This document shows positions 1-64,000 of a DNA stretch of 64,000 bases, one piece after another. The translations under genes were made by a program, and so were the position numbers. The notes under the pieces were generated by a model, which searched no databases, was not told the origin of the DNA, and saw only the letters and a list, made by a program, of their open reading frames with translations. Origin of the DNA: a virus; the IMG/VR virus record IMGVR_UViG_3300036790_000048, positions 62,001 through 126,000 of that record; one strand, given 5' to 3'. Numbering within the stretch: the stretch's first letter is position 1; the number at the start of each line of letters is the position of its first letter.

Positions 1-147
1 GGGTCCAGTGCCCTGGTACGACCGGGTGACCGTGGGGGTGCCGGTGCCCGTCCAGCCGCTCCATGTGCTGGCCGCGCTCGTCCAGTCGGTGAACGCCGCG
101 AACCCCATCGCAGACGGGTTGAGGAACGCCCCGACCCTGGTTGTCAC
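1..147 (-). CDS. Virion (tail-type) protein, N-terminal 49 codons, cut by window edge
   Basis: A GTG start at 147 overlaps the TGA of the upstream gene as GTGA, the usual junction in this genome. The visible residues run GAFLNPSAMGFAAFTDWTSA and then a Ser/Gly/Thr/Trp-rich stretch (WSGWTGTGTPTVTRSY), typical of beta-rich tail proteins. The rest lies outside the window, so no family can be named. Its position after a protein built of D-x-G-x-G repeats suggests a minor tail protein; that is inference. Confidence 0.6.
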   Translation of the reverse strand, partial: MTTRVGAFLNPSAMGFAAFTDWTSAASTWSGWTGTGTPTVTRSYQGTGP

Positions 148-719
148 GCCATCTCCTCGACCAGGAGCACCAGCGCAGCCTCCCTGGCCTTGGCGCAGGT
201 CACCTCGACCCCGGCTACCAGCTGCGTGACGACGGCGGTCGGCCCGTTGCCCTCAGCCCCGCCGCCCGCGTCCGAGTCGGACGGGAACTCCAGCGTGGCC
301 ATGTCCCGCCGCATCTCGTAGTGCCAGACGACGCGCAGCCCGCCACTGGGGCCGAACAGCCACGGTGGCGGGAACGGGAACACCCCGATGGCGTACCACT
401 GCTCCTCAGCCCCGGTGGCCGCGTCCACGTCCGCTGGCGCGTACAGCAGCGCGTGCACGTCCGCCCCGGTGCCAGCGTCCGCGTCGCTCTTGCCCGCCGC
501 CGTGCTCCAGGCCTCGGCCCCGGTGCCGCCGTCGATGTCCGACGCGATGTAAGCCAGGACGAAGACGCTGGCCGACCCGGAGATGGCGACGCCGCTGTCC
601 GCGTCCGCCACGATGATCTGACGCGACTCGGTGTCCGCCCCGGTGGCAGCGTCGGAGTCAACCGCGCCCTCGGTGTCGCCCTCCTGGCCGCGACCGAGGT
701 CTGAGTCGGTGATGAGCAC
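144..719 (-). CDS. Virion-type protein built from D-x-D-x-GTG-x-E repeats
   Basis: A 191-residue protein with GTG start at 719 behind a GGGAGG site. It carries about six short repeats of the form D-x-D-[AS]-[AG]-[TS]-G-x-[DE] (for example DSDAATGADTES, SDADAGTGADVHA, DVDAATGAEEQW) separated by stretches of about 20-30 residues that look like beta strands. The same motif recurs four times in the tail-tube-like protein at 7030-8604, so the two probably share a virion context. No catalytic motif is visible. It could be a minor tail or tail-tip decoration protein. The 4-base overlap with the next gene indicates translational coupling. Confidence 0.75.
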   Translation of the reverse strand: MLITDSDLGRGQEGDTEGAVDSDAATGADTESRQIIVADADSGVAISGSASVFVLAYIASDIDGGTGAEAWSTAAGKSDADAGTGADVHALLYAPADVDAATGAEEQWYAIGVFPFPPPWLFGPSGGLRVVWHYEMRRDMATLEFPSDSDAGGGAEGNGPTAVVTQLVAGVEVTCAKAREAALVLLVEEMA

Positions 720-752
720 GGAGGCTCACCTCCCAGCAGACTGCCCCTCCCC

Positions 753-932
753 TTATGTAATCGGGGAATGCTCCTGCCGCCGTCGCTTCCTGGCCTGCCT
801 CGCGGCCCGTATCTGCGGGTCGTAGAACACCGGGCGCTCGCTCTCCTCGGCATCCCTGTCAGCCGACGATCGCCTGGTGGCTCGCTGGCCCTTCCGGGCC
901 TGCTGCTGCCTCATACCTTTACTTTCGGTCAC
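753..932 (-). CDS. Small highly basic protein, unknown function
   Basis: 59 residues. GTG start at 932 with AGGAG six bases upstream, overlapping the stop of the 33-residue gene before it as GTGA. Rich in Arg, Lys and Gln (MRQQQARKGQRATRRSS near the N-terminus, RQARKRRRQEH at the C-terminus), which suggests nucleic-acid or membrane-surface contact, but no domain is recognised. A longer frame opens upstream, but the start chosen has the ribosome binding site and the coupled junction. Confidence 0.6.
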   Translation of the reverse strand: MTESKGMRQQQARKGQRATRRSSADRDAEESERPVFYDPQIRAARQARKRRRQEHSPIT

Positions 933-1030
933 CGGTGGCTCCTGAAGTACAGCCACGTCGCCAGCGCCATCAGCGCGAACGACGCCCACCAGATCAGCGG
1001 CTCCAGCGACTTCCAGTCCTCCACTGTCAT
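929..1030 (-). CDS. 33-residue single-pass membrane peptide
   Basis: ATG at 1030, TGA at 929. The sequence has an acidic N-terminus (MTVEDWKSLEP), one hydrophobic segment LIWWASFALMALATWLYF of helix length and a basic tail RSHR, giving an Nout/Cin or short holin/antiholin-like layout. It lies between the PASTA membrane protein and the basic protein and is coupled to the latter by GTGA. Too short to assign by homology; the membrane segment and coupling are what support it. Confidence 0.65.
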   Translation of the reverse strand: MTVEDWKSLEPLIWWASFALMALATWLYFRSHR

Positions 1031-1045
1031 GCCCGGAGGTACCGC

Positions 1046-1459
1046 CTAAGCGCACTTGCAGTGCGGCGGCGTGACCGACGACGCCACGCTCACCGCCATC
1101 CCGGCCGGCATCATCATCCCCGCCGCCGGGCTCTGTCGCTGCACCCAGAGGATCTTGCCGCAGATGACCGGCGTGACCAGCCCGATGCTGAACCCGTCGT
1201 CCTTCAGCACCCGCTGCGCAATCGCCTGGGGCATGCCGATTACGTCCGGCACCCGCACCGTGTCCAGCACCGGGCCTGAGTGCGTCACCGGCCGCGGCGC
1301 GGGCTTAGCCGGGGACACGTTGGCCCCGATCACCGTGATGACAATGAGCGCGATGAAGACCGCCACCGCCCACGCGATCAGTTTCTTCTGCCACGACCAC
1401 CGCTGCCGCGCGCCGCGGTGCGGCCTCGCCCCGTGGTGAGGCGCGTACTGCTCGCTCAC
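1046..1459 (-). CDS. Single-pass membrane protein with an extracellular PASTA domain
   Basis: 137 residues from a GTG at 1459 that overlaps the preceding stop (GTGA). Residues about 1-25 are cytoplasmic and basic, about 26-46 are hydrophobic (LIAWAVAVFIALIVITVIGA), and about 65-130 form one PASTA repeat beginning VRVPDVIGMPQAIAQRVL and ending in VSVASSV. PASTA domains bind muropeptides and beta-lactams in Ser/Thr kinases and penicillin-binding proteins; here there is no kinase or transpeptidase, only the sensor. Neighbouring genes are also envelope proteins (Ltp), which suggests a role in altering or sensing the host wall; that role is inference. Confidence 0.8.
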   Translation of the reverse strand: MSEQYAPHHGARPHRGARQRWSWQKKLIAWAVAVFIALIVITVIGANVSPAKPAPRPVTHSGPVLDTVRVPDVIGMPQAIAQRVLKDDGFSIGLVTPVICGKILWVQRQSPAAGMMMPAGMAVSVASSVTPPHCKCA

Positions 1460-1590
1460 CGTCGCCCCCAGAACCAATCCACGCCGCACACGATCCGCTC
1501 GTGCCGCGACTCCCTCGGCCCGATCGGCAGGACGCTCTCCCACACGTAGTGCCTGCCGATACGGGCCACGAACCGGTACCGCGTCCTCAC
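1456..1590 (-). CDS. 44-residue basic/aromatic protein, unknown function
   Basis: GTG at 1590 preceded by TAGGAGACGCAG, a good ribosome binding site. TGA at 1456 overlaps the start of the PASTA gene. Content is Arg- and Trp-rich (MRTRYRFVARIGRHYVWES, then CGVDWFWGRR). It fills the gap between the Ltp and PASTA genes exactly and is coupled to the latter. No family recognised. Confidence 0.6.
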   Translation of the reverse strand: MRTRYRFVARIGRHYVWESVLPIGPRESRHERIVCGVDWFWGRR

Positions 1591-1599
1591 CTGCGTCTC

Positions 1600-2193
1600 C
1601 TAGCCCATCGTCTTGCTGATGGCGTACTCGGCCTGGGCGTTGGTGAAGCCCTCGCCGTAGGTGGAGGTCAGCTGCTGGAGCAGGCTGGACTTGCTGAACC
1701 CCTCGCCGTCGTCCAGGTAGCCCTGGGCCGACTCGACCGCCTGCTGATCCCAGTTGGGGTTGAGGTAGTTGATGGCGAACGTCGCGTCGGCGTTGCTGAA
1801 CCCGTCGCCCGCGGCCGAAGTCAGCTGCTGCAGGAGACCTGCGTAGCTGAACCCCTCGCCGTCCGTCAGGTAGCCCTGCGCCGACTGCACAGCCTGCTGC
1901 TGGTCGCTCGTCATCGCCGGTGCCGTGTTGGCCGGTGGCGGAGGCGCAGCGGGCGCTGGTGCCGCCGTGGACGGCACTGGTGCCGCTAGCGTGGCCGAAG
2001 GCATGGCCGGGGCCGATGTAGTCGCCCTCGGCGCTGCTGGCGCTGCCGGGTGGCTGCCCGCGTTGGCGATCGAGATGCCCGCCACCAGGACGACCACGCC
2101 GACCGCCCCGCCCGCTACCCACCGCTTCCAGTGCCGCCGTGGCGGCGGCTCCGGGCTCGGCTGGATCGGGAACTGCTCTGTTCGCTGCGTCAT
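1600..2193 (-). CDS. Ltp-family superinfection exclusion-type membrane protein, two Ltp domains
   Basis: 197 residues: basic N-terminus, one membrane helix at about 26-46 (WVAGGAVGVVVLVAGIS), an Ala/Pro-rich linker at about 47-92, then two tandem Ltp repeats, QQAVQSAQGYLTDGEGFSYA and QQAVESAQGYLDDGEGFSKS, each followed by L-LQQLTS and a final NxDATFAINYL / NAQAEYAISK strand. Ltp (host cell surface-exposed lipoprotein family) in phage TP-J34 sits on the host surface and blocks DNA injection by other phages, acting on the tape measure protein. Here a membrane helix replaces the lipobox. Function by homology is superinfection exclusion. ATG at 2193 overlaps the preceding TGA. Confidence 0.85.
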   Translation of the reverse strand: MTQRTEQFPIQPSPEPPPRRHWKRWVAGGAVGVVVLVAGISIANAGSHPAAPAAPRATTSAPAMPSATLAAPVPSTAAPAPAAPPPPANTAPAMTSDQQQAVQSAQGYLTDGEGFSYAGLLQQLTSAAGDGFSNADATFAINYLNPNWDQQAVESAQGYLDDGEGFSKSSLLQQLTSTYGEGFTNAQAEYAISKTMG

Positions 2194-2557
2194 GCCATTT
2201 CCCCCATCATCTCAGCGAGGCATTCCTTGCACTCGCACGCTATTAGAAAGCACTCCTGCTCCGGGTCCACGTGGTGCCAGTTGTCGTCGTTCAGGCAGTA
2301 ATACATGGGCTGGCAGCAGTCGTTGCACCCGATCAGCCCGTCACTGCAGATGAACTGGGGCAGCGTCTCGCAGTATTCTTCCGCTGACTCGCCCCCAGGC
2401 GCATCCGGCAGCGACCGTAGACATCCCGGTCCGTCTCCTCCGCCTGCTCGCGCCCGAACGGGTACATCATGGTCTCCGGGTCCAGCCCCATGGCCGCGAA
2501 CCCGGCCGCGGCCTCCCGCTCCAGCTGCTCCCTGACCTCCTCGATGCTCCGGGCCAT
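2190..2557 (-). CDS. Cys-rich zinc-binding protein, apparently split between two frames
   Basis: ATG at 2557 follows a strong GGAGGTGA site and opens MARSIEEVREQLEREAAAGF, continuing in frame to 2333. In the -1 frame a Cys-rich segment (YCETLPQFICSDGLIGC, NDCCQPMYYCL, HHVD, CECKEC) runs open to a TGA at 2190, which overlaps the Ltp start, but it has no good start of its own. The two frames join naturally at a run of five G (minus strand, 2396-2392), giving RMRLGGESAEEYCET. Either a -1 slip at this run, a sequence error, or two genes. The Cys/His spacing indicates zinc binding. Confidence 0.5.
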
Positions 2558-2832
2558 AACCGCGTCACCTCCGCCAGCACCCGCAGGGCGTCCTCGGCCA
2601 GTTCCGCCACGTAGCCCTCCGACACGCCGTTGCCGAACGTCTCGGGCTGGATCTTAGAGTCGGCGGGCGGAATGACCGTGTAGCTGCCAGAAGTCTCGCG
2701 CGACTCGCTCCGGGCGATGTTCCGCGCGGTCTGGTACTCAGCCGACTGGGCGACGACGAACGGGCCGGACTTCCGGTAGACCACAGCCGACGTGTGCGCC
2801 TCGCTCATGATGTAGAAGAAGCGGTCGGTCAT
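2467..2832 (-). CDS. Hypothetical protein, first gene after promoter element P1
   Basis: ATG at 2832 behind GGGGGAGGGAAA. The first about 90 residues (MTDRFFYIMSEAHTSAVVYR through AELAEDALRVLAEVTRL) look like a real small globular protein. The last about 30 (GASRRSGSSWSGRPRP) overlap the next gene by 91 bases in another frame and look like shadow coding. It is the first gene downstream of the repeated element at 2866-2910. Function unknown. Confidence 0.6.
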   Translation of the reverse strand: MTDRFFYIMSEAHTSAVVYRKSGPFVVAQSAEYQTARNIARSESRETSGSYTVIPPADSKIQPETFGNGVSEGYVAELAEDALRVLAEVTRLWPGASRRSGSSWSGRPRPGSRPWGWTRRP

Positions 2833-2865
2833 TTTCCCTCCCCCGGCCCCGGACCCCCCGCGGCC

Positions 2866-2910
2866 TTGCACTAGGTATAACGGTTGACGGCCGTCAGGTA
2901 TTCCAGCTGG
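2866..2910 (-). promoter_or_regulatory. Repeated promoter-like element P1 with palindromic core
   Basis: Reading the minus strand: GGAAT (2904-2900), 18 bases, GTT (2881-2879), then a conserved TAGTGCAAGG. Inside the spacer is the palindrome CTGACGGCCGTCAA. GGAAT-N18-GTT is the sigma-R consensus known in Streptomyces. It follows the stop of the gene above and lies just upstream of the 2467-2832 gene. Confidence 0.7.
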
Positions 2911-3387
2911 CTAGCGGCCGTCCCCGTAGTACGTGGTGCCGTTGAAGTCGATCTCCTCGTAACCCTCCATGAGGTCAGCCGAGTACCCCGCCAGGTTGAA
3001 GTAGACCGACTCCACCGCCTCGCGCCCGTAGATGTCAACAGCCTTCTCCTCGGCGTACTTGTCCCAGTACGTCTCGCAGACGAAGCTGACCGGCGGCTCC
3101 CACACGTGCACCGCGTCGCGTGCGTCCTGCCGGAACTGCAGCAGCCACTGCAGTTCGTCGGCCTCATCGTCATCGATCACGTCGGCACTCTGGATGGCGT
3201 CAATCCGCTTGTCCACCGATTCCGCGTAGACGATCGAGTCGCCGTTCTCGTATCCCATGTCCACTGCCGCCCTGCCCCTTCCGCATAGCTCTGCGTACTC
3301 GTCCGACACGCTGCCCGTCGTCCACCCAGCCGCGATAATGTCCCACAAGAACCTCTTGCGGCGCTCGCGGTCGGCCTCGGTCCTCAT
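2911..3387 (-). CDS. Hypothetical acidic protein
   Basis: 158 residues from the ATG at 3387, which overlaps the previous TGA as ATGA (an in-frame ATG four codons upstream is less likely). Rich in Asp, Glu and Tyr (VIDDDEADELQWLLQF, YAEEKAVDIYGREAVESVYF), predicted mostly helical, with no signal peptide or membrane segment. Stop TAG abuts promoter element P1. No family recognised. Confidence 0.7.
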   Translation of the reverse strand: MRTEADRERRKRFLWDIIAAGWTTGSVSDEYAELCGRGRAAVDMGYENGDSIVYAESVDKRIDAIQSADVIDDDEADELQWLLQFRQDARDAVHVWEPPVSFVCETYWDKYAEEKAVDIYGREAVESVYFNLAGYSADLMEGYEEIDFNGTTYYGDGR

Positions 3388-3815
3388 GCCCGCCCGCACG
3401 GCAGTTCCGGGTGGGCGATCGACAGCCGGGTCACGTCCAGCAAGGTCGCGAACATGCCGACCCGCTGCCGCTCGTAGCCCACGCAGGCGTAAATGACACC
3501 GCCGTCGCGCTCGAAGTGGGCGATGTGCCCAGTCACGACCGTCCGGCCGTCGTTGGACACGCCGGTCACCTTGTCGCCCCGGGCGAACTCAAGATCGCCC
3601 ACGGCCACCGGCCCGTCAACCCGGTTGCTCCTGCTGCTCTCGCGCTGCGCGCCCACAGGCTCGTCCCACACCCGCGCCTTGCAATTCTCGCACCACAACT
3701 GCAGCCGCGGCGTACCGTACACCCGGCCAGCCGGGACGGCGTACTCCGTGCCCGGCCGCAGCGAGTGCCCGACGTGCTTGACCAGGACCCCGGTCAGCGT
3801 CACCCTGTTGGTCAT
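3384..3815 (-). CDS. Hypothetical protein with one CxxC
   Basis: 143 residues, ATG at 3815 coupled to the upstream TGA. Contains WCENCKARVWDEPVG near residue 41, a single CxxC that resembles half a zinc ribbon, and a C-terminal beta-rich half with repeated Val/Thr/Gly (KVTGVSNDGRTVVTGHIAHF). Possibly a small SH3-like or DUF fold. Function unknown. Confidence 0.65.
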   Translation of the reverse strand: MTNRVTLTGVLVKHVGHSLRPGTEYAVPAGRVYGTPRLQLWCENCKARVWDEPVGAQRESSRSNRVDGPVAVGDLEFARGDKVTGVSNDGRTVVTGHIAHFERDGGVIYACVGYERQRVGMFATLLDVTRLSIAHPELPCGRA

Positions 3816-4294
3816 TCCGGCTCCTCCCCCGAGATGCTGACGTACGCGCCCGCGTGGACCACCTCGGCATGCGTGCGCCCGTCCTGCCACCCCTCAGCCA
3901 GATCCACCGACACAGCCGGGATGATGCCGTACTCGGTCAGCGACCCCAGCGTCTGCTCACACTCGGCCGGTGCGCCGTGCTCGTCTAGCTCGATGAGGTA
4001 CGCGTCCGCGAACAGCCGCCACTCGGCCTCGGTCAGCTCCGCCACCCACTTTGCGTGCGCGGTGACGGTGCCCTCGGGCACCTCGTACTCGAACTGGTCG
4101 TTGCCCTCGGTGCGCTTGAACTTGGCCCCGACCGCCTGCCGCGGCTCCCTGCCCTCGCGCCCGTACGGACCCTCGCCGTCGCCGTAGCCAGCGGGCAGAT
4201 GGTGCTCCGGGCTCATCTGCTCGATCAGCTGCTCCGAGTGCTCGCCCTCGACGTCCGCATCGTAGATGACGTAGACACTCTCGATGATGCTCAA
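3812..4294 (-). CDS. Hypothetical acidic protein
   Basis: 160 residues starting at a TTG at 4294, behind a GGGGGGAAC site, and ending in a TGA that overlaps the next ATG. Acidic, no Cys clusters, no membrane segment. The central block (FKRTEGNDQFEYEVPEGTVT) looks beta-stranded. Part of a run of coupled small genes between promoter elements P1 and P2. No recognised family. Confidence 0.65.
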   Translation of the reverse strand: MSIIESVYVIYDADVEGEHSEQLIEQMSPEHHLPAGYGDGEGPYGREGREPRQAVGAKFKRTEGNDQFEYEVPEGTVTAHAKWVAELTEAEWRLFADAYLIELDEHGAPAECEQTLGSLTEYGIIPAVSVDLAEGWQDGRTHAEVVHAGAYVSISGEEPE

Positions 4295-4521
4295 GACGTT
4301 CCCCCCATGCCGTGGCCAGCCGGATCGTGCTCGCCAGCGCCCTCAGGCTCCGGCCACGTGACCAGGCCGGCCTCGACCAGCGCCGTCGCAGTGCGCCCGT
4401 AGCTGCCCTGCAGCTGCCACGCCACGCCGCTGTCCACCAGGTGCTGGAATAGCTCGATGATGCCCGCGTCATCCAGTTCGCCGCTCTCGAACGCCATGAT
4501 GGCGTCGATGAAGTCGGTCAT
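4291..4521 (-). CDS. Small conserved-type actinophage protein (ELFQHLVDSG...LQGSYGRTA)
   Basis: 76 residues; ATG at 4521 shares a base with the preceding TGA (TGATG). The sequence ESGELDDAGIIELFQHL followed by VAWQLQGSYGRTATALVEAG matches a short helical protein type that I recognise as very common in actinobacteriophages. No biochemical role is established that I can cite. Likely an early or accessory function. Confidence 0.75.
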   Translation of the reverse strand: MTDFIDAIMAFESGELDDAGIIELFQHLVDSGVAWQLQGSYGRTATALVEAGLVTWPEPEGAGEHDPAGHGMGGTS

Positions 4522-4748
4522 CAGAGCACCTCCCTGGCGAAGATCATGCCCGACGCCAGGCGCGGGATGACGTAGCTGTCCATCGTCCACCCGGCGTAGT
4601 CCTTCCCGCTGATGACCACCTCGGTGTCCGAGACGCCGCTGACCTGGTAGCCGCTGGGCATGTACCGTTCCACCGTCTCCGCGGACGGGTAGCCCGCGTC
4701 GCTCCGCTGGATGACCGCGGTCCGCACCGGCCTGTCGTCGCGCTCCAT
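4521..4748 (-). CDS. Hypothetical protein, first gene after promoter element P2
   Basis: 75 residues from ATG at 4748. Mixed alpha/beta content, no Cys, no membrane segment (QVSGVSDTEVVISGKDYAG in the middle). First gene downstream of element P2, which makes it the head of the small-gene operon running down to 2911. Function unknown. Confidence 0.65.
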   Translation of the reverse strand: MERDDRPVRTAVIQRSDAGYPSAETVERYMPSGYQVSGVSDTEVVISGKDYAGWTMDSYVIPRLASGMIFAREVL

Positions 4749-4769
4749 GTTCCCCCACCTCTCTGTTGC

Positions 4770-4815
4770 GCCCTACGCTATCTATAACTCCTGACGACTG
4801 TCAAGCATTCCCCAG
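4770..4815 (-). promoter_or_regulatory. Repeated promoter-like element P2
   Basis: Minus strand GGAAT (4811-4807), 18 bases, GTT (4788-4786), followed by ATAGATAGCGT. The palindromic core is TTGACAGTCGTCAG. It also offers TTGACA-N18-TAGCGT as a housekeeping-type promoter, so the sigma factor is uncertain. Sits between 4817-5002 and 4521-4748. Confidence 0.7.
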
Positions 4816-4816
4816 G

Positions 4817-5002
4817 CTACCGCTTCCGCCGGAACGCCACCGTCAGGAACACCGTCGCCACCACGATCGTGGCCCCCCACATGATGGGCACCCCCATCGC
4901 CCACAGTCCCCACACCACCGGTGCCAGCACCATGCACAGCACCCACGACATGATCCACAGGGCGACGTAGTAGCCGCACCCCATCCTCCGCCTGCGCGTC
5001 AT
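4817..5002 (-). CDS. Two-helix membrane protein
   Basis: 61 residues with basic N-terminus (MTRRRRMGCGYY), hydrophobic segments ALWIMSWVLCMVLAPVVWGL and VPIMWGATIVVATVFLTVAF, and a basic C-terminus FRRKR. The two basic ends predict both termini inside the cell, a holin-like or small-transporter topology. ATG at 5002 is coupled to the upstream stop. No lysis gene is adjacent, so holin is only one option. Confidence 0.7.
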   Translation of the reverse strand: MTRRRRMGCGYYVALWIMSWVLCMVLAPVVWGLWAMGVPIMWGATIVVATVFLTVAFRRKR

Positions 5003-5208
5003 AACAACTCCCTCAGGTCCACTAGCGCGATGTGACCGGCGCGAATGTCGCGAGCCAGGTTCTCGGCCGCCCTGGCGTCCTGCCGCAGACCCTTGCGCGT
5101 CTCGGCCATGTCCGGCCCCGCGTACGTGCGCCGCCGCGACTCGCGCGTCTTCAGGTCCGCGTAGTTCATCAGCGCGACGAACACGCGCCGTGTGTCCTTC
5201 TCCGACAT
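4999..5208 (-). CDS. Small helical protein, unknown function
   Basis: 69 residues from the ATG at 5208, which shares a base with the preceding TGA; an upstream in-frame start at 5253 lies inside the previous gene and is not used. Sequence is Arg/Ala/Glu-rich and helical (KTRESRRRTYAGPDMAE, RQDARAAENLARDIRAG). No family recognised. Confidence 0.65.
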   Translation of the reverse strand: MSEKDTRRVFVALMNYADLKTRESRRRTYAGPDMAETRKGLRQDARAAENLARDIRAGHIALVDLRELL

Positions 5209-5645
5209 CAGAACGGCCTCCCGTCGTCGCTCAGCGTGCCCGCGGTGCTCCACCGCGCGCTGAAGGCATCATCCCACTCCGGTTCGTTCTCGGCCGAGTG
5301 GGGGTCGTAGTCGTCGTAGGACGGCTGCGGGTAGCACGAGTCGGTCCCCAGGAACCCGCCGCACCCGCAGCACCGGTCGCTGCACCCGTCCTCGGGGGTG
5401 CAGTCGCCGTGCGCGCTGCTGGACAGGATCGCCTTGGGGAAGTCACCGCTGTCGAACGACTTCTCGTCCATCCGGTCGAGTCCGGGGATGGCCGCGGCGA
5501 TCATGTCGAGCGCGTCCTCGGCGTCCATGTCCCGTGCCGCCGGGCTCGCCTTGCCCCGTGCGATCATCGAGTCGATCAGGCACGCCGGGCAGTAAATGTC
5601 GGCGCAGAAGCTGTATCCCGCAACGTACGGGCTGTGACTGAACAT
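5208..5645 (-). CDS. Cys-rich zinc-binding protein
   Basis: 145 residues. Cysteines cluster as CADIYCPAC near residue 14 and CTPEDGCSDRCCGCGGFL near residue 80, which suggests one or two structural zinc sites. The C-terminus is acidic and aromatic. ATG at 5645 behind AGGGGGCC. Probably a regulatory or adaptor protein; no enzyme motif seen. Confidence 0.7.
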   Translation of the reverse strand: MFSHSPYVAGYSFCADIYCPACLIDSMIARGKASPAARDMDAEDALDMIAAAIPGLDRMDEKSFDSGDFPKAILSSSAHGDCTPEDGCSDRCCGCGGFLGTDSCYPQPSYDDYDPHSAENEPEWDDAFSARWSTAGTLSDDGRPF

Positions 5646-5836
5646 CTTTGGCCCCCTAACTTGGCGATGACGATGCGGCGGGTGGTCGAGGTGAACCCGA
5701 ACGGCACCAGCTGGCGCAGCGCCTCTTCATCCGCCGCCTGCTGCAGGCTGGCGAGGAAGCCCTCGAACCGGCCCGGCAGTCGCGCGAACGCGGCCTGGAG
5801 ATTGACATCCTGGGCGGTGGCGGTGAAGCCGATCAT
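5576..5836 (-). CDS. Hypothetical protein, first gene after promoter element P3
   Basis: 86 residues from ATG at 5836 (site GGGGGAAACAG). The N-terminal about 60 residues (MIGFTATAQDVNLQAAFARL ... FGFTSTTRRIVIAKL) look genuine. The last about 23 overlap the next gene by 70 bases in another frame and may be non-functional extension. Same layout as 2467-2832: promoter element, first gene, long out-of-frame overlap. Confidence 0.5.
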   Translation of the reverse strand: MIGFTATAQDVNLQAAFARLPGRFEGFLASLQQAADEEALRQLVPFGFTSTTRRIVIAKLGGQRCSVTARTLRDTASAPTFTARRA

Positions 5837-5874
5837 CTCTGTTTCCCCCGTCTGCTGGGGTCCCCGCGACCCCC

Positions 5875-5920
5875 TTGCACTATGTATAACCCTTGACGAC
5901 CGTCAGGTATTCCAGCTGGG
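5875..5920 (-). promoter_or_regulatory. Repeated promoter-like element P3
   Basis: Minus strand GGAAT (5913-5909), 18 bases, GTT (5890-5888), ATACATAGTGCAAGG. Palindromic core CTGACGGTCGTCAA. The GGAAT box lies inside the last codons (SWNT, stop) of the gene at 5903-6214, so the element doubles as coding sequence. Confidence 0.7.
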
Positions 5921-6214
5921 TAGATGACAGTCGCACTCTTTGACCTCGCAGGGGATCAGGAGCACGTGGTTGGCCCGCCCGGCCCCGCACCGGCAGTCGA
6001 ACGGCACCTCCGACCGCGCGTCGCAGTTGGGGCAGTGGTACCCGCCGCAGAACGACCCCTGGTGGCTCTCCCGGCAGTGCCCCTTCCCGCACGTCGCGCA
6101 CGGCCCGGTCGGCGGCACCGCGTGCCGGACCCCGTTGACCGTCGTGAACGTCGTCCACCCGTCCCTCATCCGCTGCGCGTCCCCTTCCACGTCGGACATG
6201 TCGAGATCCCGCAT
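5903..6214 (-). CDS. Zinc-ribbon protein
   Basis: 103 residues with five Cys/His clusters: CATCGKGHC, CGGYHCPNCDAR, CRCGAG, and CEVKECDCH near the end. This is a multi-zinc-ribbon layout without a recognisable enzyme domain. ATG at 6214 with GGGGAGGT five bases upstream; that site can be sequestered by the hairpin at 6220-6249. The 3' end carries promoter element P3. Possibly a host-directed regulatory protein. Confidence 0.75.
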   Translation of the reverse strand: MRDLDMSDVEGDAQRMRDGWTTFTTVNGVRHAVPPTGPCATCGKGHCRESHQGSFCGGYHCPNCDARSEVPFDCRCGAGRANHVLLIPCEVKECDCHLPSWNT

Positions 6215-6219
6215 GACTA

Positions 6220-6249
6220 CCTCCCCGGGGAGGGCTGTACGCCCTCCCC
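6220..6249 (-). promoter_or_regulatory. Mutually exclusive hairpins over a ribosome binding site
   Basis: A perfect 9-bp stem pairs 6227-6235 with 6241-6249 around a 5-base loop. The arm nearer the gene (6227-6233, CCTCCCC on the minus strand) can pair instead with the ribosome binding site GGGGAGG at 6226-6220 of the gene starting at 6214. The two pairings exclude each other, as in attenuators and translational riboswitches. Confidence 0.5.
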
Positions 6250-6253
6250 TCAG

Positions 6254-6329
6254 TGGCGAACGCCGGTGTCGAACCGGATGGCGCGTACCCTAGCGCCGGC
6301 CATTGACCAGGAGACCGCTCCCGATCGCC
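6254..6329 (-). other. tRNA-like segment, degenerate or attachment-site relic
   Basis: 76 bases with a T-arm (CCGG-TTCGACA-CCGG), a 3' acceptor GTTCGCC plus A, and a 5' GGCGATC that pairs with it except for one T-T. The middle does not fold normally: the only good anticodon-like stem (GGCGC/GCGCC) has an 8-base loop and lies six bases too far along, leaving a 1-base variable region. Either a broken tRNA, an attP-like copy of a tRNA 3' half, or chance. Confidence 0.3.
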
Positions 6330-6430
6330 GCCATCTTCCGGCGGGCGTCCCACTTTGCGCTGGTTATGACTTATGTGGCGCTGTGGTTGCGATTCCGCCG
6401 GTTTCTCCGCTGTTCTGTTGCCCCCTGCGT

Positions 6431-6468
6431 CTAGTGTAACGCCTGACGACCGTCAGGTATTCCAGCTG
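6431..6468 (-). promoter_or_regulatory. Repeated promoter-like element P4
   Basis: Minus strand GGAAT (6463-6459), 18 bases, GTT (6440-6438), ACACTAGAC. Palindromic core CTGACGGTCGTCAG. GGAAT again lies in the final SWNT codons of the upstream gene (6453-6665). It reads toward the tRNA-like/hairpin leader of the 5903-6214 gene, giving a leader of roughly 220 bases. Confidence 0.7.
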
Positions 6469-6665
6469 GCGTGCGACTGCGTGAACCCGTGCGCCTGGGC
6501 GTGATGGCCGCAGAACGTCAGGTCGCCGGCCGTCACCGTCACGCGGAACGCCGCCGGTGCCTGGCACGCGTCGCACACCTCCGGGTTGTCCGGCGGTAGC
6601 TCGGTGACGAGCGCGCCCTTGCGCACAGGCACCTCAGCGACCTCTTCCGTCAGGTAAGCAGTCAT
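6453..6665 (-). CDS. Zinc-ribbon-type protein
   Basis: 70 residues from ATG at 6665 (ATGA overlap). Contains CDACQAPAAFRV followed about 20 residues on by CGHHAQAHGF, a C-x2-C...C-x-H-H arrangement like the small 'Cx2C...CxHH' zinc proteins frequent in actinophages. Ends in SWNT within promoter element P4. Function unknown. Confidence 0.7.
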   Translation of the reverse strand: MTAYLTEEVAEVPVRKGALVTELPPDNPEVCDACQAPAAFRVTVTAGDLTFCGHHAQAHGFTQSHASWNT

Positions 6666-6829
6666 ACCGTTCCCCCTTGGCATAGAACCTCATTCAGTAG
6701 GTCCGCGGCGGTGTCCGCCTCGGACTCGGTGAAGAACGCGAGATCGCCCCGGTACTCCTTCCGCTCGGAGTCCCAGACGCCGTACTTGCGTCCGTCCGCG
6801 GTCATCAGCGCCGTGAACCTGGCGGTCAT
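6662..6829 (-). CDS. 55-residue hypothetical protein
   Basis: ATG at 6829 and TGA at 6662, both in 4-base ATGA overlaps with neighbours. Sequence alternates basic and acidic residues (RFTALMTADGRKYGVWDSER, EADTAADLLNEVL), beta then helix. Coupling on both sides supports it as a real gene. No family recognised. Confidence 0.6.
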   Translation of the reverse strand: MTARFTALMTADGRKYGVWDSERKEYRGDLAFFTESEADTAADLLNEVLCQGGTV

Positions 6830-6954
6830 AGCGCCGCCGCAGCGAGCTGCCCCAGCTCGGCCGGGAGACCCGAGGTGTCGCCCTCGATGGCGTAGAGAAC
6901 GCGGTCAACGACGTTGCAGACGCTCTCGTGAACCCGGTGCAGGACGCTCAGCAT
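6826..6954 (-). CDS. 42-residue hypothetical protein, first gene after promoter element P5
   Basis: ATG at 6954 behind GGGGGAGAC; TGA overlaps the next ATG. Mostly helical (MLSVLHRVHESVCNVVDRVL). It heads the short operon 6826, 6662, 6453 directly below element P5. Function unknown. Confidence 0.6.
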   Translation of the reverse strand: MLSVLHRVHESVCNVVDRVLYAIEGDTSGLPAELGQLAAAAL

Positions 6955-6984
6955 GTCTCCCCCGATCCGGCCGCCCCCGCGGCC

Positions 6985-7028
6985 TTGCACTACGTATAAC
7001 CCTTGACGACCGTCAGGTATTCCAGCTG
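6985..7028 (-). promoter_or_regulatory. Repeated promoter-like element P5
   Basis: Minus strand GGAAT (7023-7019), 18 bases, GTT (7000-6998), ATACGTAGTGCAAGG. Palindromic core CTGACGGTCGTCAA. It directly follows the TAG of the tail-tube-like gene at 7030-8604 and separates late virion genes from the small-gene operon to its left. Confidence 0.7.
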
Positions 7029-7029
7029 G

Positions 7030-8604
7030 CTAGCTGCCCTGGAACTGGATGCCCGACAGCGCGCCGACCTGGTTGCCCGCCTGCGACACGATGCGCCCGA
7101 TCTGCTGCCGCCCCAGCGCGTTGCCGACCTCATCGACGCTGCTGAACACCACCGTGCCGCTGTAGCTCACGCCCAGGCCAGTCTTGTAGACCGTGCCGGT
7201 GAAGTCCATGACCGCCAGCTGGACCGCGTACAGCACGAACACCAGCGCCCGCGAGTGGCCGTACCCGTCCCGTGACTGCATGCGGAACGCCATGGGCACC
7301 GCCTTGCGGTTGTGCTGGTACTGCGTCCACAGTGGCATCGCGTAGTAGTCCAGCGGGCTCGCGCCGAAGCTGGAGATCGACAGCCCAGTCATGGACGCCA
7401 GCGTCGTGAACGGCAGGAACCCCTCGGTCACCTGCAGCGCCGCCTTGTTCAGGTTGACCCACATGCCGTAGTGATAGTCATCTGACATCAGGTCCGTGAC
7501 CGTCATGTCCGGCGTGATGGTGATCTGCTGCGCGGCATATAGCTGCCCGCTCTCGACTCCGGTCGCGCCGTTCAGCATGGCCGCCCGGTCGAGGCTGAAC
7601 CCTTCCATCAGCGGGCCGAAGTTGCCCAGCGACGGGTATTCAGCCAGGGGCGGGTACAAGCTGAACTCGCTGCCGGTGCCGAACTCGAACTGCGTCGGCA
7701 GGCGCACCAGCGGCGGCGGCACCGACCCCTCAACGCCAGCGCCCGCGTCCGTGCTGCCGAGGTCGTGGTACACCTGCGTAATTACGCCAGTGGCGTCCGT
7801 GCCGTGCCCGGTGTCGGTCGAGAACATGAACAAGGCCGCGCCCGTCCCAGTCGCGCCCCTGATCAGCTCCAGGCCCGTCCCAGCGTCCGATGACGGCACC
7901 CGCGCTTTAACCGTCACGCCGCTCGTATCTCCGCCGGTACCGGTGTCAGCACTGCTGATGGGAACGTCGGCGTTCTGGATCTCCATGGCCGACAGTGCCC
8001 AGTTGGCCGCGCCGCTGACCGTCCACCCCAGGTTCTCAGCCGAGGCAGTGCCCGTCAGCGACCGCCCGGCCAGGTGACAGGTGGGGATCTCGGAGATGTT
8101 GTACGTATGGCTGGGGAACGTGGTGCTCAGCGGCGTCACCGTCGCCTGCTGGGCGTCCATCAGAGCCGCGATGTAGACCGTGGACAGCTTGGACCCCGGC
8201 GTGATCGGCTCCTGCGGGACGCGCGAGTAGCCGTTGTTGTTCACCTTCTGCCCGGACTGTGTGCTCGTGCAGCCGTTCAGCACCCGCGGCGTCAGGTGGA
8301 TGACGCACTCCTGCCCCGATGAGTCCGTCGCGGTCATGGTGATACTGCCAGGGGCCGACGTCAGGTACGTGTAGTAGATGGCCGACAGCAGCCGCCCGTT
8401 GGCACGCGACGGGCCGAGCGTCCAGGTGTGGCTGCCGCTATCAGACACAGACAATGACGGTGCGCCCGCGCTCTGCGTGTACGCCGTGACCAGCGCCAGC
8501 ATCAGCGACTTGCCAGGCGGGCTGAACTTCAGCGTCACGCATGACGGGCTGACGCCGACGCCGTGCACCTCGCCCGGCTGTGATATGTCCTCAGTGATCG
8601 GCAC
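7030..8604 (-). CDS. Tail-tube-like protein with decorated N-terminal half
   Basis: 524 residues. The C-terminal about 200 align by eye with the tail tube protein at 37579-38208: EGFSLDRAAML, DYYAMPLWTQYQ, RVLV-type FVLYAVQL, SYSGTVVFSS, IGRIVSQ against EGFSLSHAAIL, DYYGLPLWTLNS, FVLYRVQF, SLAGRALMSL, LGRMISK. The N-terminal about 320 residues are beta-rich and end in four D-[AT]-G-x-G-x-[DE] motifs also seen in the protein at 144-719. So this is a paralogue fused to an accessory domain, probably a tail decoration or second tube-end protein. GTG start at 8604 behind GGGAGG. Confidence 0.8.
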   Translation of the reverse strand: MPITEDISQPGEVHGVGVSPSCVTLKFSPPGKSLMLALVTAYTQSAGAPSLSVSDSGSHTWTLGPSRANGRLLSAIYYTYLTSAPGSITMTATDSSGQECVIHLTPRVLNGCTSTQSGQKVNNNGYSRVPQEPITPGSKLSTVYIAALMDAQQATVTPLSTTFPSHTYNISEIPTCHLAGRSLTGTASAENLGWTVSGAANWALSAMEIQNADVPISSADTGTGGDTSGVTVKARVPSSDAGTGLELIRGATGTGAALFMFSTDTGHGTDATGVITQVYHDLGSTDAGAGVEGSVPPPLVRLPTQFEFGTGSEFSLYPPLAEYPSLGNFGPLMEGFSLDRAAMLNGATGVESGQLYAAQQITITPDMTVTDLMSDDYHYGMWVNLNKAALQVTEGFLPFTTLASMTGLSISSFGASPLDYYAMPLWTQYQHNRKAVPMAFRMQSRDGYGHSRALVFVLYAVQLAVMDFTGTVYKTGLGVSYSGTVVFSSVDEVGNALGRQQIGRIVSQAGNQVGALSGIQFQGS

Positions 8605-8636
8605 AGCGCGGCCTCCCTGGGCTCAGCCGCGTGCCC

Positions 8637-9416
8637 CTAGCTGATGGTGAACGTGGTGGAGAAGACCCAGCTGGACCCGGACGCCTTGGTGCCGAGCGCG
8701 ACGCCGGTCTTGTGGTTGACCATCGCGTTGCTAGACGCGGTGGCGAACGGCGATCCCGACGTAGCGGTGAGGTTGTCGCCCGCGGTGACCAGGCCGCGGC
8801 CGGTCGCCCAGCACCACTCGTTCCACGCGAAGTTGGCGTTGGCCGACGCGTAGGTGGACGTGCCCACCAGGACGCCGTTGGTGGTCGTGGTGGCCAGCAC
8901 GGTGGAGTCGAAGATCTGGTAGTACGCGCCGACCGCCGTGCCGTTGCCCAGCAACGCCGTGTCCGAGGTGGCCGGTGTCGAGGTGCCGGTGCCGACACCG
9001 CACACCGGCGTCGCCGTGGTGACACCGAGCGGGTTGATTGCCGTGCCAGTGAGACCCATCCACAGTGACACCAGGTTCGTGAGGCCCTGCGCCACGAAGA
9101 TGTTGCCCGCGTTGGTGACCTCGCCGTCCTCCGGGCCGCGCGGGAAGTACCGGTCGAACTCGGCCCCGGTCAGCTTCAGCACCGGCTTGCGGCTGCCCTT
9201 CAGCAGCGACCGCACGTCCCGGCCGCGCCGGTTCGACACATCAGCCTCGAACCTCCGCATGGCGTACGCGGTCTGGTCGGGCGAGTACTTGGCGACGTGG
9301 GCGATCGAGAAGCCGGTAGCCCCCTGCACGTCAGCCCCGATGTCCATCCGGCCGCGCCTCACGCCAGCCTTGTACGCCTGCTGGATCTGAGCGATGTCAT
9401 CCTTGGTCAGTGGCAT
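8637..9416 (-). CDS. Minor tail-type structural protein
   Basis: 259 residues from ATG at 9416 (GGGAGAG site). A GTG at 9443, six bases after the CCGATAG motif, is an alternative leaderless start. The N-terminal third is helical and basic. The rest is Thr/Ala/Gly-rich beta sequence with FAWNEWCWATGRGLVTAGDN, a W-N-E-W pattern typical of actinophage minor tail proteins. No enzymatic motif. Role in tail tip or fibre is inferred from composition and from the neighbouring tail-like protein. Confidence 0.65.
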   Translation of the reverse strand: MPLTKDDIAQIQQAYKAGVRRGRMDIGADVQGATGFSIAHVAKYSPDQTAYAMRRFEADVSNRRGRDVRSLLKGSRKPVLKLTGAEFDRYFPRGPEDGEVTNAGNIFVAQGLTNLVSLWMGLTGTAINPLGVTTATPVCGVGTGTSTPATSDTALLGNGTAVGAYYQIFDSTVLATTTTNGVLVGTSTYASANANFAWNEWCWATGRGLVTAGDNLTATSGSPFATASSNAMVNHKTGVALGTKASGSSWVFSTTFTIS

Positions 9417-9454
9417 GGTCTCTCCCGCGGTCTCCGAAGTCACCCGTCCCTATC

Positions 9455-9474
9455 GGAAGTACGGCAGCACTTCC
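9455..9474 (+). promoter_or_regulatory. Inverted repeat upstream of the orphan antitoxin gene
   Basis: GGAAGT (9455-9460) and ACTTCC (9469-9474) form a perfect inverted repeat with an 8-base spacer, 20 bases before the ATG at 9494. Phd/YefM proteins bind such palindromes to repress themselves. A possible -10 (TAGCCT, 9481-9486) ends 7 bases before the ATG, implying a leaderless transcript. Confidence 0.45.
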
Positions 9475-9493
9475 TTAAGCTAGCCTGTAGCCC

Positions 9494-9712
9494 ATGAGCA
9501 TGAACACCTACACCACCGAAGCCGCCCGCGCCCACCTCGGAACGATCATCAGCGACGCCGCCGCAGAGTCGCCCTCGCTGATCACCTACCACGGCATGCC
9601 CGCGGCCGTCGTCGTCAGCTGGGAGTGGTACCAGTACGTCCGGCCGACCCTGCTCAAGGCCGTCATCCAGTCGTCGGACGGAGCCAAGGGCAGGGACTCG
9701 CACACCGGCTAG
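9494..9712 (+). CDS. Phd/YefM-type antitoxin-like protein, orphan, plus strand
   Basis: 72 residues, one of only two plus-strand genes. The sequence TEAARAHLGTIISDAAAESP, then LITYHGMPAAVVVSWEWYQY, matches the Phd/YefM N-terminal DNA-binding fold (x-A-R-x-x-L-x-x-I ... I-T-x-H-G-x-P-A-A-V-x-V-S-x-x-x-Y). No toxin frame is adjacent. Its stop TAG shares the palindrome CTAG (9709-9712) with the stop of the convergent minus-strand lysin. Likely a moron: self-transcribed, expressed independently of late genes, perhaps neutralising a host or competitor toxin. That role is inference. Confidence 0.8.
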   Translation: MSMNTYTTEAARAHLGTIISDAAAESPSLITYHGMPAAVVVSWEWYQYVRPTLLKAVIQSSDGAKGRDSHTG

Positions 9713-10731
9713 TTGGTGTCGAACGTGGCCTTAGCGAACACGTCCTTGCCGAGGTGCTCGCCGCCCTCGCCCGACGCGCTCAGGTGCACCGTGTAGCCCT
9801 TGACGTTCCGCTCCAGGCCGCCGCCCTCCCACGTCACCGCGTCCCCGGCGATCGAGCTGCGCGGGTACTTGGACGTGCCGGTGCCAGCCAGGTTCGCCGC
9901 CGTGGTCGGCCCCGGCTTGTAGATCCACACGACGTAGTGATCCGGGATGGGGTGGCCGCCGAGGTTGCGCACCCAGTTCAGCCGGACGCTCGTCTCCCCG
10001 CCGGTCGCGGTCAGGTGCTGCGGAGCCGGGTAGCTCCAGGCAGCCGGGGCCGGTGGCTTGGGCGGCGTCGGCGGAGCAGGCGGCTTGACCGCGGCGAACA
10101 TGTACGCGTAGAACGCGTCACTATCGTACGCGCTGATGCTGTCGTACTGGGTGGCGTCCGCCTGCGGGTAGCCGCACGTGGCCGGGGAGCAGATGTGCTC
10201 GCCAATCCAGTGCGCGCTCCAGATGTAGTACGTGTCCCGCGCGAACCCGGCCCCGCTCAGCGCGTTGATGACCGCCTGCGTGTCCCCGGCCGAGCAGTAG
10301 TACGTCGGCCTGGTGATCTCGCCGGTGAAGTGGATGCGCTGGAAGGACGGAGCCGCCGATGGGCTCGCGTTACCGGGCTCGATGTCCAGCACCGCGCTCC
10401 CGCTGGTCACGGCCGGGGTGATCGACACCAGCCGCGCGCCGCTCTTGAGGAACCGCGCCACCAGCTCCTGCCAGTTGGCGAACCCGCCGAAGTTGTACCC
10501 CGCGTAGACAGCCAGCCCGGCCGTCAGCTCGGACACCTGCGTGGAGTCCTGCCCGAACAGCACCGCCGCCGACGTGCTCAGGTCCGTCGTAACGACCGAG
10601 TACGCAGCCGGCGCGAGCAGCCCGCCGCGCTTCAGCCGCCAGCTCCTGCTGAGCAGCGCCGGGTTGGGAGCCGCGAACGGCCTCCCAGAGTAGTCAAGCT
10701 CCGGGTGGACCGGAGGGCTAATCGTCGTCAT
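9709..10731 (-). CDS. GH25/Rv2525c-like (DUF1906-type) lysin with FN3-like C-terminus
   Basis: 340 residues from ATG at 10731; a TTG six codons upstream is an alternative. Residues about 10-220 resemble the glycoside-hydrolase-like TIM-barrel domain of actinobacterial Rv2525c and phage lysins: ELDYSGRPF at the start, SGSAVLDIEPGNASP carrying the acidic pair, then DTYYIWSAHWIGEHICSP and DATQYDS. A Pro-rich linker (PPAPPTPPKPPAP) leads to a C-terminal fibronectin-III-like domain. Probably cleaves peptidoglycan, either as endolysin or as a virion-associated enzyme; there is no signal peptide. It lies about 30 kb from the other lysis genes. Confidence 0.7.
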   Translation of the reverse strand: MTTISPPVHPELDYSGRPFAAPNPALLSRSWRLKRGGLLAPAAYSVVTTDLSTSAAVLFGQDSTQVSELTAGLAVYAGYNFGGFANWQELVARFLKSGARLVSITPAVTSGSAVLDIEPGNASPSAAPSFQRIHFTGEITRPTYYCSAGDTQAVINALSGAGFARDTYYIWSAHWIGEHICSPATCGYPQADATQYDSISAYDSDAFYAYMFAAVKPPAPPTPPKPPAPAAWSYPAPQHLTATGGETSVRLNWVRNLGGHPIPDHYVVWIYKPGPTTAANLAGTGTSKYPRSSIAGDAVTWEGGGLERNVKGYTVHLSASGEGGEHLGKDVFAKATFDTN

Positions 10732-10847
10732 GGCCGTACCTATCGGCAACCCCGTCCGGGCTGTCCGCGTCCCGCGCCGCCGGTGACCATCTGCCGCCTG
10801 ACCACGCCCACCGGCACCAGCAGTAGCCAGGGTGGCGCGGGTCGTGC

Positions 10848-11471
10848 CTAGACACCCAGCTCCCCCGCCACCTCCGCCGCCGCAGCGGCGATGTCATCGT
10901 CCTCGCGCACCTTGATGATCCCCCAGCCGAGAACGTCCCCGATCTGCGTGGTGCGCAGCCGCGCCCGCAACAGCCCCCACGCCTTGTGCACGTGAACCTC
11001 GGGGAACTGCGTCGCCGCCACGTCGTGCATCATGATCAGGCCGCCAGCCCGCACCATAGGCCCGTACGCGCCGAGGTCAGCCAGCACCCCCTCCAGGTGG
11101 TGATCGCCGTCGATGACCAGGATGTCCAGCTTCTCGAGGCCGATGCTGTCCCGCAGCCAGTCGATCTGCCGCTGGTCGTGGCTGTCCCCGTAGCGCACGA
11201 ACGCCCCGTGCTCCTCGCACCGCGCGCCGCCCGAGTCGGCGTTGGCCTCCAGGGTGATCCCGTACACCTCCGGGCACACCCGCGTCCACGCGAACAGCGT
11301 GCCTCCGCGGTCGCACCCGATCTCTGCCATCACCCGCGGCCGCTCGGCCATGACCAGCGCCAGAGCCTCGCGCATCTCGCCGTAGTTCTGCGACGCGCCC
11401 AGCTTCATCGCCTGCGCCGAGATCGCCGCCGCAGCGCCGACGTTCCGTATCGTGCGCGAGATCGACGTCAT
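10848..11471 (-). CDS. Class I SAM methyltransferase, CmcI/Methyltransf_24-like
   Basis: 207 residues from ATG at 11471 (ATGA overlap). SAM-binding motif I is VMAEIGCDRGGTLFAW; acidic motif follows at YGITLEANAD; ILVIDGDHHLEGVLADL and GGLIMMHDV match motifs of the cephalosporin hydroxylase/rhamnosyl O-methyltransferase group. Substrate unknown; small-molecule, glycan or virion-protein O-methylation are possible. Upstream neighbour is a membrane-tailed protein of unknown role. The 100 bases after its stop hold no convincing gene. Confidence 0.75.
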   Translation of the reverse strand: MTSISRTIRNVGAAAAISAQAMKLGASQNYGEMREALALVMAERPRVMAEIGCDRGGTLFAWTRVCPEVYGITLEANADSGGARCEEHGAFVRYGDSHDQRQIDWLRDSIGLEKLDILVIDGDHHLEGVLADLGAYGPMVRAGGLIMMHDVAATQFPEVHVHKAWGLLRARLRTTQIGDVLGWGIIKVREDDDIAAAAAEVAGELGV

Positions 11472-12193
11472 CCGATCACCATCGCCAGCGACATGACCGT
11501 GAACACGACCGCCAGCACAGCGACCGCGAGCATGGCCGCCGACTTGTCCGACCTCCTGCGCCGCGGCCACCCGAAGTCGCTCGCCAGCGGCGGCGTCTCC
11601 ATGGTCACCGCGGCCAGCATCGCGTCCCGCTTGTCGTCAGTGGGGTCCACGACGTACGCGTCCCGCGCCTTGCGCCAGCGCCAGTACTCCTCGGCCCCGC
11701 CGTCCACGCCGCCAGCCGGGCCGATGTACCACGGCGACTCATAACCAGCCTCGCCCAGCCGCCTGATCATGCCCATCTCGATCAGGCGCAGCTCCGACTC
11801 CCGCTTCTCAGCGTAGACCGCATCCCCGTTCTCGTCCGCGCCGACGATCTCGCTGTCCGGCCTGCCCTCGTGATGCTGCACCGTGCTGGCCGGCGGCCGC
11901 TCAGGCTCGCTGATGACATACGTGCCGACCTCGACGTCCTCGTGCTGGTGCACCACGTTGCCGAGGTAGAACCCCTGCGCCGCGATATCCGACGCCATGG
12001 TCCCGAACGCCGCCCACACGCCCGGCGTCTCGCCGGTCAGAAGGCGGTTCTCCGACGCCAGCCGGAACGGGTTGTCCTCGCGGTCCCACCGCCGGTGATC
12101 CTGGTAGTCCCAGGCCCGCATCCGGTCCCGCTCACTCGCCAGAGCCATCCGCAGCATCTCGATCTCGCGCTGCCTGTCCCAGCTGAAGCTCAT
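11468..12193 (-). CDS. Hypothetical protein with C-terminal membrane anchor
   Basis: 241 residues. Helical, charged N-terminus (RQREIEMLRMALASERDRMR), a central soluble region, a basic stop-transfer-like stretch PRRRRSDKSA and a final hydrophobic helix MLAVAVLAVVFTVMSLAMVI, giving a tail-anchored membrane protein. ATG at 12193 with AGGAGAGGGCA site. Coupled to the methyltransferase gene. No family recognised. Confidence 0.65.
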   Translation of the reverse strand: MSFSWDRQREIEMLRMALASERDRMRAWDYQDHRRWDREDNPFRLASENRLLTGETPGVWAAFGTMASDIAAQGFYLGNVVHQHEDVEVGTYVISEPERPPASTVQHHEGRPDSEIVGADENGDAVYAEKRESELRLIEMGMIRRLGEAGYESPWYIGPAGGVDGGAEEYWRWRKARDAYVVDPTDDKRDAMLAAVTMETPPLASDFGWPRRRRSDKSAAMLAVAVLAVVFTVMSLAMVIG

Positions 12194-12215
12194 TGCCCTC
12201 TCCTGAAAGTAAGGT

Positions 12216-12251
12216 GCCCCGGCCGCGATACGGGGGGTACGCGACCGGGGC
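12216..12251. terminator. GC-rich hairpin in the gap before the 11468-12193 gene
   Basis: Twelve-base arms 12216-12227 and 12240-12251 pair with one mismatch around a 12-base loop. On the minus strand it is followed by CACCTTACTTT, only a weak U tract. It lies in a 100-base gap, so a leaky terminator or RNA-processing site is plausible. Confidence 0.35.
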
Positions 12252-12294
12252 CGCCGCTGAGGTTACGGGGGCCACCCCTGCGGCGTTCTCCTAT

Positions 12295-12867
12295 TTATAC
12301 CCTGCCGCCGTTGGCCAGCAGCACCCGCAGCCGCGTGATCAGCCGCATGACCTCCAGCTCCCGCGCCGTGGCCCACCCGTGCGCGATGCGCTCGTTCATG
12401 CTATCGAGGTCGCGCTCCAGCGACGCCTTGACCAGCCGCCCCAGCAGGTCCTCCCACGACGGGATGCTATGGTGCTGCCTGATCTCGGCCCCGCCGCGCT
12501 TCTCGATCTCCTCGCGGTAGAACTGCGCGTACATCCCAGGGTGAATCCGCCGCAGCCGCGCCAGCGCCTCAGCCCTCGCCAGCCCGCGGACCCGGACCGC
12601 CTGCAGAGCCTCCGGCCGCCGGGTGTACTCGCGCCGCCACGCGGTGGCGGCCTCAGCGCACCCGCAGTCGCCCTCGATGGGGAACATCCACTTCCCCGCC
12701 CGCTCGCGCAGATGGCGGCTGTAGCCCTGGTAGGTGCCGTGCGTGACCCGCGCCCCGCGCGGCCTGAACACCCGGCTGCACTTGCGGCACTTGACCTTGC
12801 CCGGTCCAGCCGGACGCCGTTCCTTGAGCGGGTGCGGGCACCGGCCCTCCCCCTGCTTGGCCGTCAC
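12295..12867 (-). CDS. Zinc-ribbon DNA-binding-type protein
   Basis: 190 residues from GTG at 12867 (GTGA overlap with the RHH gene). N-terminal zinc motif CPHPLKERRPAGPGKVKCRKC, then HGTYQGYSRHLRERAGKW and GDCGCAEAATAWRREY. This C...CxxC...H-G-T-x-x-G-Y...C-G-C-A layout is familiar in actinophage and actinobacterial proteins of unknown function. The C-terminal half is helical. It is the second gene of an RHH regulator operon, so a regulatory or accessory role is likely. Confidence 0.7.
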   Translation of the reverse strand: MTAKQGEGRCPHPLKERRPAGPGKVKCRKCSRVFRPRGARVTHGTYQGYSRHLRERAGKWMFPIEGDCGCAEAATAWRREYTRRPEALQAVRVRGLARAEALARLRRIHPGMYAQFYREEIEKRGGAEIRQHHSIPSWEDLLGRLVKASLERDLDSMNERIAHGWATARELEVMRLITRLRVLLANGGRV

Positions 12868-13664
12868 GGCTCGATCCCCCCGCGCATCGGCAGCTCAGGC
12901 TGTTCCCAGTCGCTCCGGAACTCGCGCCCGTCGTCAGTGGTGTGCGTGAACGGCGGGCCGCCGACGACTCCTCCAGGCGCGAACGACACGCCAGGGACGT
13001 CCGGGTGAACCGCGGCCCACTTGCGGTCGGTCTCGGCCTTGTCCGCAGCCAGGTTGCGGATCGCCTCAGCGTCGGCCGCCACGTCCATATGACCCGTCAT
13101 GGTGCCGTGCACCTCGAACTCCGGAGCACCTGACACCAGGTGCGCGTAAGCCGGGGAGTCAGTCTCGCACCCCGGCCCGTAGCGCTCCTCGATGTCCGCC
13201 GTCATGGCAGCCCTGCGCTCAGCGCCGTCGTCCTGCTCTATCTTCACCAGCCGGTAGTCCCCCGCCTGCAGGCCCGACGCCGCCATCGTCATCAGCGACT
13301 GCAGCTGCGCCGTAAGCTCCGCTTTCGGGACGATGACGTAGCCCTGGTCGCGCAGCAGCCCCAGCAGCGTGCCGAGCTGCTCGGTGGCCGTGTTCACCGC
13401 CTTGCCGGTCTCCTCGGTGGCGTGGCAGACGTCCAGGTTGGCGTCCCGCACGCGCTGCGCCGACTCGACCAGCGCCTCGACCTGCTGCGTCACGTGGTCA
13501 GGCAGCGCCAGGTTGATCTCGGTCGCGGCCATCGGCGGAGTAAGCCCCGGCAGCGGCCCTCCCGCGTCCAGCCCCCGTCTCACCAGCTCGGCCAGGCTGA
13601 CCCCGGTCGCTTTCCACCGCTCCACGATGTCATCGTTCAGGTAGACGCTGGTCTTGAGTGGCAT
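12864..13664 (-). CDS. Ribbon-helix-helix (RHH) regulator with coiled-coil/effector C-terminus
   Basis: 266 residues from ATG at 13664 (GGGGAGCTT site). Residues 3-30, KTSVYLNDDIVERWKATG then VSLAELVRRGLDAG, fit the beta-strand plus two helices of CopG/Arc-type RHH repressors. The middle (VTQQVEALVESAQRVRDANL) is helical; the C-terminal 150 residues are unrecognised. A near-perfect inverted repeat at 13679-13703 just upstream suggests autorepression. It probably regulates the gene cluster to its left. Confidence 0.7.
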   Translation of the reverse strand: MPLKTSVYLNDDIVERWKATGVSLAELVRRGLDAGGPLPGLTPPMAATEINLALPDHVTQQVEALVESAQRVRDANLDVCHATEETGKAVNTATEQLGTLLGLLRDQGYVIVPKAELTAQLQSLMTMAASGLQAGDYRLVKIEQDDGAERRAAMTADIEERYGPGCETDSPAYAHLVSGAPEFEVHGTMTGHMDVAADAEAIRNLAADKAETDRKWAAVHPDVPGVSFAPGGVVGGPPFTHTTDDGREFRSDWEQPELPMRGGIEP

Positions 13665-13678
13665 AAGCTCCCCCTACG

Positions 13679-13703
13679 GTATGTCAGTACGTGTACCGCA
13701 TAC
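13679..13703. promoter_or_regulatory. Inverted-repeat operator upstream of the RHH gene
   Basis: GTATG-N3-GTAC-GT-GTAC-N2-CATAC: two nested palindromes sharing a centre to within half a base. It lies 15 bases above the RHH start and next to a TATAAG box on the minus strand (13709-13704). This fits an RHH tetramer site that occludes RNA polymerase. Confidence 0.5.
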
Positions 13704-13711
13704 TTATACCG

Positions 13712-13873
13712 CTAGAAGCCGTCTTCAGGCACCAGGTCGGCCAGCGGCATCCCGAAGTAGTTGCACAGCATCGTGTCGAGGGCGTTGGCGTACTCGGTGG
13801 TCTCGGCGCACTCGTCACTCGCGTACGCACTACGAGCGGCCACGTACAGCCGCCTCAGCTCGGCCTTGGTCAC
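13712..13873 (-). CDS. 53-residue hypothetical protein
   Basis: GTG at 13873 overlaps the previous TGA. Helical, with YVAARSAYASDECAETTEY in the middle. Ends above the RHH operator. Coupled to the zinc-ribbon peptide upstream. Function unknown. Confidence 0.55.
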   Translation of the reverse strand: MTKAELRRLYVAARSAYASDECAETTEYANALDTMLCNYFGMPLADLVPEDGF

Positions 13874-14037
13874 CGCGCCACGCGGACGCTCTGGTGGCCC
13901 ATGGCCGTCACCGTGACGATGCGCAGGCAGTCCGGGCACCACACCCGCTCGCCCAGCACCGGGTGCCCGCTCGCGCCGAACACGCGCACGTGGCTGCAGT
14001 CGAACCGCACCGGGTACCTTGTCCTCTTTGCCGTCAT
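13870..14037 (-). CDS. 55-residue zinc-ribbon peptide
   Basis: ATG at 14037 and TGA at 13870, both in 4-base overlaps. Contains FDCSHVRVFGASGHPVLG and VWCPDCLRIVTVT, a C-x-H...C-x2-C zinc ribbon. One of a run of small coupled genes from 15032 down to 13712. Confidence 0.65.
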   Translation of the reverse strand: MTAKRTRYPVRFDCSHVRVFGASGHPVLGERVWCPDCLRIVTVTAMGHQSVRVAR

Positions 14038-14273
14038 CTAAGCCTCGTGTCCACTCTGTTCCCGGCGAAGTCGCCCGTCTCCGCCAGCGTCATCATGACC
14101 TGGTTCTCCAGCCAGTGAATCAAGTCCTCGCCCGACTTCTGGTCCCTGATCTGCGGGTACGTCTGCGGTGCCCATCCTGCCAGAGCGCGGTCAGTCGGCT
14201 CCAGCCACACCAGCGCCATGCACGCGAACGACCCTGGGCTCAGCTTGCGCTCGGTCGCATTCCAGTGCGTCAC
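14034..14273 (-). CDS. 79-residue hypothetical protein
   Basis: GTG at 14273 (GTGA overlap). Contains FACMALVWLEPTDRALAGW and a helical acidic C-terminus (SGEDLIHWLENQVMMTLAET). No domain recognised. Confidence 0.6.
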   Translation of the reverse strand: MTHWNATERKLSPGSFACMALVWLEPTDRALAGWAPQTYPQIRDQKSGEDLIHWLENQVMMTLAETGDFAGNRVDTRLR

Positions 14274-14545
14274 GGCTCGTCCTCGCCGCTCACGTGGATG
14301 ATGCCGTCATTGGCGAACGGGTCGCACACGTGCTCGCTGTCCAGGTGCTGGGCGCTCGCCACGATGTCCCCCGCGCGAATCCCGCCGATGAACAGCTGCT
14401 TAACCAATATGTGCAGCGGCACCGACCCGTCGCCGCTCTTGACCGCGGTCACCTGCTCGCCGCAGTCCGGGCACTTGAACGTCAGCACCAGCGCGCCCTT
14501 GGCGTTGACGCCCGCGTAGACCTCCCAGTCGGCCGCAGTGCTCAC
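14270..14545 (-). CDS. Zinc-ribbon-containing hypothetical protein
   Basis: 91 residues from the GTG at 14545, which overlaps the preceding TGA. TFKCPDCGEQVTAV is one CxxC; a lone Cys follows near residue 80 (EHVCDPF). N-terminal half is beta-rich. Function unknown. Confidence 0.6.
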   Translation of the reverse strand: MSTAADWEVYAGVNAKGALVLTFKCPDCGEQVTAVKSGDGSVPLHILVKQLFIGGIRAGDIVASAQHLDSEHVCDPFANDGIIHVSGEDEP

Positions 14546-14775
14546 GACGCGGGTCCAGCGTGATCGTCGCACACGCCCTGCACGCACCGGTGGCGCGGGT
14601 CCGTCACGGGCAGGCTGGCCGCCTCCAGCGGCAGCAGAGGCACGACCTCGCCGCGCTCGATCATGCACATCCTGCACGGGCACACCGGGTCGCGCTTGGG
14701 CTGCGCCGCCCACCCGAGGTAATCCCATATCGGGTACAGGCCCCTAGCCCAGACCCTCCGCAGCAGGCTCCTCAT
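14542..14775 (-). CDS. Small Cys-rich protein
   Basis: 77 residues from ATG at 14775. Basic aromatic N-terminus (MRSLLRRVWARGLYPIWDYL), then CPCRMCMIERGE and a C-terminal HRCVQGVCDDH, a likely zinc site. Overlaps the previous gene by 32 bases. Function unknown. Confidence 0.55.
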   Translation of the reverse strand: MRSLLRRVWARGLYPIWDYLGWAAQPKRDPVCPCRMCMIERGEVVPLLPLEAASLPVTDPRHRCVQGVCDDHAGPAS

Positions 14776-14884
14776 CGTCGTCACCCCCGAACACGTCGAA
14801 GTCCGCCGCCGCGTAGCACCAGTCAACCAGCTGCGCGCTGGTCATCCTCGGCGCTCGCAGCCACGCCAGCAGCCTCTTGATCAT
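14744..14884 (-). CDS. 46-residue hypothetical protein
   Basis: ATG at 14884. Basic amphipathic N-terminus MIKRLLAWLRAPR followed by a helix and an acidic end (GGDDDEEPAAEG). Overlaps the neighbours on both sides, so translation is likely coupled. Function unknown. Confidence 0.5.
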   Translation of the reverse strand: MIKRLLAWLRAPRMTSAQLVDWCYAAADFDVFGGDDDEEPAAEGLG

Positions 14885-15032
14885 CGCCAGTCCTCCTGCA
14901 GGTGCACCACGGGAACCCGTCCGCGCCCCACTTGGAATTATCGGGGTGCCGCGCCACCAGGCACCACGTCTCATGCCAAGCGCCCGCGCCCGGGTAAGCC
15001 TCCACCCAGACGCGAGCGCCGCCGTCCGTCAC
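14823..15032 (-). CDS. 69-residue hypothetical protein with CxC
   Basis: GTG at 15032, one base after the TAA of the lipoprotein gene. Contains WVEAYPGAGAWHETWCLVAR, then PWCTCRRTG. The last about 20 residues overlap the next gene by 62 bases in another frame. Function unknown. Confidence 0.5.
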   Translation of the reverse strand: MTDGGARVWVEAYPGAGAWHETWCLVARHPDNSKWGADGFPWCTCRRTGDDQEAAGVAASAEDDQRAAG

Positions 15033-15033
15033 C

Positions 15034-15417
15034 TTAGCGGTCCCCGCCGCTGAACCCGTGGTCCCCGCCGTCACCCCCGTCATCGCCGCCGAACACGCTG
15101 TGGCTGACCGCGTGGTCGGCTGCAGGCACGTCGTCGTCGGCCGGCTCGTGCGAGGTGTCGCTCCAGTACGTCGCAGGCAGGTAGCGCTGCTCAGGCTGCC
15201 CCGTCGTCATCTGCCGCCACAGCAGGTAGCTGACGTAGAAGTTGTTGCCGTTGCTGTCCTGCATGCAGTACGCCGGGACCTTTTTACCGTTGACGACCTG
15301 CGTGCACTTGTACGTCTTGGACACCGTGCCCAGCGAGCCAGCGCACCCGCTCAGCCCCGCCGCCAGGCCAGCCGCCGTCAGTGCCGCGGCGGCCAGCCCG
15401 ATCACCTTCCTGATCAT
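15034..15417 (-). CDS. Lipoprotein
   Basis: 127 residues with a clear type II signal: MIRKVIGLAAAALTAAG, then LAAGLSGC with the lipobox Cys at about residue 25. The mature part has two cysteines that could form a disulfide (YKCTQ...PAYCMQ) and a Gly/Asp-rich acidic C-terminus (GGDDGGDGGDHG). It would be anchored on the outer face of the host membrane, where phage lipoproteins often act in superinfection exclusion; the actual role is not shown. Confidence 0.75.
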   Translation of the reverse strand: MIRKVIGLAAAALTAAGLAAGLSGCAGSLGTVSKTYKCTQVVNGKKVPAYCMQDSNGNNFYVSYLLWRQMTTGQPEQRYLPATYWSDTSHEPADDDVPAADHAVSHSVFGGDDGGDGGDHGFSGGDR

Positions 15418-15430
15418 GCACTCCCCCGAT

Positions 15431-15745
15431 CTACTCGTCCCAGTGGCGCTGGGCCGCGTCCTCGCGGTTGACCTGCCGCCGCATCTCGCGGATGCGCTTC
15501 TCCCTGCTCGGCCGGTTGTAGCCGCCGTTGCGCACCAGCGCGCGCCTCGTGCCGCCGTAGCTGTAGAGCAGCCAGGTCGCGACCCCGCCCACCAGCGAGA
15601 TCATGCCGACGAAGGTCACCAGCGCCCAGACGGCCTTGGACTTCCCCGCCGTCCGGTACGCGCCCGAAGGCTGCGCCAGGCAGTCAACAAACCCGCAGAA
15701 CCCCAGGAACGTGCTGATGACCATCCACACGATAAGCCCCGCCAT
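15431..15745 (-). CDS. Two-helix membrane protein, PLDc_N/DUF2516-like
   Basis: 104 residues: helix 1 LIVWMVISTFLGFCGFVDCL, loop with YRTAGKSKAVWALVTF, helix 2 VGMISLVGGVATWLLYSYGG, then a basic helical tail (PSREKRIREMRRQVNRED). The K-x-x-W between two helices resembles PLDc_N/DUF2516 membrane proteins of actinobacteria. Lies between a lipoprotein and a secreted protein, in an envelope-directed group. Confidence 0.65.
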   Translation of the reverse strand: MAGLIVWMVISTFLGFCGFVDCLAQPSGAYRTAGKSKAVWALVTFVGMISLVGGVATWLLYSYGGTRRALVRNGGYNRPSREKRIREMRRQVNREDAAQRHWDE

Positions 15746-15752
15746 GGCTTCC

Positions 15753-15986
15753 CTACTTCCAGAAGTTCGGGCCGACGTCCTTGACCTGAGGCGGGACGTA
15801 AGGCTTCTCGGGAAGCCCCATCGGCTGGTCGGCGTACGGGTTGTAGTGCGACGCTCCCATGCCGCCGCTGCCGTTGGCCGGTACCACCCTCGCCGGTGAC
15901 GCGCTCGCCACGGTGACGCCCCCGAACACTGACGCAGCCACCACCGCTGCCGCCACGACTGCCTTTGCCGCTACCACCATGTGCAT
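15753..15986 (-). CDS. Small secreted protein
   Basis: 77 residues with a Sec signal peptide (MHMVVAAKAVVAAAVVAASV, cleavage likely after VASA). The mature part is Gly/Pro/Tyr-rich (NPYADQPMGLPEKPYVPPQ) and about 45 residues long. ATG at 15986 behind GGGGGAGC. Role unknown. Confidence 0.65.
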   Translation of the reverse strand: MHMVVAAKAVVAAAVVAASVFGGVTVASASPARVVPANGSGGMGASHYNPYADQPMGLPEKPYVPPQVKDVGPNFWK

Positions 15987-15993
15987 GCTCCCC

Positions 15994-16080
15994 CTAGATT
16001 CCGTCCGTGTCCCTCAGCTGCGAGCGCAGCTTTGCGAACCACGCTTTGATACCGGCCCAGACACGCTTAACGATCGTCAT
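15994..16080 (-). CDS. 28-residue amphipathic peptide
   Basis: ATG at 16080, TAG at 15994. Sequence begins MTIVKRVWAGIKAWFAKLRS, a strongly amphipathic basic helix that could bind membranes. It overlaps the previous gene by 14 bases and exactly fills the gap to the secreted-protein gene. Short, so confidence is limited. Confidence 0.4.
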   Translation of the reverse strand: MTIVKRVWAGIKAWFAKLRSQLRDTDGI

Positions 16081-16237
16081 GCCTCTCCCACCATGGATGC
16101 TCCCGGTGCGGGTGGTTCTCCGCCCGCACCCTCACCTCGTACCGGGCGGTGACCGGAAACCAGCGCCACCGCCCGTGCCACAGCCGGACCCGGTGCGAGG
16201 TGACCTCGAACACGGCCCGCGCAGTCGCGACGCTCAC
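16067..16237 (-). CDS. 56-residue basic/aromatic protein
   Basis: GTG at 16237 overlaps the preceding TGA. Rich in Arg, Trp and His (RVRLWHGRWRWFPVTARYE), beta-like. Coupled to the Ig-like gene upstream. Function unknown. Confidence 0.55.
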   Translation of the reverse strand: MSVATARAVFEVTSHRVRLWHGRWRWFPVTARYEVRVRAENHPHREHPWWERHDDR

Positions 16238-16584
16238 GCCACTGCGGTGACTACGGCCTCCCACACCGAGCTGCCGTCGTCCGCGGTGGGGCCGACCTGC
16301 GTGTTGGACGTCACCGTCCACGTCCTGCCCCCGGAGTCGGTCACGGTCACCGTTGGCGTGCTCGGGACCGGTCCTCCCGCCGACGTGATGGTGATGGTCT
16401 GCGCGTCGGCCGTGGCAGTGGCCGCCGCGGCGTTGGCGACGGTGACGTTCACCGTGTCCTGCGCGGGCTGATCCGGGCCGGGCGTGAAGTCGGTCTCGGT
16501 GTAGTCAACGGTCATCTGGATCGTGTCCCCGGCGTTGTAAGCGCCGCCCTGGTTGAACACTACTGACGTGATTGCGATGGACAT
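16234..16584 (-). CDS. Small Ig-like beta-sandwich virion-type protein
   Basis: 116 residues from ATG at 16584 (AGGAGAGGCGTCAA site). The composition is Thr/Val/Ala/Gly-rich with alternating strands (TVNVTVANAAAATATADAQT, then TPTVTVTDSGGRTWTVTS), no Cys. This is typical of Ig-fold phage decoration or tail-attachment proteins. The role is inferred from composition only. Confidence 0.6.
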   Translation of the reverse strand: MSIAITSVVFNQGGAYNAGDTIQMTVDYTETDFTPGPDQPAQDTVNVTVANAAAATATADAQTITITSAGGPVPSTPTVTVTDSGGRTWTVTSNTQVGPTADDGSSVWEAVVTAVA

Positions 16585-16826
16585 TTGACGCCTCTCCTGT
16601 TTGGGTACTGCTGATATCGGGATAAGACCCACTCGGGCAGGCGCACCTCGGCCAGCATCGACGCCAGCTCGCGCCTGCTCAGGACCGCGATAGCCTCTTC
16701 GTACGTGCACGTCACCTCGTGGTGCGGCAGGCCGGGGTGCCACTTGGACGCCCTCCCGCGCCACCTGCGCGCCGGGTCGTGGTAGCCCCACCAGATGCGC
16801 AGCCGGGCGGGCAGCCCCCGCCTCAC
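16560..16826 (-). CDS. 88-residue basic protein
   Basis: GTG at 16826 (GTGA overlap). Contains LRIWWGYHDPARRWRGRASK and a helical segment CTYEEAIAVLSRRELASML. The end overlaps the Ig-like gene by 25 bases. Function unknown. Confidence 0.55.
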   Translation of the reverse strand: MRRGLPARLRIWWGYHDPARRWRGRASKWHPGLPHHEVTCTYEEAIAVLSRRELASMLAEVRLPEWVLSRYQQYPNRRGVKCPSQSRQ

Positions 16827-16990
16827 CGCGCGCTGCTCTTTTCGCACAGCTCCCGGTACTCGGCGTCCATCTTCTCGCGCCGCGTCTTCTGCTCCCACCA
16901 GAACAGGGCCGCCAGCAGCCCGGCCGCAGCCACCCCGCCGATGAACACGCCCAGCGCCACCGCGCTCAGCGTCCCGCCTACTCCGCCCAT
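16823..16990 (-). CDS. Single-pass membrane protein
   Basis: 55 residues. Gly-rich N-terminus, helix VALGVFIGGVAAAGLLAALF, then a charged cytoplasmic helix QKTRREKMDAEYRELCEK. ATG at 16990, one base after the preceding TGA. N-out/C-in topology predicted. Function unknown. Confidence 0.65.
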   Translation of the reverse strand: MGGVGGTLSAVALGVFIGGVAAAGLLAALFWWEQKTRREKMDAEYRELCEKSSAR

Positions 16991-16991
16991 C

Positions 16992-17261
16992 TCAGAACCC
17001 TCCCCTGAACTGCTGCCTGGCCGCGATGACGGCCTCATCTACCTCCGACCGCGCCGGAGGCTCGCACCCGCACTGCCCGCCGCGGTGGACCGGGTTCCGC
17101 AGCAGCGCGTTCATCCGGCTGGTCAGGTCGCGCGCCTCCTCGATCGTCAGCCGCATGCGCATCGGACCCGCGCCCAGGCAGACGACCGTGCCCGGCACCA
17201 GCCACCCGAGGTGGACCTCGCCCTCGCCGCTGTCAGTCTCCAGCGTCTCGTCTGACACCAT
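16992..17261 (-). CDS. Hypothetical protein
   Basis: 89 residues from ATG at 17261. The N-terminal half is beta-like (EVHLGWLVPGTVVCLGAGPM), then a helix (LTIEEARDLTSRMNALL) and a GGQCGCEPP turn. It overlaps the preceding gene by 29 bases. This layout resembles small actinobacterial regulatory-type proteins, but no family is certain. Confidence 0.6.
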   Translation of the reverse strand: MVSDETLETDSGEGEVHLGWLVPGTVVCLGAGPMRMRLTIEEARDLTSRMNALLRNPVHRGGQCGCEPPARSEVDEAVIAARQQFRGGF

Positions 17262-17472
17262 CGCGCCGCCCCTTTCCCGTCATCCGGTCGTACTCGGCCT
17301 GGTCGTGCTCGTGGTCCTGCGTGACGTCGCACAGCGAGCACAAGCCGTAGATGGCGCGGATCAGCCGCAGCGCCGCGTCCAGCGGGTCGGCAGGCGGGAT
17401 GCAGCCCCTGTTGTGCTCCCCCTCGCCATGCGAAGAGTCGGTGCAGTACACCCGCCCGTAAGCCTCCCGCAT
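17233..17472 (-). CDS. Hypothetical Cys/His-containing protein
   Basis: 79 residues from ATG at 17472, which follows AGGAGGGCGTT, a strong site. Contains VYCTDSSHGEGEHNRGC and GLCSLCDVTQDHEHD, likely zinc ligands. It lies inside the last 112 bases of the frame of the previous gene, suggesting that one of the two is shorter than drawn. Confidence 0.55.
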   Translation of the reverse strand: MREAYGRVYCTDSSHGEGEHNRGCIPPADPLDAALRLIRAIYGLCSLCDVTQDHEHDQAEYDRMTGKGRRDGVRRDAGD

Positions 17473-17660
17473 AACGCCCTCCTGACGACCAGCATCGCGC
17501 CCTCGCGGCCCTCAGCCATCAGCAGCGCCGTGCAGGTGTAGCTCAGGTGCCGGGCGCACGACAGCTGCCGGTCGGTCCTGCGCGTGCCGACCGACACGAC
17601 CCACCGCGGCATCGTCATGCAGCTGCCCTGCCAGTCGCAGTGCTCCCACTTCTCCGCCAT
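17361..17660 (-). CDS. Zinc-finger-type hypothetical protein
   Basis: 99 residues from ATG at 17660. N-terminal HCDWQGSC, then VGTRRTDRQLSCARHLSYTC, a C-x5-C...C-x2-H pattern seen in many small actinobacterial proteins. The part after about residue 62 overlaps the next gene by 112 bases and reads like shadow sequence. Confidence 0.55.
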   Translation of the reverse strand: MAEKWEHCDWQGSCMTMPRWVVSVGTRRTDRQLSCARHLSYTCTALLMAEGREGAMLVVRRALCGRLTGGCTAPTLRMARGSTTGAASRLPTRWTRRCG

Positions 17661-17673
17661 GGCGCTTTGCTAC

Positions 17674-17967
17674 CTACTGCCCGCCCCACAGCGGCGCGAG
17701 CTGGTTGTTGAAGTTGAACTCGCTCGCCTGCGTCGCGGTGCCGAAGTAGACCCCGGCCACCGTGTTCAGGTACGCGAGGTCGGCCAGCGCGGTGGTGGCG
17801 TCCTCGCTGCTGTAGCCCAGGGCCTCCAGCGTGGCCTGCCCGGTGCCCTGCCCGTTGACGAACGTGTTCAGGTTGGCGATGCTCTGCATGACCTGCCTCA
17901 TGCCGAGCGCGAAGTTGGTCAGCGACTGGCTCACCGAGTCAGCCGACCCCTGGTTCCCTACCGACAT
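17674..17967 (-). CDS. Small helical protein coupled to the tail-tip gene
   Basis: 97 residues from ATG at 17967, which shares a base with the TAA of the tail-tip protein (TAATG). Helical, no Cys, with LGMRQVMQSIANLNTFVNGQ and a C-terminus rich in Asn/Gln/Phe (ASEFNFNNQLAPLWGG). Likely a tail-tip accessory or tail fibre chaperone, judged by coupling and composition only. Confidence 0.65.
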   Translation of the reverse strand: MSVGNQGSADSVSQSLTNFALGMRQVMQSIANLNTFVNGQGTGQATLEALGYSSEDATTALADLAYLNTVAGVYFGTATQASEFNFNNQLAPLWGGQ

Positions 17968-20900
17968 TACGGACCCTTCCGTGTGAACGTGCTTCCCTCG
18001 CCGGTCACGAACTGGCTGGCGGCCGACGCGCCGAAGATCGACACCAGCGATATCGTGTTGGACACGGTGGTGTTGAACGTGACGCCCGTGTTCTGAGCGC
18101 TCAGGTTCATGAAGTTGGTGTTGGTGCCGGTCGAGCGCGTGCTGTTGAGGCCCAGGTGCGCCTCCCAGAAGAAGTTGGCCGTGCCGCCGGTGCCAGTGGT
18201 GATGATCTGCACGAACAACCGCGCCCAGCCCGTCAGGCCAGCGCCAGCCGACCACGACGCCGAGCCGGTGATGTCGCCGCCGCTGTCACCCGAGGTATTG
18301 GAGCCGTTCAGCTGAGGCCGCAGCTGGATCGTCTCGGACTCGTACTGCGCGTTGAACGGGACCAAGATCTCGTAGACCGTGCCGACGCTGGCGTCATTCG
18401 CGTCGATCGTCCACGCCTTGGTCAGCAGCTGCGTGCCAGCGTTGCTGTTGCTGTGCGTGGCCGCGTCGGTCTGCGAGAAGTCCAGCGTGCCCGTCTGCCC
18501 GCTGTCGCTGGTGACCGACGCCGTGCCCGCACTCGACGCCCACAGCGCCGCGTTGCCGCTCGCAGGCGTGCTCGGAGCCGACCCGCCGATGAGGGTGTAG
18601 GCGGTGCTCATCATGCCCGCGGCGATGGCGTTGCTGTACTGGTCGGTGAACGCCTCAGGGCTGACCGCGGCCACCAGCGTGGACCCGCTGGTGTAGGTGA
18701 TCACGACCTCGCCGTCAGCGCCAGCGCCCGCCTGGGTCGGAGCCGACCCGGTGGTGCCGATGACCTCCAGCTGCAGAGCCTCGCTGCCCGATCCCGTGCC
18801 GTTGAAGTAGCCGTAGTAGCTCAGGTCCCAGCTGCTCGGGCCAGGCCCGATCGTGAACCCGATCAGCGTGCCGTTCGGGAACTGGACCGGCGCGACCGTG
18901 TTGCTGTAGAGCGGCACCGTGATGCGCTCGCCCTCGTCCACGTTGAACTGCGTCAGCGCAGTCGCCCCGGTGCCGTCCCACGTGCTCGGCAGGCTGCTGC
19001 CCTTGGAAGCAGGCCAGCCGCGCAGCTGCACGGTCATGCCGCTGCCGTACCAGCTGTGCTGGTTGGACATGATGCAGTTGATCTGCGAGACGGTGACGCC
19101 CACGCACGCAGCCTGGATGGCGCTGCTGTTGAACAGCCAGGCAGCCTTCTGCGTGCCGTTGGCGCTGCCCCCCGTCGCCAGCTCGCCGCCCTGCCAGATG
19201 GTGCTGTTGCTCGCCCTCGTGCCGTTGGCGTCACCGTTGGAAGCGTCGGACCCGTAGTAGCTCTTGCTGCTGGTCGCGTCGAACGTCTGCGAGAACGCGA
19301 CCACACCAGACGCCGCCCCAGCGCCACCCCCAGCCGCACCAGGCGAGTTGCCGTTGCTGCCGTTCGCAGCCCCGTTGCCGCCATGGCCTCCAGCCGCGCC
19401 GCCTCCAGTGCCAGCCACGCCGCCAGCCGATCCGGTCGAGCCGCTGGGCACAGTCGCCTGCCCGCCGCCGTTCACCGTGCCAGCCGAGCCGCCGCCTCCA
19501 GCGCCGCCCGTGCCAGACCCCGAGTTCTGCCCAGCCCCGCCGTTCTTGTGGATAGGGTCGCTCGATCCCGTTCCGCCAGCGCCTCCCGTGCCGCCGTAGC
19601 CAGCCTGGCCGCCGTGCGCGTACGGGCCGCCGTTGAAGTAGGAGTCGCCGCCGTTGCCGCCCGCGTTCCCGGTCGAGCCGCCTCCGCCGCCGTTGCCGAC
19701 CACGTACCCGTACGTCGCCAGCGGCACGACCGGCAGGTTCGGGTTGCTGGCGCACTCGCCGCCCCCGCCAGACTCGCCGCCGTTGCTGGTGGTGCCGCCG
19801 CCTCCGCCAGCCCCAGCGCCAGTGCAGGTGACGCTGCAGGTGGTCACCCCAGCAGGCGGCGTGAACGTGTAGTTGCCGTTGCTGCTCTCGGTGATCGTGG
19901 TGGTGGTGCTCGTGTAAGCCAGCAGCCACCCGTCCGTGGAGTCGAACGTTATCTCGGTCTCGATCATGGAGCCGCCGCTGATCGGAGCCTGCGTGATCGC
20001 CGTGCCCGTCAGCGTGCTCGTGCTGTCCATGGACGAGTTGGTGATGTTGGTCGAGTCGAGGTCAACGCCGGTGATCGCGCCGCTCAGCACCTGCAGGCCA
20101 GCCGGATACGGGTTGCTGAAGCCGTCCGTGCCAGCCTGCCCGCTCCAGCTGCCCACCAGGTTGCCGGTCTGCGGCGTGCCCGAGTAGATCAGCAGCTGCC
20201 CGGCAGCGCCGTCCGCGACCACGCTCGCGCCAGTGATCGTCGTCGCGTCCACGATCCCGGCCACGACGATGCCGCTCACCAGGTTGGCGGCCAGGATCGT
20301 GTTGGCGGCGATCTGCGTCGCAGTGATGGTGCCGCTCTGGATGTTGCCCGCCTGGATGGTGCCCGAAGCTATGAGGGAGCCAGTGATCGTGCCAGCCAGG
20401 ATCTGCCCGGCCGTGATCGTGTTCGATGCGATCTGCGTGGCGGTGATCGCCCCTGCAGCTATGGCGGAGGTACCGTACTGGTAAGCCGTCCAGACGCCAG
20501 CGCTCCAGGTGCTCAGCTGGTAGCCGCTCGCGCTGTTGAACCACATGTTGCCGTTGGTGTTGCCGTGCAGCGTGTCGCCGGTGCTGATCGAGGACGATGC
20601 AGTCGGAGTGAAGCCGACGATGACGTTGCTGCCGCTCGGCGTGATGCTCGTGACCGTGAACGGGCCGCCGCGAGCGTTGGTGACGTCGGTGAACGTGTCG
20701 CCCAGCGCCAGCGGGGTGGCGCTCGTCAGGACAGACCCAGCCGTGGTGAACGTGCTCGTCGTGCCCGCGCTCGGCGTCAGGCTCCAGTCGTAAGGCGCGG
20801 AGGAGGCAACGAACACTCCAGTGCCGCCGATGGACTGCGCCACGAACCCAGCATTGCTAGCAGCCACCCCGCCCGCGGCAATAGCCGCGCTGCTGAACTG

Positions 20901-23672
20901 GTACAGCGTCCAGCTGCCGCTCTGGTAGATATAGAGCTGGTTGCCAGCCGAGGTGTTATACCACAGGCTGCCCGTGTTGATCGTGCCGCTGGGAGCCGTG
21001 CCCTGCACGTAGACCTCGACGCCGCCGATCTGCGCAGCGGTGAAGTTCACCCCGCCAGCGCCGGGCGCGTAGCTGGTCCAGCTGCCCGACTCGTAGATGT
21101 AGACCTCGTTGGCGGACGCGGTGTCGTACCACAGGCTGCCAGCGGCGATGGTGCCGCTCGGAGCCGTGCTCTGCACGTAGGTCTGGATGCCGCCGATGTC
21201 CGTGGCGTGGAACGCGACCTGCCCGGCGGTGATGCCCGCGGTCGCGCTCAGCTGCGTGGTGGTAAGGCTCCCAGAAGCTATGGCGCTCGCGCCGAACTGG
21301 TACAGCTGCCAGCTCGTGCCAGTCCACTGGTAGAGCTGGTTGCCAGCCGAGGAGTCGTACCACAGGTCGCCCACGTTCGGGTCGGCCGGTGCAGTACCCG
21401 AGAAGGTGACCAGCGCGCCCGTCGCGAGGGTGAAGCTAAGTGCAGTCTGCGGCACGCTGTTGCTGACCAGCATGCTGCCGGGGATGACCTCAGTCGTCGC
21501 CGGCTGCCCCGGTGCAGGTGCAGTTGCAGGTGCAGTCCCCTGAATGGATGCAGCCACCGCTGCAGCCAGCGGAGAAGCCACCGTAAGCCCTACCGCACTA
21601 GAAGCCCCGGTCGCCTTGCCGATCGAGGATGCAGGCGCGCTCGGCAGCGATACCGGGCTGGTGCCGACGATAGGCCCGGTCGTGCCCAGCGAGAACGCTC
21701 CCAGCGTGGAAGCCGCCTGCCCGCCGAGCTTGTTCACCAGGTACTGCAGGTACTGGATCATCACCTGCCGGTAGGTCTGGATGATCAGCTCGCAGGACTC
21801 GTTCCCGTCCTGGTCGATCGTGTAGGTGATGCCGACCACGCGCTGCGCCTCGATGGCGCCGAAGTCGCCGCGCTCGATGCCCACCCAGTCCCAGATGCCG
21901 AAGTCCGTGAACGGCGTCTTGCCAGGCGCGGCCGGGGGAATCTGGAAGACCCGCGCGTCGGTCTCCTGCCCGTACTGCTGCACCGCAGCCTGCGCGGTCT
22001 GCGCAGTCGATGCCTCATCCATGGTGCCCGCGGACGCCACGAAGATCTCCCGCTGCCCCCACTGCGTGATCGAGGAGGGGTTGGTGTAGCCGTGGATCTG
22101 CCCGTCAACGTCCTGCGCCGCAGCGACGTTGTATAGCTGGCTGCGGTCCTGCGTCCGCCCGTACTGCGTGCTCTCGCCCTCGTGGAACACGATGGTGCCG
22201 CTGTAGTCCGTGCCCAGCGTTCCCTGGTTGCCGACCTCCAGCACATAGCCGGGCAGCATCATCCAGTCGGCGTCGATCGCCCCGCCGTAGTTCTGGATAA
22301 GGCTCAGCAAGTCAGACCCGACCGCGACCTGAATGCTCCACTCGTCCGTCCACGGCTGCCCGCCGCTGTCGATAAGCTGGTCGAAGCTAAGGCTGACGAA
22401 CGGCAGCGTCCCCCGGTCCTGCGCCCTGAACAGCAGGTCCTGGTATACCGCAAAGATCGGCTTGGAGAGGTATACCGGCCCCATGTTCGGGCTGACCTCG
22501 ACCTCGCCGTTGGGCGATGTGAACTGCGCGTAAGCCGCGCTTGCAGTACTGTAGCTCCCGCCGAGGTAGACATCGACGTTGGTCACGTCCCACAGCCCTG
22601 CAGCCTCAGTAAGGCTCCATTGCAGCGTCCACGTCGCGTCGTCAGGAGAAGTCCACCACCGGAACAGCAGCGTGCCGCCGCTCTGCACGTCGCAGCTGAG
22701 CCGCCAGTACTGCGCAGTGGAGGAGGAGTAAGCCGTGCTCGTGCCGGTAGCGGGGTTGTACCCGCTGTCCTCGCCCACCCGGCCGGGGCTGATGACGTGC
22801 GTGGTCACGACGCCGTTGACGTCCTGGTACTGGCAGTAGAACTGCGCGTACCCCAGCGCGATGGAGGCGTAGCCGCTGCCCGTGCCCGCCTTGACGATGA
22901 TCTCGGTGAAGTCGGTCAGGTTGGTGACGTCGGTGTACCCCTGGTCAGCCTGATCCGCGTTCAGCGTCGCAGGAGCCACACTGCAGCTAAACGAGCTGTT
23001 ACTGAAGTCGAACGTCCCGCCGCCGAGGTAGGAGCCGCCGGGGTTCAGCTCGACGTTGACGTACCCGTCGCTCGGGATGCAGGCAACCGACCCGGTGCCT
23101 ATCTGCGTGTTGGTGTCGCTGTTGTAGCCGTAGTTGGGGAAGCCGGTCGGGCTGGTCGGCCCCGCAGCGCTGTTGGTCCGGTTCCACAGCTCCAAGTCAG
23201 GCAGGAGCGTCACGCCGTCCGCGGCGTAAGTCTCGAACTGCGTGATGGTGCTGGTCTTGCTCACGAACGTGGTCTGGCTCGGCGTCCACCCGGTCGGCAT
23301 CGCCATGGCCCAGTTCAGTACCTGTGAAGTATCCGGCCCGGTGACCGTGACGGTGCGCGTCTCGTCTGAGCTGACCGTGGTCCTGGTGGCCGTCTGGTTC
23401 AGGAACTCGAAGATGACCTCGCCGTCGCGCCTTGCCTGCCACAGCGTCTCTTTCGCCAGCACCGGCGTGGTGTCAGGCGTGTAGGGCGGCTGGTTCAATG
23501 CTGGGTTCTGCAGGCTGAGCGTGATCTGCCCGGCCCCCTGAGATCCCTGCGCCCCGCCTAGCGGTGCCACGCTCAGAGACTGCCAGTACGGCACTACAGC
23601 CAGGAGGGCACCGTAGCCGTTGCTGGCGCTCGGACCCTCGTATACGTATACCTCCCAGCCCTCACCGCTCAT
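17967..23672 (-). CDS. Giant tail-tip/fibre protein (Gp37-like hub with fibre repeats)
   Basis: 1901 residues. Residues about 1-650 resemble the siphophage ReqiPepy6 Gp37-like tail-tip hub (long beta-rich domains, VSLSFDQLIDSGGQPWTDEW). About 760-1040 hold three copies of a module like TAPSGTIAAGSLWYDTASAN. About 1080-1150 form a left-handed-helix-like run of short repeats (TITAGQILAGTITGSLIASG). About 1300-1450 are very Gly-rich (GGNGGDSYFNGGPYAHGG). The C-terminal about 450 are beta-rich and probably receptor-binding. It acts at the distal tail. ATG at 23672 lies 11 bases inside the previous gene. Confidence 0.85.
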   Translation of the reverse strand: MSGEGWEVYVYEGPSASNGYGALLAVVPYWQSLSVAPLGGAQGSQGAGQITLSLQNPALNQPPYTPDTTPVLAKETLWQARRDGEVIFEFLNQTATRTTVSSDETRTVTVTGPDTSQVLNWAMAMPTGWTPSQTTFVSKTSTITQFETYAADGVTLLPDLELWNRTNSAAGPTSPTGFPNYGYNSDTNTQIGTGSVACIPSDGYVNVELNPGGSYLGGGTFDFSNSSFSCSVAPATLNADQADQGYTDVTNLTDFTEIIVKAGTGSGYASIALGYAQFYCQYQDVNGVVTTHVISPGRVGEDSGYNPATGTSTAYSSSTAQYWRLSCDVQSGGTLLFRWWTSPDDATWTLQWSLTEAAGLWDVTNVDVYLGGSYSTASAAYAQFTSPNGEVEVSPNMGPVYLSKPIFAVYQDLLFRAQDRGTLPFVSLSFDQLIDSGGQPWTDEWSIQVAVGSDLLSLIQNYGGAIDADWMMLPGYVLEVGNQGTLGTDYSGTIVFHEGESTQYGRTQDRSQLYNVAAAQDVDGQIHGYTNPSSITQWGQREIFVASAGTMDEASTAQTAQAAVQQYGQETDARVFQIPPAAPGKTPFTDFGIWDWVGIERGDFGAIEAQRVVGITYTIDQDGNESCELIIQTYRQVMIQYLQYLVNKLGGQAASTLGAFSLGTTGPIVGTSPVSLPSAPASSIGKATGASSAVGLTVASPLAAAVAASIQGTAPATAPAPGQPATTEVIPGSMLVSNSVPQTALSFTLATGALVTFSGTAPADPNVGDLWYDSSAGNQLYQWTGTSWQLYQFGASAIASGSLTTTQLSATAGITAGQVAFHATDIGGIQTYVQSTAPSGTIAAGSLWYDTASANEVYIYESGSWTSYAPGAGGVNFTAAQIGGVEVYVQGTAPSGTINTGSLWYNTSAGNQLYIYQSGSWTLYQFSSAAIAAGGVAASNAGFVAQSIGGTGVFVASSAPYDWSLTPSAGTTSTFTTAGSVLTSATPLALGDTFTDVTNARGGPFTVTSITPSGSNVIVGFTPTASSSISTGDTLHGNTNGNMWFNSASGYQLSTWSAGVWTAYQYGTSAIAAGAITATQIASNTITAGQILAGTITGSLIASGTIQAGNIQSGTITATQIAANTILAANLVSGIVVAGIVDATTITGASVVADGAAGQLLIYSGTPQTGNLVGSWSGQAGTDGFSNPYPAGLQVLSGAITGVDLDSTNITNSSMDSTSTLTGTAITQAPISGGSMIETEITFDSTDGWLLAYTSTTTTITESSNGNYTFTPPAGVTTCSVTCTGAGAGGGGGTTSNGGESGGGGECASNPNLPVVPLATYGYVVGNGGGGGSTGNAGGNGGDSYFNGGPYAHGGQAGYGGTGGAGGTGSSDPIHKNGGAGQNSGSGTGGAGGGGSAGTVNGGGQATVPSGSTGSAGGVAGTGGGAAGGHGGNGAANGSNGNSPGAAGGGAGAASGVVAFSQTFDATSSKSYYGSDASNGDANGTRASNSTIWQGGELATGGSANGTQKAAWLFNSSAIQAACVGVTVSQINCIMSNQHSWYGSGMTVQLRGWPASKGSSLPSTWDGTGATALTQFNVDEGERITVPLYSNTVAPVQFPNGTLIGFTIGPGPSSWDLSYYGYFNGTGSGSEALQLEVIGTTGSAPTQAGAGADGEVVITYTSGSTLVAAVSPEAFTDQYSNAIAAGMMSTAYTLIGGSAPSTPASGNAALWASSAGTASVTSDSGQTGTLDFSQTDAATHSNSNAGTQLLTKAWTIDANDASVGTVYEILVPFNAQYESETIQLRPQLNGSNTSGDSGGDITGSASWSAGAGLTGWARLFVQIITTGTGGTANFFWEAHLGLNSTRSTGTNTNFMNLSAQNTGVTFNTTVSNTISLVSIFGASAASQFVTGEGSTFTRKGP

Positions 23673-24165
23673 CGGGTGTCACCCGCCTATGACAGACGAT
23701 GCCAGTCGGCAGGGATGCGTCACACGGGCATAGGACTATGGTGGCGTAGCTGTCAGGCACTGAGAAGCTATTACCGCAGCTCGGGCACTCGTATACCGTA
23801 ATTGCAGGCGGCTCGACCCATTGGGCGATACCTCTGGAGCAGTCTGACGGCGCGAAGTGCCCTGTCATATCAGAGATGACATTGCCCAAGTCATCAGCTC
23901 TGCTCACGTCAGCAGATTCGACCAGGCGTTCAGGCGCGTTCATCGCCATCCCGCACAGATGGTGCTGCCCCATAGCAGCCGCGAACGCAGCGCTGCTCAT
24001 CCTCTGCGCAGACGATCCCGCCACCTGCTGGGCGTCCTTCTGAGCCGCCTCGATGATCTTCTTGTCCGACGCCGTGTGCACCTCTACGCAGTACTCAGGC
24101 GCGCATTTATTGAGGCCCAGCGCCTCCCACTGGCATCCATTGAGCGTGCAGCGCGGATGATCCAT
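23662..24165 (-). CDS. Zinc-ribbon protein between Dit and tail-tip genes
   Basis: 167 residues. N-terminal Cys/His (HPRCTLNGCQWEALGLNKC), helical middle (QQVAGSSAQRMSSAAFAAAM), C-terminal ribbon YECPSCGNSFSVPDSY followed by LCPCDAS. Slight overlap with the tail-tip start. No family recognised; codon use is less GC-biased than in neighbours, which hints at recent arrival. Confidence 0.65.
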   Translation of the reverse strand: MDHPRCTLNGCQWEALGLNKCAPEYCVEVHTASDKKIIEAAQKDAQQVAGSSAQRMSSAAFAAAMGQHHLCGMAMNAPERLVESADVSRADDLGNVISDMTGHFAPSDCSRGIAQWVEPPAITVYECPSCGNSFSVPDSYATIVLCPCDASLPTGIVCHRRVTPDER

Positions 24166-24171
24166 CGTGGG

Positions 24172-24396
24172 TCAGATTCCCCCGCGCTCGATCGTCACCA
24201 GACTGCTCAGCTGCGGGTTCGACTGGTCGAGCCACAGCGGCTCCTCGATGTGCAGGCGACAGCGGGTGCACACAAGGTGGTAGCGCCTCATCCAGGCCTG
24301 CTTCCACGGCCTATCGTAGATGAGTTTGACGCAATGCCCAGTGGGCTGGCACGCCCCATGGCGGCCAGCCCACTCGGATAGCTCCTGCCCTTCCAC
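24172..24396 (-). CDS. 74-residue zinc-binding-type protein
   Basis: GTG at 24396 behind TGAGGAG. Contains GACQPTGHCVKLIYDRPWKQ and LVCTRCRLHIEEPLW, a C...C...CxxC set. Sits with the previous zinc protein as a two-gene insertion between tail genes. Function unknown. Confidence 0.6.
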   Translation of the reverse strand: MEGQELSEWAGRHGACQPTGHCVKLIYDRPWKQAWMRRYHLVCTRCRLHIEEPLWLDQSNPQLSSLVTIERGGI

Positions 24397-24427
24397 CGCT
24401 TGGACTCCTCAGGTCTCTACGGGCGGA

Positions 24428-25441
24428 TTACGACGACTCGCTGCCTATCACCATGTTGAAGCTGTTACCTACCGGTACGGTCGGTGCCAGCGTCACCTGG
24501 CCGCCGCCGTTGACCGTCTGCGCCTCCACCAGGTCCCAGCCGCTCTCCAACGCGCTGTGGTTGGCGTCGTCGTAGTTGGTGAACGTGGCGTCGCTGAAGT
24601 CCGCCAGCGGGTTGTCCGCGGGCGCTGTGAGCGTCGGTGCCGCAGTGCTATTGACGCCGATCCCGGCCTCATAGAACTGCTCCTGGCCGTTGCCCACGCC
24701 AGTGGTCACGTACTGGATGAACGTCCTCTGCCCGAGGCTCGCGCCAGCCGCGTTGTAGACGTTCAGGGTGTACTGCAGCGCCCGGTGGTGCGACTTGCTC
24801 AGCGCGTCGTAGTAGACGTCCACCACCACGCTGTCACCGACTGCCAGCGGCATCGAGTCCCTGGCCGCGTCCGTACTCGACGGAGCCGTCGCGTACACGC
24901 CAGTGGTGCCCAGCTCCTGAGGCGTGGTGCCGTTCGCCAGCCCGTCAGCCCCGGCTAGCTGGATGGCCCCGTTGGTCGGGCCGGTGGCGAGAACGCCATC
25001 CTGCACGCATGGGTCAGCCGCGCCGACCGTGCTGGTGAGCGTCCCGAAGTTGCCCAGCACCTCGAACGTGGGAGTGCTGTCCGCGCCGACTCCAGGCAGG
25101 TAGACGAGGCCGATCTGCGCAGCCACGCTGGTCTCAGGGTTGCACAGCTCAGTGCCGACCGCGCTTACCTCGCCAGCCGCGCCGCCGCCCATGTTCTCCA
25201 TTGCCTGCGTGATGGTGAACTTGGCGTGCGCGTCCCTGATGTGCCAGTTGTTGGCCTCATTGACGTAGTAGCCAGCCTCGCCGCTGGTGTTGGAAGTCGT
25301 ACCGCTGGGCGCGTTCGCCGCGCTCGCCAGACCGGTCGCGCCGACCACGAGGCCAGCCGCGACTACGAGAATCGCCGTCGCCTTCACACGCCGCGGAAGG
25401 CCCTTGGCCCTCTGGTAGACGTGCCTTGGTGAGTACCTCAT
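24428..25441 (-). CDS. Secreted beta-rich protein encoded among tail genes
   Basis: 337 residues with a long Sec signal: basic N-region (RHVYQRAKGLPRRVKA), hydrophobic core TAILVVAAGLVVGATGLASA, cleavage near AANA. The mature part is Thr/Gly/Ala-rich beta sequence without enzyme motifs (FTITQAMENMGGGAAGEVSA, VGDSVVVDVYYDALSKSHHR). A signal peptide is not expected on a virion tail part, so this is likely exported by the infected host: a surface or secreted moron. The start is set by ATG at 25441 and an AGGGAAGGG site. Confidence 0.75.
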   Translation of the reverse strand: MRYSPRHVYQRAKGLPRRVKATAILVVAAGLVVGATGLASAANAPSGTTSNTSGEAGYYVNEANNWHIRDAHAKFTITQAMENMGGGAAGEVSAVGTELCNPETSVAAQIGLVYLPGVGADSTPTFEVLGNFGTLTSTVGAADPCVQDGVLATGPTNGAIQLAGADGLANGTTPQELGTTGVYATAPSSTDAARDSMPLAVGDSVVVDVYYDALSKSHHRALQYTLNVYNAAGASLGQRTFIQYVTTGVGNGQEQFYEAGIGVNSTAAPTLTAPADNPLADFSDATFTNYDDANHSALESGWDLVEAQTVNGGGQVTLAPTVPVGNSFNMVIGSESS

Positions 25442-25489
25442 GCGCGTGCCCTTCCCTAGTCGATATACGCCAGTCTATCGGCGTTTGCG

Positions 25490-26371
25490 CTACAAGTACG
25501 GCGGCTGGAAGTAAACATCGACTGAACCCGAGTCGCCCCCGTTGCCCGTGGCCACCGAGATCACGTTGATGCCCGGCAGCAGGATCATCCACGGCCGGGC
25601 TCCAGCGTGCGTGACGTTCCCCAGCTGACTGGTGCCGTTCTGGTCGTAAGCCGTGTAGCTCAGGATGTCCAGCACCAGCGACTTGCCCGCGGCGATCGTG
25701 TAGCCCACCGTGCAGCTCACCCCAGCCGTCTGGTTGGTGATGACGATGGGAGCCGTCAGCGGCCCGAACAGGTTCATGAAGAACGGGACGCCGCCCTGGC
25801 CAGCAGCCTGCCCGAATCCGTTGGCAGCATCGCCAGGGTTGGTGATGGTGCCGCTTCCGTTGGCAGCCACGCCGTTGATCTGCTGGTTGCCGTAGAAGTA
25901 CGGGTCAGGCAGCAGCAAGTCCACGCTCAGGTTGGCCATGGTCCGGCCGCTCATAGTCGGCTCCAGCGTGCCAGCGACCTCGGCCAGCGCGTTGGCCACC
26001 ACCAGGCTGGTGCTGCCGCTCTGCGTCACCCACCAGCGGCGAGTGAGGAAGCCGAGCGCGCTCCCCTGCACTCCCTGCACCCAGAACATCGACCGCAGCT
26101 GCTGGAAGTTGTTATTGAACGCGAGCCGCTGGTCAGCCGCCGGCCCGCCGCTCGTCTGGTCGATGCCAGCCGCCCACATGCTCAGCGTGATCACCCGCTG
26201 GTCAGGCTGCTTGGCCCTCCATATCTGGCCAGCCCGGTAAGCCACAGGGTAGTTCTGACCGCGCAGCAGCGGCAGGTCCTGGCGGCTGCCGCCGAAGCTC
26301 GCGATATTCCACCAGGGCTGATTCAGGCTAACGCCATTCCAGCTCCAGTACTCGTCGGTTGTGTTGGTCAT
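25490..26371 (-). CDS. Distal tail (Dit-like) protein
   Basis: 293 residues directly after the tape measure gene (ATGA overlap), the standard Dit position. N-terminal half (WSWNGVSLNQPWWNIASFGG, QDLPLLRGQNYPVAYRAGQI, QPDQRVITLSMWAAG) matches the typical tail-tip adaptor of actinophages; the C-terminal half is a galectin-like beta-sandwich ending in GSVDVYFQPPYL. It joins the tail tube end to the tail-tip hub. Confidence 0.8.
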   Translation of the reverse strand: MTNTTDEYWSWNGVSLNQPWWNIASFGGSRQDLPLLRGQNYPVAYRAGQIWRAKQPDQRVITLSMWAAGIDQTSGGPAADQRLAFNNNFQQLRSMFWVQGVQGSALGFLTRRWWVTQSGSTSLVVANALAEVAGTLEPTMSGRTMANLSVDLLLPDPYFYGNQQINGVAANGSGTITNPGDAANGFGQAAGQGGVPFFMNLFGPLTAPIVITNQTAGVSCTVGYTIAAGKSLVLDILSYTAYDQNGTSQLGNVTHAGARPWMILLPGINVISVATGNGGDSGSVDVYFQPPYL

Positions 26372-29300
26372 CCGAGCTGCCTCCCCGCCAGGAACGTGGC
26401 CCTCTGCGTCGCGTGCGTCAGCGACGTGCTGGCCGCCTCAGGCCGCGGGTTCGTGATGTTGATGTCCCCGAACGTCACATTGGTGCCCTGGCCGCTTGCA
26501 GTCGCCTGCGCCGCAGCGCTCCTGGTGTGAGCGGGCTCGCGCGTTGCGCGGTTGACAGCGCCCACAGTCGGCTGCACCCCTCCAGTGATCCGCGTAGGCG
26601 ATGCAGGCAGCATGTTCAGCGAGCCGAGCAGGTCGCCCAGCGCTACGCCGCCAGACGCGTATCCCTCGATGGGCGCGTTCTTCATGCCCGGCAGCGGGTT
26701 CAGCACGATGGGATTCGTGTTGGCCGTGATCAGGCCGGACATGGCCCCGACGCCAGATCCACTGCCCGGTCCCGGTGTCTGGTTGGTCTGCGGGTTAAGG
26801 ATGGCCCCAGGCCCGTATAGCTGCTGCCACGTCTTGTACTGCGCCTGGACGTCGCCCAGCTCATTGCCCAGGATGCCGGTCAGGTTGTCGTAGGTCTCGG
26901 GGTGATAGTGCCGCAGTCCCTGGTAGACCTTGGTTCCCGGTCCCAGCTTCAGCGTCTTGTACTGGCCCAGGTAGCTCATCAGCTGGTTCCACTCGCTCTG
27001 CGTCATGTTCGACGCGTCCGCAGTGTGGCCCATCAGGTTGTGCCAGAGCTGGGTCTCCTCCATCTGGTACGACTTGAGGTCAGCGAACAGGGGAGCCGTC
27101 GTCTTGTTCTTGACTGCGCCCGTGTTGGTGGCCAGCAGCGCCGCGTACGCACTCGCCTCGGCGTTCTGCCAGAAGTCCGAGTTGGTCTGCTGCGTCAGCC
27201 AGGTCCCGACGTACGGCGGCGCGCCAGGGTTGGGAGTCGTGTTGATGCCGCTGCTGCTGGTAGTGGCAGCCGGAGCGTTGGCCAGCAGCCACTTCTCCTC
27301 AGCCGCGTTCGCGTAGTACTGCTGGCCCGAAGTCGCAACCGTGTGCACCTGGTGCATGTCATTGACGCCAGCCACCCACCAGGGCAGCTGCTGCGGCTTG
27401 GCAGCCAGCAGCGACTGCGCCTGAGCCACAGTGATGGGGTCGTACCCGTCAGATGCCTTGGCAGCCACATTGAGCCAGGACAGCTCAGCCGCGTTCGCGT
27501 AGTACTGCTGCTTGGAGGACAGCGTGTGCACCTGGTGCATGTCATTAGGACCGGCCACCCACCAGGGAAGCTGCTGGACAGGCGCGTCCAGCAGCTTCTG
27601 AGCCTGCGCCAGGGTGATGGCGGTGTAGCCAGCCGAAGCGCCAGCCGCCGGTAGCGCCGCGTAGACCTCAGCAGCGATCGACGGCCTCGTGTCGCTGTAC
27701 CGCACTGCCGGGCGCTCGTAGTCCAGCGAGAAGATGTCCGCCGCGGCATTAACGCTCGTCTGCGCGTTGATCCGGCCGAACCCGCCGTTGGCGTTGATGT
27801 AGCCGACTACGCCAGCCTCCTGCACCTGCAGATCGTGCGCCACGTTGCCAGTCGGCTTCTTGTACCCAGCCGGCAGCCCGATCGTGTTGCCAGTCCAGCC
27901 AATCAGCCCGAAGCCGCCATCGCCCACCGACTCAGGGTTGCCACCGCTCTCGCCGTAGATGTCACCGGCAATGCCAGCCGCCGATGTCCTGGTGGCCCCG
28001 TGCTGCATCAGGTACTCAGCCACCGTGATCAGGTTGGCCACTCCGCCGGACGCGAACCTCGACGACATGGTGCGAGTGGGAGGAACCCCGCCAGCAGCCA
28101 TCAGCGAGGTCGGAGTCCCGCCAGACGCCATGGAGCCGCCCAGCATGGGCACTGACATGCCGCCAGCCGCGAACGGGATAGTCACCATGCCCCGGCCAGG
28201 CGTGGACCCCGCGAACGCTCCGCCAGCCACGTTGGAGCCGAGCTGGCCGCCAGTGGGGACGCTGCCGCCAGACTCCCAGCCGTTGCCCCATGCGCCGCCA
28301 GCCGCCAGGCCAGCGATCTGCGATGCCAGCGCGATGCCCTCGGAGTGCACGTCGCTGATGCCAGCGCGCTCAACGCCGTGATCCCACAGAGCCGCAGCCG
28401 CAGCAACCGAGCTGGCGCTCATCATCTGCCGGATGACGCCCTCATCGCCGTTGTTCTGCACGAACCGGATGATGGCGGGCAGCTGCGTGGCCATGCCGCC
28501 GCTGTAGTCAGCGTTGGAGATCGAGGACGGCGGCGTCCACTCGATGATGCCTCGGCCAGCGCTATCGTGGACGAACGGGTTCCACAGCGACTCGCCCCAG
28601 ATGGACGCAGTGGCACCGGCCGCGGCGATCTTGTGCCCGCCGAACAGGTTGGTCAGCAGATAGTTGTAAAGCTCGCGCCCGTTAGCCATCTCGCCGCCGG
28701 TGGCCCCGCCAGCCGGAGCGCTGCCGCCAGCGCCAGAGGCAGCAGCCGCGGCCTGAGCCTTCTGGTCCTGGCCCATCATGAAGTTGTCGATGCCCTGCTT
28801 GATCTGCGCCGCAGCGCCGCGCAGGAGCGCACCCGGTGCAGTGTCATCCGGCAGGACATTAACCATGGGCTGGACAGTCGCATCCCAGACCCCGTTGAAC
28901 ACGTCAGTCGCGCCCTCGCGCGCCAGCTTCAGCAGCGCCCCAGCGCCGCCCTTGACGTCTCCCACCAGGTCCTTGAGTCCGCCTGCCAGCGCAGTACCGC
29001 CGTCAACGGTCAAGTTCTCGATGTCCGAGAAGATCGCGCCCAGCGCGCCGAGAATCTCGCTGACGATGCTCTTGCCGCCGATGCCGCCGAGGCGGATGCC
29101 CACGACAAACTTGTCCTGGTCGATCGGTGTGTCAGTGACGCCCTCAGCCGTATCGTAGGCAGACACCAGCGTGGTGGCCGATGCCGCCATGCCGACGTGG
29201 CCGATGCCCTCACCGAAGTTCGACGGAGCCGGGTCAGCGCCGACGAAGAACAGCAGGTCGCCAGTCTCGACCTGGCTGCGCGCGTTGTAGTGGTACGGCT

Positions 29301-32300
29301 GCAGCCCAGCGTCGCTGGCAAACCAGTTGGCCTCCAGGTTGGCCAGCGCGTCACCGCGCGGCAGCGGGACGCCAGCCGCGTGCGCAGCCTCGTACATCAG
29401 GCCAGAGCAGTCGTAGTACTTGGGTCCGAACCGCTGCGGGTTCTCAGCCAGGTACGGATGTCCGACCTTGGAGTTGAAGTAGTCGAGCATCTTCTGCTCG
29501 ATCGCTCCGCCGTCCGCCACGTGCATGCCGACGTTGCCCTCAGGCACGCCAGGCATGGGGTTGGCGCTCGGGCACGTCTGCCCCGGCGGGCAGTCAGTGG
29601 CTCCGCCAGACGCGAAGCCAGGGATCTTCTGCGATGCCAGTGTGCCGCGGCTGCCAGACCCGGACAGCGTGTCGTAATGATTCAGCTGGTTGAGGAAGCC
29701 CGGCCCCATCTGCCGCTCGATGGCCATCCGAGCCGGCTGCCGGAGGACGTACTCGCCGCCCATGAGCGCAGCCACGTGGTTGTCATGACTGGGAGCGCCA
29801 GGCACGCTGCCGCTGAACGTAGACCCGCCAGCCGCGAACGGCTTGGGGATAGTGGGGATCTTCAGCCCGCCGGGCAGGTGCTTCAGGATGTCATTGTTGA
29901 TGAAGTTGATTGGCGTATTAATAATGCCGACCGCAGTATCGATGGCCGACTTGAACGCGCCGCTGAACGTGTTCTTGATGCCATTGCCCATGGTGGTCAG
30001 CCACCCAGGCACAGTGGTAACGAAGAAGTGCTCCAGGTTGCTAATGACGTCACGGTTGAAGTCAGTCCATACCGTGCTCCACGTGCTGGCGAACCCGCTG
30101 GTGGTGTCCTTGAACCACCCAGGGATAAGCGTGATGAAGAAGTGCTCGATATTCGCCAGCACAGTCCGGTTGAACGCATTCCACGCGTCAGACCACAGGG
30201 CAGCGAACCCGTTAGCTGCGTCCCCCAGCCACTGGGGCACAAGGGTGATGAAGAAGTGCTCGATATTCGCCAGCACAGTCCGGTTGAACGCATTCCACGC
30301 GTCAGACCACAGGGCAGCGAACCCGTTAGCTGCGTCCCCCAGCCACTGGGGCACAAGGGTGATAAAGAAGTGCTCTACGTTCGCGCTGACAACACGGTTG
30401 AACCCGTTCCACACCGTGGACCACGTGGTGGAGAACCCGTTGCCTATATCGCTCAGCCAGCTGGGCACCAGCGCGATGAAGAAGTGCTCGATATTGCCGC
30501 TGATAACCCGGTTGAATGTAGTCCACACCGTGGACCACGTTGTGGAGAACGCGTTGCTGATCTGCCCCAGCCACTGCGGTATCAGCGTGACGAAGAAGTG
30601 CTCGATATTGCCGCTGACGTCCCGGTTGAACCCAGTCCACGCAGTGGACCACAGGGTGGCGAACTGGTTCCCAACCGTCCTCAGCCATCCAGCGAACGTG
30701 CCCGTGAAGAACTTCTCGACCGGCTGCACGAACCCAGAGTCGAACCATTGCCACAGGGGGTCGAACAGCTTCTTGAACAGCATCTGGCCCGTGGTGTAGA
30801 TGACGTTCCACACCTGGTCCGCGCCAGTCTTCAGCGCGTCCCACGCGGCTCCCCAGTGGCCCTCCAGCGCGTCGATCGCCGCCTTGGCGATGGCGATCAG
30901 CTCATCGAAAATGATCTTGAAAATGCCCAGGATCACAGGCTCTGCGATCTTGAACGCGTTAACGAAGAACGTGCCGATCGGCGTCCAGGCCGTCTTGAAC
31001 CACGTGACGACGTTGGCCGCGCCAGTCTTGATGTCATCCCAGGTGCTGGGCTTGCCCAGGTTGGTCACCTGCACCGCGGTGTCTGACAGCTGCCTGCGAA
31101 CCTGCTCCAGGTTGACCTGGTTCAGGTCATTGCCACCCTGCTGCGCGTCGTGCAGCCCCTGCTTCATGCCAGCCAGTGGCTTGGTGCCGTTGTCTACCTC
31201 CCCCCACAGCTTCTCGGCCGCGCTCTTGGACAGGCCCATAGACTCAGCCCAGCCGATGAACTGGGATGCAGCCGCGCCGCTGTTCTTGTCAATCGCCAGG
31301 AACATGGTGGCGACTGCCTTGCCAGCGTTGATCGTGGCTTCCGAGTTAGGCCCAGTCTTGACCAGCGCCGTGGCGAACGCAGACAGCGCCCTCTGGCCGC
31401 CGTACGCGTTGAACGCAGCCGTGACCATGGCCGGGTTCAGCTGCGACTGCAGCGAGCTGCTCAGGCGCTGGGCCTCTAGGCTCAGGTTGGACGCTGCCTG
31501 CGTCTCCTTGTCCGTGGCGTCCTTGGCAGCGGTCAGCGGGTCCTTAATGTTGCCGACCCACTTCTGCAGTTCCTTGATGTTGGTGGTGGCCGGCCCGCCG
31601 GCCTCCTGTGCCAGCGCCGAGATCTCAGCCGCGGCCGTCTTGCTGCCGCCAGCCATTGGTATCAGAGACGCCACCAGGTCCTTGACAAACTTGGTGAAGT
31701 TGCCCGTGCCAGTCAGCGCCTGCTGGCTGCGGAACGCGTCGAACAGCTGCTCGACGTTGGTCAGGTTGGTCTGGAAGTCCGATTGCAGCTGGAGGCTCGG
31801 CGCGTTCAGGCCGGTCATCGACGCGCCAGCCGTCTTGGCATCCGTGGCAAATGTGGCGAACCCCTGCGCCATGGTGATAAGCGCAGTCTCGCTGCCCGTC
31901 ACCGTCTTGATCCACGTGTCCCAGGCGGTGTTGAGGTTCCCCATCTCCTTGACCTGGGTGGACTCGCTCACCGTGAGGACGTTCAGGTCCCCGCCGACAG
32001 TGCCAAGCTGCTGGCCCATCGCCTGGTAGCCCTTGATCAGGCCAGTAACCTGCTGGAACGCATCCGCCCAGACCTTATTGGACGTGCTGAACAGCTGGTT
32101 GGTCTTGACCCCGGCCGCGTTCAGCAGCGCCAGCGCGCCGACATACCCGACGCCGTACGCCTTGGACACCTGGCCGACGTGATCCAGCTCGGCGCTCAGC
32201 TGACCGGTGAGCTGCTGCTGGAAGCCAGTCAGCTCCTGCGTGTTGCCGCCGAGTCCTGCCTGCGCCCTCCCTAGCTCAGTGGTGGTGGCAGCCAGCGCGC

Positions 32301-35256
32301 CGACCGTCTTGTCAACGACCTGGTACAGCGACGCTGTTTGGACCACCTTCTGCGTCGCGTTGATCCACTGCTGCGTCTGGTCAGGCAGAGTGGACAGCCA
32401 GAACCCGACTCCAGCCAGCGCCAAAGCGCCAGCCGCGACCCAGCCCCAGACCGGGATCTCCATGAGAGCCGAGAACCCGCCGCCGACGATCGGCAGCTTG
32501 GTGGCGATGCCGCCTATCTGCTTGAGCAGCCCCTCGCTCTTGGTGCCGGTGTCCTCAAGCGCGCCGCCAGCCTCTTCCGCGTCCTTGCCCAGCCCGCCGA
32601 ACCTGCTGCCGACGATGGGCAGGTTCGACGCCATATCCTGGACCGTCTTACCCAGGGTACTGAACCGGCCGCTCAGGGTGTCAGTCTCGTCCCCGCCCTT
32701 GCCCATGGTGGTGAGCAGGTTCTCGAGGTCGGTGCGGCTGCCGCCAGTGGCGATGGCCAGAGCCACCGCCTGCTTGCCTGCGTCATCCAGCCCAGCGCCG
32801 AACTCCTCGAAGAGGCTCTTGCCCTTCTCAGTCTGGGTGGCCAGGTCCTCGACCGACATGCCCGACTTGGCGACATTGACCTGGAACTGGCCCAGCTCGT
32901 CCACAGTCGAGCCGAGCGCCGCCGCCACGTTCTTGACCGCGGGCGACGCCATGGCCAGCTTGGTGAGCTGGTCCGTGGTGGCGTTCAGCGTCTGCGCAGT
33001 CTTGAACGCGATGCTGTTCAGCGGCCCGAACCGCCCGACCAGCATGTCAATGCCCAGGGCCACCTTAGTGACCATGGTCGTCATCAAGCCGCCCCACAGC
33101 AGAATGGCGTGCAGCCCGAGCAGCGACGCCAGCAGCGGCGTGGGCATCTTGGAGATGTCCGCCACCAGGGCGAGGACCTTATCGCCAATCATGGCCAGGT
33201 CCTCAGCCACGTGCGTCAGCGCGGTGGCCTTGATGAAGTTGGCGGCGATGATCCCGACCGACTCGAATCCCTTGCCGATCAGCGCCAGGTCCTTGGCCCC
33301 GGTCTGGAAGAAGTCCATGAGGCCGTTGCCAGACCCACCGGTGAGGAACACAGCGATCTTAGCGCCCATGTTCTCAAGGAAGGAGCCGGTCTCCCCGATA
33401 ATCTTGTTAAGCGTGCTGCCCTTGTTCCCCATCACCGTCAGGGCGTCACCGAACAGCTCGTAGACCTGCGGCGTGACCGCCTGCGCCAGCTGCTGGAAGC
33501 TGCCCTTGAGGGGCGGTATCGCCTCGTTCAGCGCCTTGGACACGACCCAGGTGTTATACATCTGCTTGCCGACTTGCTCACCGGCCTGCACACCCGCCGC
33601 GCCCCATGCCGCCAGCCCGATAGCCGCAGTACTCAGCGCCGGTATCCACAGCGCCAGGACCTCGATCACGCCGTCCATCAGGACGTGCCAGGCCGCTATC
33701 TTGCCGATCATCTCGGCCGACCCGAAGAACCCGCCGAACAGCGTCAGCTGCCGCGTCAGCGCCCCCCAGTAGCCCCACGACCGGTGCGCGGAATTGCCGG
33801 AGTCGTCAGCCCCAGCGCCCGCTGCCTCCAGCGCCGCCTTGGCAGCCTGGGCCGGCTCCACGATGTCTTGCATCGCAGCCGCAGTCTTCTCCGCGGAGTC
33901 AGAAGCCTGGTTGTCATCTCCCGCGTTCCGAGCCGCCGCAGCGCTGGCGATGTCCATGGCGGCCGCAGCGTCTCGCGCTGCCTTGGCCTCAGCCTCGTAC
34001 GCCGCCTGGTTAGCCGCGGTGGTGAACCCGAACGGCTGCTTCACAGACGTCGCAGCGGGAGCCTGCACATTGGGGATGACTGTGACGCGCACAGCCTGGT
34101 TCAGCGTGTCGATGGCGGCCCTGTCACGGTCCACCGACGCCATCAGCCCAGCGTCGTCCAACTTAGCCTGGGGGTCCGCCCTGAGGTTGTTCAGGGCGTG
34201 CAGCTCCGCCTCATCTCGCGTGATGGCAGCGCGGAACGGAGCGTCGTCCAGGTACAGCGGCGGACTCGCGCCGCTGTTGGCCCCGCCAGTCAGAGGCGCG
34301 AGCGTGGTCTGCTGCACGGTCACCGACTCAGTGACGCTCGACTTGGTGGCGGACAGCCGCCGCAGCGCCGACGTGATGGCCTCGATGCCGGTCACCATCT
34401 CGGAGTCGTCTATCTCTACCTTGGGCCGCGCCACCATGTCGCTGAGCTTGGTGAGCATCAGCATGTCCAGCGTGTCCGCCGCGCGGAAGTCGTCGTCCAT
34501 TAGGACAACGGTCGGATTGGCGACGAACGAGTCCATCGTGTTCAGCGCAGCCTGGTCTGACGCCAGGTCCAGCCCGAACTGCGTGTCCTCCAGCTGCACC
34601 GTGGGAGTGGCCTGCAGCTTGTTCAGCCGGTTGAGCGCCGACTCCAGGTTAGTCGTGCCGCCCAGCAGCTGCTGAGCCGATGAGTGCGTGCTCCCGACCG
34701 CGTTGGCCTGCCCGACCGCGGCCTGCGTGGCAGCGTTCAGCGCCAGCACGCGCGCATTCCACGCCTGGTTCTCCAGGTTCATCGCGCCGCGGAGCGCAGA
34801 CAGGTACTGCAGGTACTGCTCGGGCGTGGCGTAGCCCTGCTGGACAGCCCGGTTGTAAAGGTACTGCTGCGCTATCTCCTGGTTGCGGAAGGCATAGTTC
34901 TGGTACGGAGAGAAGAACCCGCGCTGCTCCTGTATGTTCAGCAGCCGCCGGTACTGGACCTCCCGGTCAAGGTTGGACAGGTACGCCTGCTCGCTGGTCG
35001 CGCCCGCCCAGTTGACTCGCTGGTTGTAGAGGTCCGCTCCCTGGCTGGCCACCCGCATCGCGTCGTTCATCTGGCCCAGCTGCTTGATCTGCTGGTCGCG
35101 CATGGTCGCCACCTGCGTGCCCGATGACAGCTGGGCCGTGTTCAGGTTCTGCGCCGCCTTTTTCAGCGCTTCCATCTCGGCCAGCGCCTCAGCCGCCTTG
35201 CGCGTGAGGTCGCTGAAGTCCGCGACCGCCTTGTAGAGGACTACCCACTCAGGCAT
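26368..35256 (-). CDS. Tape measure protein with NlpC/P60 and two lysozyme-type domains
   Basis: 2962 residues, ATG at 35256. Coiled-coil N-terminus (LTRKAAEALAEMEALKKAAQ); hydrophobic helices at about 540-570, 710-740 and 930-960; a 38-residue Trp/Phe tandem repeat at about 1518-1746; an NlpC/P60 peptidase at about 1910-2060 with Cys in YYDCSGLMYEAAHAAG and His in GHVGMAAS; two phage-tail lysozyme domains at about 2190-2310 (IWGESLWNP) and 2405-2530 (IYGESGGNP); then two 62-residue repeats (WWVAGPNDMHQVHT). It sets tail length and helps to open the cell wall. At about 1.5 angstrom per residue a tail near 440 nm is predicted. Confidence 0.9.
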   Translation of the reverse strand: MPEWVVLYKAVADFSDLTRKAAEALAEMEALKKAAQNLNTAQLSSGTQVATMRDQQIKQLGQMNDAMRVASQGADLYNQRVNWAGATSEQAYLSNLDREVQYRRLLNIQEQRGFFSPYQNYAFRNQEIAQQYLYNRAVQQGYATPEQYLQYLSALRGAMNLENQAWNARVLALNAATQAAVGQANAVGSTHSSAQQLLGGTTNLESALNRLNKLQATPTVQLEDTQFGLDLASDQAALNTMDSFVANPTVVLMDDDFRAADTLDMLMLTKLSDMVARPKVEIDDSEMVTGIEAITSALRRLSATKSSVTESVTVQQTTLAPLTGGANSGASPPLYLDDAPFRAAITRDEAELHALNNLRADPQAKLDDAGLMASVDRDRAAIDTLNQAVRVTVIPNVQAPAATSVKQPFGFTTAANQAAYEAEAKAARDAAAAMDIASAAAARNAGDDNQASDSAEKTAAAMQDIVEPAQAAKAALEAAGAGADDSGNSAHRSWGYWGALTRQLTLFGGFFGSAEMIGKIAAWHVLMDGVIEVLALWIPALSTAAIGLAAWGAAGVQAGEQVGKQMYNTWVVSKALNEAIPPLKGSFQQLAQAVTPQVYELFGDALTVMGNKGSTLNKIIGETGSFLENMGAKIAVFLTGGSGNGLMDFFQTGAKDLALIGKGFESVGIIAANFIKATALTHVAEDLAMIGDKVLALVADISKMPTPLLASLLGLHAILLWGGLMTTMVTKVALGIDMLVGRFGPLNSIAFKTAQTLNATTDQLTKLAMASPAVKNVAAALGSTVDELGQFQVNVAKSGMSVEDLATQTEKGKSLFEEFGAGLDDAGKQAVALAIATGGSRTDLENLLTTMGKGGDETDTLSGRFSTLGKTVQDMASNLPIVGSRFGGLGKDAEEAGGALEDTGTKSEGLLKQIGGIATKLPIVGGGFSALMEIPVWGWVAAGALALAGVGFWLSTLPDQTQQWINATQKVVQTASLYQVVDKTVGALAATTTELGRAQAGLGGNTQELTGFQQQLTGQLSAELDHVGQVSKAYGVGYVGALALLNAAGVKTNQLFSTSNKVWADAFQQVTGLIKGYQAMGQQLGTVGGDLNVLTVSESTQVKEMGNLNTAWDTWIKTVTGSETALITMAQGFATFATDAKTAGASMTGLNAPSLQLQSDFQTNLTNVEQLFDAFRSQQALTGTGNFTKFVKDLVASLIPMAGGSKTAAAEISALAQEAGGPATTNIKELQKWVGNIKDPLTAAKDATDKETQAASNLSLEAQRLSSSLQSQLNPAMVTAAFNAYGGQRALSAFATALVKTGPNSEATINAGKAVATMFLAIDKNSGAAASQFIGWAESMGLSKSAAEKLWGEVDNGTKPLAGMKQGLHDAQQGGNDLNQVNLEQVRRQLSDTAVQVTNLGKPSTWDDIKTGAANVVTWFKTAWTPIGTFFVNAFKIAEPVILGIFKIIFDELIAIAKAAIDALEGHWGAAWDALKTGADQVWNVIYTTGQMLFKKLFDPLWQWFDSGFVQPVEKFFTGTFAGWLRTVGNQFATLWSTAWTGFNRDVSGNIEHFFVTLIPQWLGQISNAFSTTWSTVWTTFNRVISGNIEHFFIALVPSWLSDIGNGFSTTWSTVWNGFNRVVSANVEHFFITLVPQWLGDAANGFAALWSDAWNAFNRTVLANIEHFFITLVPQWLGDAANGFAALWSDAWNAFNRTVLANIEHFFITLIPGWFKDTTSGFASTWSTVWTDFNRDVISNLEHFFVTTVPGWLTTMGNGIKNTFSGAFKSAIDTAVGIINTPINFINNDILKHLPGGLKIPTIPKPFAAGGSTFSGSVPGAPSHDNHVAALMGGEYVLRQPARMAIERQMGPGFLNQLNHYDTLSGSGSRGTLASQKIPGFASGGATDCPPGQTCPSANPMPGVPEGNVGMHVADGGAIEQKMLDYFNSKVGHPYLAENPQRFGPKYYDCSGLMYEAAHAAGVPLPRGDALANLEANWFASDAGLQPYHYNARSQVETGDLLFFVGADPAPSNFGEGIGHVGMAASATTLVSAYDTAEGVTDTPIDQDKFVVGIRLGGIGGKSIVSEILGALGAIFSDIENLTVDGGTALAGGLKDLVGDVKGGAGALLKLAREGATDVFNGVWDATVQPMVNVLPDDTAPGALLRGAAAQIKQGIDNFMMGQDQKAQAAAAASGAGGSAPAGGATGGEMANGRELYNYLLTNLFGGHKIAAAGATASIWGESLWNPFVHDSAGRGIIEWTPPSSISNADYSGGMATQLPAIIRFVQNNGDEGVIRQMMSASSVAAAAALWDHGVERAGISDVHSEGIALASQIAGLAAGGAWGNGWESGGSVPTGGQLGSNVAGGAFAGSTPGRGMVTIPFAAGGMSVPMLGGSMASGGTPTSLMAAGGVPPTRTMSSRFASGGVANLITVAEYLMQHGATRTSAAGIAGDIYGESGGNPESVGDGGFGLIGWTGNTIGLPAGYKKPTGNVAHDLQVQEAGVVGYINANGGFGRINAQTSVNAAADIFSLDYERPAVRYSDTRPSIAAEVYAALPAAGASAGYTAITLAQAQKLLDAPVQQLPWWVAGPNDMHQVHTLSSKQQYYANAAELSWLNVAAKASDGYDPITVAQAQSLLAAKPQQLPWWVAGVNDMHQVHTVATSGQQYYANAAEEKWLLANAPAATTSSSGINTTPNPGAPPYVGTWLTQQTNSDFWQNAEASAYAALLATNTGAVKNKTTAPLFADLKSYQMEETQLWHNLMGHTADASNMTQSEWNQLMSYLGQYKTLKLGPGTKVYQGLRHYHPETYDNLTGILGNELGDVQAQYKTWQQLYGPGAILNPQTNQTPGPGSGSGVGAMSGLITANTNPIVLNPLPGMKNAPIEGYASGGVALGDLLGSLNMLPASPTRITGGVQPTVGAVNRATREPAHTRSAAAQATASGQGTNVTFGDINITNPRPEAASTSLTHATQRATFLAGRQLG
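27301..27672 (-). repeat. Two 186-bp (62-residue) repeats in the tape measure gene
   Basis: The same sequence (agccgcgttcgcgtagtact on the plus strand) starts at 27301 and 27487. Both copies encode a VAQAQ / LPWWVAG-NDMHQVHT / QQYYANAAE unit that looks like a small cell-wall- or substrate-binding module. Confidence 0.7.
30017..30700 (-). repeat. Six tandem 114-bp units in the tape measure gene
   Basis: Units begin at 30017, 30131, 30245, 30359, 30473 and 30587, each starting near plus-strand gaagaagtgctc; a weaker seventh follows at 30701. The copies at 30131 and 30245 appear identical throughout, a recent duplication. Each encodes 38 residues such as NIEHFFITLVPQWLGDAANG. Confidence 0.9.
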
Positions 35257-35576
35257 AACTCACCGTCCCCCTGTATGGCCCTCTTCAGCTCATCGTGCCG
35301 GGCGTCCATGTGGTCTGTCGTCAGCCCGGTGGTGATAAGCGCAAACACAGAGAGCAAAAGGGGGTAGACGGTGCAGTAGATGCCGACCGTCAGCAGGTGC
35401 GGCAGCCACCCCTGGGGCGTGATATCAGCCCCGGCCGTGACCGCGGTCGCCGTGGCGTAGTACAGCCCCTCCCACACGCCGCAGTGCTGGGCCAGCCCGA
35501 ACGCGATGCCGAGCACGATGTCCGCCAGCACCATGCATATGGCCAGGGTCCTCGCCCGGCGGTGGTGCCTGTTCAC
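35241..35576 (-). CDS. Potassium-channel-like membrane protein with degenerate filter
   Basis: 111 residues: helix 1 LAICMVLADIVLGIAFGL, pore-helix and filter region GLYYATATAVTAGADITPQG, helix 2 LLTVGIYCTVYPLLLSVFAL. This is the two-helix Ion_trans_2 layout (typical filter T-V-G-Y-G-D-x-x-P; here T-A-G-A-D-I-T-P). GTG at 35576 overlaps the upstream TGA; the end overlaps the tape measure start by 16 bases. It might conduct ions and depolarise the host, or be a non-conducting relative. Between chaperone and tape measure is an unusual place. Confidence 0.65.
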   Translation of the reverse strand: MNRHHRRARTLAICMVLADIVLGIAFGLAQHCGVWEGLYYATATAVTAGADITPQGWLPHLLTVGIYCTVYPLLLSVFALITTGLTTDHMDARHDELKRAIQGDGELCLSG

Positions 35577-35941
35577 TTCAGCTCGTCTAGCTTGGCCAGG
35601 ATCTGCTGCAGCAGCTCATTATCAGAGACATACGGCCGGGCGTTCTCGTGATGGACGTTGCACCAGGGCGTGCCGTTGACCCGGTGCCGGCCGTAGCGGA
35701 GGCACCCGTCCTGGTGGCAGTTGTGCCCGTGCCACATGCCGGTGATGACAGACGCCCCGAGAATCGCGGTCAGGATCATCGGCCCGATACCGGAGCTGAA
35801 CCCGTACTCCGGTGTGGACTGCAGGTTGAACCCAGCCGCCTGCGCCACCCAGAACATCCCGTACCAGAACGCGCAGAACCCGAGGAAGGCAGCGCCGAAG
35901 ATCAGCGCCGCCTGCCCGAGTCCCGCACGCCTCGATGTCAC
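35573..35941 (-). CDS. Membrane protein with Cys/His cytoplasmic motif
   Basis: 122 residues: helix 1 ALIFGAAFLGFCAFWYGMFW, helix 2 MILTAILGASVITGMW, then HGHNCHQDGCLRYGRHRVNG and CNVHHENAR, a zinc-type C/H cluster, and a C-terminal helix LLQQILAKLDELK. GTG at 35941 overlaps the chaperone stop. Coupled to the channel-like gene, so the two may work together. Confidence 0.65.
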   Translation of the reverse strand: MTSRRAGLGQAALIFGAAFLGFCAFWYGMFWVAQAAGFNLQSTPEYGFSSGIGPMILTAILGASVITGMWHGHNCHQDGCLRYGRHRVNGTPWCNVHHENARPYVSDNELLQQILAKLDELK

Positions 35942-37160
35942 TTCCAGTCACGGTTCCCAGGTGGCCGGAAGATGCTCAGCACACCCTCAGCCGAGCCAGG
36001 CGGAGGGTCGAACCCCTCCGGTAGCCTGTCCGGGTCGCCGTCGCCCAGCTTGGGTCCGGTCACCGTGCCGTCCGGCCCGACCTCGAACGGAGGGGTCCAG
36101 TCGTCAGTGTGCTTCGGCTTCCGCACCCCAGGCATGGGCGGCATCCGGCGCTTGCGCGTCGGCCGCTTGAGGCGCGAGTAGTCGAGCGGCTCGGTGTTGA
36201 CGCCGTTCATCCGCTCGTCCTCGCTCTGGGCCTCACGAGCCGCAGGGAGTTCACGCTCGTCCACGTCCTCGTCCTCCCACTCCCAGTCGTCCTCGTCGTC
36301 GTCCTCGTACGGCATGGGCAGCCTGATCTGCGAGGCCGACTGCACGAGCGGGTTGCGCCCGTTGACCGGCTTCACCTGCGCGCCAGCCCCGATGAAGGTG
36401 GCGAGGATCTTGGTCTGCCATTCGACTAGCGCGCGGCGGCTGCGCTCCTCCTCCCAGTGCCTTGCCGTGATCGCGGCGATGATTTGCCGGAGCCGTTTGA
36501 CGGTGAGGTCGAGGATGGCTTCGTCCGACCACCCGTACTGGGCTGAGATGAGGTCGAAGACGCGGGCGAACTCTCCGGCAATTTCAGATCCTGGGAGGGC
36601 CGGGCGTCGCCGGACTTGTCCTTGAGCTGCCCCGTCTTGGCCGCCAGCTGCAGGAACTGGCTGAGACGTTTTCCCAGGGCCTGCATGTCGGACGACTCGC
36701 GCCGGACGAAGTTCTCCACCAGGCAGATGGTGTCCTCCGGGTCCGGGTTCCACAGCTCCTGGTTCAGCTCGGTCCAGAGCGCCAGGTTGCCCTCCCGCTC
36801 CTTGGCGGACATGTCCCGCGGTGCCTTGGCGCACAGGCCGACCGGCTCCAGCATGGACTGCAGGAAGTCGATCGTCTCCTGCTCGGCGTCCGGGATGCTG
36901 AACAGCACCAGCGTGACGAGTTTCTTCATGAACTCGGCCGGGTCCTCGTTGAAGTCGAGGCCAGCCTGCATGAACGCGGTGCCCGCGCCGTGCGTGATGA
37001 TCCGCAGCAGCTTGAACAGCTGCCGCGTGCGCATATCGAGGACGTGCACCTCGATGCCGCACTTGAGGGTCAGGGTGTCCGGCACCGGGTCGATCCGGTC
37101 GATGTCCGTGATCTCCGCCGCCTCGCCGTCCAGCGCCGCGGCCAGTTCGTCATCGTCCAT
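35938..37160 (-). CDS. Tail assembly chaperone, long (frameshifted) product
   Basis: The frame opened at 37160 must shift by -1 to enter the downstream frame ending at 35938. The join lies between about 36633 and 36582: upstream the first frame reads AAKTGQLKDKSGDARPSQDL; downstream the second reads IAGEFARVFDLISAQYGWSD. This is the conserved G/G-T arrangement between tail tube and tape measure genes. The extra domain (VKRLRQIIAAITARHWEEER, then acidic DDDEDDWEWEDEDVDER) contacts tail tube and tape measure in lambda. Slip site not certain: GGGG at 36633-36630 or AAA at 36584-36582. Confidence 0.8.
36426..37160 (-). CDS. Tail assembly chaperone, short product
   Basis: 244 residues from ATG at 37160 (a TTG six codons upstream is possible). 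Helical protein (VLDMRTRQLFKLLRIITHGA, EFMKKLVTLVLFSIPDAEQE) with the composition of actinophage gpG-type chaperones. If no frameshift occurs, translation ends at 36426 after a Ser/Pro/Arg-rich tail that is probably just out-of-frame sequence of the T domain. Confidence 0.8.
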   Translation of the reverse strand: MDDDELAAALDGEAAEITDIDRIDPVPDTLTLKCGIEVHVLDMRTRQLFKLLRIITHGAGTAFMQAGLDFNEDPAEFMKKLVTLVLFSIPDAEQETIDFLQSMLEPVGLCAKAPRDMSAKEREGNLALWTELNQELWNPDPEDTICLVENFVRRESSDMQALGKRLSQFLQLAAKTGQLKDKSGDARPSQDLKLPESSPASSTSSQPSTGGRTKPSSTSPSNGSGKSSPRSRQGTGRRSAAAAR

Positions 37161-37228
37161 AATTCGTGCGGCCTCCAAGGGCTCATTCTTAACTAGTTGC
37201 GGGGTTTCGCTTTTCTAGAGTATCGGAC

Positions 37229-37582
37229 ATGGGATCAGGCATTCAGCTGATGCGCACGGCCGATATAGGCCGGATGTGGAGTGCCAACCTCTGGCACCAG
37301 GAGCACATACGGGGCACCGTCAGCGAATGGGAAGCCAAGCACAGGCACCTCATCAGCGCAGCTCTGTCAGACCTGGGCTCGCCGCTGATCGTGGCCCCCG
37401 GCCGCGCCGTATTGCTCAACGGGCATTTCCGCTATGCCTCAGCGATTCACTACGGCGCGCTGCTTCTCCCGGTCATAGATGACCCGCTCCACCCCAGCTA
37501 CCCAGACGCGTGGCGCTGGCTGGGCATGGAAAGGCCCGCCGGGATGCGGTCGGCAGCTCCCGGCGGGCCTCGTATCTGCTAG
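37229..37582 (+). CDS. ParB/sulfiredoxin-fold protein, plus strand
   Basis: 117 residues. LISAALSDLGSPLIVAPGRA followed by VLLNGHFRYASAIHYGALLL and PVIDD matches the ParB N-terminal core (x-P-I-x-V-x...G-x-x-L-x-D-G-H-x-R-Y-x-A-A...V-P-V). No DNA-binding HTH is present, so a CTPase-like or nuclease-like role is open. A TAGAGT box (37216-37221) ends 7 bases before the ATG, implying a leaderless transcript. Its TAG shares CTAG (37579-37582) with the convergent tail tube gene. Like the gene at 9494, it looks like a moron. Confidence 0.7.
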   Translation: MGSGIQLMRTADIGRMWSANLWHQEHIRGTVSEWEAKHRHLISAALSDLGSPLIVAPGRAVLLNGHFRYASAIHYGALLLPVIDDPLHPSYPDAWRWLGMERPAGMRSAAPGGPRIC

Positions 37583-38208
37583 ATACCGGCGAACGGCTGC
37601 GCGGTGAACGCGCCGGTCTCGGAACCCGGCTTGCTGATCATGCGACCGAGCGACCTCGGGTACGACGCCGGCAGCGAGGTGCCGTACTCGTCCGTGAGGG
37701 ACATCAGCGCGCGCCCGGCCAGCGAAACGGTCAGGCCGTTCTTGTAGCTGGGGCCGGTGAAGTTGAACGGCATGAACTGCACCCGGTAGAGCACGAAGTC
37801 GAGGGTGCGGATCGCGCCGCCGGAGTCACGGGAGGGCACCCGCAGCGCCACCGGCCGGGTGATCTGGTTCAGCGAGTTGAGCGTCCACAGCGGCAGGCCG
37901 TAGTAGTCGTTCGGGCTGACGCCGGACGAGCTGACCGCGGTGCCGGTGATGGTCGAGAGCGTGTTGAACGTGAGGAAGCCGGACTCGATGGTCAGGTTCG
38001 CGAAGTTGAACCAGAACCACTCCGACAGCACGATGTCGTCGCCGGTGTTCTCGAAGTTACCCGAGTCCGTGGCCAGCGTGCCGTTGCGCACGCCGTAGAG
38101 CGTGGCCGACTCGACGCCGGTACCAGTGCCGGTGATGCTCGTGCTGGACGCGTCCAGGATCGCCGCGTGCGAGAGCGAAAAGCCTTCAAAGGTGGGAGTC
38201 GTGGACAT
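37579..38208 (-). CDS. Major tail tube protein
   Basis: 209 residues from ATG at 38208 (AGGAGATGG). Beta-rich with EGFSLSHAAILDASSTSI, LTIESGFLTFNTLSTITG and DYYGLPLWTLNSLNQ. Lies directly upstream of the tail assembly chaperone, the normal place for the tube subunit. A paralogue forms the C-terminal half of the protein at 7030-8604. Polymerises into the tail tube. Confidence 0.8.
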   Translation of the reverse strand: MSTTPTFEGFSLSHAAILDASSTSITGTGTGVESATLYGVRNGTLATDSGNFENTGDDIVLSEWFWFNFANLTIESGFLTFNTLSTITGTAVSSSGVSPNDYYGLPLWTLNSLNQITRPVALRVPSRDSGGAIRTLDFVLYRVQFMPFNFTGPSYKNGLTVSLAGRALMSLTDEYGTSLPASYPRSLGRMISKPGSETGAFTAQPFAGI

Positions 38209-38262
38209 GCGCCATCTCCTGCTCTATGGGCTCCGCGGCCTCGTGATTAGTGCTTGCCCTGA

Positions 38263-38865
38263 CTATCGGCTGTACTCCCGGTACATATCCACTTCCACGC
38301 GCAGCCCAGCCATTTCCGCATGCAGGCGCTTGTTCTCCCGCTCCAGCTCCCCGATGCGCTCCAGCAGGTAACGCACGCTGCGCCGGTTGCGCCGGTGCTC
38401 CTCGGTGGTCACCCACCTGATGTTGCCGGGCTCGTACGGCTCATCGTCCTTGACCCGGCCGAGGACGTGCCCGTCCGGCCGCGGCCCGATCAGGGCCTCC
38501 ACGTCGGTCACGAACGCCTTGGCCGACTCGTACCAGGGGTCGTAGAGGTGCAGCCCGTAGTCCGAGCTGCGCCGGTCCCTGCTACGCCGCCTCAGGCCGA
38601 TCCAGACGGGGTACAGGGGGTGCTTGCGCATGCCGTGAACAGTGGCCGCCACCCGGTGCCCGGCCTCGCGCCTCAGGCACCCGCACGACTTGGTGGACCC
38701 CCGCGTCAGCAGCTCCAGCTGGATCGTCGCCTCAGTGCCGCAGTCGCACCGGCACAGCAGCGTGCGCCTCGACTGCCCGGACCTGACGATGTTGGCCGCC
38801 TCCCGCACCACCACCAGCCGGCCGAACCTCTTGCCAGGCGGAATGTAAGTGCGCGTTCCGGTCAT
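38263..38865 (-). CDS. HNH/AP2-type endonuclease with coiled-coil tail
   Basis: 200 residues. N-terminal module GKRFGRLVVVREAANI then CRCDCGTEATIQLELLTRGS and KSCGCLRRE; central YPVWIGLRRRSRDRR, DYGLHLYDPWYES, and YEPGNIRWVTTEEHRRNRR, the hallmark of AP2/HNH homing enzymes. C-terminal coiled coil (RIGELERENKRLHAEMAGL). The final His/Asn metal-site residues are only partly visible. Inserted between the tail tube and lysis genes and overlapping the upstream membrane gene by 134 bases, as expected for an invading homing endonuclease. Confidence 0.75.
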   Translation of the reverse strand: MTGTRTYIPPGKRFGRLVVVREAANIVRSGQSRRTLLCRCDCGTEATIQLELLTRGSTKSCGCLRREAGHRVAATVHGMRKHPLYPVWIGLRRRSRDRRSSDYGLHLYDPWYESAKAFVTDVEALIGPRPDGHVLGRVKDDEPYEPGNIRWVTTEEHRRNRRSVRYLLERIGELERENKRLHAEMAGLRVEVDMYREYSR

Positions 38866-39184
38866 CGCTCCCTCTGCGCTGGGCCACGAACACGGCGCAC
38901 GCCCGCCAGACGATGATCACCGGCACCAGGCACAGCCCGATGGACCGCGACCACGCGATAGCGCCCGTGCCCGTCTGGACGACTCCCCACTCCAGCTCCA
39001 GCACAGACCCCAGCAGAACCACCGCCATGGCCAGGTCCAGCAGGACGAACGCCCAGCCCCACACGTGCCGCCACCACGGCCAGAACGACGACGTGACCAC
39101 CGGGAACACCAGCGCCGCCCAGAACGCCGCCTGCGCCGCATAAGCGCCGATATTCATCAGCCACTCATACTGCGTCATCGCCAT
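38732..39184 (-). CDS. Three- to four-helix membrane protein, 3' end possibly altered by HNH insertion
   Basis: 150 residues. Helices: IGAYAAQAAFWAALVFPVV, HVWGWAFVLLDLAMAVVLLG, SIGLCLVPVIIVWRACAVFV. From about residue 105 on (NAHLHSAWQEVRPAGGGAGG) the frame runs inside the HNH gene and reads like shadow sequence, so the natural stop may have been lost. Could be a second lysis (antiholin-like) protein given the holin-like and peptidase genes upstream. Confidence 0.65.
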   Translation of the reverse strand: MAMTQYEWLMNIGAYAAQAAFWAALVFPVVTSSFWPWWRHVWGWAFVLLDLAMAVVLLGSVLELEWGVVQTGTGAIAWSRSIGLCLVPVIIVWRACAVFVAQRRGSDDRNAHLHSAWQEVRPAGGGAGGGQHRQVRAVEAHAAVPVRLRH

Positions 39185-39422
39185 CCCCCTCGCCGTCTCG
39201 CTTCCGTATCGTGGCCTCGATAATGCGGCTGACGTGGTTCTCAGCCCGCATGCGCCGCAGCTCGTCCGTCAGTGGCCGGGACTCCTCCAGCAGCTCCCGC
39301 GAGACTTCCGCCTCGCGCTGTGCCTCAGCCACGCGCCTCATCTGATCGCGCCTGCGCCGCCACCACCACCGGATCACGTCATCACCCGCTACCGGAGACG
39401 GTACGCTCGTCGCTGCTGTCAT
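39165..39422 (-). CDS. Helical accessory protein in the lysis cassette
   Basis: 85 residues from ATG at 39422. Trp/Arg-rich segment VIRWWWRRRRDQMRRVAEAQ followed by a long charged helix (EVSRELLEESRPLTDELRRM). Overlaps the holin-like gene by 41 bases. Likely membrane-peripheral; function unknown. Confidence 0.6.
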   Translation of the reverse strand: MTAATSVPSPVAGDDVIRWWWRRRRDQMRRVAEAQREAEVSRELLEESRPLTDELRRMRAENHVSRIIEATIRKRDGEGDGDDAV

Positions 39423-39660
39423 TAGCAGTCTCCTTCGCCACGGTGGACACTGCCCGCATGGCATTCGCCCCGATCGCCGCCCAGCTGAGCAGGTCGTTGT
39501 TGCGCTGTCGCTCCAGCGTCAGCGCATCCTGCAAATGCCCGTTCTCCTTCTCCAGCCGCGCATGCTCGCGGCCCGTGACGAGCAAGCCAGTCAGCAAGAG
39601 GATGATGACGATGCCGGCGACGCCGAAGTTCACCAGCCACTCGATAACCACGGCGTCCAC
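39382..39660 (-). CDS. Holin-like membrane protein
   Basis: 92 residues from GTG at 39660 (GGGGGAGC site). One hydrophobic helix FGVAGIVIILLLTGLLVTG near the N-terminus followed by a coiled-coil cytoplasmic helix (HARLEKENGHLQDALTLERQ). This single-helix plus coiled-coil layout, directly after a peptidase gene, is common for putative holins in actinophages. Assigned by topology and position. Confidence 0.6.
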   Translation of the reverse strand: MDAVVIEWLVNFGVAGIVIILLLTGLLVTGREHARLEKENGHLQDALTLERQRNNDLLSWAAIGANAMRAVSTVAKETANDSSDERTVSGSG

Positions 39661-39674
39661 GGTGCCAGCTCCCC

Positions 39675-40592
39675 CTAACCAGGACCATAGCGTGCCCGCC
39701 TGTAGGCAGCGACTAGAGATCCAGCGCATCCATTGGGCTCAGGAACCGGCGCAGGCGGAACCGGGGTCGGAGTGGGGACAGGAGTCGGAGTTGGAACCGG
39801 CGTCGGCGTGGGAGCCGGTGCGAACGGGTTGGTCCCGGTAACCGCCAGGAACTCCTGCCCCAGCGTTTCCAGGTCAACCCCCTCCGGGTCCCTCCCCGTG
39901 GTCGAGTTCACCCAGTCCTGGCTGATCGGTGCCCAGGCCTCTTCCCCGTACTTGGCCCAGAACGCGTAGGTCATGTGGATGAGCGCGTCCCACGTCCACA
40001 GCAGGAACCCGGCCCCGTCGTAGCCGCAGATGAGCACGCAGTGGCCGCCGTCGATGCCGCCGTCGTCCGCCACCACGTCCCATGGCTGGCCGTTGTTGAA
40101 CTGCGTCACGGCGCTGTTGGGCAGGTTCAGGCCGACGCTCACGCAGCCGAACTCCCACACCGCGGTCTGCATCTGCGCGAGAGCCGTGACAGCGATATCG
40201 CCGTACCCGGCGATCTTCACGCCGTCCATGCCCATGTTCTTCAGGTACGCCAGGCCGTCCGGCACCTGGCAGCCGTTGTCCGTGGGATTCTGGCCAGGCG
40301 GCCCGGCGTTGGGGTTGAACCCGCCGACCACCTCGTACGCGGTGAGGCAGTCGCTGTCAGGGACGACAACCTCAGTGCCCTGGCCAAAATAGGTCTGCTG
40401 CTCGACGATGTTGGCGTCCGCGCCGATCACGCAGTCGCCCCACTCGTCATTCAGGTGCATGCCGATAGTCGGCAGCCCGGTCCCATAGTTGACGGACGCA
40501 GGCGACGCCCCGATGACGAGCGAGGTCATCAGCCGGACCCTCGGCCTGTCAGGTGGCGTGGGGATGAACCCCGGCCGGAACACGATGCTCAT
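39675..40592 (-). CDS. Papain-like (C39-type) cysteine peptidase, candidate endolysin
   Basis: 305 residues from ATG at 40592. EWGDCVIGADANIVEQQTYF carries the likely nucleophile Cys; GGIDGGHCVLICGYDGAGF the His; WTWDALIHMTYAFWAKYGEE follows. These fit C39/papain-fold peptidases found as N-terminal domains of actinophage endolysins. The C-terminus is a PTPTPVP tandem repeat and an Arg/Tyr-rich tail that may bind the wall. Directly upstream of the holin-like gene. No signal peptide, so release would need a holin. Confidence 0.65.
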   Translation of the reverse strand: MSIVFRPGFIPTPPDRPRVRLMTSLVIGASPASVNYGTGLPTIGMHLNDEWGDCVIGADANIVEQQTYFGQGTEVVVPDSDCLTAYEVVGGFNPNAGPPGQNPTDNGCQVPDGLAYLKNMGMDGVKIAGYGDIAVTALAQMQTAVWEFGCVSVGLNLPNSAVTQFNNGQPWDVVADDGGIDGGHCVLICGYDGAGFLLWTWDALIHMTYAFWAKYGEEAWAPISQDWVNSTTGRDPEGVDLETLGQEFLAVTGTNPFAPAPTPTPVPTPTPVPTPTPVPPAPVPEPNGCAGSLVAAYRRARYGPG

Positions 40593-40594
40593 GC

Positions 40595-40777
40595 CTATGC
40601 CATCGGTGTCTCCAGCACGCGCAGGCGACGCAGGTCCAGGAGCGCATCCACAAGCTCGCGCCACGTCTGGTCTCTGTGCCCAGCCGAGTACATCCCCGCT
40701 AGCTCACGGTCGATCTCGTCCACCGTGGCAAGCTCTCCGGCCGCGGCGGCCAGCGCGACGATGCCCGATGCGCTCAC
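40595..40777 (-). CDS. 60-residue helical protein
   Basis: GTG at 40777 with GAGGT adjacent. Sequence VDEIDRELAGMYSAGHRDQT, DALLDLRRLRVLE, a helical hairpin. Just above the peptidase gene, so it may belong to the lysis operon. Function unknown. Confidence 0.55.
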   Translation of the reverse strand: MSASGIVALAAAAGELATVDEIDRELAGMYSAGHRDQTWRELVDALLDLRRLRVLETPMA

Positions 40778-40794
40778 ACCTCTTTAAATCGGTG

Positions 40795-41067
40795 TCAGCT
40801 CTCCAGGGTGATCTCCACGTAGGGCTGATCCGCCTTGACAAACCCATACTCTCCCGCCAGCGCCGGACGCCGGTAGATGTACCAGCCGACCGAAGCGACG
40901 CGCCCAGCGACGTTGGCGTGGACCGGTCCGCCAGTGGCGAACTGCGGGTGCCCCTCTTGCGGCGGATGGAACAGGTAGTCCCCCCGCCGCGGCACCGGTC
41001 CCTCCCAGCCGGGCATGTCCGCCACCAATTCCGCGCCCTGCACGACCCTCATATGGATCTTGCTCAT
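40795..41067 (-). CDS. Small beta-rich hypothetical protein
   Basis: 90 residues from ATG at 41067 (TGAGGGAGAGCT). Beta-like composition with GDYLFHPPQEGHPQFATGG and VASVGWYIYRRPALAG. The 142 bases upstream to 41209 hold no convincing gene. Function unknown. Confidence 0.6.
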   Translation of the reverse strand: MSKIHMRVVQGAELVADMPGWEGPVPRRGDYLFHPPQEGHPQFATGGPVHANVAGRVASVGWYIYRRPALAGEYGFVKADQPYVEITLES

Positions 41068-41209
41068 AGCTCTCCCTCATGTTTGGTGGTGGCGCTCTCG
41101 CGCATTCTCCCTGGGCGCTGTTTACCGTGAACTCAGCCACGGCATTGCGACAACCTCCCAGACCTCATCCCCTTGCCCCCGCCCAGGGTGCGATGGTAAC
41201 GCGCCGTCC

Positions 41210-41527
41210 TCAGCCGATCAGGCTGACCTCGAAGCCGTCCGGCAGCAGCTCGCCGCCAGTCGGGTAGTGCCCGGACTCCAGGCTGGTCCCGTTCAGGTAC
41301 GCCGACTTCAGCGCGTCCCGCACCCCGTCCTCCACGATCAGCGTCTCAGGGCTGCCCGTTGCCGACGTCAGGACGATCGCCTGCGATTCCATCCGCGTCC
41401 GCACGTCCTTACAGTCCACCGGCGTCCACATGTCGTCGCAGGACTGGAACTTCTCCGGGTATGGCGTGACCCGCATCAGCCGCCCGCCAACCTTCACCAG
41501 GAACGACCTGGTAACCAGCGCGTCCAT
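41210..41527 (-). CDS. Hypothetical protein
   Basis: 105 residues, ATG at 41527 immediately after the previous TAA. Contains VTPYPEKFQSCDDMWTPVDC and a C-terminal GHYPTGGELLPDGFEVSLIG. Two Cys could pair. No family recognised. Confidence 0.6.
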   Translation of the reverse strand: MDALVTRSFLVKVGGRLMRVTPYPEKFQSCDDMWTPVDCKDVRTRMESQAIVLTSATGSPETLIVEDGVRDALKSAYLNGTSLESGHYPTGGELLPDGFEVSLIG

Positions 41528-41728
41528 TTACGCCTCCGCCGCGTCGTTGATCTGCTGCACGGTCCATCCGTGCTGCAGGAGGTACATGCGCGCCGACAGA
41601 CGCGCCCTCAGCGCCGCCGGGCTGCCGCCAGACTCCCGCAGCATCGCCACCGCGTCGATCTCGATGGCCTGCAGCAGCCCGTCCTTGAGCGGCTTGCCGT
41701 CCGGGCCTACCCGCTTGCCCCAAGCCAC
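41528..41728 (-). CDS. 66-residue hypothetical protein
   Basis: GTG at 41728, one base after the preceding TGA. Helical (KDGLLQAIEIDAVAMLRESG, ALRARLSARMYLLQHGW). Function unknown. Confidence 0.6.
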   Translation of the reverse strand: MAWGKRVGPDGKPLKDGLLQAIEIDAVAMLRESGGSPAALRARLSARMYLLQHGWTVQQINDAAEA

Positions 41729-41729
41729 C

Positions 41730-41939
41730 TCAGGCCACCCTCTCCACCGCGTCGGCCGGGAACTCGAAGTAGGAGTCGCCGTTGACCGTGGTCAACGCCA
41801 CGCCGCCGTCCCAGTCGATGCTCCCGTAGGTGCATCCGTCGAACTCCTCAAGCAGCTCGCCTGGCTCCCACGCGCAGTTGGAGAAGTTGTGCGGCTCGTC
41901 CGCCGCCACAGGCCGGGTGACCCGGTACAGAGTGGTCAT
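41730..41939 (-). CDS. 69-residue hypothetical protein
   Basis: ATG at 41939 shares a base with the preceding TGA. Acidic beta-type protein (ALTTVNGDSYFEFPADAVER). Looks like a small SH3-like or KOW-type fold but this is a guess. Function unknown. Confidence 0.6.
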   Translation of the reverse strand: MTTLYRVTRPVAADEPHNFSNCAWEPGELLEEFDGCTYGSIDWDGGVALTTVNGDSYFEFPADAVERVA

Positions 41940-42055
41940 CAGGACACCCCCACGAGAGCCATCCACAGCACCATGCCCACGAGCACTACCAGGGCTATGG
42001 CCCCGAGCGCCCAGTCGCTCCCGTACTTGACGCTCCCAGCGGTGGTGGTGACCAT
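41939..42055 (-). CDS. 38-residue single-pass membrane peptide, first gene after element P6
   Basis: ATG at 42055 behind AGGAGG. Polar N-terminus (MVTTTAGSVKYGSDW) and one helix ALGAIALVVLVGMVLWMALV. First gene downstream of promoter element P6. Function unknown. Confidence 0.65.
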   Translation of the reverse strand: MVTTTAGSVKYGSDWALGAIALVVLVGMVLWMALVGVS

Positions 42056-42085
42056 TCTGAGCCTCCTAGCCGGGCCGCCCCCGCG

Positions 42086-42130
42086 GCCCTTGCACTAGGT
42101 ATAACCGTTGACGGTCGTCAGTTATTCCGA
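42086..42130 (-). promoter_or_regulatory. Repeated promoter-like element P6
   Basis: Minus strand GGAAT (42128-42124), 18 bases, GTT (42105-42103), ATACCTAGTGCAAGGG. Palindromic core CTGACGACCGTCAA. The GGAAT overlaps the last codons of the upstream gene (42118-42369), as at P3 and P4. Confidence 0.7.
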
Positions 42131-42369
42131 TCGCTGAAGTTGCGCGGCGGGCGCTCAGCCAGCCGGACCTGGGGAGGGTGGTTGCCGTCCCGCGGCACCA
42201 CTTCTTCCACCGTTAGCTCTGGCACCTCATCCAGCATCGCCATGGCCGTGTACGCGAGGTCGCGCAGGTCCTCAGTGTCCAGCAGCGACACGATCATCCC
42301 GTGCGCGTCCGTGGCCGCGTAGACGTCGGGGGCCACCTTGTGCAGTTCGACCGGCCGGGAGGCTCTCAT
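42118..42369 (-). CDS. Hypothetical protein
   Basis: 83 residues from ATG at 42369 (ATGA overlap). N-terminal KVAPDVYAATDAHGMIVSLL is beta-like, then helix, then Pro/Arg-rich tail ending in DRNN inside promoter element P6. Function unknown. Confidence 0.65.
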   Translation of the reverse strand: MRASRPVELHKVAPDVYAATDAHGMIVSLLDTEDLRDLAYTAMAMLDEVPELTVEEVVPRDGNHPPQVRLAERPPRNFSDRNN

Positions 42370-42773
42370 GCCGCTGCCTCTTCACTGACGATCTGCCCGT
42401 CGTCCACCTCGGTGGTGACCTCGCCCTCCACCATCACCTTGTCGAACAGCAGCTGCATGGTCCGCCAGTCCCCGGCGAACCGCACCCGCCGCCCGTCCTC
42501 CGTGACGCCAGTGGTCGTGTAGGTCGTCGCGAACGCCTCTTGCCGCTCCAGGTCGTCGCGCCGCACCGTGATAGCCGCCATGATCCCCACCTTTCGCTCT
42601 AGCTCCAGTACAGTCGCCACCCTAGCCGGTGCCTTGACGATCGTCAACTCTTTACGGCACTCGCTGTCCACCCACTGGTTCACCCCGTCCGCCTTGTCCC
42701 TGCACTTCTGGCAGGCCTGGCAGCGGCAGCGCAGGATGCCGCAGCACCCGATGAACCCGTGCCCTGGCATCAT
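42366..42773 (-). CDS. Cys-rich protein in frame with a second gene-like segment
   Basis: An open frame of 135 codons from ATG at 42773 (ATGA overlap). Residues 1-45 are Cys-rich (CCGILRCRCQACQKC, DSECRKEL), residues 65-135 (MAAITVRRDDLERQEAFATT onward) have their own ATG at 42581 with AGGTGGGGATC upstream. Between them lies a copy of the palindromic operator and a possible TTGACG-N17-TAGGGT promoter. So either one fused protein or two genes that lost the separating stop. Confidence 0.55.
   Translation of the reverse strand: MMPGHGFIGCCGILRCRCQACQKCRDKADGVNQWVDSECRKELTIVKAPARVATVLELERKVGIMAAITVRRDDLERQEAFATTYTTTGVTEDGRRVRFAGDWRTMQLLFDKVMVEGEVTTEVDDGQIVSEEAAA
42613..42647 (-). promoter_or_regulatory. 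Internal operator/promoter, core-only copy (P9)
   Basis: Perfect palindrome TTGACGATCGTCAA at 42634-42647, matching the core of P1-P8 but without GGAAT or GTT. On the minus strand it reads TTGACG, 17 bases, TAGGGT, a plausible housekeeping promoter for the internal start at 42581. Confidence 0.5.
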
Positions 42774-43378
42774 TCCGCCCCCCACAGATCGTCCCCGAAA
42801 AATGACGGTAGCTCGTGCGGCGCTGGCGGCCTCGGCGGGCCGACCTGCGCCATCAGGCTCTGGAAGTCCCAGCGCCGCTTGAGGTACTCCAGCGCCAGGA
42901 GCCGGTTGGCGAACAGCTCCGGGAACTCCATGACGCCCTCTGGGAACGCCCGCCAGCACCGCGTGTCGCGAGCGCTCATCTTGTCCGTGACGTGCCGCCG
43001 GACCTCGCCTATCAAGATCCTGGTGCGGTACCGGCCGCCAGGCGGCACGCGCCGAAGATAGACCAGGTGGTGATCCCGAGTGAGCCGCACGCAGTCGATC
43101 TCAGGCGGGTTATATTCCGCGTGCACCGGCAGCCCTCCTAATCCCACCACCAGGGTCTCAACTAGCGTCCCGGCAATGTCATACCGGTGCAGCACCCGCC
43201 TGACGCGCCTGCCCTGCCGCCGCTCCAGATCGTGGCGGCAGTGATAGCAGCTGAACTCGATCAGGTTGTCCGGGTGAACGTAGACCGGCCGCTCGCCGCG
43301 CTGGATCATGCGCGCGAACAGGTGCCGCGGACCCACCGGGCACCGTAGCTCCACCTCGTGCTCAACCGCAGCCGCCAT
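42770..43378 (-). CDS. Hypothetical zinc-type protein
   Basis: 202 residues from ATG at 43378. Possible zinc ligands RCPVGPRHLFARM and FSCYHCRHDLERRQG in the first 50 residues. The rest is Arg-rich and mixed alpha/beta (HHLVYLRRVPPGGRYRTRIL, FANRLLALEYLKRRWDFQSL). Likely nucleic-acid-binding; no family recognised. Confidence 0.6.
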   Translation of the reverse strand: MAAAVEHEVELRCPVGPRHLFARMIQRGERPVYVHPDNLIEFSCYHCRHDLERRQGRRVRRVLHRYDIAGTLVETLVVGLGGLPVHAEYNPPEIDCVRLTRDHHLVYLRRVPPGGRYRTRILIGEVRRHVTDKMSARDTRCWRAFPEGVMEFPELFANRLLALEYLKRRWDFQSLMAQVGPPRPPAPHELPSFFGDDLWGAE

Positions 43379-43397
43379 ACCCTCTATATCGAGGGCA

Positions 43398-43742
43398 TCA
43401 GGGGCTCTCCTCGGGCCGGTGGACCATATAGTCGTCCCGGCTCACCGCAGTGCCAGCCGGGCCGCCGTAGATCCCCACCAGACGGAACCGCCAGTTGATG
43501 TTGGCCCCAATGTCCGGCATGCGCTCCGGAGGCACCGCATCCTCCAGCTGGGCGCTCTCGCTGCCGTAGCTGACCATCTGCCGCACCCCGAGGTCCGGGC
43601 TGCTCAGATCGGCGTTCTCGTAGATCGCCACGCCGTCCCCGCGCGCCAGCCACCTGGCCACCGTGCCCATCACCGACTCCGCCGTGACCCCGTACCCCTC
43701 GGCCACGTACGTGTCGAACTGCTCCCGCGTGAATACCTGCAC
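43398..43742 (-). CDS. Hypothetical protein downstream of the DUF932 gene
   Basis: 114 residues from GTG at 43742 (GGGGGTGGGGAA). Starts MQVFTREQFDTYVAEGYGVT and continues with acidic, aromatic segments. It follows the strong terminator at 43757-43786, so its transcription probably depends on read-through. Function unknown. Confidence 0.6.
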   Translation of the reverse strand: MQVFTREQFDTYVAEGYGVTAESVMGTVARWLARGDGVAIYENADLSSPDLGVRQMVSYGSESAQLEDAVPPERMPDIGANINWRFRLVGIYGGPAGTAVSRDDYMVHRPEESP

Positions 43743-43756
43743 TTCCCCACCCCCAA

Positions 43757-43786
43757 TTGAAAAGGGAGGGCCTCTCGGCCCTCCCT
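43757..43786 (-). terminator. Rho-independent terminator after the DUF932 gene
   Basis: A perfect 10-bp GC-rich stem pairs 43763-43772 with 43777-43786 around a 4-base loop; on the minus strand it is followed by TTTTCAATT. This is the clearest intrinsic terminator in the window and closes the transcript from element P7. Confidence 0.85.
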
Positions 43787-43799
43787 GGTTGCTACTCGG

Positions 43800-45098
43800 T
43801 CAGGCTGCCTTAACCAGCAGCAGCTTCTCGTGGACCCGAGTCTTGAGCTTGTCGTCAGTGCCCTCCAGCAGCGCCGTGACTCGCGCCGCCGCCAGCTTGT
43901 CGCCCTTGACCCGCTTGGGTGCCGAGTGGTCGAGGTAGTCGGTGAAGACCCGCTCGGCCGAGTAGGCGGTCTTGCCGGTCTGCGCGGCCTGGTTGCCCCA
44001 CATGTCCACCAGCGTGCCGTGCCGCTCGTCCCAGTTCTTCCGCTTCCGGTCGGACTCCTCAGCGCCGGGCTTGGCGTAGATGTCCGCCGCCAGGGCCTCG
44101 AAAGCCTTCAGCTCCATGTCGATCCGGGCCAGCTGCTCCTGCTCGGACTTGAACTCCCCGAAGTACTTGACGCTCAGGCCGAGGGTCCGGCGCGCTTCCT
44201 TCAGATTGTCGTCCGACATGGCGTTGGTGGTGTGCCGGACCGACCACTTGGCCACCGCGTCGCGGAAGTTGAAGCGCTCGGTGTTGCCGCACGCGACCCT
44301 CCACGGGCTGACGGTGACGCTGTTGCTGGTCGTGCCGTCGTGGCTGCCCAGGAAGTACAGTTTGGGCTCGATGATGTCCTCCACGCCGTCGCCCAGATCA
44401 AGGACGACGTCATCCGGGAGCCGCATGCCGATGAAGACGTGGCTGCCGCCGTAGGTCGCGCCCGCGGACAGGAACCGAATGTCGTACTTGACCACCAGGT
44501 CCTGCAGGAACGCGCCTAGCTGGCGGTTCTGGATGGCCTGGTAAACCCGGCCGACCGCCTGGCCGTTCTTGGTCAGCGCCGCGCCGGTGTCGCTGCGCGA
44601 GGTGATGAACGTGCCGGGCACCTCTTCCACCCTGCCGGTGACCGGGTTGGTGTAGAGCGCCGGGGTCTGGATTGCCTCCCAGGCGATCCCGCCGAGCCGC
44701 AGCACCTCATCCAGGTCGGTGACGCCCTCGGGGACGACGTTGCCCAGGCCGTGCCACTCGTTGACCATGGTGTAGAGCGCGGCCTTGCCGGTGGACTCGT
44801 CCAGGTTCGACACCGGCATCGCCAGCGGCTGCTCCTGCTCAAGCCCGCGCGGCCGCTGCATGCGCAGGACCTCGCCGTTGTCCCACGAGTCCGGGTCGGT
44901 CACCGTGAAAGTGCCGTCGCCGTTGTCGCGGACCTTGCCGTCGTCAACGCGCTGCTGGAACGCCGCCCGGTACTGGTCGGCCGCCTCGCGCGCCCGCTCG
45001 GCCCTGGCCGGGATGCCGTCGTTGTAGTTGCGGATGGCCTGGAGCTGCTCTGCGCGCTCCGCGGCGAAGGCCTCGTTGCGATCCATGACTGCTGCCAT
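43800..45098 (-). CDS. DUF932 (phage/plasmid-like TIGR03299) protein
   Basis: 432 residues from ATG at 45098. MVNEWHGLGNVVPEGVTDLD, GIAWEAIQTPALY, RVYQAIQNRQLGAFL and KYDIRFLSAGATYGGSHVFI are landmarks of the DUF932 family, common on phages and plasmids. Its biochemical role is not established. It is alone between promoter element P7 and a strong terminator, so it forms a monocistronic unit likely made in quantity. Confidence 0.85.
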   Translation of the reverse strand: MAAVMDRNEAFAAERAEQLQAIRNYNDGIPARAERAREAADQYRAAFQQRVDDGKVRDNGDGTFTVTDPDSWDNGEVLRMQRPRGLEQEQPLAMPVSNLDESTGKAALYTMVNEWHGLGNVVPEGVTDLDEVLRLGGIAWEAIQTPALYTNPVTGRVEEVPGTFITSRSDTGAALTKNGQAVGRVYQAIQNRQLGAFLQDLVVKYDIRFLSAGATYGGSHVFIGMRLPDDVVLDLGDGVEDIIEPKLYFLGSHDGTTSNSVTVSPWRVACGNTERFNFRDAVAKWSVRHTTNAMSDDNLKEARRTLGLSVKYFGEFKSEQEQLARIDMELKAFEALAADIYAKPGAEESDRKRKNWDERHGTLVDMWGNQAAQTGKTAYSAERVFTDYLDHSAPKRVKGDKLAAARVTALLEGTDDKLKTRVHEKLLLVKAA

Positions 45099-45139
45099 CT
45101 GTGATCCCCACCTCTCGTCCCCCGGTCCCTCCGGAGGGC

Positions 45140-45187
45140 CTTGCACTTACTATAACCATTGACGGTCGTGAAATCATCCCCAGCTGG
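45140..45187 (-). promoter_or_regulatory. Variant promoter-like element P7
   Basis: Minus strand GGGAT (45180-45176), 19 bases, GTT (45156-45154), ATAGTAAGTGCAAGG; core CACGACCGTCAA is less symmetric. The outlying copy of the family, in front of the monocistronic DUF932 gene. Confidence 0.6.
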
Positions 45188-45207
45188 GAAGTTTTTTCTT
45201 CAGCTGG

Positions 45208-45360
45208 CTACGACCTCGACCAGATGGTCCTGCCGTCCGCCGTCACCAGCAGCGACCGCCGGTTGAACAGTTTCGCCACGACCTCGCCCGCGTCGTCATA
45301 GATCGTGTCGTAGTCCATGCCCATGTTCCGGGCGATGTCCATGATCTCGGCGTCTGTCAT
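45208..45360 (-). CDS. 50-residue protein alone between two promoter elements
   Basis: ATG at 45360, TAG at 45208. Helical start (MTDAEIMDIARNMGMDYDTI) and beta end (RSLLVTADGRTIW). Flanked by P8 upstream and P7 downstream, so it is its own transcription unit. Such placement suits a small regulator or inhibitor; function unknown. Confidence 0.65.
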   Translation of the reverse strand: MTDAEIMDIARNMGMDYDTIYDDAGEVVAKLFNRRSLLVTADGRTIWSRS

Positions 45361-45385
45361 CTGCGCCCCCTCAGCGTCTCACTGA

Positions 45386-45422
45386 GTGCAACGCTTGACA
45401 GTCGTCACTTATTCCCAGCTGG
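45386..45422 (-). promoter_or_regulatory. Repeated promoter-like element P8
   Basis: Minus strand GGAAT (45415-45411), 18 bases, GTT (45392-45390), GCACTCAGTGAG. Palindromic core GTGACGACTGTCAA. Lies immediately after the glycosyltransferase stop. Confidence 0.65.
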
Positions 45423-46538
45423 CTAGCCCTGCCTGCACTGCTGGGCCTTGACCCACAGCTCCTCGCCCTTGCCGGGCACGTTGTCCCGCACCCGGTCGAA
45501 GAAGTTCGACATGACCACGGACCAATCGCACATCTTGGGGATGACCTGCGCCCCCAGCTCCGCCTTGCGCTTGACCTCTTCCCGGTGCGTGTACGCGTGC
45601 CACATGAAGTCTTTCATGGTCTGCACGCTGACCTTGGCGTCATGCGCCTGATCCGGGTGGGCCGCCTCGGTCGGCGTCAGCTCGTAGTCGAGGGGATACG
45701 CGTACTCGCTGTTGATCCACTGGGTGTGCCCGCCCCAGTTGGTGGCCGCGACCGCGCCGCCAGTGGTCATCATCTCCAGCGCAGGCAGGTTCTTGCCCTC
45801 GCCGCGGCTGGGAGCCACCAGGACGTGCGCCGCATGGTAGAACTCCTCCAGCACCTCCCGCTCCCACATCTCGTGCCACACCTTCATGCCAGGGATGAGG
45901 CTGCCGAAGACCACCAGCGGGTCACCGATCGTGGTGTGCAGGCCGAGCCGCGCGCCGTCGAACTCGGGCTTATCGTGCTTCAGCTCGTTGAACGCCTGGA
46001 TGGTCACGTACGGCGCTTTCCGGTTGTGCAGCTGCCCGTGCATGATGAACATGAACCGGTCCCCAAACCAGTCCCGGCCGCCGAAGTACTTGTACGACGA
46101 CGACTCGTAGCCGCCCTGCAGCACGGCCCAGGCCTGCTTTTTGGGGCCGTACTTGCGCCACGCGTCAACCGCCACCTGGTCGTACATCAGCACCAGGTCA
46201 AAATCGTTCATGCGCTGGGCGAAGGTGCTGGGCCGCCGGGCCAGCGGCCTCGCGTCGCTGAACTCCCACATGCTCCACGCCACGCAGATGTCCGAGCACG
46301 AGACAGCGACCTTGGAGATGCTCAGGTTGTCCGGGTCCGAGTGCGTGATGACGAGATCGAACGGCGCGGTCAGGTGCTTGGTCAGCAGCAGCGCCACGTC
46401 CTCGGGCAGCGGCGGCGACACGTACGTGGGCTCCACGTAGACGTCCGCCCCCCACTTGACCAGCGCCCGCGCGATGCCCACCCCGTCCCGGCCGTAGCCG
46501 CTGTACGCGTTAAGCGGACCCCTCAGCAGAACCTTCAC
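45423..46538 (-). CDS. GT4-family (GT-B) glycosyltransferase
   Basis: 371 residues from GTG at 46538 (GAGGAGAAGCTAC). N-terminal GPLNAYSGYGRDGVGIARAL binds the acceptor/donor loop; the C-terminal donor domain has GEGKNLPALEMMTTGGAVAA, preceded by VLVAPSR and followed by TNWGGHTQWI, the E-x7-E-type motif region of GT4 enzymes. Likely transfers a nucleotide-sugar residue to host wall polymer, virion protein or modified DNA. Acceptor unknown. It lies at the head-tail/lysis boundary, where accessory genes are inserted. Confidence 0.8.
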   Translation of the reverse strand: MKVLLRGPLNAYSGYGRDGVGIARALVKWGADVYVEPTYVSPPLPEDVALLLTKHLTAPFDLVITHSDPDNLSISKVAVSCSDICVAWSMWEFSDARPLARRPSTFAQRMNDFDLVLMYDQVAVDAWRKYGPKKQAWAVLQGGYESSSYKYFGGRDWFGDRFMFIMHGQLHNRKAPYVTIQAFNELKHDKPEFDGARLGLHTTIGDPLVVFGSLIPGMKVWHEMWEREVLEEFYHAAHVLVAPSRGEGKNLPALEMMTTGGAVAATNWGGHTQWINSEYAYPLDYELTPTEAAHPDQAHDAKVSVQTMKDFMWHAYTHREEVKRKAELGAQVIPKMCDWSVVMSNFFDRVRDNVPGKGEELWVKAQQCRQG

Positions 46539-46785
46539 GTAGCTTCTCCTCGAAGATCGTCTCGAACTCGGACTGGTACCTCTCGCGCAAGCTGCGCAGT
46601 GCGAAGTTCTGCGCCGGTCCGCCGTGCGCCAGGCCCTCATCGACGCCCTGCAGGTACAGCCGCCGGCGCTCCTCAGTGTGCACCCGGCCCAGCTGCGTAA
46701 GCGCCCGGCCGTACGCGCGCATCCGCCTCTTACGGCGCTCAGCATTGCCAGCATCTGCGTACCAGGCACTGCTGCGGTCACTCAT
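46510..46785 (-). CDS. Helical protein coupled to the glycosyltransferase
   Basis: 91 residues from ATG at 46785, seven bases after a CCGATAG motif. Arg/Glu-rich and helical (NAERRKRRMRAYGRALTQLG, ALRSLRERYQSEFETIFEEK). Overlaps the glycosyltransferase start by 29 bases. Function unknown. Confidence 0.65.
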   Translation of the reverse strand: MSDRSSAWYADAGNAERRKRRMRAYGRALTQLGRVHTEERRRLYLQGVDEGLAHGGPAQNFALRSLRERYQSEFETIFEEKLREGSAEGSA

Positions 46786-46803
46786 GGCGTGACTATCGGC
46801 ACC

Positions 46804-47373
46804 TCAGCCGCCGCTGCCGCCCCCGCTGTCCCCGCCGCCCACCTGCTGCACGCTGGGCGCGTTCCCGTAGGTGCCCACGTCGTAGAACACCGCGCCGCGG
46901 ATCAGCCCGTCCCCGTCCGGCACCGGGTACCACACCGGCTCGGTCATACGGATGCTGTTGACCGTAACCAGGTCCCCCCACACCTGCGTCTTGTCATCCG
47001 ACGACGCGCGGTGCAGGTGCGCGTCCAGCGTGGCGAACACGTCCAGCCCGCGGCTCTCGGTCTCAGACGGGTTGGTGATGTTGCCCATGCCGTCCCGCAG
47101 CGGGTCCACCCAGATGTCCACCTCCAGGCGCTGCCACCGGATGGTGGAGTAGTCCAGCGGCGTGGTGGACTGCCCGGCGTTGCTGACCACCAGTGACACA
47201 GCCTGGCTGCCCTTGACGATGGAGATGTCCTCCATGCGCGTGTAGATGTTGCGCACGAAGATCCAGGGGATGTTGGCGTTGTCCGGGTCGTCAGCCGGGA
47301 ACGCCCCGATGACCGCCAGCACGTCGCTCAGGCCCGACAGGAACTCGTACGACCCGCTGGCGACGTCATCCAT
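46804..47373 (-). CDS. Tail terminator/completion-type protein
   Basis: 189 residues from ATG at 47373 (TGATG overlap). YEFLSGLSDVLAVIGAFPAD, NIPWIFVRNIYTRMEDISIV and QRLEVDIWVDPLRDGMGNI fit a tail-terminator-like alpha/beta fold. Gly-rich C-terminal tail (GGGDSGGGSGG). Position at the end of the connector block supports the call; sequence similarity alone is not decisive. Confidence 0.65.
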   Translation of the reverse strand: MDDVASGSYEFLSGLSDVLAVIGAFPADDPDNANIPWIFVRNIYTRMEDISIVKGSQAVSLVVSNAGQSTTPLDYSTIRWQRLEVDIWVDPLRDGMGNITNPSETESRGLDVFATLDAHLHRASSDDKTQVWGDLVTVNSIRMTEPVWYPVPDGDGLIRGAVFYDVGTYGNAPSVQQVGGGDSGGGSGG

Positions 47374-47708
47374 CAGGTGCCCACCAGGATGCCCGTGTCG
47401 TTGCCCTGGTCGTCCACCCAGGTGAACTCGCCCTCGGCCCCAACCGGCCGGTGCATCCGGCACTTGCAACAGTACGTGGCCCCGTAGAAGCCCGGCCGCG
47501 CCGCGTACGTCTCCGACAGCTCGCGCCCCATGGTCGTGACCGACATGCACTCCGGGTCGTGGTGGATATATGCACAGAAAACGGGCCGGACGAATCCCTT
47601 GGCCCTCTCCTCATCGCTCAGCACCAGGTAGGTGGAGTGCTGCGGCGTCGGGATGCGGTCCACCCCGTGACCCAGCTCGGGATGATTCGGATCATTGGTC
47701 AGGCTCAC
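47373..47708 (-). CDS. Conserved small zinc-type phage protein
   Basis: 111 residues from GTG at 47708 (GTGA overlap). STYLVLSDEERAKGFVRPVF, MGRELSETYAARPGFYGATY, CCKCRMHRPVGAEGEFTWVD. I recognise this S-T-Y-L-V-L-S...F-Y-G-x-T-x-C-x-x-C pattern as a small protein frequent in phages; its function is not known to me. Cysteines suggest zinc. Confidence 0.7.
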   Translation of the reverse strand: MSLTNDPNHPELGHGVDRIPTPQHSTYLVLSDEERAKGFVRPVFCAYIHHDPECMSVTTMGRELSETYAARPGFYGATYCCKCRMHRPVGAEGEFTWVDDQGNDTGILVGT

Positions 47709-48088
47709 GGCGGAAACCCCAGTCGGTACATCGTCTCCCCGGCCGCGGGCATCTGCATGTGCAGCCCGTCCAGCGACGTGCTGAACCCAGGGTAATTCTC
47801 CTCGTACATGTGGTCGAGCTGCTTGGTCTCAGTGATCAGAGCCTCGGTGAACTCCTCCGCCGAGAACACGCCCTTTTTGATCAGCAGTCCGGTCAGCGCG
47901 TTGATGTCCGCGCGCATGAGGATATACATCTCGTACTGGTTGCGCAGCGCCTTGCACTCGTGGTCATTGAACAGCCGAGTGCCCACCTGCCAGCTGGTGA
48001 AGAACGTCCGCCACTTGGCCAGCTTGTTGGACACCCGGTACGACTCGTCCGCCAGCCGCTGCCGCCGCTTATCATCCGCGTCTGTCAT
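47705..48088 (-). CDS. Hypothetical helical protein
   Basis: 127 residues, ATG at 48088 adjacent to the previous TAG. Charged helices (ADDKRRQRLADESYRVSNKL, FSAEEFTEALITETKQLDHM). Similar short helical proteins (about 100-130 residues) recur between connector genes. Function unknown. Confidence 0.6.
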   Translation of the reverse strand: MTDADDKRRQRLADESYRVSNKLAKWRTFFTSWQVGTRLFNDHECKALRNQYEMYILMRADINALTGLLIKKGVFSAEEFTEALITETKQLDHMYEENYPGFSTSLDGLHMQMPAAGETMYRLGFPP

Positions 48089-48478
48089 CTACCCCTCCAG
48101 CCAGTCCTGAATGGCCTTGGTGTAGAGCTGGTACGAATCACCAGTCGTCCAGTCTCCAGGCCACCTGGCTTCTACCGGGTCGAAGAAGAAGTGCGAGTCG
48201 CCCGTGCCGCCGTGGTGCTTGGTTTTCTTGGGGCCGCGAGCCAGCTCGAAGATGCCAGGGTCACGGTCGTACTCCAGCGTGCCCGTCCACACGTCGCCAT
48301 TGAAGTCCGACGACACGCGCCCGCTCGCCAGCAGCTTGCCCGTGATGACGTGGACGCGCGCCTCAGTCGTGGCGAACGTCGTCGCCAGGACAGCCTCCAG
48401 CCGCCGCGTGGGTGGCTCCTGCAGGCGCGCCAGCTCATCCGCGGTGCCGTCGAGGTCAACCTCGAATCGCAGCTGCAT
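48089..48478 (-). CDS. HK97-gp10-like tail completion protein
   Basis: 129 residues. FEVDLDGTADELARLQEPPT, VLATTFATTEARVHVITGKL and LASGRVSSDFNGDVWTGTLE follow the gp10/neck pattern (helix, then T-G-x-L-x-x-S and beta hairpin). Placed between head stopper and tail terminator as expected. It attaches or seals the tail end. Confidence 0.65.
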   Translation of the reverse strand: MQLRFEVDLDGTADELARLQEPPTRRLEAVLATTFATTEARVHVITGKLLASGRVSSDFNGDVWTGTLEYDRDPGIFELARGPKKTKHHGGTGDSHFFFDPVEARWPGDWTTGDSYQLYTKAIQDWLEG

Positions 48479-48651
48479 AACTCGTACCCCCTGCTCAGCA
48501 CGATCGATGACTCCAGGTAGGTCAGGAACCTCAGCGCCCGAACGTCCTGCTCTGCATCAATTGTGGCGCCATCCAGCGCGTCGTGCAGCACCGCCGCCGC
48601 GGCCTCCAGGTCCTCCAGCTCCAGGCCGACCGCCCCGTCAGGTGTCTCCAT
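48172..48651 (-). CDS. Small acidic protein; 3' part overlaps the gp10-like gene
   Basis: ATG at 48651 gives METPDGAVGLELEDLEAAAA, VLHDALDGATIDAEQDVRAL, RFLTYLESSIVLSRGYELC, a convincing about 60-residue helical protein filling the gap between the stopper and gp10-like genes. The frame then continues without a stop for another 307 bases inside the gp10-like gene, where it is Ser/Arg-rich and probably fortuitous. Natural C-terminus uncertain. Confidence 0.45.
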   Translation of the reverse strand: METPDGAVGLELEDLEAAAAVLHDALDGATIDAEQDVRALRFLTYLESSIVLSRGYELCSCDSRLTSTAPRMSWRACRSHPRGGWRLSWRRRSPRLRRASTSSRASCWRAGACRRTSMATCGRARWSTTVTLASSSWLAAPRKPSTTAARATRTSSSTR

Positions 48652-49150
48652 TCTCGCTCCCCGGGAAAGGCGTCTGGCTGCCCTGGGCGAGGGATTGCGC
48701 CACCTCGAAGACCTGCACCTCGATGTGATGCGCCCCTGTGATGTCCACCGCCGCGGTGGGAATGGTCCGGATCTCGAACGTCCCCACCACAGGGCCAGCC
48801 AGACAGTACACCCGGTCCCCTGCCAGCACATACGGCGCTCCGCTGTCCGGGTTCAGCATCGCGTCAAAGAACAGCGTGCCCACCCGGTCAGGCGCACGGC
48901 CCGCGGTCAGCGGCATGGGCGGGTCAGTCCGCTTGACGAACCCGAGGTCGAGGCGGCACATCATCTGCCCAGGGATGTCCATGAACGGGTCTATCACGTC
49001 GCTCAGGACGTTCCACGTGAGCGTCGGCGTGCCCTGCGACACCTTCATCTTGATCCGCATCACCTGCACCCGTGACTGGTACAGGATGCGCAGCGGGCTA
49101 GACGTCCCGAACGGCTGGTACGGGACCGGCGGCTGGTCTGGGTACGTCAC
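48638..49150 (-). CDS. Head-to-tail stopper-like protein
   Basis: 170 residues from GTG at 49150 (GTGA overlap). Beta-rich with SRVQVMRIKMKVSQGTPTLT, DIPGQMMCRLDLGFVKRTD and VGTLFFDAMLNPDSGAPYVL, the layout of actinophage head-closure/stopper proteins. Placed after the adaptor and before gp10-like. Confidence 0.65.
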   Translation of the reverse strand: MTYPDQPPVPYQPFGTSSPLRILYQSRVQVMRIKMKVSQGTPTLTWNVLSDVIDPFMDIPGQMMCRLDLGFVKRTDPPMPLTAGRAPDRVGTLFFDAMLNPDSGAPYVLAGDRVYCLAGPVVGTFEIRTIPTAAVDITGAHHIEVQVFEVAQSLAQGSQTPFPGSENGDT

Positions 49151-49344
49151 ACGTATTCAATCGGGAGCCGGCGCTCGTAATGCCAGTGTGCCAGCAGCCC
49201 AGCGAGCAGCAGTCCCTCGAACCACCGGTGGTTGCGGCAGATGCTGGACAGCGTAGGGAGCCTGCGCCGGCTGAGCACGGCCACCACCTCGTACGCGATG
49301 AACACGCCGACCAGCGCCTCCAGCGCACGCTCCTCCGGGTGCAT
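49147..49344 (-). CDS. 65-residue membrane-associated protein
   Basis: ATG at 49344 (TGATG overlap). Two hydrophobic stretches, ALEALVGVFIAYEVVAVL and WFEGLLLAGLLAHWHY, separated by a basic loop. Small inserted gene in the connector block. Function unknown. Confidence 0.6.
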   Translation of the reverse strand: MHPEERALEALVGVFIAYEVVAVLSRRRLPTLSSICRNHRWFEGLLLAGLLAHWHYERRLPIEYV

Positions 49345-49538
49345 CAGTAGCTCCGCCGTGACTGGACGTTGCTCGGCAGCTCCTCGCCCTCGACCTCGCG
49401 CCGGGCCGCAGCCACCTTCTCGGTCTCCAGCTTGTGCAGGCCCGCCTCTTTGAGCACCCGCTCGTCACCCCAATCCGGGTGCTGTCGAATAATCTTGGTC
49501 AACTCGATGTGCTGCTCCCAGTTAGTGCTCTTGGGCAT
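49344..49538 (-). CDS. 64-residue helical protein
   Basis: ATG at 49538. Charged helix (NWEQHIELTKIIRQHPDWGD, then HKLETEKVAAARREVEGEE) with HTH-like spacing but no clear DNA-binding family. Coupled to both neighbours. Function unknown. Confidence 0.6.
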   Translation of the reverse strand: MPKSTNWEQHIELTKIIRQHPDWGDERVLKEAGLHKLETEKVAAARREVEGEELPSNVQSRRSY

Positions 49539-49788
49539 GGCGGCCTCCTAATGGCTGCTGCGGGTTGCTGCCCAGCTGGTGGACAGTGAACTGCCCCAGC
49601 GGGTGCGGTGGTGCAGATGGGCAGAATTTACCGAAATCAAGGGGAGAGTCGATCAGCGAGTAATCGTTCCACGTGTTGGCCGGCTGGTAGAACCCCTCAG
49701 CGTCCGTGGTCCCCTGCCCAGTCACCGCCGGGCTGGCGTAGACCAGGCTATGCCCGCACCAGATGCAGGTGCCCAGCACCTCAGCCAC
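49522..49788 (-). CDS. Zinc-ribbon-type protein
   Basis: 88 residues from GTG at 49788. LGTCIWCGHSLVYASP carries a CxxC-G-H; a Cys/His group (FCPSAPPHPLG) follows. Resembles a half zinc ribbon. Between adaptor and small proteins. Function unknown. Confidence 0.65.
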   Translation of the reverse strand: MAEVLGTCIWCGHSLVYASPAVTGQGTTDAEGFYQPANTWNDYSLIDSPLDFGKFCPSAPPHPLGQFTVHQLGSNPQQPLGGRHAQEH

Positions 49789-49789
49789 G

Positions 49790-50404
49790 TCAGATTCCCG
49801 GGTCCATGGGGAAGCTCTGCGAGTTGACGTCGAACGGCATCGCCATCCGGTTATGGTCCTCGGGACCGAGAATCGTACGCCGCCCGTTGTCGTCCTCGAT
49901 GTAGAGCGCCGCCCCCATCCGGCCGCTACGCTCGCCGTCCTCGAAGACCGACATGCCCTCGTGGAACACCCCGCCCGCGAACGTGCGCAGCGCCGTCCAC
50001 TGGGTGGCCAGGTCGAACAGCGTGATCCCCGTCTTCTCCATGGACAGTTCCATGGCAGCCGGGGCCAGCTTGGACATCGACCCACCGCCGCCCGTCTGCA
50101 TCGACTTCTGGTAGGTGTAGCTGCCGATCGTCTCGCTGTTGAGCGGGCTGGCGTTGACCTGCTGGTACGGGAACTGCAGGTAGATCTGGTCCGCCAAGGC
50201 GAGGATGCCCTGCGTCACCATGGTCACCATGTCGGCCGCGGCGATGGCCCCGTAGCCCATGATCTGGCTGGGGTCAGACACCTCGGTGACGAACATGTAC
50301 CGGATGACCGCCTGCATCAGCGCCGAGTTGGCGTAGCTCGTGTACGTGGCCTCATCGCGCCCGCTCCAGGCCGCCAGGTCACTGATCGACGGGACAGGGT
50401 ACAT
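49790..50404 (-). CDS. Head-tail adaptor-like protein
   Basis: 204 residues, ATG at 50404 just after the previous TGA. VPSISDLAAWSGRDEATYTS, then ALMQAVIRYMFVTEV and long helices, followed by MAMPFDVNSQSFPMDPGI. The helical first half fits gp6/gp15-type adaptors, which dock on the portal ring; the C-terminal part may be specific to this group. Position, second in the connector series, supports it. Confidence 0.6.
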   Translation of the reverse strand: MYPVPSISDLAAWSGRDEATYTSYANSALMQAVIRYMFVTEVSDPSQIMGYGAIAAADMVTMVTQGILALADQIYLQFPYQQVNASPLNSETIGSYTYQKSMQTGGGGSMSKLAPAAMELSMEKTGITLFDLATQWTALRTFAGGVFHEGMSVFEDGERSGRMGAALYIEDDNGRRTILGPEDHNRMAMPFDVNSQSFPMDPGI

Positions 50405-50405
50405 G

Positions 50406-50879
50406 TCACGGCCCCTTTGAGATCAGGCCGAGCACGTAGCGCTGGGCCTCCCAGTCACTATGGCTGGCCGTGTGCGCGCCGCCAGCCCCACGGTGGTGGA
50501 ATACGCACAGCCACCGGAAATTCTCAGCGCTCTCGACCCAGGCCCCTACCTCATCCGGATTGGAGATGCCAGGGTAGTCAACCTCCAGCGCCGCCAGACT
50601 GATGCCGTTCTGCAGGCTGAACTCGATATGCGCGTGGTGCAGCTCCAGACCTGGCTGCTCGCCCACGCCAGACGGCGGCGGGCAGGGGTTGCCCTGGTCG
50701 TCCTTGCAGTCCCCGAAGCCAACGCGCTCACCGATGTAGCATCGCGCCGCGGCCCGCGTCTTGCGGTGGTAGTGGTCAAAATCCTTGTAATGCGGGTCCG
50801 ACGTCCGGGCAGGATGCGGCGGGAAATGCACCACATAGTGGTGCCCCTGCGCAGCCTTGTGCTCCGGAACCTCAGTCAC
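50406..50879 (-). CDS. HNH-type nuclease in the head-connector block
   Basis: 157 residues from GTG at 50879. ARCYIGERVGFGDC and LELHHAHIEFSLQNGISLAA, then ENFRWLCVFHHRGAGGAHTA, an HNH core with His-His pairs and zinc cysteines. I recognise the L-E-L-H-H-x-H-I-E-F-S...C-x-x-H-H-R-G pattern from actinophage structural regions. May aid packaging as HK97-type HNH proteins do, or be a mobile nuclease. Confidence 0.75.
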   Translation of the reverse strand: MTEVPEHKAAQGHHYVVHFPPHPARTSDPHYKDFDHYHRKTRAAARCYIGERVGFGDCKDDQGNPCPPPSGVGEQPGLELHHAHIEFSLQNGISLAALEVDYPGISNPDEVGAWVESAENFRWLCVFHHRGAGGAHTASHSDWEAQRYVLGLISKGP

Positions 50880-50901
50880 ACCAAGGAATATCGGGTACAG
50901 G

Positions 50902-51063
50902 CTAGGGAGCCACCAGCGCCGCCGACAGCGCCCACGCCGCGAACGCGCCGAAGCCGAACGCCCACGCGGACCAGCCGGTGATGACGGCCCCGGCGCACAG
51001 CGCCGCGATGACGAACAGGATGCACCCGATGATCAGCAGCGCCTTGGGCAGTGTAAGAGTCAT
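50902..51063 (-). CDS. Two-helix membrane protein
   Basis: 53 residues: ATG at 51063, TAG at 50902. Helices ALLIIGCILFVIAALCAG and WAFGFGAFAAWALSAALV with a short turn. A different frame in the same place lacks such content. Function unknown. Confidence 0.6.
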   Translation of the reverse strand: MTLTLPKALLIIGCILFVIAALCAGAVITGWSAWAFGFGAFAAWALSAALVAP

Positions 51064-51097
51064 ACCAGCTGACTACCCAGGACAAACCGACCTACAC

Positions 51098-51964
51098 CTA
51101 CCGCAAAGGCGCGGGCACCCGGCGACCGCGACGCCGCTCCGCCGCGTCTGCCTTGGCTAGCTCCTCTTCAGTCGGCTGCGCCACCGCTCCCTCACCGTCG
51201 ATCTGCTTCAGTGGCTGGAACTGGCCTACACCAGCTACGTAAGTCTTGGCACCAGGCCATGGCCCCATGCCGAAGACCTGCCGGTTGAACCGCTCGTACT
51301 GCCCAGCCACATCAAGAGTCAGCCACGGCTGCGCCTCTTCCCATCGTGGATGTCCTGGCCATAGCTCTATCTCCTGCCCGCGCATCCACACGTTCCCGAG
51401 CGCCGTGAACCCATCGATCAGGAAGTGAATGACAACTGCCCCAGGCTGAGAGCTGCCCCCCGCGTACGCCACCGGAGGGCTCTCCTGGCCAAACCGCACC
51501 GCTGCAGCGTGAGCGCGCATCCGCTCAGCCCGCTCCTGGTCAGTCAGCTCCCCCTCAGGCCGAGGCCTCTCCAGCTCCACCGCCGGTGCCACAGCCGACC
51601 ACCCCGGCGACAAGGACATCCCGCACGAAGCGCAGAACTTGTCCGCCCGAGACACCTCATGTCCGTTGCCGCAGGTCGGAGGAGCAGCCGGGTCCGGGAT
51701 GTGCTCCCCGCACTGCGGGCAGAACTTCATCGCGCTGGTCACCGCGTGCCCGTTCATACACACAGGCTGAATCAGGCTCTCCACAACCGGCGAAGCCGGT
51801 GGAGGAGGCGGCGCGACCTTGGGCGCAGCCGGCTTGCGCCGTGCTCGCGCAGGCTTGTCCGTGAATGCGACGTCATCCTGCGCCGCGGTCTCCCCGCTGT
51901 TCAGCTTGGGAGCCGCCTTGAGGGGATCGACTACCGGCTCATCCCCGTTGATTGACTTTGGCAT
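51098..51964 (-). CDS. Double zinc-ribbon protein in the capsid operon
   Basis: 288 residues. Pro/Ala-rich linker (KPAAPKVAPPPPPASP), then two zinc ribbons CMNGHAVTSAMKFCPQCG and CGNGHEVSRADKFCASCG, a helical linker, and a C-terminal alpha/beta domain (AVVIHFLIDGFTALGNVWMR, GQEIELWPGHPRWEEAQPW). The ribbons resemble bacterial zinc-ribbon adaptors. Located just after the 52 kb capsid-associated genes; may be a virion or assembly protein. Confidence 0.7.
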   Translation of the reverse strand: MPKSINGDEPVVDPLKAAPKLNSGETAAQDDVAFTDKPARARRKPAAPKVAPPPPPASPVVESLIQPVCMNGHAVTSAMKFCPQCGEHIPDPAAPPTCGNGHEVSRADKFCASCGMSLSPGWSAVAPAVELERPRPEGELTDQERAERMRAHAAAVRFGQESPPVAYAGGSSQPGAVVIHFLIDGFTALGNVWMRGQEIELWPGHPRWEEAQPWLTLDVAGQYERFNRQVFGMGPWPGAKTYVAGVGQFQPLKQIDGEGAVAQPTEEELAKADAAERRRGRRVPAPLR

Positions 51965-51981
51965 GCCTCATCCTATCGTGC

Positions 51982-52188
51982 TCAATCGAGAGGCTGCCAG
52001 ATCTCCTTGATCTCGGTCCACGGGATGAACCTGCGCTTGCCGGACGCCTGGTGCTCGAACTCCACGCCAGCCGCGTCCAGAGACAGCTTGTCCGAAGGAG
52101 CCACCTCAACGGTAGTCACGGTGCCCACGGAGACCAGCTTGTGCTCCAGCTCGATGTAGACCGTCTTGTGCAGCTGCAGAAGAACCAT
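51982..52188 (-). CDS. 68-residue beta-rich protein
   Basis: ATG at 52188 shares a base with the preceding TGA. Beta strands throughout (KTVYIELEHKLVSVGTVTTV, GVEFEHQASGKRRFIPW). Coupled to the decoration-like gene. Function unknown. Confidence 0.65.
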   Translation of the reverse strand: MVLLQLHKTVYIELEHKLVSVGTVTTVEVAPSDKLSLDAAGVEFEHQASGKRRFIPWTEIKEIWQPLD

Positions 52189-52487
52189 CAGATCGCCTGG
52201 CAATACATCGCGAAGGCCGACATGTCGGCCGACGTCTGCGTGATCTTGAACCGCACGTACGGGGCCTGGACCTTGGCCGCGGTGGCTGTGGTCAGGCTCG
52301 TGTCCCCGATCTCCGTATTGACGTTCACGCCGTCAAAGCTCCACTCCGCGGCAACCGCCGTCGATCCGCCGGTAGCCGTCCAAGTGGCGATGACCTGGCT
52401 GGCCGCACTAACCTGCTGGAACGGCGAGGTGACGGGCGACGCTGCCTGAGTAACCGGCGTCGTGTTCTGGTAAATCGATGCCGCCAT
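52188..52487 (-). CDS. Capsid-associated decoration-type protein
   Basis: 99 residues. Thr/Ala/Ser/Val-rich beta protein (SQVIATWTATGGSTAVAAEW, then DTSLTTATAAKVQAPYVRF). ATG at 52487 with AGGAGGGAGGG site, directly after the major capsid gene and its hairpin. Composition and place suggest a decoration or stabilising protein. Confidence 0.6.
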   Translation of the reverse strand: MAASIYQNTTPVTQAASPVTSPFQQVSAASQVIATWTATGGSTAVAAEWSFDGVNVNTEIGDTSLTTATAAKVQAPYVRFKITQTSADMSAFAMYCQAI

Positions 52488-52514
52488 GTGTGCCCTCCCT
52501 CCTGATCTATCGAA

Positions 52515-52547
52515 GGAACGCCCCGTCCATGACAGACGAGGCGTTCC
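52515..52547. terminator. Strong hairpin after the major capsid gene
   Basis: 13-bp stem pairing 52515-52527 with 52535-52547 (one G-U) around a 7-base loop, 13 bases past the capsid stop. On the minus strand it is followed by TTCGATAG, no U tract, so a partial terminator or an mRNA-stabilising end is likely. Confidence 0.6.
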
Positions 52548-52559
52548 ACGAGGTTCCGA

Positions 52560-53621
52560 TCAGGTGACGACGCCCGACACGTAGAGCAGCTGCTCCGGCC
52601 GGGTGATGATGGGCAGAAGGTTCCACTCCAGCAGGTACTGCCGCGCCGAGGGGTCCTTTTCCTTCCACGTCTTGGCGTACTTGCCGGTGAATCCGTCCGG
52701 GGCCTCATCGTCCGCGGTCGGCCCGATGAGCAGCTCGATCGGCCGCTGGTCGGTGAAGTTGCCCAGGTAGAGGTTGCCGTCCGGAACAAAGAACGTCAGG
52801 TTGCCCTGGGCGTTCTCGTAGACCTGCTCGACCTGGGTCCAGGTGAGGCCCATGAACCCGTCGATCATGCCGGACGAGTAGTACTGGTCCTTCATCCGGT
52901 CCGAAAGCATGGTGGCCATGATGGACACCGTGGCGCTGGTCGTAGCCGACGCCCACGCCTCCATGAGCGCCGCCATCGTCACCTGCGTGGCGAATGCCTC
53001 GCGCGCCGGGACCCGGCCGTGGATCTGGACGATGCGCTTCCAGCTGCGCACGTCCTCGACGATCGCCAGCGGGTTCTTGTACGTCGCGCCAACCGTCGCG
53101 TTGACCGAGTTGAGGTTGGACGAGCCGCTCGCCCAAGGCGTGCCCAGAGAGATGATGTGGCTGGACGGGAACCCGTAATTCACCACGCCCTGCACGTCCG
53201 GGTAGCTGTAGGTCAGCGTACCCGTGAGCGCCTGCCAGATCGACCACTCCGCGAAGTTGTCGAACCGGATGTTGAGGTCGTTGATCTCCCTCAGCACCGC
53301 ACGCTCGGCGTTGATCGCCGCCAGCTGACCGGGCTCGCGCAGCCAGCGGATGGTGGTGGGCTGGAAGACCTTCTTTTCACGAAGGTAGATGAACGCCGCG
53401 GCCTCCTGCTGCCGGCCGAGGCGGGAGACGACATGCGCCTCCGAGTTCGGGACGTTGGGCGTGGCCACCATCCGGCTGCCCTTGATGACGTCCCAGGTGG
53501 CGGACGGGTAAGGCCAGGGCGTCTGGTCGAGGCGAGACAGCATGGTCATCGTCTCGGGAGTCACGAACTTCTCCACGACGCCCCGCAGGACCATGGGCTC
53601 CAGTAGTGAAATGTCGGGCAT
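52560..53621 (-). CDS. Major capsid protein, lambda-E (Phage_cap_E) type
   Basis: 353 residues from ATG at 53621 (GAGAGGTTTAGCG). SLLEPMVLRGVVEKFVTPET at the start; WLREPGQLAAINAERAVLRE, QVTMAALMEAW, VPDGNLYLGNF and the end RQYLLEWNLLPIITRPEQLL are typical of Phage_cap_E proteins. It forms the icosahedral shell after scaffold-assisted assembly. Neighbours (decoration protein and protease/scaffold) agree. Confidence 0.85.
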   Translation of the reverse strand: MPDISLLEPMVLRGVVEKFVTPETMTMLSRLDQTPWPYPSATWDVIKGSRMVATPNVPNSEAHVVSRLGRQQEAAAFIYLREKKVFQPTTIRWLREPGQLAAINAERAVLREINDLNIRFDNFAEWSIWQALTGTLTYSYPDVQGVVNYGFPSSHIISLGTPWASGSSNLNSVNATVGATYKNPLAIVEDVRSWKRIVQIHGRVPAREAFATQVTMAALMEAWASATTSATVSIMATMLSDRMKDQYYSSGMIDGFMGLTWTQVEQVYENAQGNLTFFVPDGNLYLGNFTDQRPIELLIGPTADDEAPDGFTGKYAKTWKEKDPSARQYLLEWNLLPIITRPEQLLYVSGVVT

Positions 53622-53721
53622 CGCTAAACCTCTCAAGACGGAGTCGTCTGTCAGTCAGCGACACCTCCTGGGTGCCCGGCCTGCGCTGTCCCCGCTCCGG
53701 GGACTCACCTAGCTGGCCTGT

Positions 53722-54153
53722 TTAATGCAGTATCGGAATCACGAGGCGCTGCCCCGGGATGATCAGCGCAGGCATCGGCCCGATGACCTTCCGGTTGGCC
53801 GCGTAGATCTGCGTCCACATGTCCGGCATGCCGTACTCGCGCTCTGCGATCCCCATCAGCGTGTCCCCAGGCCGCACGGTGTAGTGCCTGGCCGCGGCCT
53901 TGGACGGTGACGGGCTGGGCGTTGGCGTCATCGCCCTGGTGGGCGTAGCAGCCGGCCTGGTGGGGGTCATGGTCGGCGTCATCATCGGGGATGATGTCAT
54001 CGTCGGACTGGGATGCGGAGCCGGTGGGGTGCCGCTGCTCCCGAACATGGTCAGGTGGATGACGAGCGCGACCACCCCGGCGATCACCAGCAGGATGACC
54101 GACAGCATGAAGCAGCCAGGCTCGCCCTTGGCGGGAACTCCGCGGTGCGTCAT
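53722..54153 (-). CDS. Membrane-anchored LysM protein between capsid genes
   Basis: 143 residues: helix MLSVILLVIAGVVALVIHL near the N-terminus, a Thr/Pro/Met-rich linker (SPTMTSSPMMTPTMTPTRPA), then a LysM domain HYTVRPGDTLMGIAEREYGM ... YAANRKVIG ... LIIPGQRLVIP. LysM binds peptidoglycan. In the capsid module a membrane LysM protein is unusual. It could be a superinfection or envelope factor made late, or an internal virion protein. Preceded by a 16-bp hairpin. Confidence 0.8.
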   Translation of the reverse strand: MTHRGVPAKGEPGCFMLSVILLVIAGVVALVIHLTMFGSSGTPPAPHPSPTMTSSPMMTPTMTPTRPAATPTRAMTPTPSPSPSKAAARHYTVRPGDTLMGIAEREYGMPDMWTQIYAANRKVIGPMPALIIPGQRLVIPILH

Positions 54154-54170
54154 GCCTGAGTTATCGTACG

Positions 54171-54208
54171 CGAAAGCCCCGAGAACACCGCGGTTCCCGG
54201 GGCTTTCG
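54171..54208. terminator. 16-bp hairpin between decoration and LysM genes
   Basis: Arms 54171-54186 and 54193-54208 pair over 16 bp (one G-U) with a 6-base loop. No U tract on either strand, so partial termination, RNase processing or mRNA end protection are all possible. Confidence 0.6.
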
Positions 54209-54213
54209 TGCTG

Positions 54214-54828
54214 CTAGAAGATGAACAGCAGGTTGGAGTAGTCGATCCTCGCCTGAAGCTGCCCGACGATGCCGAGCGCGTACGCCCCGGCCGCCGGCGA
54301 GTACGACCCGACGCCGCCCGCCTGGCCGGTGACCATGGGCTGGCCGCCGGACTGCATGGACGAGTTGGTCAGCAGCGCCTGCGTGTCACCGCCGGACACC
54401 AGCGAGAGGTTGACCAGCCCGCGGATGACCAGGTTACCCAGGATGTCCGTGGCCACCTTGCCCGAGGGCGACGCCGGGAATGTCGGCGTGCTTCCCGTGA
54501 AGGTGTAGCCGGACAGGCCAGACCCGCCGTTGCCGCCGGTGTCCCGATTGTCGCGCAGCAGGCCGAGCACGGTCTGCCGACCGTCCGTGGCCGTCTGGCT
54601 GTTGACGAAGTACTTCTTGGACGCCGAGTGCTGTGCCAGTACCGCGCCAGTCGGAATCAGGCCCTGCCCGCCGGCCAGGGTGACACCGCGCTGGGTGAAG
54701 GCAGCATAGCTGGCGAGCAGCTCGTCATCAGACGGAGCGTGGAACTCGTCACCGAAGCTGCGACCGAACTGGTGCGTCGGCTTGGTGTAGCTCGGCACCG
54801 GGTCAAACTGAAAGCTGTCCTGAGCCAT
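54214..54828 (-). CDS. Head decoration protein (gpD/HDPD type)
   Basis: 204 residues from ATG at 54828 (GGAGAGCAG). The start QDSFQFDPVPSYTKPTHQFG, then RGVTLAGGQGLIPTGAVLAQ and HSASKKYFVNSQTATDGRQT, match the beta-tulip decoration proteins that stud lambda-type capsids. Immediately after protease/scaffold and before the capsid gene. Confidence 0.75.
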   Translation of the reverse strand: MAQDSFQFDPVPSYTKPTHQFGRSFGDEFHAPSDDELLASYAAFTQRGVTLAGGQGLIPTGAVLAQHSASKKYFVNSQTATDGRQTVLGLLRDNRDTGGNGGSGLSGYTFTGSTPTFPASPSGKVATDILGNLVIRGLVNLSLVSGGDTQALLTNSSMQSGGQPMVTGQAGGVGSYSPAAGAYALGIVGQLQARIDYSNLLFIF

Positions 54829-54886
54829 TTCTCTACTGCTCTCCCTAGTTGGCGGGCGGGCTCTCTAAGCCTCGGGTGCCCGGTGC

Positions 54887-56002
54887 CTACTTACGCCGCG
54901 CCGTGTTGGACGAGACGACGTGTTCCGAGTAGACCTTGGCCAGCCGGTCCACCTCGGCTGCCTGCTGGTCACTCTGCCGCTGGTCATCCGGCGGCGTGAA
55001 CCCGACCTGCTGTCCCACCGGCACGATCGGCTCCGAGGGAACGAAGTCCCCGAAGTCAGCCGGGCTGGAGAGCTGCAGCTTGATGGCGAACTCGCGCTGC
55101 TTGGGAAGGATGTGGCCGGTGCCGATCAGGCCGTCCACCGTCTCCGCCGCGCGCTCGCGCCGCATCTCGTTGTAGCCGTCCGCCAGCGTGCGGTTCTGCG
55201 CGCTCAGCTCGACGACTGCTCCCACCAGGTCGTCCTGGGTGATGTTGTCACCGGACGACTGCGAGAGGCTGAGGTTGGGGTTCGACTGCAGCGCCGCGGT
55301 CATCGCCGCGGTCAGCGACGCCTGGTCAAGCGTCGGCAGTCCGGCCGGCTGCTGTGCGGCAGCCTGCAGCGCGTCCAGGTCGATGCCGTGCTCGGCGCTC
55401 AGCATCGCCTTGATCTCATCGAGAGTCGGCACCGTGTTCTCCTCCTGGGTCATCACTACATATTCACCATCAGTATCGGAGCCTGCCGTGGCCGCGATAA
55501 TCTCGCGGTAAGGCTCCAGCCCGACCACGTACGGCCGGTTGGTCACCGCGACGTGCAGCAGGGTCGGCCCTGCCTTACGGCCCGTGCGGGAGTCGGTGTA
55601 GTTGGTGGACAGGAACGCGCTGGCACCGAGGTACGTCTTGCCGAACTTGTCCGGGTCCTCGCGTGCGTCGATGACGGCGTACACCTTGCCACCACGCTCG
55701 CGCAAGCCGATGACCTCGCCCTTGTTGGAGTCCGCGCCCTCGACGTGCTTGTTGGAGTCGTTGGCCAGCGGCACCTGCACGATGTCACAGACGTTGTTCT
55801 CGAAGTTGCTCATCATGCGGGCCACGAAGTCATCGTCCACGTTGATCCGCTCGCCCGTGTCCGGGTGGATCAACGGCCCCTTGGTGAGGATGTGCTTCTC
55901 GAACAGGCGGCCCTGCGCCATGCGCGACAGGGCGATCGGCGCGCTCTCGATCTCAGTCCAGCGGGAGCCTGCCGGTGACGGCACAATGAACGATCCATCC
56001 AT
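54887..56002 (-). CDS. Mu-I-like capsid protease fused to scaffold
   Basis: 371 residues from ATG at 56002, eight bases after a CCGATAG motif; upstream in-frame codons belong to another gene. Residues about 15-180 (NNVCDIVQVPLANDSNKHVE, GEVIGLRERGGKVYAVIDA, GPTLLHVAVTNRPYVVG) fit a Mu I-like prohead protease. Residues about 190-370 are helical, Gln/Ala-rich scaffold (LDALQAAAQQPAGLPTLDQA, TQDDLVGAVVELSAQNRTLA). It directs shell assembly and then cleaves scaffold. Confidence 0.8.
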   Translation of the reverse strand: MDGSFIVPSPAGSRWTEIESAPIALSRMAQGRLFEKHILTKGPLIHPDTGERINVDDDFVARMMSNFENNVCDIVQVPLANDSNKHVEGADSNKGEVIGLRERGGKVYAVIDAREDPDKFGKTYLGASAFLSTNYTDSRTGRKAGPTLLHVAVTNRPYVVGLEPYREIIAATAGSDTDGEYVVMTQEENTVPTLDEIKAMLSAEHGIDLDALQAAAQQPAGLPTLDQASLTAAMTAALQSNPNLSLSQSSGDNITQDDLVGAVVELSAQNRTLADGYNEMRRERAAETVDGLIGTGHILPKQREFAIKLQLSSPADFGDFVPSEPIVPVGQQVGFTPPDDQRQSDQQAAEVDRLAKVYSEHVVSSNTARRK

Positions 56003-56025
56003 GCCATTGACTATCGGACACAGGC

Positions 56026-56538
56026 TCAGGCCTTGACGAGCGCCTGATCCAGGTTGTAAAGGTCCTCCGGTGTGACGTACCCAGGCCACCGGTTGTCCGT
56101 GAACAGGTGCACGCCCTGGTCCATGTACGCCTGGTCGCACAGCTGCGAGCAGATGAGGTGGCCGCTGCTGGCGATGTAGTTCTTGAGCGCTGGCCCAGGG
56201 ATGTCCAGCCGGTGCGCAGCCAGGGCAAAGTAGTCCGCGAAGCTGTAGCCGACCCCGGTGTACTTCTGCGCGCCCGCCCAGACAGCGGTCAGCGTCTTGG
56301 CATTGGTCAGCTTGGCAATGCTCGTGCACCAGTAGATGCTGCTGTACTCGCTGACGTTGCCGACCCGCGCCCCGCCGGGCTCGGCCTCCAGTATCCGGCC
56401 GCCAGGGCCGAGCAGGAACGCGTGCTCCCAGTCCTTGAACCCGTCGCCGTTCAGCCACTGGCCGATCTCGATCAGCTTGCCGACGTTCCCTGATATCTGA
56501 GTCAGCCCGATCGTGCCGGGCAGTACCGAAGCAGCCAT
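56026..56538 (-). CDS. Permuted NlpC/P60 (YiiX/YebB-type) papain-fold hydrolase
   Basis: 170 residues from ATG at 56538. DWEHAFLLGPGGRILEAEPG holds the His (E-H-A-F) and SSGHLICSQLCDQAYMDQGV the Cys (I-C-S-Q-L), the order being permuted relative to NlpC/P60. Known relatives cleave amide or ester bonds in peptidoglycan, lipids or proteins. It lies between the two kinase genes and the capsid protease, so it may be packaged in the virion. No signal peptide. Confidence 0.75.
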   Translation of the reverse strand: MAASVLPGTIGLTQISGNVGKLIEIGQWLNGDGFKDWEHAFLLGPGGRILEAEPGGARVGNVSEYSSIYWCTSIAKLTNAKTLTAVWAGAQKYTGVGYSFADYFALAAHRLDIPGPALKNYIASSGHLICSQLCDQAYMDQGVHLFTDNRWPGYVTPEDLYNLDQALVKA

Positions 56539-56545
56539 GCCATGC

Positions 56546-56725
56546 CTATCGGCACTCGTTCAGCACCTGGTGGTACCACACCGCGGCCTGGTGATCGCCA
56601 GTCGCCCTCAGCCCAGCCGTGCGCTCGGACAGGTACTGGATGACCGCACCCAGCGCCGTGTCCGCCGCCCTCTCGTCATGTCCGTCGCGCACCATGGCGT
56701 TGACCAGGTGCTCGCGCATGTCCAT
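56546..56725 (-). CDS. 59-residue helical protein
   Basis: ATG at 56725 (TGATG overlap), TAG at 56546 within a CCGATAG motif. Helical (MREHLVNAMVRDGHDERAAD, LRATGDHQAAVWYHQVLNE). Function unknown. Confidence 0.6.
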   Translation of the reverse strand: MDMREHLVNAMVRDGHDERAADTALGAVIQYLSERTAGLRATGDHQAAVWYHQVLNECR

Positions 56726-56916
56726 CAGTCGTCGGACATCTCAGCCCAGTCAGCCGGGAGGTCAGGGACCACCCCGTCCGGCAGGCTCTCGATGTCCCGG
56801 CCGATCTGATCCCACAGTGTCCGGTTGGCTGGCGTGTCCGGCACCCCGTCCGGCGGGTACGCCCCGCCAGCCAGGATCTCCCGCATCATCGCCGCAGCGA
56901 CTGCTCCCTGGCTCAT
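56725..56916 (-). CDS. 63-residue hypothetical protein
   Basis: ATG at 56916 (ATGA overlap with the kinase stop). Helical N-terminus (GAVAAAMMREILAGGAYPPD) and acidic C-terminus (PDLPADWAEMSDD). Coupled between the zeta-toxin kinase gene and the next small gene, so it could be a cognate partner; no such function is shown. Confidence 0.6.
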   Translation of the reverse strand: MSQGAVAAAMMREILAGGAYPPDGVPDTPANRTLWDQIGRDIESLPDGVVPDLPADWAEMSDD

Positions 56917-58652
56917 CCTGCCGCCTTGACCTTGAATCGCTCCCACAGAGCCGGGTGGTCCACCGTGAACGACCCACCCTCTGGCTGGTGCGCTACGAGC
57001 ACAGGCTTTGACCCGATCGGCCCGCTGTTGTCCCATAGCTCCGTACTGTCAAAGAGGCCGTTGGTCGCCGCCCTCGTGTACGTGTCCGCCACCCCGGTGT
57101 GCGTTGCGCGGATGACCGACTCGGGCACCATGCGCCCGGTCTGCTGCCCCCTGATCGTGGCCCGCTTCACCGCCTCAGGCGTCTCAACGTCAACGTACCT
57201 CCCACTAGTGGTATACCCATTAGCCTGGGCTCTACGCACCTTGTCAGACATCTTCTCCACGCTGGTGTCGCCCGTGCCATCCAGCGTGAAGTTGATGCGC
57301 CGCCGCATGGCCTCGCGCATCGCCTGCTTGGCGATCTCGCTGGACTCCTCGTGCACATACACCGACGCCGACTTGTCCCCCGCGTCTCGCATCCTCTTGT
57401 ACTCAGGCAGCTTCTCCTTGATGTCATCCGAGTTGATGACCGCCGAGTTGCTGCGCTCGCGCGGGCTGCCGAGCACCGTGGACTTGCCGCTCCCCGGACC
57501 GCCGCCGTAGAACGTGGCCCGCGGATGCGCCTGCGGCTCGTGCCCAGCCAGGATTCCGTCAATGATGTGCTGGTGCAGGACCGCCCGATCCGGGGCGATC
57601 GACCCGTCAGGCAGGGTGTGCTTCTCCAGCGAGTCCTTGGCCCGCACATGCGGCGGGAAGTACCCGTTGCCCGTCTTGAAGTGGTAAGCGCCGCCGACCG
57701 AGTGCGCATACGCGCCGATCCTCTCGACCTCATCCGGCGTGTCCACCACGACCACCGGGTCAAAATCAATGCGGTGGTTGTCGTCGTCGTGGAACACGCC
57801 CAGGTAGTACGACTGCCGCTCCAGCACCGGCCGGTAGGTTTCCAGCGCGTGGTCCATCGCCGTGCGGAACTGCTTCTCGCTGGCGTCCTCGGGCACGCTG
57901 ACCTTGGGCGTCTTGGCCGGCTTGACCGACAGCGCGTACTTGTCCGCCGTGGACTCCAGCACCTGCCCGGTGTGCGCGTCGATCGTCGCGCCGCCCCACG
58001 GCTTGCGCACCTCGTTCCACGCGTGGTCCGAGACGACGCCCCAGTTCTGCTCCAGCCCGGTGGCAGGTGCCTTGTCCCGCTTCATCTTGTCGATGATCGA
58101 GTTGCCCTCGCGCGCCAGCTGCCTGAACTCCTCCGGGCTCACCGCGCGGCTGTTGCCCCTGGCCTCGGACTCGATGATGTGCGGATAGTGCTTGTCCCGC
58201 ACGCGCCAGGCCGCCTCGCCGCGCTGCTCCCAGATGCGCTGGCCCTCACGCCACTTGTCAGCCGGGATGAACTCGCCGCGGGGCCGCTTGCGCGTGACGT
58301 AGCCGCGGACGTGCTCTATCCGGCCGCGCTCCCGGCGGACAGACGGCCGGACCTGCGCCAGCCCTACCGCCGGGTCAGGCTCCTCTTCCGGCTCCCCGTC
58401 CTGCGCGTCGTCCGCGGCCGACCGCCAGTGGCCAGGACCCCGCCACCGCACCTGGTCAGGCACGCGCACGTACGACACGTAGCCGTTGTACTTGCCCTCC
58501 AGGTGCGCGAACCCCTTCTCCGGGCTGCCCTGCTGCTGCGATACCTGGTCCGCTATCTCCTGCAGGCTGGGCGTGCTGCCCGTCAGCCTGCCGTCAGCCA
58601 GCTCGATGGTGCCAGCAATGCCCTGCCGCGTGGCCACCTGCAGTGTGGTCAT
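56913..58652 (-). CDS. Zeta-toxin-family kinase in the capsid module
   Basis: 579 residues from ATG at 58652. Residues about 108-150 carry a module (HVRGYVTRKRPRGEFIPADK, then WREGQRIWEQRGEAAW) also present in the next protein upstream. Residues about 380-575 form a zeta-type P-loop kinase: FYGGGPGSGKSTVLGSPRE (Walker A), AVINSDDIKEKLPEYKRM, NFTLDGTGDTSVEKM, and YVDVETPEAVKR. Zeta toxins phosphorylate UDP-N-acetylglucosamine sugars and stop wall synthesis. No epsilon antitoxin is obvious. Probably packed in the head or made late; substrate not known. Confidence 0.8.
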   Translation of the reverse strand: MTTLQVATRQGIAGTIELADGRLTGSTPSLQEIADQVSQQQGSPEKGFAHLEGKYNGYVSYVRVPDQVRWRGPGHWRSAADDAQDGEPEEEPDPAVGLAQVRPSVRRERGRIEHVRGYVTRKRPRGEFIPADKWREGQRIWEQRGEAAWRVRDKHYPHIIESEARGNSRAVSPEEFRQLAREGNSIIDKMKRDKAPATGLEQNWGVVSDHAWNEVRKPWGGATIDAHTGQVLESTADKYALSVKPAKTPKVSVPEDASEKQFRTAMDHALETYRPVLERQSYYLGVFHDDDNHRIDFDPVVVVDTPDEVERIGAYAHSVGGAYHFKTGNGYFPPHVRAKDSLEKHTLPDGSIAPDRAVLHQHIIDGILAGHEPQAHPRATFYGGGPGSGKSTVLGSPRERSNSAVINSDDIKEKLPEYKRMRDAGDKSASVYVHEESSEIAKQAMREAMRRRINFTLDGTGDTSVEKMSDKVRRAQANGYTTSGRYVDVETPEAVKRATIRGQQTGRMVPESVIRATHTGVADTYTRAATNGLFDSTELWDNSGPIGSKPVLVAHQPEGGSFTVDHPALWERFKVKAAG

Positions 58653-59920
58653 TTCACCGCCCATGATGGTAGGTCCAGAGGCCGCGCCGCCTGGTCGGCT
58701 GGCTCGGCCTGCTCCCGCAAGAAGTCAAGCCTCTCGATAGCCGTGGTGAGCCACTGCTCCCGACCGCGGGCAGCGAACTCCGGGGCGGTCGCCTCCAGCC
58801 TGCTGCGGATCTCGTCCATCAGCTCCGGGTGCTGGTTCCACCATTGCCCCGTGGTCGCCCGCCAGAACGGGCTGTAGACCTGCCCCCCGGCGAAGATCAG
58901 GCCGTGGTCGATGGGCACCGGCGTGCCGTCCGCCTGCATGATGTAGTTACCGCCGTGCCGGTCGATGTTCTGCGTCAGGTAGTCCATCAGCCCGATGCGC
59001 TTGCCCGCGTCGCTGTTGTATACCCGCTGCTTGGCCGCGTCCGGGTCAGGCTGCTTGTCTATCCAGTTGAGGAAGATCTCGCCGGGCGCGAACTCCTCGG
59101 CAATCTCGCCGTTGTCACCGAACAGCCCGTGCGCCGCCTGCACCTGCGCCACAGCCGGAGCGCCCGCGCCGACCGCCTGCGAGATGTGGTACGCCAGCAC
59201 CTCCCGGTCCACGGTGGGCTGCTCCATGCCCGACTTGTCCACCACCTTGTGACCGTCGTCCAGGTCGAGGACCTCCACGTGCCCCTGCACGCCCTGGTCA
59301 GGCTGCGCCGGGTCGCTCGTGCTGTGCTTCCGCAGCCCGTCCGCCACCTCCCGCTGCAGCTCGGCCATGCCCTGCGACGGAGAAAGGTGCTGCGGGTGCG
59401 CGGGCGGTTCCGGCTCCGACTCCGCCTGAGACGGCAGCCATCCCAGGATGAGACTGCGAGTCTGGTCCGGGTGGTCGTCCGGCACCAGCGTGTCCTGGTT
59501 GTCATCGTAGCTGACGTCGATCGCAGACTGGTCCACCCACCGGGGGATGCCGACCTTGGAGAAGAACACCCACCGGCCGTCGCGCAGCTGGATCGCGTGC
59601 TCGTCCGGGTGCTTAAGCGACCTCAGGTACTTGGCCCCCTCAAGCATGTCCTCGGACCTAGACCGCGACCGGGGGACGAACTGGTCCCGCGGCGGGAGCG
59701 CGCGGCGGAGGTTGTCCGGGACGCCCTTGTCCCACTCCGCCTCGCCGCGCTCCTCCCAGATGCGCTGGCCCTCCAGCCACTTCTCCTCGGGTATCCAGCC
59801 TTCCTTCGGCCGCCGGGTCACGTAGCTGCGGACGTGCTCGCGCCGCCCGTGCTCCACACGATCGAATGACTTGACCTGCGCGAGCGCCATCACGCTGCCG
59901 TCTTCCAGCCTGATGGTCAC
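58649..59920 (-). CDS. PI3K/HipA-fold kinase-like protein in the capsid module
   Basis: 423 residues from GTG at 59920 (AGGAGCCTCCT). N-terminal module at about 27-63 (HVRSYVTRRPKEGWIPEEKW, LEGQRIWEERGEAEW) is shared with the zeta-type protein. C-terminal half: LMDYLTQNIDRHGGNYIMQ (D-x-x-x-x-N-x-D-R-H-x-x-N catalytic loop) and PIDHGLIFAGG (activation-loop Asp) fit the phosphatidylinositol-kinase-like / HipA-like fold. Target may be protein, lipid or nucleotide. The adjacent zeta-type gene and shared module suggest that both act together. Confidence 0.75.
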   Translation of the reverse strand: MTIRLEDGSVMALAQVKSFDRVEHGRREHVRSYVTRRPKEGWIPEEKWLEGQRIWEERGEAEWDKGVPDNLRRALPPRDQFVPRSRSRSEDMLEGAKYLRSLKHPDEHAIQLRDGRWVFFSKVGIPRWVDQSAIDVSYDDNQDTLVPDDHPDQTRSLILGWLPSQAESEPEPPAHPQHLSPSQGMAELQREVADGLRKHSTSDPAQPDQGVQGHVEVLDLDDGHKVVDKSGMEQPTVDREVLAYHISQAVGAGAPAVAQVQAAHGLFGDNGEIAEEFAPGEIFLNWIDKQPDPDAAKQRVYNSDAGKRIGLMDYLTQNIDRHGGNYIMQADGTPVPIDHGLIFAGGQVYSPFWRATTGQWWNQHPELMDEIRSRLEATAPEFAARGREQWLTTAIERLDFLREQAEPADQAARPLDLPSWAVK

Positions 59921-59929
59921 AGGAGGCTC

Positions 59930-60178
59930 CTAGTCGTCGCTCTCGTACAGCCCAGGGATCTCTGACAGAATTTTCCGCGCGCCAGAGACATCGGGGCCGC
60001 TGACCACAAGGCCGTGATCCTCCAGCGCCTGCAGGTCCCACGGCCCGAACTCGAACCTGTCTCGCGACTGCCTTGAGTACTCCATGAGAAGCACAAGCGC
60101 CACCGAGTAGGCCAGGCGCATGGACGCCCGGTAGCGGATGCTTTCAGTGATCTCGGCTGGCTGGGCCGGGGTGCTCAC
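59930..60178 (-). CDS. 82-residue hypothetical protein
   Basis: GTG at 60178 (GTGA overlap). Helical with hydrophobic SMRLAYSVALVLLMEYSRQS, then DLQALEDHGLVVSGP. Between MuF and kinase genes. Function unknown. Confidence 0.6.
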   Translation of the reverse strand: MSTPAQPAEITESIRYRASMRLAYSVALVLLMEYSRQSRDRFEFGPWDLQALEDHGLVVSGPDVSGARKILSEIPGLYESDD

Positions 60179-60423
60179 TTAAGCACCACCCGCTGGATCT
60201 CATAGGAGATGATCGTCTCGTCCGTTCCCTCGATGACGCGCAGGTCGTGCGGCTGCGTACCACCGGACTCCGCCTCGATGATCTGCATGACCTCGTACCG
60301 GTCGGTCTCGTACCGGTCGTACTCGTCGCCCTCCGTGACCTCCGGGTCCGGTGGCTTGATCACCCACTCCACCCGCCGGATGGCCACCTCACGGCGCGGG
60401 AACTTGGTCTTCACGTCGCTCAC
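60175..60423 (-). CDS. 82-residue acidic beta-type protein
   Basis: GTG at 60423 overlaps the MuF stop. Alternating acidic/aromatic strands (VEWVIKPPDPEVTEGDEYDR, YEVMQIIEAESGGTQ). No family recognised. Coupled to both neighbours. Confidence 0.6.
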   Translation of the reverse strand: MSDVKTKFPRREVAIRRVEWVIKPPDPEVTEGDEYDRYETDRYEVMQIIEAESGGTQPHDLRVIEGTDETIISYEIQRVVLK

Positions 60424-61310
60424 TGTCTCCCCACCTCCCGGTGCTTCTGCAGCACCTGTCCTAGCTCGTGCACCGCCGCGTGGTGAAAGCCGCGCAGCGC
60501 CTCGTACCTGCCCTCGGACATGGCTCGCACGTCGTCGGCAGAAACGAATAGGTCTGGCGCCTCACGCGGTGAAGGCGCGGGGCTGGGCGTGCCAGACCGT
60601 ACCAGAATGATACGGCAGCGGCAGCGGGGATGCCGCGGCGGGCACGATAGATCGACGTAGACCCTGGGCGGCCTGCGCGTGCCGATGTAATCCCCTTCCG
60701 GGAACTCCTGCTCCACCGGCACCGCGGGCATGGCGTCCAGCGCTCGGCACCACCCGCACACCCGCTTGTCCGGCCGGCCGCGCGAGTCCTTGCGGCACTC
60801 CCATTTCTTCATCCAGCCGGGCTCAGCCCCAGCGAGCACCGCCTCGCCCGCGCGCCGCACTCCTGCCACGCTCTCGGTCATCTCATTGCGGAATCCAAGA
60901 TGCCAGGCCGCCGACGACAGCTGATTCCGCACCGCCGTGGCCCGCTGCTCGGCCGCCCGCATGACCGGGTTAGTCCCCGGCGTGCTGACGCCAGGCACGA
61001 ACGTGCCAGCCTGCACCGAGTAGAACGCCTGCGCGAACGCCGCGCGCATCGCAGCCGGTGCCTGGACGTACGCCTGCTCCACGTCCTGCTGCAGCCGGTC
61101 CCGGTACCGAGACGAACCCGGCGGCCACGCTTTATCGAGGCTGGCCTGAGCCTTGGCCTGAGCGTTGGCCAGGCTCCGCTCCATGGCGCGCATCACGTCC
61201 GGCCGCGCCAGCAGGTCGTACGGGTCAGCCTGCGGGTTGTTCCTGGTCACCGACTCCAGCAGAGCGACCCATGATCCGAACTGCCCCGCTACCTCACGCT
61301 GTAGGGTCAT
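60420..61310 (-). CDS. MuF-like minor head protein
   Basis: 296 residues from ATG at 61310, overlapping the portal end by 17 bases. Long helical N-terminus, then GWMKKWECRKDSRGRPDKRV, CGWCRALDAMPAVPV and CPPRHPRCRCRIILV, the classic MuF Cys pattern (C-x-x-C ... C-H-P-x-C-R-C). MuF proteins bind portal/inner capsid and can be ejected. C-terminal about 50 residues are extra but not toxin-like. Confidence 0.85.
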   Translation of the reverse strand: MTLQREVAGQFGSWVALLESVTRNNPQADPYDLLARPDVMRAMERSLANAQAKAQASLDKAWPPGSSRYRDRLQQDVEQAYVQAPAAMRAAFAQAFYSVQAGTFVPGVSTPGTNPVMRAAEQRATAVRNQLSSAAWHLGFRNEMTESVAGVRRAGEAVLAGAEPGWMKKWECRKDSRGRPDKRVCGWCRALDAMPAVPVEQEFPEGDYIGTRRPPRVYVDLSCPPRHPRCRCRIILVRSGTPSPAPSPREAPDLFVSADDVRAMSEGRYEALRGFHHAAVHELGQVLQKHREVGRQ

Positions 61311-63201
61311 CGCCGTACGGGTCGTCGCCCCGCATCTTGATCACGTCCGCCAGGATCTCCCCCACCAGGGACACCATGGCCCGGTCCTGCCGGCTGAACC
61401 CAGTCACCGGGTTCTGCGACTGCTGCCCGCCCGGCCGAGCGCCCCCGCTAGTGGGCGGCCGCGGCGGCGCACCGCCCCCGCCAGGTGGCTGGCCCGCCCC
61501 CTGCGGCTGCGGGCTGCCAGCGCCAGGCAGTCCGCCAGGAGGAGGCATGCCCCCGCCCATGCCCGGCATCCCACCACCGCTGGGGCTCTCCAGCTGATCC
61601 TGCATCTGGGACCGGTTCAGCTTCTGCTGCATCTGGTCCTCTTCGTTGGCCTCGCGCTCGATGGGACCGTAGTCGATGTCCAGGCCCAGGAACTTGGCCA
61701 TTTTCTTCTCCAGCTCCATGAGGAACTGCCTGCTCACAGCCCCAGGCGGAGCCGCCGCCAGCTTGTCGAACGTGTCCTGTATCGCAGCCTGCTGCTCCTC
61801 GGTCAGCACGCCCCACCGGAACACCGGGTACTTGGCCGACCCGAAGTTCCAGTCGATGAACCGGGGGATGATGTGGTGGTTGATATTCCACGCCATGTCG
61901 TCCATGATGGCCTGTTCCATCATCATGAACGTCTCGTCGTTCTCGTTCCCGAAGTCCAGCAGGGTGCCCTCGTTGTTGCCAGACCCCTGGTCGCTGTCGA
62001 ACCACGACGCCAGCACCGACTTGGACATCTGGTTGTTGTGGTGGTTGATCAGGCCGAGGTAGTCGAACTGGCTCTGCACCTCGTTCAGGCTGGTGACCGT
62101 CCAGTCCGAGGACGGGACCACGATGTACTGCGCCATGCCCAGGTCGCGCAGCGCCGCCGTGAAGTTCTGCTTGTCGCTCTTGGCCGGGTTGGGCGGCATG
62201 GTGCCCACCCGCGTGCCGACCGCGGCGCGCTGCGCAGCCAGGTGCGTGATGTAGTAGAGCTTGACCTTCTTGTCGTAGTGGTAGAACGCAGACTCGAACA
62301 GGCTGATCCCGTAGAACGGCCTCTCCTCTTCACCGTTGGCGAAGTAGAACGCCCGCTCCTTGGGAATCTTGACGTCGATCGTGCGCCCTTGGAAGAACGT
62401 CCGCTGCCGGAACCCGTTGAACTCGCCCTGCCCGTCCAGCAGGAACGTCAGCGTCTCCGCCGGCCTCCAGTCCATCTTGCGGATCGTGACCATGTTCTTC
62501 ATGGGGCCGGTCTTGGGCACCCAGTAGACCATCTCGAACCCGCTGAACCCGTCGAACGTGGCCAGCAGCATCCGCCGGATGAAGTGGTTGAAGCTGTGCG
62601 TCATCCCGCCCACGCTGGGCGGCAGGAAGAACATGTTGTGGATGAACTCGGTCTCCGCCTCGGCGGCCGACCCAGGGTCCTCGCCGTGCGGCAGCTGCTC
62701 TTTCCCCTGGTCCCCTGACGAAGGACCCTGCAGCGTCGTCTCCTCATCCGCCTTGCCGCCGACCGGCTCGTACTCCTCAGGCGGAACGATCGCCGCGTTC
62801 TTGAGCGCCGCCAGGATGGGCATGGTGACCAGCCGGTACAGCGCCCGCGCCTGCCCGTCCTGTCGCCGCATCCCGATCAGCTGGCGGATGGTCACCGGGT
62901 CGTCGCGGAAGATCTCCCAGCTGTCCCGGTACGGCGTGGCGAACGGCAGGTAGTACGGGACGCCGACGACGAAGTTCTCTTCCTCCGGCCGCGGGCGGGC
63001 CATCGGCCCGACGTCGGACGAGTCGAGGATGTACCCCTCTTGCCCGAAGCCCTGGCTGGTGACGCCCATGCCGCCAGGCGGCGAGCTGCCGAACCCGCCG
63101 GGCGGAGGGGCCAGCGACCCGGCCGCAGCCAGGCCCAGCATCTCGCCCTCAGCCTCGCGCGCTAGGCCGATGACATCGACTACGCCATCATCATTGCTCA
63201 C
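61294..63201 (-). CDS. Portal protein
   Basis: 635 residues from GTG at 63201, seven bases after a CCGATAG motif. YYLPFATPYRDSWEIFRDDP, then MGVT-type Gly-rich N-terminus, helical core (LASWFDSDQGSGNNEGTLLD, DDMAWNINHHIIPRFIDWNF) typical of SPP1/HK97-type portals (DUF935-like layout). The C-terminal about 130 residues are Pro/Gly/Gln-rich (GGGMPPPGGLPGAGSPQPQG). Forms the 12-mer DNA gate. Confidence 0.85.
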   Translation of the reverse strand: MSNDDGVVDVIGLAREAEGEMLGLAAAGSLAPPPGGFGSSPPGGMGVTSQGFGQEGYILDSSDVGPMARPRPEEENFVVGVPYYLPFATPYRDSWEIFRDDPVTIRQLIGMRRQDGQARALYRLVTMPILAALKNAAIVPPEEYEPVGGKADEETTLQGPSSGDQGKEQLPHGEDPGSAAEAETEFIHNMFFLPPSVGGMTHSFNHFIRRMLLATFDGFSGFEMVYWVPKTGPMKNMVTIRKMDWRPAETLTFLLDGQGEFNGFRQRTFFQGRTIDVKIPKERAFYFANGEEERPFYGISLFESAFYHYDKKVKLYYITHLAAQRAAVGTRVGTMPPNPAKSDKQNFTAALRDLGMAQYIVVPSSDWTVTSLNEVQSQFDYLGLINHHNNQMSKSVLASWFDSDQGSGNNEGTLLDFGNENDETFMMMEQAIMDDMAWNINHHIIPRFIDWNFGSAKYPVFRWGVLTEEQQAAIQDTFDKLAAAPPGAVSRQFLMELEKKMAKFLGLDIDYGPIEREANEEDQMQQKLNRSQMQDQLESPSGGGMPGMGGGMPPPGGLPGAGSPQPQGAGQPPGGGGAPPRPPTSGGARPGGQQSQNPVTGFSRQDRAMVSLVGEILADVIKMRGDDPYGDDPTA

Positions 63202-63228
63202 ACGTCAGCTATCGGTGTCCAGAGATGT

Positions 63229-63687
63229 TTACGGCAGCAGCGGCACGACCGTGACAACATGGTCCCCCGGCAGCGTCAGGTGGTCCTGGTCACCGGGCTT
63301 ATGCAGGTTCTCCAGGTAGTGCGTGTAGACCTGAGGCGACGGTGCCGGGACGGCCGGTGCCATCCCAGGCTCCTGCACCTGGGGCTGCCCCGGCATCGGC
63401 TGCGCCCCCGGCTGCCCGGGCTTGGGCATGGGCTTGGCCCCCGGCAGCGGGGCCGCCAGCCCGACCTTGGCGTTCTTACCCCCCTTGGGCGGCTTGAACG
63501 CCGGAGCCGCGATGACCTTCCACAGCTCCGCTCCCATCTGGATGATGTCCCCGACGTTGACCTTGCTCCACGCCACCCGGTAGGGACGGCCTAGCCTGGG
63601 CTGGCCGTCCTTCACCGCAGTCGGCTTGGTGACCCTGACGGCTCCGCCAGCCAGGCGGACCACCCGCTCCAGGTGAGACTCACGCAT
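63229..63687 (-). CDS. Small basic protein between terminase and portal
   Basis: 152 residues from ATG at 63687. N-terminal beta-rich half (HLERVVRLAGGAVRVTKPTA, VGDIIQMGAELWKVIAAPAF) looks SH3-like; the middle is Pro/Gln/Gly-rich (GAKPMPKPGQPGAQPMPGQP). Position between terminase and portal is conserved for small accessory proteins; function unknown. Confidence 0.65.
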   Translation of the reverse strand: MRESHLERVVRLAGGAVRVTKPTAVKDGQPRLGRPYRVAWSKVNVGDIIQMGAELWKVIAAPAFKPPKGGKNAKVGLAAPLPGAKPMPKPGQPGAQPMPGQPQVQEPGMAPAVPAPSPQVYTHYLENLHKPGDQDHLTLPGDHVVTVVPLLP

Positions 63688-63693
63688 GCCTAT

Positions 63694-64000
63694 TCAATCG
63701 GGACGTCCAGGCCCGTGGTAGTTCGGCGCTTCCCCTAGCCCGTACTCGCTACCGCCGAACGTCCGGTCCTCCCAGTCGTCCAGGCTGACCCGCCCGGCCA
63801 CGATCTCACCGAACCCGAACCCGTGGTCGGACGCCGCCATGGGCGGGACGAACCCAATGGGCGCGTCGATCAGCCCGTCACCGACGTAGAAGTTGTCCCC
63901 GCCGACGAACGCTACGCCGCCGTCCTCCTGGCCGCCCTGCTGGATGGCCCCCTGCACCGCGCACGCCAGCGCGTCGCCCATGTCCTTGGACCCGCCGACC
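63694..64000 (-). CDS. Terminase large subunit, C-terminal end only
   Basis: The last about 102 codons, open through the window edge. VGGSKDMGDALACAVQGAI is the RNase-H-type nuclease C-terminal signature of large terminases (G-S-K-D-x-x-D-A), followed by FGEIVAGRVSLDDWEDRTFG. Cuts and packages DNA in ATP-driven fashion; the ATPase half lies outside. Leads the minus-strand late operon. Confidence 0.8.
   Translation of the reverse strand, partial: VGGSKDMGDALACAVQGAIQQGGQEDGGVAFVGGDNFYVGDGLIDAPIGFVPPMAASDHGFGFGEIVAGRVSLDDWEDRTFGGSEYGLGEAPNYHGPGRPD

What the first reader, a model, noticed from the sequence alone, without database searches (positions are those of the whole stretch)
56026..59920. 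Two kinase-fold enzymes with a shared module plus a permuted NlpC hydrolase inside the head operon
A PI3K/HipA-fold protein (58649-59920) and a zeta-toxin-type kinase (56913-58652) are adjacent between the MuF gene and the capsid protease, and both carry the same ~40-residue module (HVR-x-YVTR...W-x-EGQRIWE-x-RGEA-x-W). A papain-fold YiiX-type hydrolase follows. MuF-linked toxins in other phages are thought to be loaded in the head. A common module could be the loading or ejection tag, making this an effector set delivered with the DNA. No antitoxin for the zeta kinase is evident, which fits sequestration in the virion.
Basis: partly seen in the sequence, partly recalled or inferred. Interest (0 to 1): 0.8.

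Follow-up and report, generated by a model that had tools for sequence, protein, structure and literature searches.

The report
Shared tag on phage head-operon enzymes
An uncultured phage carries two different kinase-like enzymes among its head-building genes, both bearing the same short module, and that module turns up on many other enzymes in related phages but always beside head genes, so it is probably a tag that loads enzymes into the virus particle for injection; this is not yet tested in a virion.

Summary
A PI3/PI4-kinase-like protein (58649-59920) and a zeta-toxin kinase (56913-58664) are adjacent in the head operon, between MuF and the prohead protease, and share a ~55-residue module (61.8% identity, BLAST E 5e-13). 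The module is predicted to be a basic beta-hairpin plus a helix. It occurs in about 24 IMG/VR contigs, attached to zeta kinases, an ADP-ribosyltransferase, DUF7178 proteins, a MuF-C-like domain and a membrane-type protein. All 25 distinct module ORFs scored lie within 8 kb of portal, MuF, protease or terminase genes, including 11 loci from a position-blind scan of the collection. Several cargo domains are fused to MuF or portal in other phages instead. Five head-region genes also share an N-terminal tag (SSLEKVLRLA). Best reading: a lineage-specific head-loading module on accessory effectors, working like T4 and P1 capsid-targeting sequences. Unrelated viruses (Bacteroides phage DAC19, halovirus HCTV-5, Magritte-like phages) show their own shared modules, so the layout recurs. 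The YiiX hydrolase lacks the module and its examined isolate homologues lie outside head operons, so it is probably not part of the set. Virion presence, ejection, cleavage and enzyme activity are untested.

The parts
58649..59920 (-). Module + PI3/PI4-kinase-like protein (423 aa, GTG start with AGGAG upstream)
   Evidence: PF00454 E 2.8e-7 at aa 273-344; VVDKSG (aa 226-231), EVLAY (aa 240-244), DRHGGN (aa 320-325), IDHG (aa 337-340)
59723..59890 (-). Shared module, copy 1 (aa 11-66: MALAQVKSFDRVEHGRREHVRSYVTRRPKEGWIPEEKWLEGQRIWEERGEAEWDKG)
   Evidence: predicted beta-hairpin (aa 19-30) + helix (aa 45-66), block pLDDT about 80-86 in the well-predicted parts
56913..58664 (-). Zeta-type kinase protein (579-583 aa): N-terminal stretch, module, middle domain, zeta kinase
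   Evidence: PF06414 E 8e-30 at aa 372-543; nearest isolate relative is the MuF-zeta protein of cyanophage PSS2, 35.5% over 219 aa
58200..58364 (-). Shared module, copy 2 (aa 97-151, GLAQVRPSVRRERGRIEHVRGYVTRKRPRGEFIPADKWREGQRIWEQRGEAAWRV)
   Evidence: 61.8% identity to copy 1, E 5e-13
57633..58154 (-). Middle domain of the zeta protein, also found fused to portal+ART in L052 and to module+DUF7178 in relatives
   Evidence: phmmer E 3e-46 to the L052 ORF; same WGG.TIDAHTG...FHDD..IDPV..GNGYFPPH sequence in L113, L125, L127, L150, L154
57024..57539 (-). Zeta kinase domain with Walker A GGGPGSGKST and DD, HEE, DGTG and Arg motifs
60420..61310 (-). MuF-like minor head protein
   Evidence: PF04233 weak here, stronger in positional homologues
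61294..63201 (-). Portal protein
   Evidence: PF06074 E 2e-33
63229..63687 (-). 152-aa head-region protein with N-terminal tag MRESHLERVVRLAGG
   Evidence: counterpart in L013 (MDTPHLDKVLRLAAGG)
59930..60178 (-). 82-aa gene (FEFGPWDLQALEDHGLVVSG) that directly precedes the cargo slot, also in relatives
54887..55984 (-). Mu-type prohead protease/scaffold
   Evidence: PF10123 E 3.5e-8
52560..53621 (-). Major capsid protein
   Evidence: PF03864 E 9e-22
56026..56538 (-). YiiX/permuted NlpC-type hydrolase without the module (probably not part of the set)
   Evidence: phrog_1128 E 3.5e-16; 114 isolate phages, the four examined have it outside the head operon

Best explanation
The two kinases are accessory cargo effectors in a variable slot of the head operon, and the module they share is a head-association (loading) module. 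Made late with portal, MuF and scaffold/protease, the proteins would be recruited into the prohead through it (helix and basic hairpin contacting scaffold, portal or DNA), stay inside the filled head and enter the next host with the DNA. There the zeta kinase would phosphorylate cell-wall precursor sugars and the PI3K-like enzyme an unknown target. Shown: the shared module, its portability between enzymes, its confinement to head operons, the domain swaps with MuF and portal, and the accessory nature of the pair. Inferred: recruitment, packaging, ejection and substrates.
For: Module beyond chance. The module in about 24 contigs on zeta (L044, L089), ART (L051), DUF7178+middle domain (L113, L124, L125, L127, L150, L154), a MuF-C-like domain (L015) and a membrane-type protein (L009, L013). 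29 of 29 module ORFs (25 distinct) within 8 kb of head genes, including 11 loci found only by a position-blind pattern scan. In whole-record searches all matches with E below 1e-8 lie in the head cluster. Domain swaps: zeta fused to MuF in PSS2; middle domain fused to portal+ART in L052; the domain after L015's first module is the C-terminus of MuF-like minor capsid proteins in 454 phage records, nearly all actinophages. Closest relatives lack both kinases in an otherwise syntenic operon. Precedents: T4 capsid targeting sequence (PMC7411985), P1 DarB N-terminal 30 aa sufficient for packaging (PMC9024508), zeta kinases fused to MuF predicted to be injected (PMC5512222).
Against: No virion proteomics for any module-bearing phage. 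In the zeta protein the module starts at about residue 95, so it is not a simple N-terminal signal. Zeta proteins of other head operons (PSS2, L060, L075) lack this module. The five SSLEKVLRLA-tagged genes suggest a second sorting element that the kinases lack. The kinase fold rests on one weak Pfam match.
Confidence: 0.62

Rival explanations
1. The module is an assembly or anchoring domain of permanent virion parts: module proteins sit at the portal or capsid inner wall, the enzymes act in the producing cell or on virion parts, and nothing is injected.
For: Some carriers have no recognised enzyme domain (L009 7858-8880 membrane-type, L013 8171-8638). The module-DUF7178 protein holds a fixed position beside MuF in many relatives, as a structural gene would.
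Against: Kinase, zeta and ART carriers come and go between relatives, which fits cargo better than an essential part.
Confidence: 0.2
2. The module starts with a propeptide: the conserved [VIL]xLA at its beginning is a prohead-protease cleavage site, as at the end of the T4 capsid targeting sequence. (A refinement that can hold together with the best explanation.)
For: An LA site precedes nearly every module copy and ends the N-terminal tag; in L015 such sites separate units of one long protein.
Against: A VELA sequence is also a fixed part of the protease itself, probably structural. The MCP shows no such site. In zeta the site is about 95 residues in. No cleavage data.
Confidence: 0.25
3. 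Local duplication: a fragment was copied between two adjacent genes and has no function of its own.
For: The two copies are in adjacent genes and alike at DNA level.
Against: The module is conserved in about 24 contigs on unrelated proteins at 27-52% identity with invariant positions.
Confidence: 0.04
4. The kinases are ordinary moron, defence or toxin genes parked in the late operon and acting in the producing cell (superinfection exclusion, lysis timing).
For: Accessory distribution; an antitoxin may not be needed if expressed only late (inference).
Against: Does not explain the shared module or the swaps with MuF and portal.
Confidence: 0.14

Closest known systems
T4 capsid targeting sequence (IPI-III, Alt)
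   Same: A short element shared by several otherwise unrelated head-loaded proteins, one of them an ADP-ribosyltransferase (PMC7411985)
   Different: Here about 55 aa, hairpin plus helix, not always N-terminal; no sequence comparison with T4 was made; cleavage and sufficiency unknown
P1 DarB packaging signal / Dar system
   Same: Head-carried proteins acting on the new host; N-terminal 30 aa of DarB sufficient for packaging (PMC9024508)
   Different: No common sequence among Dar proteins was found there; here a clear common module exists
Polyvalent proteins (Iyer et al. 2017)
   Same: Zeta, ART and other enzyme domains in head-gene context, predicted to be packaged and injected (PMC5512222)
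   Different: Effectors here are separate proteins joined by a shared module instead of one giant protein; the passages read do not describe this module
MuF-linked toxins / PSS2 MuF-zeta
   Same: Zeta kinase tied to the head through MuF
   Different: In the window MuF is a separate gene and the module takes the place of MuF
Halovirus HCTV-5 gp109/gp114
   Same: ART and zeta+ParB proteins beside portal and MuF share a 38-aa module at 71% identity
   Different: Unrelated module sequence; archaeal virus

Membership tests
Zeta toxin kinase (PF06414) | Zeta kinase domain with Walker A and catalytic residues | tested here: met
   E 8e-30; motifs; matches zeta toxin 1gvn at E 1.7e-5
Zeta toxin-antitoxin system | Cognate epsilon/PezA-type antitoxin encoded next to it | tested here: not met
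   Neighbouring genes scanned match no antitoxin family; the 59-aa ORF was not scanned
PI3/PI4 kinase-like | PF00454 catalytic core with DRHxxN and D-x-G-type metal motif | tested here: met
   31.1 bits, cut-off 27.1; motifs
PI3/PI4 kinase-like | Kinase fold | tested here: inconclusive
   Model mean pLDDT 41
T4-type capsid targeting sequence | Common short element on several head-region proteins | tested here: met
T4-type capsid targeting sequence | N-terminal position | tested here: inconclusive
   N-terminal in the kinase and several relatives, internal in window zeta and L015
T4-type capsid targeting sequence | Removed by the prohead protease; sufficient to package a reporter | not testable with these tools
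   Needs virion proteomics and fusions
Polyvalent protein | Conflict-type enzyme domains in late/head gene context | tested here: met
Polyvalent protein | Two or more effector domains in one polypeptide | tested here: inconclusive
   Zeta protein: module + middle domain + zeta; kinase protein: one enzyme domain only
MuF polymorphic toxin | MuF domain in the same polypeptide as the toxin | tested here: not met
   MuF is a separate gene
YiiX / permuted NlpC-P60 (56026-56538) | Membership of the phage YiiX-like family | tested here: met
   phrog_1128 E 3.5e-16; homologue in phage Samy annotated NLPC_P60 superfamily

The most novel reading that the evidence does not exclude
Tailed viruses carry lineage-specific cargo tags: each lineage has its own short module that is swapped onto diverse effectors to load them into the head. 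The window's module, the NRKLGRVG leader of Bacteroides phage DAC19, the TPEGA..YGLPIG leader of Magritte-like phages and the GEHRYQ repeat of halovirus HCTV-5 would be independent versions of what T4 does with its capsid targeting sequence.
Probability: 0.4. Interest if true: 0.82.

Novelty: new variant of a known kind. Interest (0 to 1): 0.62.

Why it matters
How phages choose which enzymes to carry in the head is known in detail only for T4 and partly for P1, where no common signal was found among the Dar proteins (PMC9024508). A module recognisable in sequence would let one list head-carried effectors from genomes alone and find new ones by tag instead of by enzyme family. The DAC19 version sits in a cultured phage of a Bacteroides thetaiotaomicron strain, so the idea can be tested directly.

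Tried and rejected
Whole-protein searches: the kinase had no tblastn match in isolate phages and no confirmed relative in IMG/VR; a module search in bacterial genomes gave no confirmed match, nor did a portal search there. tblastn of a module consensus against isolates gave only chance matches (E about 5-10). Structure prediction of the kinase alone failed, so no fold search was made. The zeta protein's N-terminal 85 aa and its middle domain had no isolate match. LxLA as a protease site: VELA in proteases looks structural and enrichment in portals is modest, so it is kept only as a rival. YiiX as a third effector: rejected. Papers: none found that describe this module; that is absence from one open-licence library only. 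One script failed on a syntax error and one alignment call on a wrong frame.
Full report
What was checked. The window is bases 62001-126000 of a 139,587-base IMG/VR virus record. The head operon runs on the minus strand: terminase, a 152-aa gene, portal (PF06074, E 2e-33), MuF-like protein, two 82-aa genes, the PI3/PI4-kinase-like protein (58649-59920), the zeta protein (56913-58664), small ORFs, YiiX, protease (PF10123), a second head protein, a LysM protein and the major capsid protein (PF03864). The nearest isolate is Microbacterium phage Magritte (terminase 44%, portal 47%, MCP 61%), so the host is probably an actinobacterium (inference).

The shared module. The two kinases share 55 residues at 61.8% identity (E 5e-13). 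Aligned with nine other copies it has two parts: LxLA-x-V[RK]x[YF]xRxxRGRxExVRxY, strongly basic (pI 10-12), and WIPxxKWxxGQxxWxxxGEAxW. AlphaFold with that alignment gives a beta-hairpin (aa 19-30) and a helix (aa 45-66), mean pLDDT 69 overall and 80-86 in the best blocks: a small tag-like module, not an enzyme domain. No Pfam family covers it.

Where it occurs. An iterated profile found it in the first set of loci. A position-blind DNA pattern for the second part was then run over all of IMG/VR: 27 stretches matched, 15 of them true modules (in all but one truncated case the first part is present too), the rest chance matches or unrelated proteins. A later profile-guided scan added L150, L152, L154 and L155. 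Of 29 module ORFs scored (25 after removing re-fetched duplicates), all lie within 8 kb of a portal, MuF, protease or terminase gene. Caveats: several loci were first fetched because they hold a terminase, and several contigs are near-identical; the 11 new pattern-scan loci are the fair part of the test. A search of 39 whole records found every match with E below 1e-8 inside the head cluster; a few weak matches (E 1e-4 to 1e-2) are scattered.

What it is attached to. PI3K-like kinase (window); zeta kinase (window; L044 PF06414 6e-21; L089 2e-18; L095 4e-20 with only the first half of the module); ADP-ribosyltransferase (L051, PF03496 8e-11); a protein with a VIDGHHRW, ParB-like signature seen by eye only (L051, phrog_2859); DUF7178 plus the middle domain of the window's zeta protein (L113, L124, L125, L127; PF23802 E 9e-36 to 3e-23); a MuF-C-like domain (L015); a membrane-type protein (L009, L013). 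In L125 and L127 the module gene sits exactly in the window's slot: MuF, 82-aa gene homologue, module protein, small gene, protease.

Domain swaps. The zeta domain's best isolate relative is the PSS2 minor head protein, which is MuF + zeta in one chain. The middle domain of the window's zeta protein is fused to portal and ART in L052. The domain that follows the first module of L015 is the C-terminal region of MuF-like minor capsid proteins in 454 phage records, nearly all actinophages. So the same cargo domains are tied to the head by MuF or portal in some phages and carry the module in others. This is the main argument that the module does the same job.

Accessory nature. Two closer relatives keep the operon order but have a DNA methyltransferase and no kinase or zeta gene in this stretch; one has YiiX, one does not (L100/L022, L029).

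A second tag. L.[KR][VIL][LVI].[LF][AKS] occurs five times in 43,118 aa of this record, each time at residues 3-7 of a gene within 7 kb around the terminase. Over all loci (slightly wider pattern) there are 22 N-terminal against 13 internal matches, with 0.65 N-terminal expected (related loci are not independent). Two of the five tagged genes run straight into the first half of the module.

Recurrence in unrelated viruses. A within-locus BLAST found other shared modules on head-linked or zeta-linked proteins. In DAC19, zeta gp77, gp80, gp82 (AAA-like) and gp85 share a leader ending NRKLGRVG, with a further copy on gp202 near the portal and a MuF-like gene. In HCTV-5, ART gp109 and zeta+ParB gp114 share 38 aa at 71%. 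In Magritte-like phages, zeta proteins and neighbouring giant proteins start with TPEGA..YGLPIG..IT. DAC19 and HCTV-5 were fetched because they hold a zeta gene, so this is no rate estimate.

Mechanism. Most likely the module binds a head component during assembly and brings the enzyme in; ejection with the DNA follows by analogy with T4 Alt and P1 DarB (PMC7411985, PMC9024508) and with the published prediction for MuF-linked zeta kinases (PMC5512222). None of these steps has been shown here.

YiiX. It lacks the module, and 114 isolate phages carry homologues; in the four examined it sits among tRNA or DNA-metabolism genes. It is better read as a mobile accessory gene.

Verdict. Observation confirmed; interpretation partly supported. 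The finding is a new variant of a known kind (head-loaded effectors), with a recognisable, portable module that makes the loading question directly testable.

Noticed in passing
L011 (Bacteroides phage DAC19, MT074139) 7773-15236; L139 12348-14006: Zeta kinase gp77, gp80, gp82 and gp85 share an N-terminal leader (LNLSSF...GxYxxxxxNRKLGRVG); gp202 near portal and a MuF-like gene has it too, and gp91 has its first half.
   Followed up: partly
L012 (Halovirus HCTV-5) 2076-3044 and 7665-11546: ART and zeta+ParB proteins in the head operon share repeated modules (DPTEEAPxRWTHTETGEHRYQETKPG; RVYVDxPxDAPEG).
   Followed up: partly
L014 (Magritte) 12048-18023; L053; L060; L064; L075: Giant head-operon proteins and zeta proteins start with a shared VRTPEGAxxYGLPIGxPIT leader.
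   Followed up: partly
L052 11797-17760: One 1988-aa ORF fuses portal, ADP-ribosyltransferase, the middle domain of the window's zeta protein and a HEMGH metallopeptidase-like motif (the last by eye).
   Followed up: partly
L009 7858-11674 (record 127858-131674, upstream of terminase): Four consecutive genes share an N-terminal SSLEKVLRLA tag; one looks membrane-inserting, one carries DUF6582.
   Followed up: partly
L100 and L022 (terminase), also L075, L087, L088: The terminase match spans 2.5-3 kb, suggesting insertions; in L022 the sequence before the last terminase part (HNFAIDAGVFVHNS) looks like the end of an intein.
   Followed up: no
L100 16205-17203 and L029 11039-12367: A DNA methyltransferase-like gene occupies this stretch of the head operon in the closest relatives, where the window phage has the kinase pair.
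   Followed up: no
L009 13655-19576: A run of glycosyltransferase-like and nucleotide-sugar genes precedes the head operon, as in Magritte.
   Followed up: no
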